A stretch of 20,451 nt of DNA from a virus: IMG/VR virus record IMGVR_UViG_3300034073_004520, positions 1 through 20,451 of that record. One strand, written 5' to 3'. The notes under the pieces are model-generated. The model made no database searches and was not told the DNA's origin. It saw nothing but the letters and a program-made list of their open reading frames with translations. A program made the translations under genes and the position numbers. The first letter of the stretch is position 1. Each line of letters starts with the position of its first letter. Of this stretch, positions 1 through 20,451 are shown in pieces.

Positions 1-1225
1 AGAAAAGATGGATAATAGCAATCTTATTCAGTTCCGCTAGCATACTCTTTTGGATACGATTAATCGTGCGAGCGAATCTAATATCTTGTAATGATAAATT
101 TTTACCATCACCAACCACTTCTTCGAATCCTAAGAATGCCTTAGGAACACGAAGAGCCGTTAATAATTTCTTTTGAATATATTCGATATCGGCAATCTCT
201 GACAAATTTGTAGCTCCAGGTAATGTATCGATTGGCATCGGAGCTGCTGGGTCACGAACTGGAACGAAGTAGTCTTGGTCAACCGCCATTTGGTTGAATC
301 TCATGTCAACGTTACCTGTCTTACTATCAACAATTTGTTCTCTTTTGAATTTATTCGCCACACGCTGAACATATGCTTCAACATCATCATCATTCATATT
401 TCCTACGAATACTTTGAACACCCTTCTTTCAGGTGCTCTTGATGTTCTATATATCAACATTGCATCCTCAGATAACAATAATTGTTTCCAAATTCTTCTT
501 GCTTTTTCCAACATAGAAGTTCCGTATGGAAGTTTTCTATCGTCACCTAATAATCTAAAGTGAGCAATTTCCCATGTTTGGAATTCCATGTTTTTATTCT
601 TCCAGGTAAATGTAAGAGCCTTATTCGGTTCAGTTTTTTCTATTGAAAGTGAAATCTTTTGGCTCGCACCAACCTCATGTCTTTCGATTTCGATTGTTGG
701 TAATTGTTGACATCCAACAATCCCTTTTTCAGGGTCTAATTTCAAATACACAAAGTTATCACCATACTTACAAGTGTTTCTTGTCCACATAGGTAAGTTG
801 GTATTGATATCCAAAGCATTGTTGAATAAATCCGCAAGAACTGATTTTATTCTTTTGGACTCAGAATATATTTGAAGAATGAATCCATCTTCATTAGTTG
901 TTGTGGATTCTTCGGCATAAATGTCCAAAGCGGCAGAAATCTCAGGAGTATATTCCATTGATTCGTAATCATACTGAGCAGATAATCTCGATGGCTCATA
1001 ATAAATTGCTTGTGAATAAAGGTTATTTTCAACCTTAGTCCACTGGTTTCCTAAATAATATGTTTGTTGTGCTTGAAGTTTTTCCTTCTCGTATTCTTCC
1101 CTACTTTTTGTGCGTAATATTTCTTTTTTATCAAACTTGAAAGTTGGATAATCTTGACCTAAAAGTGAATTAGGTCCAAAAGTTTTGGATAATCGTTGCC
1201 AAACCGTTAAATTCTGTTCTGCCAT
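1..1225 (-). CDS. Portal protein, T4 gp20-like (3' end outside window)
   Basis: The portal forms the dodecameric ring at one head vertex through which the terminase pumps DNA and to which the neck attaches. I read 408 codons from an ATG at 1225 (MAEQNLTVWQRL) without a stop; the frame leaves the window at position 1, and T4 gp20 is about 520 residues, so the C-terminal part is missing. Gp20-like stretches include the early YEPSRLSAQYDYESMEYTPE segment, the MPIDTLPGATNLSEI segment, then IEYIQKKLLTALRVPKAFLG, followed by the helix ending MLAELNKIAIIHLF. It lies 39 bp downstream of TerL on the same strand, the usual head-gene arrangement. No Shine-Dalgarno is visible; a TATTTATA box lies 28 nt before the start. 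The family call is strong; the exact subfamily is inferred from sequence memory only. Confidence 0.9.
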   Translation of the reverse strand, partial: MAEQNLTVWQRLSKTFGPNSLLGQDYPTFKFDKKEILRTKSREEYEKEKLQAQQTYYLGNQWTKVENNLYSQAIYYEPSRLSAQYDYESMEYTPEISAALDIYAEESTTTNEDGFILQIYSESKRIKSVLADLFNNALDINTNLPMWTRNTCKYGDNFVYLKLDPEKGIVGCQQLPTIEIERHEVGASQKISLSIEKTEPNKALTFTWKNKNMEFQTWEIAHFRLLGDDRKLPYGTSMLEKARRIWKQLLLSEDAMLIYRTSRAPERRVFKVFVGNMNDDDVEAYVQRVANKFKREQIVDSKTGNVDMRFNQMAVDQDYFVPVRDPAAPMPIDTLPGATNLSEIADIEYIQKKLLTALRVPKAFLGFEEVVGDGKNLSLQDIRFARTINRIQKSMLAELNKIAIIHLF

Positions 1226-1253
1226 GATATAATTTTACTTAATACTTCGATAA

Positions 1254-1261
1254 TATAAATA
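1254..1261 (-). promoter_or_regulatory. TATTTATA box before the portal gene
   Basis: On the minus strand this intergenic octamer reads TATTTATA, 28 nt before the portal ATG, in the 39-bp gap after TerL. It is one of six copies seen in the window, all intergenic and close to a start codon. Its role as a phage promoter element is inferred. Confidence 0.4.
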
Positions 1262-1264
1262 CTA

Positions 1265-3022
1265 TCAAGCCCCAAATAACCACTTATATGTTTCGTAGTC
1301 TTTTTTAGATGGACCGTTATTGTATCCTCTCGCGTCTTTACCCATTTGTGGAACCATCGGATTAAAGAAATCAGAAGTATTTTTGTTTTCATGAACATTA
1401 CTTGTCCAAGAATTCAACATAGCCTTTGTATGATTTGTAACTTTAGTTAAAGATTGGAAAGATTTTTCAGCAACATAAATTGCCATAGATATACCCATAA
1501 TACAATCATCATGATGACCTTTTTGGTGGTCCGGTCTACCGTTTACATAAATGAAAGTATTCATTTCATTGTATAATCTATTCGAATAAATTTTGAATTC
1601 GTGTCTCGCAGCTTCTTCTAACGCAGCAATAATTTGGACTCTTTTACTATTAAAATTAATACCAGGTATTTTTTCATTTATTTTAGGGTCCCACTTCCAT
1701 TTGTTAGAAGTATCTACGTTATCAACATATAACCCACCGCCATAGGATAATTCTTGTAATTTTCTTGCCGTTGAAACTCCCATACCTCCTGTGATATCGA
1801 CAACACAATAGGCATTATACATCGTTCCCCACTTATAAGCAATCTCTGCGATTACATCAGGTGGAACTTTTCCAACATATTCTAAAACCTGTTCTCTTTC
1901 ATCAAAATCGATAATTTGAATACATGAGAAATCCTCAGAATCTCCACGAGATACGTCGACTCCCATTACATATTTGTGACCATTCACAGGCTCTTTAAAA
2001 ATCCAAAGAGAACCTCCCATCAGTTTTGCCGATGGTTCTCTCAACATATTCTTTGCAATGTTCTGCATCAATTCGGATTCAAATACGTTATCACCCGAAC
2101 CCAAGAAATTACATTCTAATTCCTGTGCAACTTTACGTCTGTCGTATTTAAGTTTTTTAACCATGCTTTCGAACCAAGCAGAACATGGTTTATATCCTTG
2201 TTCAATGTAGTCTGTAGTCACAGCATGGTCTCTATCATACGGATTTTCCATAGATAGGTCTATAACAACATCTTTTGGGTATTCTTCTCTGTTCAACAAA
2301 TAATGAACTAAATCATTTGTTTTGACCATATACAAGTCTCTTGTATATCTTGGGTCACGATACCAAAACATTTCAGATATCTTGAAATCATTCATGTTTC
2401 TTAATGATTGGTCATAGATTTCATAATAGATTGGGTCATATCCGTTTGGAGTGGAGACAACTATAACCTTACCACCCGTAGATAGTGAGGCCATACACGC
2501 TGACCAAAAGTCCCCATCAGCCTCGATGAACGCCGCCTCATCAAAAATAAGAATTGTAGGGGTATAACCTCTCAAGGCATCCTTAGAAGTTGCCACCGCT
2601 TTCACTTCACAGTCATTTGTTAATTTAAAATGTCTCTGAGAATTTTTTTCTTTTGCAAAGGTAACTCCAACCCAAGCTGGCCACTGTTCGGTAAAACTCC
2701 TAATTTTGTTGGCCATCTCTACAGATGTATCCAATTTGTTGGCGATGATTAGAATCTTTTCAGGTTTTTGTTTCTTGGCAAACACCAATTTTTTTGATGC
2801 CCAAGCAGCTGTTACTGTTGACACACCCGCCTGACGATACTTTAATGCAATGTTTTCATTGTATTTGTCGTAATCCTCAATAAGACTAACTTGGTCAGGG
2901 AAAAGGTCTAATGGAACATACTTTGATACTGTATTATCGTATGTCTGTAAATAAGTTCGAAGCGCATAAGGGGTATTCCTCATACACTTCGTAACTTCTA
3001 TAATTAATTGTTCTTTAGTCAC
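1265..3022 (-). CDS. terL: Terminase large subunit (gp17-like ATPase/nuclease)
   Basis: This is the DNA-packaging motor: an ATPase that pumps DNA into the prohead and a nuclease that cuts the concatemer. The 585 residues carry a Walker A-like RQAGVST (about 63-69), Walker B ILIFDEAAF (157-165, DE at 161-162) and coupling motif VVSTPNG (188-194). The C-terminal RNase H-like nuclease shows acidic residues in GVDVSRGD (D356), VVDITGG (D409) and GHHDDCIMG (D505/D506). All key residues are present and the length is normal for T4-like TerL. The start is a GTG at 3022, four bases beyond the stop of the upstream gene, which is why it is preferred over internal ATGs. It sits between an acidic head-region protein and the portal in a leftward operon. 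No small terminase is recognisable in the window. Confidence 0.96.
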   Translation of the reverse strand: MTKEQLIIEVTKCMRNTPYALRTYLQTYDNTVSKYVPLDLFPDQVSLIEDYDKYNENIALKYRQAGVSTVTAAWASKKLVFAKKQKPEKILIIANKLDTSVEMANKIRSFTEQWPAWVGVTFAKEKNSQRHFKLTNDCEVKAVATSKDALRGYTPTILIFDEAAFIEADGDFWSACMASLSTGGKVIVVSTPNGYDPIYYEIYDQSLRNMNDFKISEMFWYRDPRYTRDLYMVKTNDLVHYLLNREEYPKDVVIDLSMENPYDRDHAVTTDYIEQGYKPCSAWFESMVKKLKYDRRKVAQELECNFLGSGDNVFESELMQNIAKNMLREPSAKLMGGSLWIFKEPVNGHKYVMGVDVSRGDSEDFSCIQIIDFDEREQVLEYVGKVPPDVIAEIAYKWGTMYNAYCVVDITGGMGVSTARKLQELSYGGGLYVDNVDTSNKWKWDPKINEKIPGINFNSKRVQIIAALEEAARHEFKIYSNRLYNEMNTFIYVNGRPDHQKGHHDDCIMGISMAIYVAEKSFQSLTKVTNHTKAMLNSWTSNVHENKNTSDFFNPMVPQMGKDARGYNNGPSKKDYETYKWLFGA

Positions 3023-3028
3023 AAATTA

Positions 3029-4321
3029 TTATTTGGGTCTAGATATGCCCAAACTACTCAGAAAATCATCTAAATCATCCTCATCTTCTTCATCAGAATC
3101 AATATCTTCTTCCTCTTTGTAATCCTCAAATTCTGATTTCATATCAATAGCTTCTTTCATGATTTCTTCAAATCTTGAAGTTGCTTTTTTAATTTTTGAC
3201 TCATCTTCTGAGATGGCATTTCCTATGATTTCCAAGAATTCTTGTGCCGGTATTTGGTATAACAAGATATGGAACCAGTTTATTAGACCTTTATTTGATT
3301 CGTCAAACATTGAATCGGGTAATGCGTTTCTAAGCTTTTCCACGATTTCAGGCCCTATTCTTAATTGCATTGGTTCATTCGCTAAAGTATCAACTTGTGC
3401 TTGAACTTTTTGACGTAAACCTGGCTCTTTTGGTAAACCATGTCTACCTTTAGCCTCTTCTAATCCTTTGATTATTTCATGACATAATATTGGGAATATA
3501 AGTCCTGTAGCACTTATTTTTGTGTCAGGTGCACCTTCACCACCTTCATCACCACCTTCTTCATCACTATCAGCATTACTTAATTTTACTTTACCAGCAA
3601 CACCTTGACCTGTTTGACTCATCATTTCAATCATTTGTTCCATAGTAAAATACATGAAATCATTGATTGCCATGATACCTAAATAATCTCTATATAAGGA
3701 CGGGTCTATTTCATCCAATCTCGCCTTTACTGAAGGTTTTTGAAAAATGTAATGTCCCTTTTTCGCAGCACCTTGAATAATAGCATTGATAATATTTCTC
3801 TTGTGTTTTTCAAGTTCTAATTGTTCTTCATCTGTTAAATCTTCAACATCAAATGAAGGTATGTCAAGTTCGTCTTTTTCTTCTTCCTCATCTTCTTCCT
3901 CATCATCTTCAGGCTCAAATCTGAAATCACCTGTGTCAGGTTGACCTAATTGAGCATCGATTTGATATCTTCCTTCAGGAACTTCCCCTTCTTCTAAAGA
4001 AGCTTCAACGGCTAATTGTTCAAGCTCATCTTTATGAGCGGCTTCAATTCTCATAATGTTAGGGAGTCTTCTCATCATTTCACTATAAATCATCCCTTGG
4101 ACTTGTTGAGAACTAATATTTTGGTTTCCAACAACTTCTTTTAACTTATCCGCAACTTTACCAAATCTTTGACTTACTAACCTTTGCACGTCAGCAGGAC
4201 CTTTTTTCATTGCAGGATTTTGAGCGTAAAGATTTTCAGGACTACCTAACTTTCTTTCCAAATTTGGGTCCATTCTTTCTCGTCTTCCACCGTAATCTAT
4301 TTGTTCTTTTATCTTAGCCAT
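3029..4321 (-). CDS. Acidic protein of unknown function in the head-gene operon
   Basis: I do not recognise a family. The 430-residue protein has a basic N-terminus (MAKIKEQIDYGGRRERM), a helical region, two Glu/Asp-rich tracts (about residues 135-160 and near the C-terminus, where EEDIDSDEEDEDD appears) and a Gly/Glu-rich stretch around 260. No membrane segment or signal peptide is seen. The reading frame is open back to an ATG at 4357, but that start would overlap the upstream gene by about 30 bases; the ATG at 4321 leaves four bases after the upstream stop at 4326 and is preferred. Placed directly upstream of TerL among proteins of similar acidic, linker-rich build, it may be a prohead scaffold or core component, but this is inferred from position and composition only. 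Confidence 0.75.
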   Translation of the reverse strand: MAKIKEQIDYGGRRERMDPNLERKLGSPENLYAQNPAMKKGPADVQRLVSQRFGKVADKLKEVVGNQNISSQQVQGMIYSEMMRRLPNIMRIEAAHKDELEQLAVEASLEEGEVPEGRYQIDAQLGQPDTGDFRFEPEDDEEEDEEEEKDELDIPSFDVEDLTDEEQLELEKHKRNIINAIIQGAAKKGHYIFQKPSVKARLDEIDPSLYRDYLGIMAINDFMYFTMEQMIEMMSQTGQGVAGKVKLSNADSDEEGGDEGGEGAPDTKISATGLIFPILCHEIIKGLEEAKGRHGLPKEPGLRQKVQAQVDTLANEPMQLRIGPEIVEKLRNALPDSMFDESNKGLINWFHILLYQIPAQEFLEIIGNAISEDESKIKKATSRFEEIMKEAIDMKSEFEDYKEEEDIDSDEEDEDDLDDFLSSLGISRPK

Positions 4322-4325
4322 TTTC

Positions 4326-5186
4326 TTATTTTTGTAATAATTTAATAATTGTATCAATCACTTCATCCTTAGCATCTTCAGGAGAAACCTTTTTTGCCTT
4401 TGGTGCTGGATTTTCGTTAGGATTAGGATTTTTGAAAGGACTTGGTGGTCTTTGTGGTTTTGTTCCAGGTTTACCTGGTTTTGTTGTTGGTGCTGTTTTT
4501 GGTTTCGAAGGTGCCGTTGCTGGAGCTTCAGATAAGTATTTCATCAAATCACCCTTAGTGATTTTTGGTGGTAAGTTCTTTTCTACAATTTTCATAATTT
4601 GATTTTCAAGAAACAAAGATACAGGATTTTTTCCTTCTCCCAATTGTTTTTTTACGGATTGGACACATCTTTCAAATTTTCTTGTTTTTTTAGGACCTAC
4701 CTGTGCGTGACATATTGCCCAAGGATTTGCCTTTTCTTTTTTCGTTTCAGCCATTCCCATCATACCTCTCTTATCATCAGAATCATCGTCCATTCCATCA
4801 GGTGCCATATCATTAGCATCATGAGGAGCTTCTTGTCCCGTTATGTTTTGTAAAGCATCTGCACCTAAAGCATTACTATCCGAAACATCATCAGTTTCAT
4901 CTTCACTAACCTCTCCTTCAGCAGTTACTGTCACACTATCGTCAGCATTTACCCTAACACTACTTCCACCAGGAATTGATTGTCCTTTGGCTTTCATTGC
5001 ATCCACTTCGGACGCAGGATATGTTGTCTCTTTCTTTGTTACTGTAACAGCTTCTTTAGTTTCTTTTTTTTCCGAAATTAATAATCTCGAATGTAGTATG
5101 TTGATTTGAGATTCTGTCAATTTATGGACAGTCTTAGCTGACAATCCTTTCTCAATTAACTGTAATGCTTTTAAGTTAGTTTTCAT
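4326..5186 (-). CDS. Unknown protein with NPWAIC motif and Pro-rich tail
   Basis: The 286-residue protein has no family I can name with confidence. An N-terminal helix (MKTNLKALQLIEKGLS) is followed by an acidic middle, then a compact conserved-looking segment with NPWAICHAQVG, then FERCVQSVKKQ, whose two cysteines suggest a small fold; a Pro/Lys/Thr linker (about 225-262) leads to a final helix. To my memory, NPWA(I/V)C segments recur in phage hypothetical proteins. The frame is open to an ATG at 5204, but 5186 reduces overlap with the upstream gene (stop at 5176) from 29 to 11 bases, so 5186 is chosen. The short N-terminal amphipathic helix could be a capsid-targeting signal. A virion or prohead role is inferred from the operon. 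Confidence 0.7.
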   Translation of the reverse strand: MKTNLKALQLIEKGLSAKTVHKLTESQINILHSRLLISEKKETKEAVTVTKKETTYPASEVDAMKAKGQSIPGGSSVRVNADDSVTVTAEGEVSEDETDDVSDSNALGADALQNITGQEAPHDANDMAPDGMDDDSDDKRGMMGMAETKKEKANPWAICHAQVGPKKTRKFERCVQSVKKQLGEGKNPVSLFLENQIMKIVEKNLPPKITKGDLMKYLSEAPATAPSKPKTAPTTKPGKPGTKPQRPPSPFKNPNPNENPAPKAKKVSPEDAKDEVIDTIIKLLQK

Positions 5187-5571
5187 ATACAACTTTCTTT
5201 TCAAATTCTAATATCAAATCTCTTTCGTAGAGTTTGTCTTTTATTTTTTGTTCTTCCTCTCCAAATCTAAAAACAAGTCTTTTTTGTCCTTGTTCTTCTT
5301 CACTTTCCCAGGCTAACGCAACTACATCATCCATTGCGTCTATCATACAAAAAAAATCGGAGTTCTGAATCAATTCCAACTTTACATCAGTTTTTTTCAG
5401 AACTCCTACCTTTTTAATATATTTTAATTCCGGTGGATTTGGGTAACCATTTGATGGTTTACTCTCCCAAGCTTCACCCCACACATCCAAATTATCTGAG
5501 AATATGAATTCGTAAAGGTTGTCTCCTTTATAGTTGGGTCCTAATCCGTTTACGTAAATCAAATAACTCAT
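5176..5571 (-). CDS. Conserved-looking phage protein of unknown function, 131 aa
   Basis: This 131-residue soluble protein starts MSYLIYVNGLGPNYKG and contains DNLYEFIFSD and a Trp-rich stretch (DVWGEAWESKP), then a predominantly beta region and a charged C-terminal helix. No catalytic motif, signal peptide or membrane segment is visible. Its start overlaps the stop of the upstream 413-residue gene by four bases (5568-5571), which indicates translational coupling, and its own stop overlaps the next gene. It is surely expressed with the head operon, but its function is unknown. Confidence 0.75.
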   Translation of the reverse strand: MSYLIYVNGLGPNYKGDNLYEFIFSDNLDVWGEAWESKPSNGYPNPPELKYIKKVGVLKKTDVKLELIQNSDFFCMIDAMDDVVALAWESEEEQGQKRLVFRFGEEEQKIKDKLYERDLILEFEKKVVYEN

Positions 5572-6809
5572 ATTACTAATCCTTCTGGTGAAATCTTAAC
5601 TTGTTTTGTTTTATTTTCAAACACCAAATTTTTCTTATTAGTAATTCCTATAAACTGGAAACTGTAGTTTTCTTCTAAGAACTTTTTAGCCGCCAATTCT
5701 TGTTCGAAGGTTTCTGTCATTTTCACAACATCTTTCATTTTTTGCTTTACACCTTCTTTAATCAATTGTTGTTTGTTAGCATTTCTTTCTTTATTTTCTA
5801 AAATTTCTTTTTTAGAAACTTCGAAATATTTTGAAATCACTTTATCAACTTTTGATTCTTTGAAAATGCTATCGAAGATTGCTCCTTGACCTTCTCCCAT
5901 TTCAGGTTCTGTTTGGTCAATATCAACATCCATATCTGCTTGAATATCTTCAACTTCAGTGTCGTCAGTCATATCTTCACCATCCATATCGTCACCACCT
6001 AAATCTTCAGAATCGCTTTCGAATTTAGCCATAATGTCTTCTTTGTCCTCTTCAGATAATTCACCTAAATTTAAAGATGATAATACCATATTGATAACAT
6101 ATTTGATATCCTCAGAAGTCATTCCTTGTTCGTTATCTAACACTCTTACCTTTTGAGTTAATTTACCTGTAAGTTTTTGAATTGTTTTGAATGTAACTTT
6201 ATCTTCAGATGGTCCTTCCATATCAACGTCAACTTCAGTGTCAACGTCAACGTCTTCTCCACCCATGTCATCTTCAACACCCATATCCATACCCATATCA
6301 TCTTCTGCACCCATATCAGCTCCCTCATCACCACTTGGAACTGGAGATGGAGGTAATTCTGGAGATGGAACTGCAGGAGGTGCTACTGAAGCTGGTGCCG
6401 CAGGTGCTGCTGGAGCTTCAACTTCTGGTTTTGGAGTTTTTAAAACGAATTTTTTTTGTTCACCATAAAGTGATACTTCTTCTTCGTTTTCATTAACTCT
6501 GTTTAATTCACCAGCTAAAAGATTTAATCTTTTTAATGCTTGAGAATAGGAATTATAATATTTCCTATTTTTCATAGGCTCAATATAATCTGTTTCAGAT
6601 TCAGATATAGTTTTTTTGATAATATATCCTTGTCTCTCTTTAACAATTTCATAATTGTTACCATCGGCTAAAGAAAGAGAATATTGAGATTTAGCTGTTT
6701 CGTTTACAAGTTCAGGAAGAGCTTCGTTAAAACGAGCAATTTCCATAATTCTTCTTAATTTATCTTGTCCTTCGAGTTTTTCACTCCCTATAGGTTTTAA
6801 ATCTGCCAT
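5568..6809 (-). CDS. Large acidic Asp/Met/Gly-rich protein, possible scaffold
   Basis: I recognise no family. The 413 residues comprise an N-terminal helical region (about 1-120), a Pro/Ala linker (about 130-160), a low-complexity stretch built on repeated MGxEDDMG and DVD units (about 165-205), a helical section, a second Asp-rich stretch (about 270-310), and a basic helical C-terminal domain ending in a short beta-rich segment (FQFIGITNKKNLVFENKT). An elongated acidic centre with a folded basic end resembles scaffold or core proteins in general design, but no homology is claimed. It opens the closely packed 413/131/286/430/TerL group. No Shine-Dalgarno is seen; the 23-bp upstream gap is almost pure A/T. 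Confidence 0.72.
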   Translation of the reverse strand: MADLKPIGSEKLEGQDKLRRIMEIARFNEALPELVNETAKSQYSLSLADGNNYEIVKERQGYIIKKTISESETDYIEPMKNRKYYNSYSQALKRLNLLAGELNRVNENEEEVSLYGEQKKFVLKTPKPEVEAPAAPAAPASVAPPAVPSPELPPSPVPSGDEGADMGAEDDMGMDMGVEDDMGGEDVDVDTEVDVDMEGPSEDKVTFKTIQKLTGKLTQKVRVLDNEQGMTSEDIKYVINMVLSSLNLGELSEEDKEDIMAKFESDSEDLGGDDMDGEDMTDDTEVEDIQADMDVDIDQTEPEMGEGQGAIFDSIFKESKVDKVISKYFEVSKKEILENKERNANKQQLIKEGVKQKMKDVVKMTETFEQELAAKKFLEENYSFQFIGITNKKNLVFENKTKQVKISPEGLVI

Positions 6810-6832
6810 TTTTATATTTTTTTATTTAATTT

Positions 6833-7927
6833 TTAGTTATTCAATCCGTTTAATCCACCCAATTTAACTGACATAGATTGGATTGCTACTCCACCATTTG
6901 TTCCATATTCTGGGTGAGGATATACTGTTCCTGTTCCTGTGTATCCACTTACTGGGTCACAACAGAAATTATTGTATTCATAAAAAGTATCAACGGTCGT
7001 TCCTGTATAATAAACACCACACTCTTCACAAGTTTCATAAGAATCTACAACAGTTGCAGTATCTATAATCGGTCCGAAACTATGACCCTCAACAATGTAA
7101 CATCCATAAGGTGTTTGATTTCCGAAAGTTGCTAATATTGTTTGACCTAAAGTGAATACTCCATCTATCTCAACACTAAATAATCCACCTCCACCACAAT
7201 TTCTGATTAACCAGTATGGAGCTGATGATGGGGTTACAGTTGGTGTTGGTGTTAATGTAGGAGTTACACTTGGTGTAACTGTTGTTGTTGGAGTTATTGT
7301 TGGTGTAGGGGTTAAAGTTCCTGTCACAGATGGTGTGACAGTGATTGTTGGAGTTATACTTGGTGTGATAGTCGGTGTTGGTGTAATTGTCGGTGTTTGT
7401 GAACTTGTTGGTGTAACTGTTGTTGTTGGAGTTAATGTAGGGGTTACACTTGGTGTGACTGTTGTTGTTGGTGTTATTGAAGGAGTTACACTTGGTGTGA
7501 CTGTTGTTGTTGGTGTTATTGAAGGAGTTATTGTTGGAGTTTGAGTTGGTGTTCTTGTTGGTGTTACGGTTGTTGTTGGCGTTACACTTGGAGTTGGGGT
7601 TTGTGTGTTTGTTGGCGTTATTGATGGTGTGGGTGTGTTAGTCGGTGTAATTGTTGGGGTAACTGTTTGAGTTGGTGTCGGGGTTGGTGTCGGATTATCC
7701 GCAAGACAGGTAGCACAATCACCATAATCTGTAGATAATGTTGCTACTCTATCTACTCCAGTTGCTGGCTCTGCATTGTCTATGATATCATAACAACCAG
7801 GTGCAGTCGCACCTACAAAAGTTAAATAATAGTTACCGTTAACCGCAGGTAACGAAACACTATCAAAATCAACTAATATTGCCGGACCTCCTGAGCAACT
7901 ACCAACTAAATAAGTAACTAACGCCAT
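6833..7927 (-). CDS. Pro-Thr repeat structural-type protein with duplicated Cys module
   Basis: The 364-residue protein has an N-terminal module (about 1-78), a long Pro/Thr/Val/Ser linker built from TPT, TVTP and ITPS units (79-234), and a second module (about 238-304) that mirrors the first. Both modules share a Cys-Gly-Gly start (C11SGG; C244GGG), a central GCY (44-46; 275-277) and a closing CxxC (C71ATC; C300EEC) at similar spacing. A further Gly/Tyr-rich tail holds FCCDP. There is no signal peptide or membrane segment. Extended PT-rich linkers are common in surface-exposed phage fibres and decoration proteins, so a virion appendage is likely by inference. A TATTTATA box lies 10 nt upstream. 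Confidence 0.75.
   Translation of the reverse strand: MALVTYLVGSCSGGPAILVDFDSVSLPAVNGNYYLTFVGATAPGCYDIIDNAEPATGVDRVATLSTDYGDCATCLADNPTPTPTPTQTVTPTITPTNTPTPSITPTNTQTPTPSVTPTTTVTPTRTPTQTPTITPSITPTTTVTPSVTPSITPTTTVTPSVTPTLTPTTTVTPTSSQTPTITPTPTITPSITPTITVTPSVTGTLTPTPTITPTTTVTPSVTPTLTPTPTVTPSSAPYWLIRNCGGGGLFSVEIDGVFTLGQTILATFGNQTPYGCYIVEGHSFGPIIDTATVVDSYETCEECGVYYTGTTVDTFYEYNNFCCDPVSGYTGTGTVYPHPEYGTNGGVAIQSMSVKLGGLNGLNN
7226..7693 (-). repeat. Degenerate tandem repeat encoding a Pro-Thr linker
   Basis: This coding repeat is built from a short TPT/TVTP unit. The clearest higher-order copy is a 42-bp unit (14 residues) repeated almost exactly back to back around 7443-7535, containing TTGAAGGAGTTACACTTGG. 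The long open frame on the plus strand across this stretch (7152-7544) is a composition artefact of the repeat. The array should vary in length between relatives through slippage or recombination. Confidence 0.85.
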
Positions 7928-7937
7928 TTTTTTTCTT

Positions 7938-7945
7938 TATAAATA
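7938..7945 (-). promoter_or_regulatory. TATTTATA box before the Pro-Thr repeat gene
   Basis: On the minus strand this reads TATTTATA followed by AAG, ending 10 nt before the ATG at 7927. It is one of the six start-adjacent copies in the window. A promoter role is inferred. Confidence 0.4.
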
Positions 7946-7978
7946 TATGATTTGAGTAAATAATCTAATTATTATTTT

Positions 7979-9766
7979 TTATGACATAGCATCGAAAATC
8001 TTTTCAATTTTATTTCCTGAACTTGCAATTATCCAATTTCCGCTTTCTTTTCTTAATTGAAGAGCATAATCTCTGAGTTTTTCAATATCTGTAACTCCCT
8101 CCTCAACTTTTTGATTTAACTTTTTTGCAAACTTTTGAAACCATCCAGGTCCATTATAGGATGCATATGCAAAATTGAAAAATAGTTTTGGGTCACTCAT
8201 AATAATACTTTTGGATTCATCAGAAAGATAACGATTTGCTGAATCAATAAACTGTGGTTCCATTATTTGAGAAATCAAGTCATATAATTTATTTTTCAAT
8301 TCAGGATTATCTTCTAACGCGTAACCATATTTCCAATTATTTTTGGCATCTTCAGCATCTATTAATCTCCAAAATTCAACTCCTGCAGAAGAATATTTTT
8401 CCTGTTGACCTTTTTTCCTATCCATCCCAAACATTGTTTCTCCACTATCACCAACCCACGCAAATTTACTTGGATTTTTTTCTTTCATGTTAGGATGGAA
8501 ATACCCACCTTCCAATTTATCCGTGATTGTCTCAACAGCATCCCTAAACTCCAAACTAGAATTTATTGGACCACTTTTAAATTCACGATTTTTCTGAACT
8601 TTATTTAAATCATTCTCAGTAAAATTCGATTCAATTAAATTTTCAATCAATGCCTTTAACTCATCAGTTCCGAAAACACCTGTTTGAGTCATGTTATTCT
8701 TCTCTTGGAATTTTTTTGTTGATTCCTCTGTTTCTTCTCCAAATTTTCCATCGATTCCCCATTTAGGTAATGAATGACCTAAAATCTGTAAACCTTTTTG
8801 TATTTCTTCAACATCAGCAAAATAAGGTGTTTTTTGTCCAGGTGTAAATTCATATTTCACATTGTTATCCATCATATCGTTTAAAGTTGTAAGATATGGT
8901 GATTTTGATATAATGTCTGAAATTTTCTCATCCCCACCTAAAGAATCCGACAACTTATCCAAAGCATCAATGAATGGTTGAACTGCATCAATCTGTTCGA
9001 ATAACGCAGGTTTTATCATTTTAGTTTCATCAATCTTTCGTTCAACCGAAAGTTCTTTGTCTTTTATCTTGGTTTTCTCATCAAACAATTTACCAATATG
9101 TCCTGACCTTCTCAAGTATTTGAAAACTAAATTCTCATAAGAGAATTCTCCATCTTTGTTAAGACCTGATTGACGATAGTCTTTCAACTTGTCTTTTATC
9201 TTTTTAAGATTTTCAACATCACCTTCTGACTTGGCATTATCAATTGCATCATCAATTTTATCAGTCCAACATTTTATCTTGGTTTTGAGAACTGACATAT
9301 CAATATTCTTATGTGTTTTGGTTGGTCTATGAATCCACTCATCATTCATCACGGAATAAACACCGTCACTATGAGACTCATCGGAAAGCCCTTGAGCATA
9401 TAACTCAACATCATATCCAAAGATTTTGATATTGTGTTTGTCGTTGAATAGTTTTTTCTTTAAATCAAAAAGTTCTTTATATAGTTCTTCTTGTTTACCA
9501 TATCTTTCGAAATCAATAATAACGTGTAAGTCAAAATCAGAATACTCTGACCAGTTGTAGTTTGCTAACGACCCCATTAGATAAATGTCATCAACAAAAA
9601 TATCATCCCCTAAATCGTCAATAAACTCTTCTGAGATACGCATAAGAGCTTTCCTAACTTTAGGGATTAATACTGCTTTTTTTGGGTCCTCACAATTTTC
9701 CCATACTTTGGGGTTGAGGGTTTCTTTAATAGAAAAACTATCTAAAATTTTTTTATAACTATCCAT
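7979..9766 (-). CDS. Nucleotidyltransferase + PG-binding + GH108-like muramidase fusion
   Basis: Three parts are visible in 595 residues. Residues about 30-150 carry the pol-beta-type nucleotidyltransferase signature: GS at 65-66, then D77 and D79 in YSDFDLHV, with a possible third acidic residue at D119 or E121. Residues about 318-378 look like a peptidoglycan-binding repeat (EEIQKGLQILG, GIDGKFGEETEESTKKFQ, TGVFGTDELK). Residues about 405-595 resemble the GH108 muramidase type, with LEGGYFHP (candidate catalytic E419) and GDSGETMFGMDR. The likely job of the C-terminal half is cutting peptidoglycan, as a virion-associated lysin or endolysin. The target of the nucleotidyltransferase is unknown. 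No holin, signal peptide or membrane segment is seen. A TATTTATA box lies four bases before the ATG. GH108 membership is a pattern match by eye. Confidence 0.8.
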   Translation of the reverse strand: MDSYKKILDSFSIKETLNPKVWENCEDPKKAVLIPKVRKALMRISEEFIDDLGDDIFVDDIYLMGSLANYNWSEYSDFDLHVIIDFERYGKQEELYKELFDLKKKLFNDKHNIKIFGYDVELYAQGLSDESHSDGVYSVMNDEWIHRPTKTHKNIDMSVLKTKIKCWTDKIDDAIDNAKSEGDVENLKKIKDKLKDYRQSGLNKDGEFSYENLVFKYLRRSGHIGKLFDEKTKIKDKELSVERKIDETKMIKPALFEQIDAVQPFIDALDKLSDSLGGDEKISDIISKSPYLTTLNDMMDNNVKYEFTPGQKTPYFADVEEIQKGLQILGHSLPKWGIDGKFGEETEESTKKFQEKNNMTQTGVFGTDELKALIENLIESNFTENDLNKVQKNREFKSGPINSSLEFRDAVETITDKLEGGYFHPNMKEKNPSKFAWVGDSGETMFGMDRKKGQQEKYSSAGVEFWRLIDAEDAKNNWKYGYALEDNPELKNKLYDLISQIMEPQFIDSANRYLSDESKSIIMSDPKLFFNFAYASYNGPGWFQKFAKKLNQKVEEGVTDIEKLRDYALQLRKESGNWIIASSGNKIEKIFDAMS

Positions 9767-9770
9767 CCTT

Positions 9771-9778
9771 TATAAATA
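9771..9778 (-). promoter_or_regulatory. TATTTATA box before the muramidase fusion gene
   Basis: On the minus strand the sequence TATTTATAAAGGATGG joins the box to the start codon with only AAGG between. The AAGG is too close to the ATG to act as a normal Shine-Dalgarno. The role is inferred. Confidence 0.4.
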
Positions 9779-9787
9779 GTGGGATTG

Positions 9788-10030
9788 TTATAGTTTTTTA
9801 TACTTGAACTTCTTTGAGATATCTGTTGTAAAAAATTTTCCTTGTGATTCTGCTCTTCTGAATTGAGTGTATGATTGGTGAGGAACCTCTTCATACTCAT
9901 ATTTGAGTCCGTTGTTAAATTCGACCACTAACTTTTTTGTTTCAGTGTCGTATTCAGTTTTTTTGATGTTGGAAGATTTGATTTCATTAATAATCTTCGT
10001 TCCTTTAATTTCTTCTTTAGTTATCGCCAT
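9788..10030 (-). CDS. KTSC-domain protein
   Basis: The 80-residue protein matches the KTSC domain pattern: SSNIKKTEYDTETKKLVVEF, then an aromatic YEYEEVP, a helix, and SQGKFF near the end. The family is named after lysyl-tRNA synthetase-associated copies and is common as a small stand-alone protein in phages and bacteria. Its biochemical role is not established. The start at 10030 overlaps the end of the upstream gene by 14 bases, so the two are probably translated together. Only 21 bases separate it from the muramidase fusion gene downstream. Confidence 0.82.
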   Translation of the reverse strand: MAITKEEIKGTKIINEIKSSNIKKTEYDTETKKLVVEFNNGLKYEYEEVPHQSYTQFRRAESQGKFFTTDISKKFKYKKL

Positions 10031-10319
10031 CGTTAAGGGGTGTTAATGAATCAATTTTATCCATTTTTGACTGAAAATAAAGTAAAAAATCTTCATCGGA
10101 AACTTCAAACCCATATTTACGTAATTTTTTCTTTGTCTCGTTCATCAAATGAGCAATGTCAGCCCTTAATTCGAATAATCTCGGGGGTCCTGTTCTTATT
10201 CTTTCAATACTTTTTTCAGTATGACCCAATTCTTTTAGAAGTAATCTGATTGCCAAATATTTTTCTAAAATTTCAGGAGTCATTGATAACTCCTCAATGA
10301 ATTTTTTCCATGTTTCCAT
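10017..10319 (-). CDS. Small helical protein with capsid-targeting-like N-terminus
   Basis: The 100-residue protein is almost entirely alpha-helical by appearance and contains RIRTGPPRLFELRADIAHL. I do not recognise its family. The N-terminus METWKKFIEELS resembles the MKTYQEFIxE capsid-targeting sequence of T4 internal head proteins, so packaging into the head is a possible role. The frame is open to an ATG at 10355, but that start would run into the divergent gene beginning at 10330; the ATG at 10319 leaves 10 bases between the two starts and is chosen. It heads the leftward operon. Confidence 0.72.
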   Translation of the reverse strand: METWKKFIEELSMTPEILEKYLAIRLLLKELGHTEKSIERIRTGPPRLFELRADIAHLMNETKKKLRKYGFEVSDEDFLLYFQSKMDKIDSLTPLNDGDN

Positions 10320-10329
10320 AGTTATAATT

Positions 10330-10899
10330 ATGAACCAAAACGAAACTTTTATCAATCACGGTAAAATTGATGTTAGTAATATATTAAAAATAATTGATGA
10401 AAATCGATTAGATTGGGATGAGTATACTGATAGACAAAAAAAATATAATTCGGAACATATTCATACTAAAACAATTCCAATAATTTTTGATAAATCGTTT
10501 AATTTTAATTCTTTCAAAATTTTTCCATCCAATCATTATGAACTTTTTCAAGAAGAAATTTCAACAATAGAAAACATTATAAAATCTAACACCAACGAAA
10601 GTGGTAAAATAATAAGAGCTCTACTTGTAAAGTTAACCTCAGGAAAATCAATTAAACCTCATGTCGATATCGCCGGAATTACACTCGTAGTCTGTAGAAG
10701 AATTCATATACCGATTCAGACAAACGATGAATGTTTTTTCACCGTAGGGGATGATAAAAGAAACCTGAAAACAGGTGAACTATGGGAAATTAACAACGAT
10801 AAAAAAACACATTCTGTTGATAATTTTGGTAATAGTGATAGAATCCATCTAATTGTTGATTGGGTTGAACAATCAATACTCGAAAAGTATGATATCTAA
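10330..10899 (+). CDS. Aspartyl/asparaginyl beta-hydroxylase-like dioxygenase
   Basis: The 189-residue protein fits the Asp/Asn beta-hydroxylase branch of the Fe(II)/2-oxoglutarate dioxygenases. The metal-binding HxD is H111-V-D113 in KPHVDIAG. The fold landmarks RIHIPIQT, GELWEINN and HSVDN (H161, the distal metal ligand) follow, and R171 in SDRIHLIVDW is placed to hold 2-oxoglutarate. In the family the enzyme hydroxylates peptidyl or amino-acid side chains using O2; the substrate here is unknown. An ATG also exists at 10297 but would overlap the divergent gene, so 10330 is preferred. It opens a four-gene rightward cassette and overlaps the sulfotransferase start by 11 bases. Confidence 0.82.
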   Translation: MNQNETFINHGKIDVSNILKIIDENRLDWDEYTDRQKKYNSEHIHTKTIPIIFDKSFNFNSFKIFPSNHYELFQEEISTIENIIKSNTNESGKIIRALLVKLTSGKSIKPHVDIAGITLVVCRRIHIPIQTNDECFFTVGDDKRNLKTGELWEINNDKKTHSVDNFGNSDRIHLIVDWVEQSILEKYDI

Positions 10900-11551
10900 A
10901 AAAGACAAATTAATATTTTTGATGCCGCCTAAAACAGCATCCACTTCTCTAACAAATACTTTGAAAAAATCGGGTATCTCTTTTTCATTTCCTAATCAAA
11001 TTACTTCCCCACTTTCTCATTTAAAATTAAACGAAATTATAAAAATTTATGACGTTCATAATTTGTCCGAATATAAAATATTACAAATAGTAAGGGACCC
11101 ATACCAAAGATTTATATCGGCATATTTTCAACTGATGAAAATAATTCATAATGTTGAAAACATAAAATTTAAAAATTACGAACTAAATCAATTCACCAAA
11201 CATCTATATGAATCAAAAAAATCTGAAAATTTTATAACTAATTTTTTTGGTGACACATCCTTTGTTGATAACAAAATCAAAAATAATGAAGGTTGGGGAG
11301 GAACAAGGTTGTTTGATACACAAATAAGTTGGAAAAATTTGGATTGTGAAGTCACCTATTTCAAGTTAGAAGATATCAGTAGAGATGTGTCCCCAATATC
11401 AAACTTCATTAACTTACCTGTTAATAGTTTTGATTTCCTTAATTCAACAGGGAATAAAAATCACTCAGAATTGATTGATGAAGAAATGAAAGGAATTATT
11501 AATGAGTTATTCTATGATGATTTCAAGTCATTTCAATATTTAATACTATGA
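10889..11551 (+). CDS. Sulfotransferase-family protein
   Basis: The 220-residue protein has both PAPS-binding signatures. The 5'-phosphosulfate loop is PPKTASTSL (residues 13-21), and the 3'-phosphate motif is IVRDPYQRFISAYF (about 67-80, with R69 and S77). The family transfers a sulfuryl group from PAPS to sugar or lipid hydroxyls; cell-surface glycan is a plausible acceptor but nothing shows which. An earlier ATG at 10853 would overlap the hydroxylase gene deeply; the ATG at 10889 starts MISKKDKLIFLMPPK and puts the loop at the usual place near the N-terminus. The stop overlaps the next start as ATGA. At 220 residues it is compact, without signal peptide or membrane anchor, so it should be cytoplasmic. 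No PAPS synthesis gene is seen in the window. Confidence 0.85.
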   Translation: MISKKDKLIFLMPPKTASTSLTNTLKKSGISFSFPNQITSPLSHLKLNEIIKIYDVHNLSEYKILQIVRDPYQRFISAYFQLMKIIHNVENIKFKNYELNQFTKHLYESKKSENFITNFFGDTSFVDNKIKNNEGWGGTRLFDTQISWKNLDCEVTYFKLEDISRDVSPISNFINLPVNSFDFLNSTGNKNHSELIDEEMKGIINELFYDDFKSFQYLIL

Positions 11552-12144
11552 CAGTTTCCATTGAAAATATTATTAGGGAGTTTCTTAATGAAGTAAGGAC
11601 TCAACAAAAAAGTGAATTTAATCGTGGAATGGAGCATAGAATCTACGCATCGAAATATAATCCTGATAGATTATTCAAAGTTGGTGACGAGGGTGTTTTA
11701 CATTGGGTTGAGGTATTCCGTTCAAATCCTAATATTTTTGCAAAAGTTTTTAGAACAGGTAAAATAAATGATGTAAAAAAGGGTGGGACTTACTATGCAG
11801 AAATTGAAAAATTACAGACAGATAGAGTTATAAAAGAATGGGAACAGATTGAAGAAAAATTAGAAGAGATTGGAATAATTGATTCTGAGGACGGTGCATT
11901 CGGTCGAGATATTACTGACATTTATACAAACCACGGACATGACCAAAAAACTATCTCTGAAATCGCCAAGAGATTAAACGAATACGATAAAGACACATAT
12001 AATATTTTTATCAAGTATTTTAAACTTTTCAAAGATTGTGAAAAGGCTATTGAAAAAGTTGTGGGCCATGAAACTTTGGTTGATGCTCACCGTTATAACT
12101 TTGGCTATAGTTCCGATGGCAAACTTAAATGTTTAGACATTTAA
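11548..12144 (+). CDS. Kinase-fold-like protein of unknown target
   Basis: The 198-residue protein looks like a small protein-kinase or aminoglycoside-kinase fold. RIYASKYNPDRLFKVGD could carry the ATP-binding lysine. EIEKLQTDRVIKEWEQIEE would be the following helix. The C-terminal VDAHRYNFGYSSDGKLKCLDI resembles a catalytic loop (D, then N three residues after H) and a metal-binding Asp in CLDI. The chain ends right after that Asp, so most of the C-lobe is absent and activity is uncertain. The N-terminus (IENIIREFLNEV) is an amphipathic helix like those of two other proteins in the window. It is coupled to the sulfotransferase by an ATGA overlap and is followed two bases later by the phosphoesterase. 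The kinase reading is inference. Confidence 0.68.
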   Translation: MTVSIENIIREFLNEVRTQQKSEFNRGMEHRIYASKYNPDRLFKVGDEGVLHWVEVFRSNPNIFAKVFRTGKINDVKKGGTYYAEIEKLQTDRVIKEWEQIEEKLEEIGIIDSEDGAFGRDITDIYTNHGHDQKTISEIAKRLNEYDKDTYNIFIKYFKLFKDCEKAIEKVVGHETLVDAHRYNFGYSSDGKLKCLDI

Positions 12145-12146
12145 TT

Positions 12147-12770
12147 ATGAATGACAATTCTCGGCGTATAACTCACATTTCGGACACTCACGGTTATCAT
12201 CAAAATATTAAATTACTTGGCGGAGACATCTTAATTCATTCTGGAGATATTGTAGATTACAAAAGAAAAATCCCGACTAATGAAATTATTGAATGGATAG
12301 ATAACACCCCCTATGAATATAAAATCATTGTTTTGGGTAATCATGACGAAGAATTATCAAATTTTGATTTCCCAGATAAAATCATCTTACTAAATAATAA
12401 ACTAATTAATGTCCTTGGTATTCAATTTTATGGGATAACTTCTACCATAAAAGAACCCAACGCTCGTATATGTTTTGGGGAATTAAGTGAACAAGAAATA
12501 AAAAACGAATTACAAGATGAAAGTTTTGATATTCTAATCACACATGGTCCCCCCAAAGGTATATTGGATAATAAATTTGGTATTAATGTTGGTTCAGTTA
12601 GTTTATTAGATTATGTGAAAAAACACAAACCAATATATCATTTATTTGGTCACGCTCACCATTTGAAAGGAACATACTATGACGGGTCAACCACGTTTTC
12701 AAACGCATCGATTGTTTATAAACTAGCGGAGGAAATTGTAAACGGTGTTCCTTTCAATTTTACTTTATAA
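12147..12770 (+). CDS. Calcineurin-like metallophosphoesterase
   Basis: The 207-residue protein shows the full dinuclear metallophosphoesterase set: D13 and H15 in ISDTHG, D34 in HSGDIVD, N65 and H66 in VLGNHDE, H133 in THGPP, and H169 and H171 in FGHAHH. The family cleaves phosphomono- or phosphodiesters; the short, compact form resembles cytosolic enzymes acting on nucleotides or small phosphoesters, but the substrate cannot be read from sequence. The ATG at 12147 follows the previous stop by two bases and is preferred over an ATG at 12129 inside the previous gene. It is the last gene of the rightward cassette and runs directly into a hairpin terminator. Confidence 0.9.
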   Translation: MNDNSRRITHISDTHGYHQNIKLLGGDILIHSGDIVDYKRKIPTNEIIEWIDNTPYEYKIIVLGNHDEELSNFDFPDKIILLNNKLINVLGIQFYGITSTIKEPNARICFGELSEQEIKNELQDESFDILITHGPPKGILDNKFGINVGSVSLLDYVKKHKPIYHLFGHAHHLKGTYYDGSTTFSNASIVYKLAEEIVNGVPFNFTL

Positions 12771-12772
12771 AA

Positions 12773-12801
12773 AACCCCCACCGAAGTGAGGGTTAGTTTT
12801 T
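12773..12801. terminator. Two-way intrinsic terminator between convergent genes
   Basis: The arms AACCCCCAC and GTGAGGGTT pair with one mismatch around a CGAA loop (TTCG on the other strand). T-tracts follow on both strands (GTTTTT on plus; TTTTTT on minus), so it can end both the phosphoesterase transcript and the Hsp20 transcript. The stem sequence is nearly repeated in the terminator after clpC. Confidence 0.88.
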
Positions 12802-13198
12802 AAAGGAGACTAATTCTTTTCTTTTCTTGTTTCTTGTAATTAGGAACGAATACCGTTAGTAATCCATCTTCTATTGTAGCTTCGATTGATGAAGCATCAT
12901 AATCATCTCCAATTTTGAATTGTTTTGAAACAGTTTTTTTCTTTTCTTCATTATTCAACTTGTATGTTCTTTTACCTTCAATATGAAGAACTCCACCTTC
13001 CATTTCAACTTTAAGGTTGGACTTATTAAATCCAGGTGCATCAAAGAACAGGTATGCTCCGTCCTTGGTGTGGTTGATTTCATAAAGTTCACCTTCTGAA
13101 TCATTTTTTACCAGCGTAGTGCTGTAATTGTAATTTCTTCCTCTGTTGTTGAAGAAAGTGTCAAATAATTCGTTCAATTCTGAATTTCCGTAAATCAT
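12800..13198 (-). CDS. hsp20: Small heat-shock protein (Hsp20/alpha-crystallin)
   Basis: The 132-residue protein is an ATP-independent holdase that binds unfolding proteins and keeps them for refolding or degradation. The alpha-crystallin domain (about 45-128) shows AYLFFDAPGFNKSNLKVE, GGVLHIEGKR and the family signature A-x-x-x-D-GLL in ATIEDGLLTVFVP. A short N-terminal arm (NELFDTFFNNRGRN) precedes it. The C-terminal KKRISLL holds an I-x-L in place of the usual I-x-I/V oligomer tail motif. Marine T4-like phages are known to carry such genes. It is divergent from clpC across a 201-bp region with two palindromes, suggesting shared control. The minus-strand upstream region has a TATAAATA box 28 nt from the ATG and no Shine-Dalgarno. 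Confidence 0.93.
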   Translation of the reverse strand: MIYGNSELNELFDTFFNNRGRNYNYSTTLVKNDSEGELYEINHTKDGAYLFFDAPGFNKSNLKVEMEGGVLHIEGKRTYKLNNEEKKKTVSKQFKIGDDYDASSIEATIEDGLLTVFVPNYKKQEKKRISLL

Positions 13199-13226
13199 AA
13201 TTTTTAATTTTTTGTTTTAAATTTAT

Positions 13227-13234
13227 TATTTATA
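13227..13234 (-). promoter_or_regulatory. TATAAATA box upstream of hsp20
   Basis: In the hsp20 sense this reads TATAAATA, identical to the T4 late-promoter core, 28 nt before the ATG at 13198. It is the only one of the six octamers in this orientation relative to the nearest gene; on the plus strand it reads TATTTATA like the others. Function is inferred. Confidence 0.38.
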
Positions 13235-13301
13235 TTTGTAGTAATCAAGTTCAATGCCACTTGATTCTTTCTGTGAATTTTTCAGTTCTTTTCTTAACCA
13301 A

Positions 13302-13316
13302 ATGTCATTATGACAT
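13302..13316. promoter_or_regulatory. Palindrome 1 in hsp20/clpC control region
   Basis: ATGTCATTATGACAT is a perfect inverted repeat with 7-base arms around one central base. It lies between the two divergent chaperone genes. It has the size of a binding site for a dimeric regulator and shares the TGTCA/TGACA core with palindrome 2, 31 bp away centre to centre. Confidence 0.6.
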
Positions 13317-13333
13317 ATAAAAAAAATAAAACG

Positions 13334-13346
13334 TGACAATTTGTCA
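13334..13346. promoter_or_regulatory. Palindrome 2 in hsp20/clpC control region
   Basis: TGACAATTTGTCA is a perfect inverted repeat with 6-base arms around one central base. It ends five bases before the TTTG of the putative clpC promoter, so a bound protein would touch RNA polymerase or block it. The core is related to palindrome 1. Confidence 0.6.
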
Positions 13347-13351
13347 AAATG

Positions 13352-13383
13352 TTTGGCAGTGTCTGATTTTTGATACATCTTTG
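13352..13383 (+). promoter_or_regulatory. Putative Bacteroidota-type promoter of clpC
   Basis: TTTG (13352-13355), 20 bases, then CATCTTTG (13376-13383) matches the Bacteroidota housekeeping pattern TTTG-N19/21-TAnnTTTG except for C in place of the first T. The start codon at 13400 would leave a leader of roughly ten bases. Confidence 0.5.
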
Positions 13384-13399
13384 TAAAAATTAATTAACT

Positions 13400-15415
13400 A
13401 TGAACGATTTGATGGACGACGACGAAACAATGAAAAGTAAGAAACAAAAACAGAATTCAGACAGTAGCACTCCTGTCTTAGATAACTTCAGTAGAGACTT
13501 GAATAAACTTGCAGAACAAGGTAAGTTGGACCCTGTTATCGGTAGAGATAGAGAAATACTCCGTATTGCTCAGATTCTTTCCCGTCGTAAGAAAAACAAT
13601 CCAATTATTGTTGGAGAACCGGGTTGTGGTAAGACCGCTCTTGTTGAGGGTCTCGCAATCAAAATTGTGAATGGTGAGTGTCCAAGAAATCTTGTGGACA
13701 AAAGAATTGTAAACCTTGACTTAACTTCTGTAGTTGCGGGAACAAAATACCGTGGTCAATTTGAAGAAAGAATGAAGGTGATTATCGAAGAGCTTCAAGC
13801 AAATCCAAATATCATCGTATTCATCGATGAAATCCATACCCTTGTTGGTTCAGGTAACTCAGCTGGTTCTATGGATGGTTCAAACATTTTCAAACCAGCA
13901 TTATCTCGTGGTGAACTTCAATGTATTGGAGCAACCACTCTCGATGAGTTCCGTAAGAACATTGAAAAAGACGGAGCACTAGAACGTAGATTCCAAAAGG
14001 TAATTGTTGAACCTTCATCAATTGCTGAAACAATCCAAATTCTTAAAAACGTTCGAGAGAAGTATGAATCTTATCACAAGGTTTCATACACAGACGAGGT
14101 TATCGAAACTTGTGTTAAACTTGCAGACCGATACATCACTGACCGTGAATTCCCTGATAAAGCATTTGACATCTTGGACGAAGTTGGAGCTCGTATGCAG
14201 ACCGAACTAAAAGTTCCACCTGTAATCGAAGACCTTAAGAAGAAAGCATCTGAAATCAAACAACAGAAAATTGATGTTGTTAAGAAGCAGAACTACGAAC
14301 AAGCTGCTCAACTTAGAGACAAAGAGAAAAAATTGTTAGACAAACTTGAGTCTGAAAAGACCAAGTTTGAAGAACAACTTATCAAAGACAAACAAAAGAT
14401 TAGTCTCGAGGATGTGTATGATGTTGTTTCTAACATGACTAAAATCCCAGTGAGCAAAATGAGTCTTGATGATTCAAAAGCACTTATCAATTTGGATAAA
14501 GAATTGATTGGTAAAGTAATTGGTCAAGACGCTGCGGTTATCAAAATTGCGAAATCAATTAAGAGAAATCGTCTTGGTATCAAAGACCCAAATCGTCCAA
14601 TCGGTTCATTCGTATTCCTTGGTTCAACAGGTGTTGGTAAAACTCACTTGGCCAAACAATTAGCGAAAGAAATGTTTGGCTCTGAAGATTCACTTATCCG
14701 TGTGGATATGTCTGAATATCAAGAGAAACACACAGTATCTAAATTGGTGGGGGCTCCTCCAGGTTATGTCGGATACGAAGAAGGGGGACAGTTAACTGAA
14801 AAGGTTAAAAACAAACCATATTCTGTTATCCTATTCGATGAAGTAGAAAAGGCTCACAAAGATGTGTTCACAGTGTTACTCCAAATCTTAGATGATGGTC
14901 ACGTTACCGATAGTCTTGGACGTAAGATTAACTTCAAGAATACATTGATTATCCTAACTTCTAACTTAGGTGTTAAGAAACTTCAGGACTTCGGAACTGG
15001 TATCGGTTTCTCTAACAGCACCTACGGAAACGATGAGGCTAAAAAACAAGTCTTGATGAAAGAGATGAAGAATTTCTTCTCTCCTGAATTTTTGAATCGT
15101 ATTGATGATACCATCGTATTCAATTCACTAACTCCTGAGGATATCAAGAAAATTACTGAGATTGAATTGAAAAAACTTGTATCTCGTCTTGATGAGATGA
15201 AATATACAATTACCTACGATGAGACCTTGGTTGACTACTTGGCTAAAATCGGATATGATGAATTGTATGGAGCTCGCCCTTTGAAAAGAGCAATTCAAGA
15301 CAAAGTTGAAGACCTTTTATCTGAAGAAGTATTGACAGGTAAAATGATTGAGAACAAATCCTATCAAATTAAAGTAGATGGTGAAGAAGTCAAAGTCACA
15401 AAAAAAGGTAAGTAA
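13400..15415 (+). CDS. clpC: ClpC-like AAA+ unfoldase lacking the N-domain
   Basis: This is a hexameric two-ring unfoldase that threads proteins, normally into ClpP. Its 671 residues carry NBD1 with Walker A GEPGCGKT (72-79), Walker B IVFIDEIH (139-146) and arginine fingers in ALERRF; a UVR-type middle motif around 292-322 (KQNYEQAAQLRDKEKKLLDKL); and NBD2 with Walker A GSTGVGKT (408-415), Walker B VILFDEVE and finger FLNRIDD. An IGF tripeptide (535-537) sits where ClpP-docking loops lie. The double Clp-N adaptor domain of about 145 residues is absent; instead there is a charged tail of about 22 residues before TPVLDNFSRDL. Codon choice looks richer in C-ending codons than the neighbours, suggesting later acquisition or high expression. 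No clpP is seen, so host ClpP would be the partner. Confidence 0.95.
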   Translation: MNDLMDDDETMKSKKQKQNSDSSTPVLDNFSRDLNKLAEQGKLDPVIGRDREILRIAQILSRRKKNNPIIVGEPGCGKTALVEGLAIKIVNGECPRNLVDKRIVNLDLTSVVAGTKYRGQFEERMKVIIEELQANPNIIVFIDEIHTLVGSGNSAGSMDGSNIFKPALSRGELQCIGATTLDEFRKNIEKDGALERRFQKVIVEPSSIAETIQILKNVREKYESYHKVSYTDEVIETCVKLADRYITDREFPDKAFDILDEVGARMQTELKVPPVIEDLKKKASEIKQQKIDVVKKQNYEQAAQLRDKEKKLLDKLESEKTKFEEQLIKDKQKISLEDVYDVVSNMTKIPVSKMSLDDSKALINLDKELIGKVIGQDAAVIKIAKSIKRNRLGIKDPNRPIGSFVFLGSTGVGKTHLAKQLAKEMFGSEDSLIRVDMSEYQEKHTVSKLVGAPPGYVGYEEGGQLTEKVKNKPYSVILFDEVEKAHKDVFTVLLQILDDGHVTDSLGRKINFKNTLIILTSNLGVKKLQDFGTGIGFSNSTYGNDEAKKQVLMKEMKNFFSPEFLNRIDDTIVFNSLTPEDIKKITEIELKKLVSRLDEMKYTITYDETLVDYLAKIGYDELYGARPLKRAIQDKVEDLLSEEVLTGKMIENKSYQIKVDGEEVKVTKKGK

Positions 15416-15420
15416 AACAA

Positions 15421-15452
15421 AACCCTCACAGAAATGTGGGGGTTCTTTGTAT
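15421..15452 (+). terminator. Intrinsic terminator after clpC
   Basis: Arms AACCCTCACA and TGTGGGGGTT pair over 10 bp with one G-T wobble around a GAAA loop, then CTTTGTATTT follows. It begins five bases after the clpC stop. The T-tract is imperfect, so some readthrough into the metalloprotease-like gene is likely. Confidence 0.8.
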
Positions 15453-15457
15453 TTATA
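15450..15457 (+). promoter_or_regulatory. TATTTATA box before the metalloprotease-like gene
   Basis: TATTTATA lies in the sense strand three bases before the GTG at 15461, just after the clpC terminator. It is one of six such start-adjacent octamers. The role is inferred. Confidence 0.4.
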
Positions 15458-15460
15458 TAT

Positions 15461-16219
15461 GTGAGAGATTTAATCAAGAAAATATTAAAAGAAGAAATTA
15501 AAGACGGAAAGGTTATCTGTAATGGATGTGGGTGGTCGTGGGATTTATCTGATGGTGGGGATGATAAATACATGTGTCACAAGTGCGGTCATGATAATAC
15601 TCCCAAACCACAATCTAACTTTCAAAAACTTTTGGAAAAATTCAAATCAACTTTTCCTAAAGAATTCCATAATACAGTAGATGAAATAGGTCAATTCGTT
15701 ATAAAATATATTAAAGACCACAATTTCAATGTAAAATTTTTAAACTCATGTTATGTGGGATACTCTGGTGTGAGAACAAAAAATGAGATAATCATTTGCT
15801 CACCGAATTTAATGACCACGTTTGGTGACTTCATTTATACAATATTTCATGAGATAAGACACGAAGAACAAATTCGTGACCTCAAGATGGATAATCCTTT
15901 ATCAGAATACGATTTAGGGGATTTTGAAAGGTTATCTGAAAAGTATTGGGAAATGGAGCTTGATGCGGACAAATTTGCAAAACAAATGATTGCCCAAATT
16001 GTAGTCAATTTGAAATTACCAATGGATATATCTAAACAAAATTTCAAACTATCAGAATATGTCGAAAACTATCCTTCTATGTCTAAAATGATTAGACAAC
16101 AGTTACAAGCAATTGTCATGAGTATTATACAAATGAAAAAATCGGGTGAGGATTTTACAGATATATCCGACCACCCGATGGTAAAAAAACATTTAGATAA
16201 GCTTGAGGATTTTATTTAA
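15461..16219 (+). CDS. Zinc-ribbon plus HExxH metallopeptidase-like protein
   Basis: The 252-residue protein joins three elements. An N-terminal amphipathic helix (MRDLIKKILKEEI) is followed by a four-cysteine zinc ribbon, C20NGC23 and C39HKC42, containing GWSW and ending CGHDN. A gluzincin-like catalytic segment has IFHEIRHEEQ (HExxH at 130-134) and a downstream WEMELDADKFA, whose acidic residue could be the third zinc ligand as in ImmA/IrrE-like and related peptidases. The frame is open to an ATG at 15434, but that lies inside the clpC terminator; the GTG at 15461 gives an N-terminus matching other genes here and is chosen. The target is unknown: prohead processing, host regulators and misfolded proteins are all possible. 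The stop overlaps the stop of the convergent M20 gene. Confidence 0.78.
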   Translation: MRDLIKKILKEEIKDGKVICNGCGWSWDLSDGGDDKYMCHKCGHDNTPKPQSNFQKLLEKFKSTFPKEFHNTVDEIGQFVIKYIKDHNFNVKFLNSCYVGYSGVRTKNEIIICSPNLMTTFGDFIYTIFHEIRHEEQIRDLKMDNPLSEYDLGDFERLSEKYWEMELDADKFAKQMIAQIVVNLKLPMDISKQNFKLSEYVENYPSMSKMIRQQLQAIVMSIIQMKKSGEDFTDISDHPMVKKHLDKLEDFI

Positions 16220-17058
16220 AAAACCATTCTACTTTTCCAATTTTGTTCTACGGCTTTTTTGTAATGTAACTTATTTCCTAATAGTTCAATCATTTTTCTA
16301 CCCATTTCAACTCCGTTGAATACGTCCTCGACAACCACATATTCATTCCTACTGTGGTATTCATAATATCCGATAGAAAAGTTAATACAAGAAAAATTAA
16401 ATTTACCTCTCAAAGCATAAACGTCTGTGTATGGGTGGACCATATAATCCATATCTTCATTAACCATACCTTCGGTTAAAACCTTATCACAAACTTCAAA
16501 GAATTCGGAATCTCTGTCAAATAAAACCTGACCAAAACATTTTTCGGTAATCATCCAGTTTTCAGGTGCATCAAATTGAATTCCATAACCAACGTTTTCA
16601 AAAAACTTTGGGTCTGATTTATTTGAACCATGACATCCTGTTTCCTCAGAAACAAAGAACGCCGCCTTTAAATTTGGAAGTTCTTTCAACAATGTTAAAC
16701 ACGCAAAAACACCACATTTATCATCACCACCAATACCAACAGGTAGCCCGATGTTATCATATGCTTTCAATGATAGTTTATCCTCACCTTGAGCATTCGG
16801 TAAAAATTCTTCGTGAATGTTTAGATTGCAAATTTCGTGCACAGTATCAGTATGAGATATAACACAAGGAAAATAAAAGTCTTCAGGAAGTTCTTCTGAT
16901 TCTTGTTTAGTTGCATAAACATTATTATGTTGGTCTTTATAAAAGGATATGTTGTTTTCAGTTAACCAATTGGTTAAATATTCAACCATCAAATCTTCTT
17001 TATAAGTTTGGGTAGGAACACTTAGAACCTCTTTTAAAAAATCTATATTTTTTGTCAT
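16216..17058 (-). CDS. M20-type (PepT-like) zinc peptidase, short form
   Basis: The 280-residue protein shows every metal ligand of a two-zinc aminopeptidase: H69 and D71 in ISHTDTVHE, D112/D113 in GIGGDDKCG, E138/E139 in VSEETGCHG, D163 in QFDAP and H235 in YYEYHSRN. The pattern is closest to the M20/PepT group, which trims short peptides in the cytoplasm. Typical PepT is about 400 residues; only about 70 residues separate D163 from H235, so the lid/dimerisation domain of about 110 residues appears to be missing, as if reduced to a bare catalytic core. M42 or M28 relatives are possible alternatives. A clear Bacteroidota-type promoter lies immediately upstream and implies an almost leaderless mRNA. 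It is convergent with the metallopeptidase-like gene. Confidence 0.88.
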   Translation of the reverse strand: MTKNIDFLKEVLSVPTQTYKEDLMVEYLTNWLTENNISFYKDQHNNVYATKQESEELPEDFYFPCVISHTDTVHEICNLNIHEEFLPNAQGEDKLSLKAYDNIGLPVGIGGDDKCGVFACLTLLKELPNLKAAFFVSEETGCHGSNKSDPKFFENVGYGIQFDAPENWMITEKCFGQVLFDRDSEFFEVCDKVLTEGMVNEDMDYMVHPYTDVYALRGKFNFSCINFSIGYYEYHSRNEYVVVEDVFNGVEMGRKMIELLGNKLHYKKAVEQNWKSRMVF

Positions 17059-17062
17059 ATCA

Positions 17063-17094
17063 CAAAGATACGAAAAAAATTATATTTCGTCAAA
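17063..17094 (-). promoter_or_regulatory. Bacteroidota-type promoter of the M20 peptidase gene
   Basis: On the minus strand TTTG (17094-17091), 20 bases and TATCTTTG (17070-17063) match the Bacteroidota housekeeping consensus. The ATG at 17058 follows only four bases later, which would make the transcript leaderless or nearly so. Confidence 0.62.
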
Positions 17095-18129
17095 ACTAAA
17101 TAATGTCGGTTGATAAAGTAAATTATAGAAATTTTCTTCAGATAACTTCAAACTTTTCTCTTTCAAAGCCTTTTGAAGTTTGACTTCTATTTTGTTTGGA
17201 TTTTTTTCAAATCCTATTACTTTAAATCTAACCTCTTTTGGTTTTTTTGGTAACGGATACCATGTCTCAAAGATGAATTTTTTCAGAATTCTTTCGGTCA
17301 TTTTCAAATATGAATCTAAATCAAAACCTTCTCGTTCGAAGTCATCGGTAATACTATCTAAAATCTTGTCTAAGTTCCAAGAAACTGCTTTATTAAAAGA
17401 AACATCATCGAAATTGTCTGAATCTTGATATTCATAAGAGTTTTCATACCACCCACCAAGATTACCTGGATTTTCTTCAAAAATTTTTTTCAACAAACCT
17501 TTGATTGGCAAATGGAATGAATTTGTTCTGATATACCACATTATTAAATTACCTACTGTAGTTTTAATACGGTCATCGGAAACAAGTTCGAAATCAAATT
17601 TTTTGAAATAATTATTAACTTCTTGATTTATTCCGTTTCTCGCAGTGTTTATCATTTCAGAATTTTTTTCAGTATGAAAATCATTGAGAATTCCTTTTGT
17701 GATAAAGTTAAAGTTATCATACATTTTATGTGCTAACCCTTTTCGAAATTCTTCATCATCTAAATTGAAATTTTTATTATATATCAATCTTGATATTTGT
17801 CTGAGTTTATCCACATTATCCTCATCAAAACTAACAAATACGTCATAACCTTCTAAAAAATTTTCTTTTACTGTATAGTAATCAATCATTTCATAATTGT
17901 CCCAAGGGCGATTGATTACTCTAAAGAACCAAGCATCGTTTTCATCCAAACCCAATAAGTTGAAAAGATTATCTTCACGTTCTAAATCTAAATAAATCAC
18001 ACTCTGACCTCTGTTACCAGAATTAACCTTAACTTCATCGATACTAGGGTCTATGTCACTCAATTCATAACCGTTGATATCACCCTTGACAAAATTTTTA
18101 AGTCCATAAAAAGTATCCAATATTTCCAT
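17080..18129 (-). CDS. Unknown protein, 349 aa
   Basis: I recognise no family. The protein is soluble in appearance, acidic in its N-terminal half, and mixed alpha/beta. Features include DENDAWFFRVINRPWDNYEM (about 62-81), a helical central region with KMYDNFNFITKGILNDFH, a hydrophobic segment NLIMWYIRTNSFHLPIKGLL, and a basic C-terminal part with TWYPLPKKPKEVRFKVIGF. No catalytic signature, signal peptide or membrane span is evident. A TATTTATA box ends five bases before the ATG at 18129, the same arrangement as other phage genes here, which is the best argument that it belongs to the phage. Its stop lies 21 bases before the M20 gene, and the M20 promoter reaches into its 3' end. Confidence 0.7.
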   Translation of the reverse strand: MEILDTFYGLKNFVKGDINGYELSDIDPSIDEVKVNSGNRGQSVIYLDLEREDNLFNLLGLDENDAWFFRVINRPWDNYEMIDYYTVKENFLEGYDVFVSFDEDNVDKLRQISRLIYNKNFNLDDEEFRKGLAHKMYDNFNFITKGILNDFHTEKNSEMINTARNGINQEVNNYFKKFDFELVSDDRIKTTVGNLIMWYIRTNSFHLPIKGLLKKIFEENPGNLGGWYENSYEYQDSDNFDDVSFNKAVSWNLDKILDSITDDFEREGFDLDSYLKMTERILKKFIFETWYPLPKKPKEVRFKVIGFEKNPNKIEVKLQKALKEKSLKLSEENFYNLLYQPTLFSFDEI

Positions 18130-18134
18130 GTCTA

Positions 18135-18142
18135 TATAAATA
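18135..18142 (-). promoter_or_regulatory. TATTTATA box before the 349-aa gene
   Basis: On the minus strand TATTTATA ends five bases before the ATG at 18129. It is the rightmost of the six octamers; none is found from here to the right edge. Confidence 0.4.
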
Positions 18143-18151
18143 CATTTTTTG

Positions 18152-18182
18152 TTTGGAATTTACCTATTTATTCTTATCTTTG
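18152..18182 (+). promoter_or_regulatory. Bacteroidota-type promoter of the tmRNA gene
   Basis: TTTG (18152-18155), 19 bases and TATCTTTG (18175-18182) match the Bacteroidota housekeeping promoter exactly. The mature tmRNA 5' end at 18203 lies about 20 bases downstream, leaving a short 5' leader for removal by host RNase P. Confidence 0.75.
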
Positions 18183-18202
18183 TATTCGTTCATTGAAATT
18201 AT

Positions 18203-18600
18203 GGGGATGTCCAGGTTTTGATTGCAATACTTAGGGTATGCAGGCACGTAGTCAGAATTCATCTATGACTTAAATCTATGGTGAAGAAAATTAACTGGCA
18301 ATACTTTTGCTAAAATGGCTACTTTAGGCTTAATCGCTGAAGAAGCTCCAGTTGTAGCTTAATTTAAGTAACAACTACTCGGGTCGGTTAGGACATATAA
18401 CCTAGGAACAGAAGTCCAATATACGGGTCACAGGTCGGAGCTCGTTTAAAATAATTTCGAGACCAGGTTGTTTGTGAGTTTGGTTCCCACATATATCAAA
18501 CTTAATATTTCGTAACATTGAGAAACAATGTTGAACTAAACGTGTAGTCTGTCTGCGTTAATGTTGTAAGACGCGGGTTCGATTCCCGCCATCTCCACCA
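18203..18600 (+). ncRNA. ssrA: tmRNA (trans-translation RNA), one-piece
   Basis: This RNA frees ribosomes stalled on broken mRNA and adds a degradation tag. The ends form a tRNA-like acceptor: GGGGATG (18203-18209) pairs with CATCTCC (18590-18596) with one G-U, followed by A and an encoded CCA. The T-arm is GCGGG-TTCGATT-CCCGC (18573-18589). Pseudoknot PK1 is visible: AGTCA (18250-18254) with TGACT (18266-18270), and TTCATC (18258-18263) with GGTGAA (18280-18285). Eleven bases later the resume codon is GGC at 18297, opening a 21-codon tag that begins GNTFAK and ends EEAPVVA, with TAA at 18360-18362. The tag is longer than the roughly 9-10 residues common in Bacteroidota and ends VVA, not LAA. 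The 5' D-analog region (GGTTTTGATTGC) departs from the usual TTCGAC. The alanine-identity G3-U wobble of tRNA-Ala falls at the observed G-U pair. Confidence 0.95.
18297..18362 (+). other. tmRNA tag reading frame (resume codon to stop)
   Basis: The frame from GGC at 18297 runs 21 codons to TAA at 18360. The resume codon was placed from its distance of 11 bases after PK1, as in known tmRNAs. Because the other two frames close within a few codons after PK1 (TAA at 18292 and at 18311), this is the only frame able to give a tag of normal or greater length with a small-hydrophobic end. Confidence 0.72.
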
Positions 18601-18608
18601 CTAAATTT

Positions 18609-18639
18609 GATAATCTGAAAAGGTTATCTTATTTTTTTT
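18609..18639 (+). terminator. Intrinsic terminator of the tmRNA
   Basis: GATAATC and GGTTATC pair over 7 bp (one T-G) around TGAAAA, followed by TTATTTTTTTT. It begins eight bases after the mature tmRNA 3' end and stops two bases before the ATG of the next gene. Confidence 0.85.
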
Positions 18640-18641
18640 AC

Positions 18642-19025
18642 ATGGGTAAGATTTGTGATATATGTAGTAACAAATGTTGGGGTAATCCAGGTTACCATGG
18701 TAGTTGTTGTTCAATCGAAGATAGAGATTTCATAATTGGACCTCATTTAGATTCTGAAGAATTCTTGGATAGGTTGAATGAAAAATTTGGTAGAGATTTT
18801 GAGTTCGATGAAATCTTCTATAGTTTCGAATCAGGAAAAAATATTTTACAGGATAAAACAACTTGGCAGAATCCTGAATCTTATCCCGCACTAAAAATAA
18901 ATTTCTCAAGTATAAAAAAACCTTGTATTTTTTATAACACACATCTTAAAGCATGTTCAGTTTATGAAATTAGACCTGAAACTTGTCGTAGTTACATGTG
19001 TGATTATTTAAAAGATAACATTTGA
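18642..19025 (+). CDS. YkgJ-like cysteine-cluster protein
   Basis: The 127-residue protein has an N-terminal cysteine group, C5, C8, C12 and C22-C23 (CDICSNKCW, then GSCCSIED), and a C-terminal group, C95, C105, C115 and C120, within KPCIFY, ACSVYEIRPETC and YMC. This is the pattern of the YkgJ family (UPF0153), predicted to bind zinc or iron; the enzymatic role is not settled. No signal peptide is seen. The ATG lies two bases after the T-tract of the tmRNA terminator, so no room exists for a normal separate promoter and leader; it is read either by tmRNA readthrough or from a promoter inside the tmRNA gene. It could belong to the phage or to a host chromosome; YkgJ-like proteins occur in both. 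Confidence 0.85.
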   Translation: MGKICDICSNKCWGNPGYHGSCCSIEDRDFIIGPHLDSEEFLDRLNEKFGRDFEFDEIFYSFESGKNILQDKTTWQNPESYPALKINFSSIKKPCIFYNTHLKACSVYEIRPETCRSYMCDYLKDNI

Positions 19026-19093
19026 TTTTATAACAATTTCTTAATATATTTCTGAAAAATACAAATACTTATTTTACAGTGAGGAAACAAATT

Positions 19094-19159
19094 ATGAATA
19101 ATTACCGATACCTTATAACGTATAATACATATTTAAATATAGTAATCCCGAGGGCGTAG
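19094..19159 (+). CDS. Possible 21-residue Tyr-rich leader peptide
   Basis: An ATG at 19094 follows GAGGAA (19081-19086) by seven bases, a textbook Shine-Dalgarno and the clearest one in the window. The frame encodes 21 residues beginning MNNYRYLITYNTY and stops with TAG at 19157. Four of the 21 codons are Tyr. Its last codons form the 5' arm of the hairpin at 19144-19172, so a ribosome here would prevent the terminator from forming. This is the layout of an attenuator leader for the receptor gene downstream. The rest of the 19026-19202 gap shows nothing else I can identify. Confidence 0.35.
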   Translation: MNNYRYLITYNTYLNIVIPRA

Positions 19160-19179
19160 TGTCTTTGGGATTTTTTTAT
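19144..19179 (+). terminator. Hairpin terminator or attenuator before the receptor gene
   Basis: AATCCCGAGG (19144-19153) pairs with CTTTGGGATT (19163-19172) over 10 bp with wobbles around a 9-base loop, followed by TTTTTATT. It lies 118 bases after the YkgJ-like stop and about 25 bases before the receptor ATG. It may end upstream transcription or attenuate the receptor transcript. Confidence 0.72.
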
Positions 19180-19202
19180 TATAAACCAATAAACAAAAAA
19201 AA

Positions 19203-20451
19203 ATGAAAAAAAACATTTTATTTTTAGTCGCGATGATTAGCATGACAATTGTATCATTCGCACAAGTCAAAGGAAAAATTGTAGACTCAAAAACCAAGGA
19301 AACATTACTCGGTGCTACAATCACACACAAAGGGATGATTAATCATTCAACAACATCCGGCAAGGATGGAACCTTCTCACTTAATGGAGTTAAAGAAGGG
19401 GATACTTTAATAGTATCTTTCTTAGGTTATGAAGTTTTAGAAATTCAAGCAAAAAATGGCATAAACATTCTTCTCAATGAAAAATTTACACAACTCAGTG
19501 AAGTTGTTATAACGTCTGGAATCATTGACGTTGTAAAAATTAGAGAAACCCCTGTAGCTTCTTCAACAATCGGACCACTTGAAATTTCGTTAAAAGTCGG
19601 AAACATGGAATTCCCTGAAGTTATGAACAGAACTCCAGGTGTTTACGCTACGAAACAAGGGGGTGGATATGGTGATTCCCGTGTCAACTTGAGGGGGTTT
19701 GACCAAAGAAATACTTCTTTTTTAATCAATGGACAACCTGTCAATGATATGGAAAATGGATGGGTTTACTGGTCCAATTGGCAAGGTTTGACTGATGTTG
19801 CGAGTGGAATCCAAATCCAAAGAGGTTTGGGAGCTTCTCGTTTAGCAGTCCCATCCGTTGGGGGAACTATTTCTATCTTTACAAAAGCTGCTGAAAAAAG
19901 TAAAGGTGGTTCGGTTCAACAAATGATTGGAAATGATGGATATACCAAAACATCACTAGTATATAATAGTGGAAAAAACGAAAAAGGATGGGCAACGTCT
20001 TTACTGCTTTCAAGATGGGCAGGAGATGGTTATGTTTATGGAACTTCAGGAGAAGGTTGGACATATTTCGCATCAGTGGGGTATAAACCCGAAAATTCCA
20101 AACATTCCATAAATCTTTCAATTTTAGGTGCGGGTCAGTGGCATCATCAGAGAGATTCTTGGGTTTCTATCAGAGATTACATGAACTTTGGTAAAAATCA
20201 TAAGGAAGGAATCGATAGGAGATGGAATACTGATGCAGGTTTTTTAAATGGTAGAGAGTTTAATATGAGAAGAAACTTTTACAACAAACCTTTAGCAACC
20301 CTAAACTGGGATTGGAACATTAACGGTAAATTGAAACTTAATACTTCTTTATATGGTTCTGCTGGTAGAGGGGGTGGAACAGGTCCTCGTGGTGCTAATT
20401 TTAGAAATGCAACCACAGATTTTTACCCATTCAATAAAGATTTAACACAAC
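19203..20451 (+). CDS. TonB-dependent outer-membrane receptor (5' part)
   Basis: The 416 codons in the window encode the N-terminal part of a Bacteroidota TonB-dependent receptor, a 22-stranded barrel that imports metal chelates, glycans or peptides using TonB energy. A signal peptide (MKKNILFLVAMISMTIVSFA, cleavage likely before Q) is followed by a carboxypeptidase-regulatory-like beta domain (VKGKIVDSKTKETLLGATI, then FLGYE), then the plug domain with EVMNRTPGVYA, RVNLRGFDQRN, NGQPVNDME and GGTISIFTK, then early barrel strands with aromatic-rich segments. Full proteins of this type are about 800-1000 residues, so about half is missing to the right. Substrate cannot be told. This is a host-type gene; its presence beside phage genes needs explaining. 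Confidence 0.93.
   Translation, partial: MKKNILFLVAMISMTIVSFAQVKGKIVDSKTKETLLGATITHKGMINHSTTSGKDGTFSLNGVKEGDTLIVSFLGYEVLEIQAKNGINILLNEKFTQLSEVVITSGIIDVVKIRETPVASSTIGPLEISLKVGNMEFPEVMNRTPGVYATKQGGGYGDSRVNLRGFDQRNTSFLINGQPVNDMENGWVYWSNWQGLTDVASGIQIQRGLGASRLAVPSVGGTISIFTKAAEKSKGGSVQQMIGNDGYTKTSLVYNSGKNEKGWATSLLLSRWAGDGYVYGTSGEGWTYFASVGYKPENSKHSINLSILGAGQWHHQRDSWVSIRDYMNFGKNHKEGIDRRWNTDAGFLNGREFNMRRNFYNKPLATLNWDWNINGKLKLNTSLYGSAGRGGGTGPRGANFRNATTDFYPFNKDLTQ

Follow-up and report, generated by a model that had tools for sequence, protein, structure and literature searches.

Why would a bacteriophage carry genes for protein quality control beside a tmRNA, and do these parts act together? The window examined here is IMG/VR record IMGVR_UViG_3300034073_004520, a stretch of 20,451 nt whose positions 12,773-18,600 contain the analysed cluster. 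The original prediction placed five parts at 12800-18600, namely an Hsp20 holdase, a two-ring unfoldase, a zinc metallopeptidase-like protein, an M20-type peptidase and a complete tmRNA, and all five are found there on phage DNA. This gene set, with a matching ClpP elsewhere in the genomes of relatives, suggests viral machinery both for freeing stuck ribosomes and for destroying unfinished proteins.

Phage origin and conserved gene linkage

T4-type portal and TerL genes mark the record as a virus contig, from a lineage of large T4-like phages whose hosts are probably aquatic Bacteroidota. The cluster lies on phage DNA and is neither host DNA nor a chance assembly. Host contamination or a chimera is rejected because the same gene order recurs in 80 records, which contain portal and TerL wherever the contig extends far enough. 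The window's right end carries a TonB receptor that at first looked like host DNA. It is probably also phage-borne, since counterparts are present in relatives: in L448 the tmRNA and the gene for the Cys-rich protein are followed by a complete TonB-dependent receptor with 43% identity across the aligned part, and another is found in L278/G103, which belongs to the same lineage. Use of the tmRNA as an integration site was set aside; an integrase was sought by reading the window's ORFs only, and the lineage is T4-like.

For comparison, about 140 related IMG/VR loci were collected using either ClpC (80 loci) or the M20-like protein as the seed, and a locus was counted as having room if its sequence is long enough to contain the gene sought. 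ClpC, the M20-like peptidase and the tmRNA form a near-invariant core. ClpC-seeded loci with room retain ClpC in 43/43, M20 in 43/43 and tmRNA in 42/43 cases. The tmRNA is syntenic in 60 of the 80 ClpC-seeded loci (49/50 with room), and is always co-directional with clpC at 4.0-7.7 kb after the clpC start. The M20-seeded loci with room give the same picture (ClpC 77/77, tmRNA 59/59). Hsp20 is found in only 11 of 43 loci with room and the HExxH protein in 19 of 43; these two are optional accessories, and the proposed set of five thus becomes a core of three plus accessories. The predicted co-occurrence in related phages therefore holds for ClpC, M20 and tmRNA and fails for the other two parts, and the core genes are neither scattered among relatives nor derived from a host chromosome. 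Strong synteny within a single lineage may come from shared descent.

The protein-coding genes of the cluster

The largest gene (13400-15415, + strand) encodes a ClpC-type double-ring unfoldase of 671 residues. Pfam assigns AAA_2, AAA, AAA_lid_9, ClpB_D2-small and UVR, the last corresponding to a UVR-type middle domain. Among relatives with a solved structure, S. aureus ClpC scores best (759 bits). Judged by its domains, the phage protein corresponds to the core of ClpC rather than to the whole protein, because Clp_N is absent from the Pfam families shown and the alignment begins only at residue 147 of S. aureus ClpC. Both AAA modules have intact Walker, pore-loop and Arg-finger motifs that are conserved in relatives. 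The two rings and the IGF loop that had been foreseen are both present, the latter as GIGF at residues 534-537, and an [IVL]GF loop is kept in 80/80 readable ClpC rows (IGF 53, VGF 26, LGF 1; one row is unreadable). The protein resembles ClpC of the S. aureus and B. subtilis ClpC-ClpP systems in its two AAA rings, short UVR-type middle domain, D2-small domain, G-hydrophobic-F docking loop and putative ClpP partner. It differs in lacking the N-terminal adaptor-binding domain, and adaptors of the MecA, McsB or ClpS type could therefore not bind in the usual way.

The second core protein is a predicted peptidase of 280 residues (16216-17058, - strand) that matches PHROG 4191 'peptidase' at 3.5e-32. 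Its assignment to the M20 type stands in part: the metal-ligand motifs HTD, GGDDK, EETG, FDAP and YxYH are conserved in relatives, but Pfam M20 reaches only 20.9 bits, under the gathering cut-off of 24.6. We call it M20-like because this sub-threshold score is accompanied by the PHROG match and the conserved motifs. The motifs are common to PepT-type M20 peptidases and to PHROG 4191, which includes proteins of Cellulophaga phage phi38:1 and Klebsiella podoviruses; in contrast to these, the present protein is too short to accommodate the usual dimerisation domain and is linked to ClpC and a tmRNA. A Bacteroidota sigma-A-type promoter for this gene is predicted at 17063-17094 (- strand). In a pattern search of relatives, the strict pattern occurs in 38/71 and the -7 box in 64/71.

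Hsp20 (12800-13198, - strand) is confirmed by its alpha-crystallin domain (Pfam HSP20, 54.8 bits vs 20.8). For the predicted zinc metallopeptidase-like protein (15434-16219, + strand), inspection reveals HExxH, ELDAD and a CxxC N-terminal zinc ribbon, and FHE[IML]RH and E[LM]DAD are conserved among relatives, but Pfam gives no match above cut-off. The AlphaFold2 model has a mean pLDDT of 73.8, and its best PDB fold matches are HExxH metallopeptidases at a non-significant E of ~0.25. Between the M20-like gene and the tmRNA lies a gene for a 349-residue protein (17080-18129, - strand), present in 34/43 loci with room; its AlphaFold2 model is confident (mean pLDDT 89.9) and has no significant PDB fold match. 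Downstream of the tmRNA, an optional gene for a small Cys-rich protein (18642-19025, + strand; weak Pfam CxxCxxCC) occupies the same place in several relatives.

The tmRNA, its tag and its promoters

The tmRNA gene (ssrA; 18203-18600, + strand) is complete, as originally proposed, and is recognized by both ARAGORN and Rfam, with an RF00023 score of 110 bits against a gathering threshold of 47. The ends are tRNA-like, with G3.U70 and an encoded CCA. Among the related records, 54/80 exceed the RF00023 threshold. The G3.U70 alanine identity pair and a paired acceptor stem are found in 53 of 54 distinct relatives, and across the 54 distinct tmRNA sequences the acceptor and T stems covary, including acceptor pairs 4 to 7. 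ARAGORN was dropped as the sole test, since in 59 related loci it detected just 14 tmRNAs, one of them (L042) with a wrong tag. Because it missed most tmRNAs, detection in relatives relied on Rfam together with a profile built from phage tmRNAs.

The tag reading frame (18297-18362, + strand) encodes GNTFAKMATLGLIAEEAPVVA followed by the stop TAA, and is conserved in relatives. The ARAGORN tag, AEEAPVVA, is cut short and was rejected in favor of this conserved peptide. The window's tag has 21 residues and those of relatives 21-22, with the consensus GN..K[ML]..GL...V.A. Third-position changes in the frame exceed those at first and second positions, and the pooled dN/dS of 0.42, a moderate value drawn from pairs that are not independent, is lower than those of the two alternative frames (0.64 and 1.12), as expected of selection on the encoded peptide. 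The C-terminus is mostly V-x-A, with LAA in 0/55 tags, whereas the host Bacteroidota tags read here end in YALAA. By its residues, then, the tag C-terminus is of a non-host type.

A Bacteroidota sigma-A-type promoter is predicted for the tmRNA at 18152-18182 (+ strand), with TTTG at 18152-18155 and TATCTTTG at 18175-18182; in Flavobacterium, the -7 box recognized by sigma-A is TAnnTTTG (PMC9723704). Within tmRNA upstream regions, the strict pattern occurs in 26/55, compared with 1% of random stretches, and the -7 box in 49/55, compared with 9%. A second motif, TATAAATA (18135-18142, + strand), resembles a T4-type late promoter and is also upstream of the tmRNA. Its counterpart NATAAATA is found no more than 150 nt upstream of the tmRNA in 47/55 relatives, and the count is still 47/55 at 120 nt or less, where 4% of random 120-mers contain it.

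ClpP and SmpB in related phages

No ClpP gene lies within the window, because its end comes before any ClpP gene. Of the 21 relatives whose sequence continues for 30 kb or more downstream, 18 encode a true ClpP, at 14-32 kb downstream of clpC; the other three yield no ClpP match. These proteins score ~172-196 bits for the ClpP family (18 records), below the NCBIfam equivalog cut-offs. They contain the motifs GMAASMGS, TMLHQ and RD[LF]W, possess the full Ser-His-Asp triad when aligned to host ClpP, and group together in the ClpP tree on a separate branch with good support. ClpP-like phage head maturation proteases belong to the same fold family, but the ClpP of this lineage is far nearer to true ClpP (236 bits to ClpP model PRK14514 vs 71 bits to the ClpP-related head-maturation protease). 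A role as capsid protease is ruled out by these scores and by a separate T4-type Peptidase_S77 prohead protease in 31/35 records.

SmpB is found in 3/35 records, in two of them ~0.5-0.9 kb from the tmRNA, and the one tested scores 157 against a curated NCBIfam cut-off of 130 bits; in the remaining 32 it was not found. As a contrast set, 20 TBDR-bearing virus records were surveyed. Only G103, of this lineage, combines tmRNA, ClpC and ClpP; G107 has ClpP only, and 18 have none of the three. Huge phages LR756504 and LR756508 carry tmRNA, ClpC and ClpP-family genes in scattered positions, the ClpP match of LR756508 being weak. LR745206 and LR756502 have ClpC and ClpP without a tmRNA and LR756511 has a tmRNA without ClpC, and the parts can therefore work apart.

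Proposed pathway and alternatives

On balance, we lean towards a phage-owned pathway that joins trans-translation to tag-directed proteolysis by ClpCP. The tmRNA would be made from the host-type promoter, and probably again from the late phage promoter. Charged with alanine, it would enter ribosomes stalled on broken mRNAs together with SmpB (supplied by the host or, in a few relatives, by the phage), add its tag of 21-22 residues and free the ribosome. The tag would act as a degron for the phage's N-domain-less ClpC, which is predicted to dock on phage ClpP and thread the product into it; trimming of the resulting peptides may fall to the M20-like peptidase. The benefit would lie in returning ribosomes to use while degraded mRNA fills the cell. 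In a more ambitious and rather doubtful version of this pathway, the phage tmRNA outcompetes that of the host and its phage-specific degron is read only by phage ClpC and ClpP; ribosome rescue and proteolysis would therefore be under viral control for the rest of infection.

A different and fairly unlikely explanation is that the genes are independent neighbours: ClpC and ClpP would destroy chosen host or phage proteins through other signals, the tmRNA would serve rescue only, and host ClpXP would destroy the tag. The huge phages in which ClpC and ClpP occur without a tmRNA, or a tmRNA without ClpC, are consistent with this. So is the tag's ending in a small hydrophobic residue and then alanine, which host ClpX may accept; host ClpXP may likewise recognize a valine-alanine end, as with E. 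coli ssrA variants of the LVA type. Against such independence, this lineage hardly ever separates ClpC, M20 and tmRNA, and none of the 55 phage tags has the LAA end of the host tags.

It is also improbable that phage ClpC reads the tag and partners host ClpP, as the original prediction had it. The [IVL]GF loop, the ClpP genes of host Bacteroidota genomes and the three long records without phage ClpP would fit, but a simpler partner is at hand, given that relatives encode a ClpP of their own, in 18 of 21 records with room and as a distinct branch. Least credible is a shielding or decoy tmRNA that competes with the host's and spares unfinished phage proteins through a tag poorly read by host ClpXP, with ClpC serving as an unfoldase for assembly or remodelling: the non-LAA tag in all relatives read, a host-type promoter that could give early expression and the position of clpC next to head and lysin genes agree with it, but the ClpP-docking loop is kept in all 80 readable ClpC rows, and a pure unfoldase would need no ClpP, which most phages with enough sequence possess.

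Relation to known systems and implications

As in bacterial tmRNA-SmpB trans-translation, the tmRNA described here has tRNA-like ends, G3.U70, a tag frame with a stop and an RF00023 match, and some relatives encode SmpB. Unlike the bacterial system it is phage-encoded, its long conserved tag replaces the YALAA tag, and most of the phage relatives must borrow SmpB. Phage tmRNA and SmpB are already known: tmRNA, in some cases with SmpB, is carried by huge phages (Al-Shayeb 2020, PMC7162821), mycobacteriophages and Bacillus phage G (PMC4131195). In the present case, by contrast, a single T4-like lineage carries the tmRNA as a fixed component tightly linked to ClpC and an M20-like peptidase, and ClpP lies elsewhere in the genome. 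Searching the text of the huge-phage paper (PMC7162821) for Clp gave no match, and a literature search that covered few subscription journals found no description of a phage tmRNA combined with phage ClpC and ClpP. Likewise, we did not find the conserved coupling of tmRNA with ClpC, ClpP and a non-host tag described.

These results bear on why phages carry tmRNA at all. Across the lineage, tight linkage connects the tmRNA with an unfoldase, a protease and a distinct tag, so that four genes and one peptide would suffice to test the question. If the proposed pathway is correct, the tag and its protease would be a natural degron-protease pair of viral origin and a possible orthogonal degradation tool for Bacteroidota. 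Large phages would then take over not only the supply of translation components, but ribosome rescue and proteolysis as well.

Gene content of the window

The virus record, whose 20,451 bases are those of the window, opens with T4-type portal (2-1234) and terminase (1265-3022) genes on the minus strand, followed by head, lysin-like and KTSC genes and then by the proteostasis genes. Hsp20, a ClpC-type unfoldase, an HExxH protein, an M20-like peptidase and tmRNA all lie where the original prediction placed them. The peptidase and tmRNA flank a 349-residue protein (17080-18129, minus strand), oriented divergently from tmRNA and conserved in position. Its predicted fold is confident (mean pLDDT 89.9), and comparison of this fold with the PDB gave no significant match.

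Positions 10297-12770 form a variable cassette, present in few relatives, that encodes an Asp/Asn hydroxylase, a sulfotransferase, an unknown 198-residue protein and a metallophosphoesterase. The 7979-9766 protein combines a nucleotidyltransferase-like N-terminal domain, a peptidoglycan-binding domain and a C-terminal part that has no annotation; the first is the conserved portion, spanning ~248 residues in most relatives. The HExxH protein (15434-16219) carries a zinc ribbon (CGWSW...CHKCGHDN) near its head, at residues ~27-55, a detachable module that a sizeable share of relatives lack or carry in shortened form. Many lineage proteins begin with a short helix (LIKKILKEE, IIREFLNEV or LLLEGKKE types) followed by unrelated domains, including those at 15434-16219, 11548-12144 and 10017-10355 and ORFs of the related loci L448 and L506. 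By analogy with T4 internal proteins, this helix may be a capsid-targeting signal cleaved by the prohead protease.

Linkage of ClpC, M20 and tmRNA

An IMG/VR scan seeded with ClpC recovered 80 loci from one phage lineage, on records of up to 321 kb. Loci long enough to show it share the gene order portal, TerL, lysin, KTSC, ClpC, M20. Of the 80 records, 54 have a tmRNA scoring above the Rfam cut-off, and a profile made from these phage tmRNAs raises the count to 60. With this profile, tmRNA is found in 49 of the 50 loci whose sequence extends 7.5 kb or more past the start of clpC; the sole miss, L073, contains an insertion, and its sequence stops at 7.5 kb. In every case tmRNA shares the strand of ClpC and follows the start of clpC by 4.0-7.7 kb (median 4.7 kb). 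When M20 served as seed in a second scan, ClpC was present in 77/77 and tmRNA in 59/59 loci with room, though many records overlap the ClpC-seeded set, making this a change of seed rather than a fully independent sample.

Of the 43 loci with sufficient sequence to either side, all contain ClpC, M20 and KTSC, 42 contain tmRNA, 34 the 349-residue protein, 19 the HExxH protein and 11 Hsp20. The proposed five-gene cluster is thus upheld for ClpC, M20 and tmRNA, which form the core, and not for Hsp20 and the HExxH protein, which are accessories.

The ClpC unfoldase and its probable ClpP partner

The phage ClpC has all motifs for ATP use and threading, and an [IVL]GF docking loop is present in 80/80 readable ClpC rows. 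It lacks the N-terminal domain, which in ClpA and ClpC binds adaptors. ClpA without this domain still reads the C-terminal ssrA tag through its pore, and by this analogy the phage ClpC would need to act adaptor-free.

The original prediction proposed host ClpP as the partner. However, ClpP is encoded in 18 of 35 larger lineage records, 13.8-31.7 kb downstream of clpC, and in 18 of the 21 whose sequence runs on for 30 kb or more beyond clpC, which favors the lineage's own enzyme. These proteins retain the Ser-His-Asp region when aligned to host ClpP, match solved bacterial ClpP structures and fit the true ClpP model (236 bits) far better than the model for ClpP-related head-maturation proteases (71 bits); 31/35 records encode, in addition, a distinct T4-type prohead protease. 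In a maximum-likelihood tree, whose deeper joins are unsure owing to long branches, they form one well-supported branch with the ClpPs of virus records G103 and G107 and of LR745206, apart from host Bacteroidota ClpP. The window stops before the expected clpP site, so its own phage probably encodes ClpP, judging from its relatives, among them L003 and L005, whose ClpCs are 89% and 92% identical to that of the window.

Other viruses were also compared. Twenty virus records of 45-276 kb, picked for a TonB receptor and some of them fragments, were searched whole; tmRNA, ClpC and ClpP were all absent from 18. G103 has tmRNA, ClpC (65% identity) and ClpP, and its DNA reveals the gene order of the lineage; G107 has ClpP alone of the three. 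In the huge phages LR756504 and LR756508, tmRNA, ClpC and ClpP-family genes are widely separated, the LR756508 ClpP match being weak. LR745206 and LR756502 contain ClpC and ClpP without tmRNA above cut-off, and LR756511 contains tmRNA without ClpC.

The tmRNA and its tag

Among the 54 distinct phage tmRNAs, the alanine pair G3.U70 is present in 53, and base pairs of the acceptor and T stems covary. The tag frame follows a conserved pattern (G-N-x-x-x-K-[ML] ... GL ... V-x-A; 21 or 22 residues). Its codons change mostly at third positions (0.27 changes per codon versus 0.18 and 0.125 at the other two positions), and its pooled dN/dS of 0.42 lies below the values for the alternative frames (0.64 and 1.12); as the compared pairs are related, both patterns serve as support rather than as significance tests. 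None of 55 phage tags ends in LAA, and four have non-alanine ends (TI in L009 and L034, S in L030 and L033). Readable Bacteroidota tags end in YALAA; a Balneolota-like tag ends in RLAA.

ARAGORN returns only the final eight tag residues for the window tmRNA. Across loci L002-L060 it missed most lineage tmRNAs and shortened several tags, so surveys relying on it will undercount phage tmRNA.

SmpB is found in 3/35 records, ~0.5-0.9 kb from tmRNA in two, and the one tested scores above curated cut-offs. All three records have a tag ending GLVRQDELVNVA. The remaining records must either use host SmpB or encode their own beyond the contig.

Promoter motifs and probable host

TTTG-N17-22-TAnnTTTG lies upstream of M20 in 38/71 and of tmRNA in 26/55 relatives (1% of random stretches), and the -7 box alone in 64/71 and 49/55 (random, 9%). 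TAnnTTTG is the Flavobacterium sigma-A -7 box (PMC9723704). This box, the ClpP family and the TonB receptor jointly point to a Bacteroidota host.

A second motif, NATAAATA, at 18135-18142 in the window, occurs upstream of tmRNA in 47/55 relatives, of Hsp20 in 13/17 and of the 17080-18129 gene in 24/49 (random, 4%), and also upstream of the 5568-6809 gene. It resembles a T4-type late promoter but seldom precedes portal or TerL, so it may or may not act as one; it is a putative phage-specific promoter or regulator site.

Downstream of tmRNA, a TonB-dependent receptor with carboxypeptidase-regulatory and plug domains (19203-20450) runs off the window end. Relatives of it are encoded on at least 404 IMG/VR stretches; identity is 64-77% for the best 80, and some lie on records >250 kb and adjoin replication-type genes. 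In L448 a complete 849-residue receptor occupies the corresponding position behind tmRNA; in G103, a lineage member, it is located elsewhere. Receptor masking, superinfection exclusion and nutrient uptake are possible roles.

Implications

Mycobacteriophages and phage G are already known to carry tmRNA (PMC4131195), and huge phages to carry tmRNA and SmpB (PMC7162821). Our literature search found no description of a conserved unit made up of tmRNA, phage ClpC and phage ClpP, nor of this lineage's tag. The conserved genes most likely constitute a pathway in which the phage tmRNA would rescue ribosomes stalled on broken mRNA and tag their products, and the phage ClpC, recognizing the tag, would dock with the phage ClpP and pass these products to it. 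The M20-like peptidase may then finish the peptides, presumably to the benefit of the phage.
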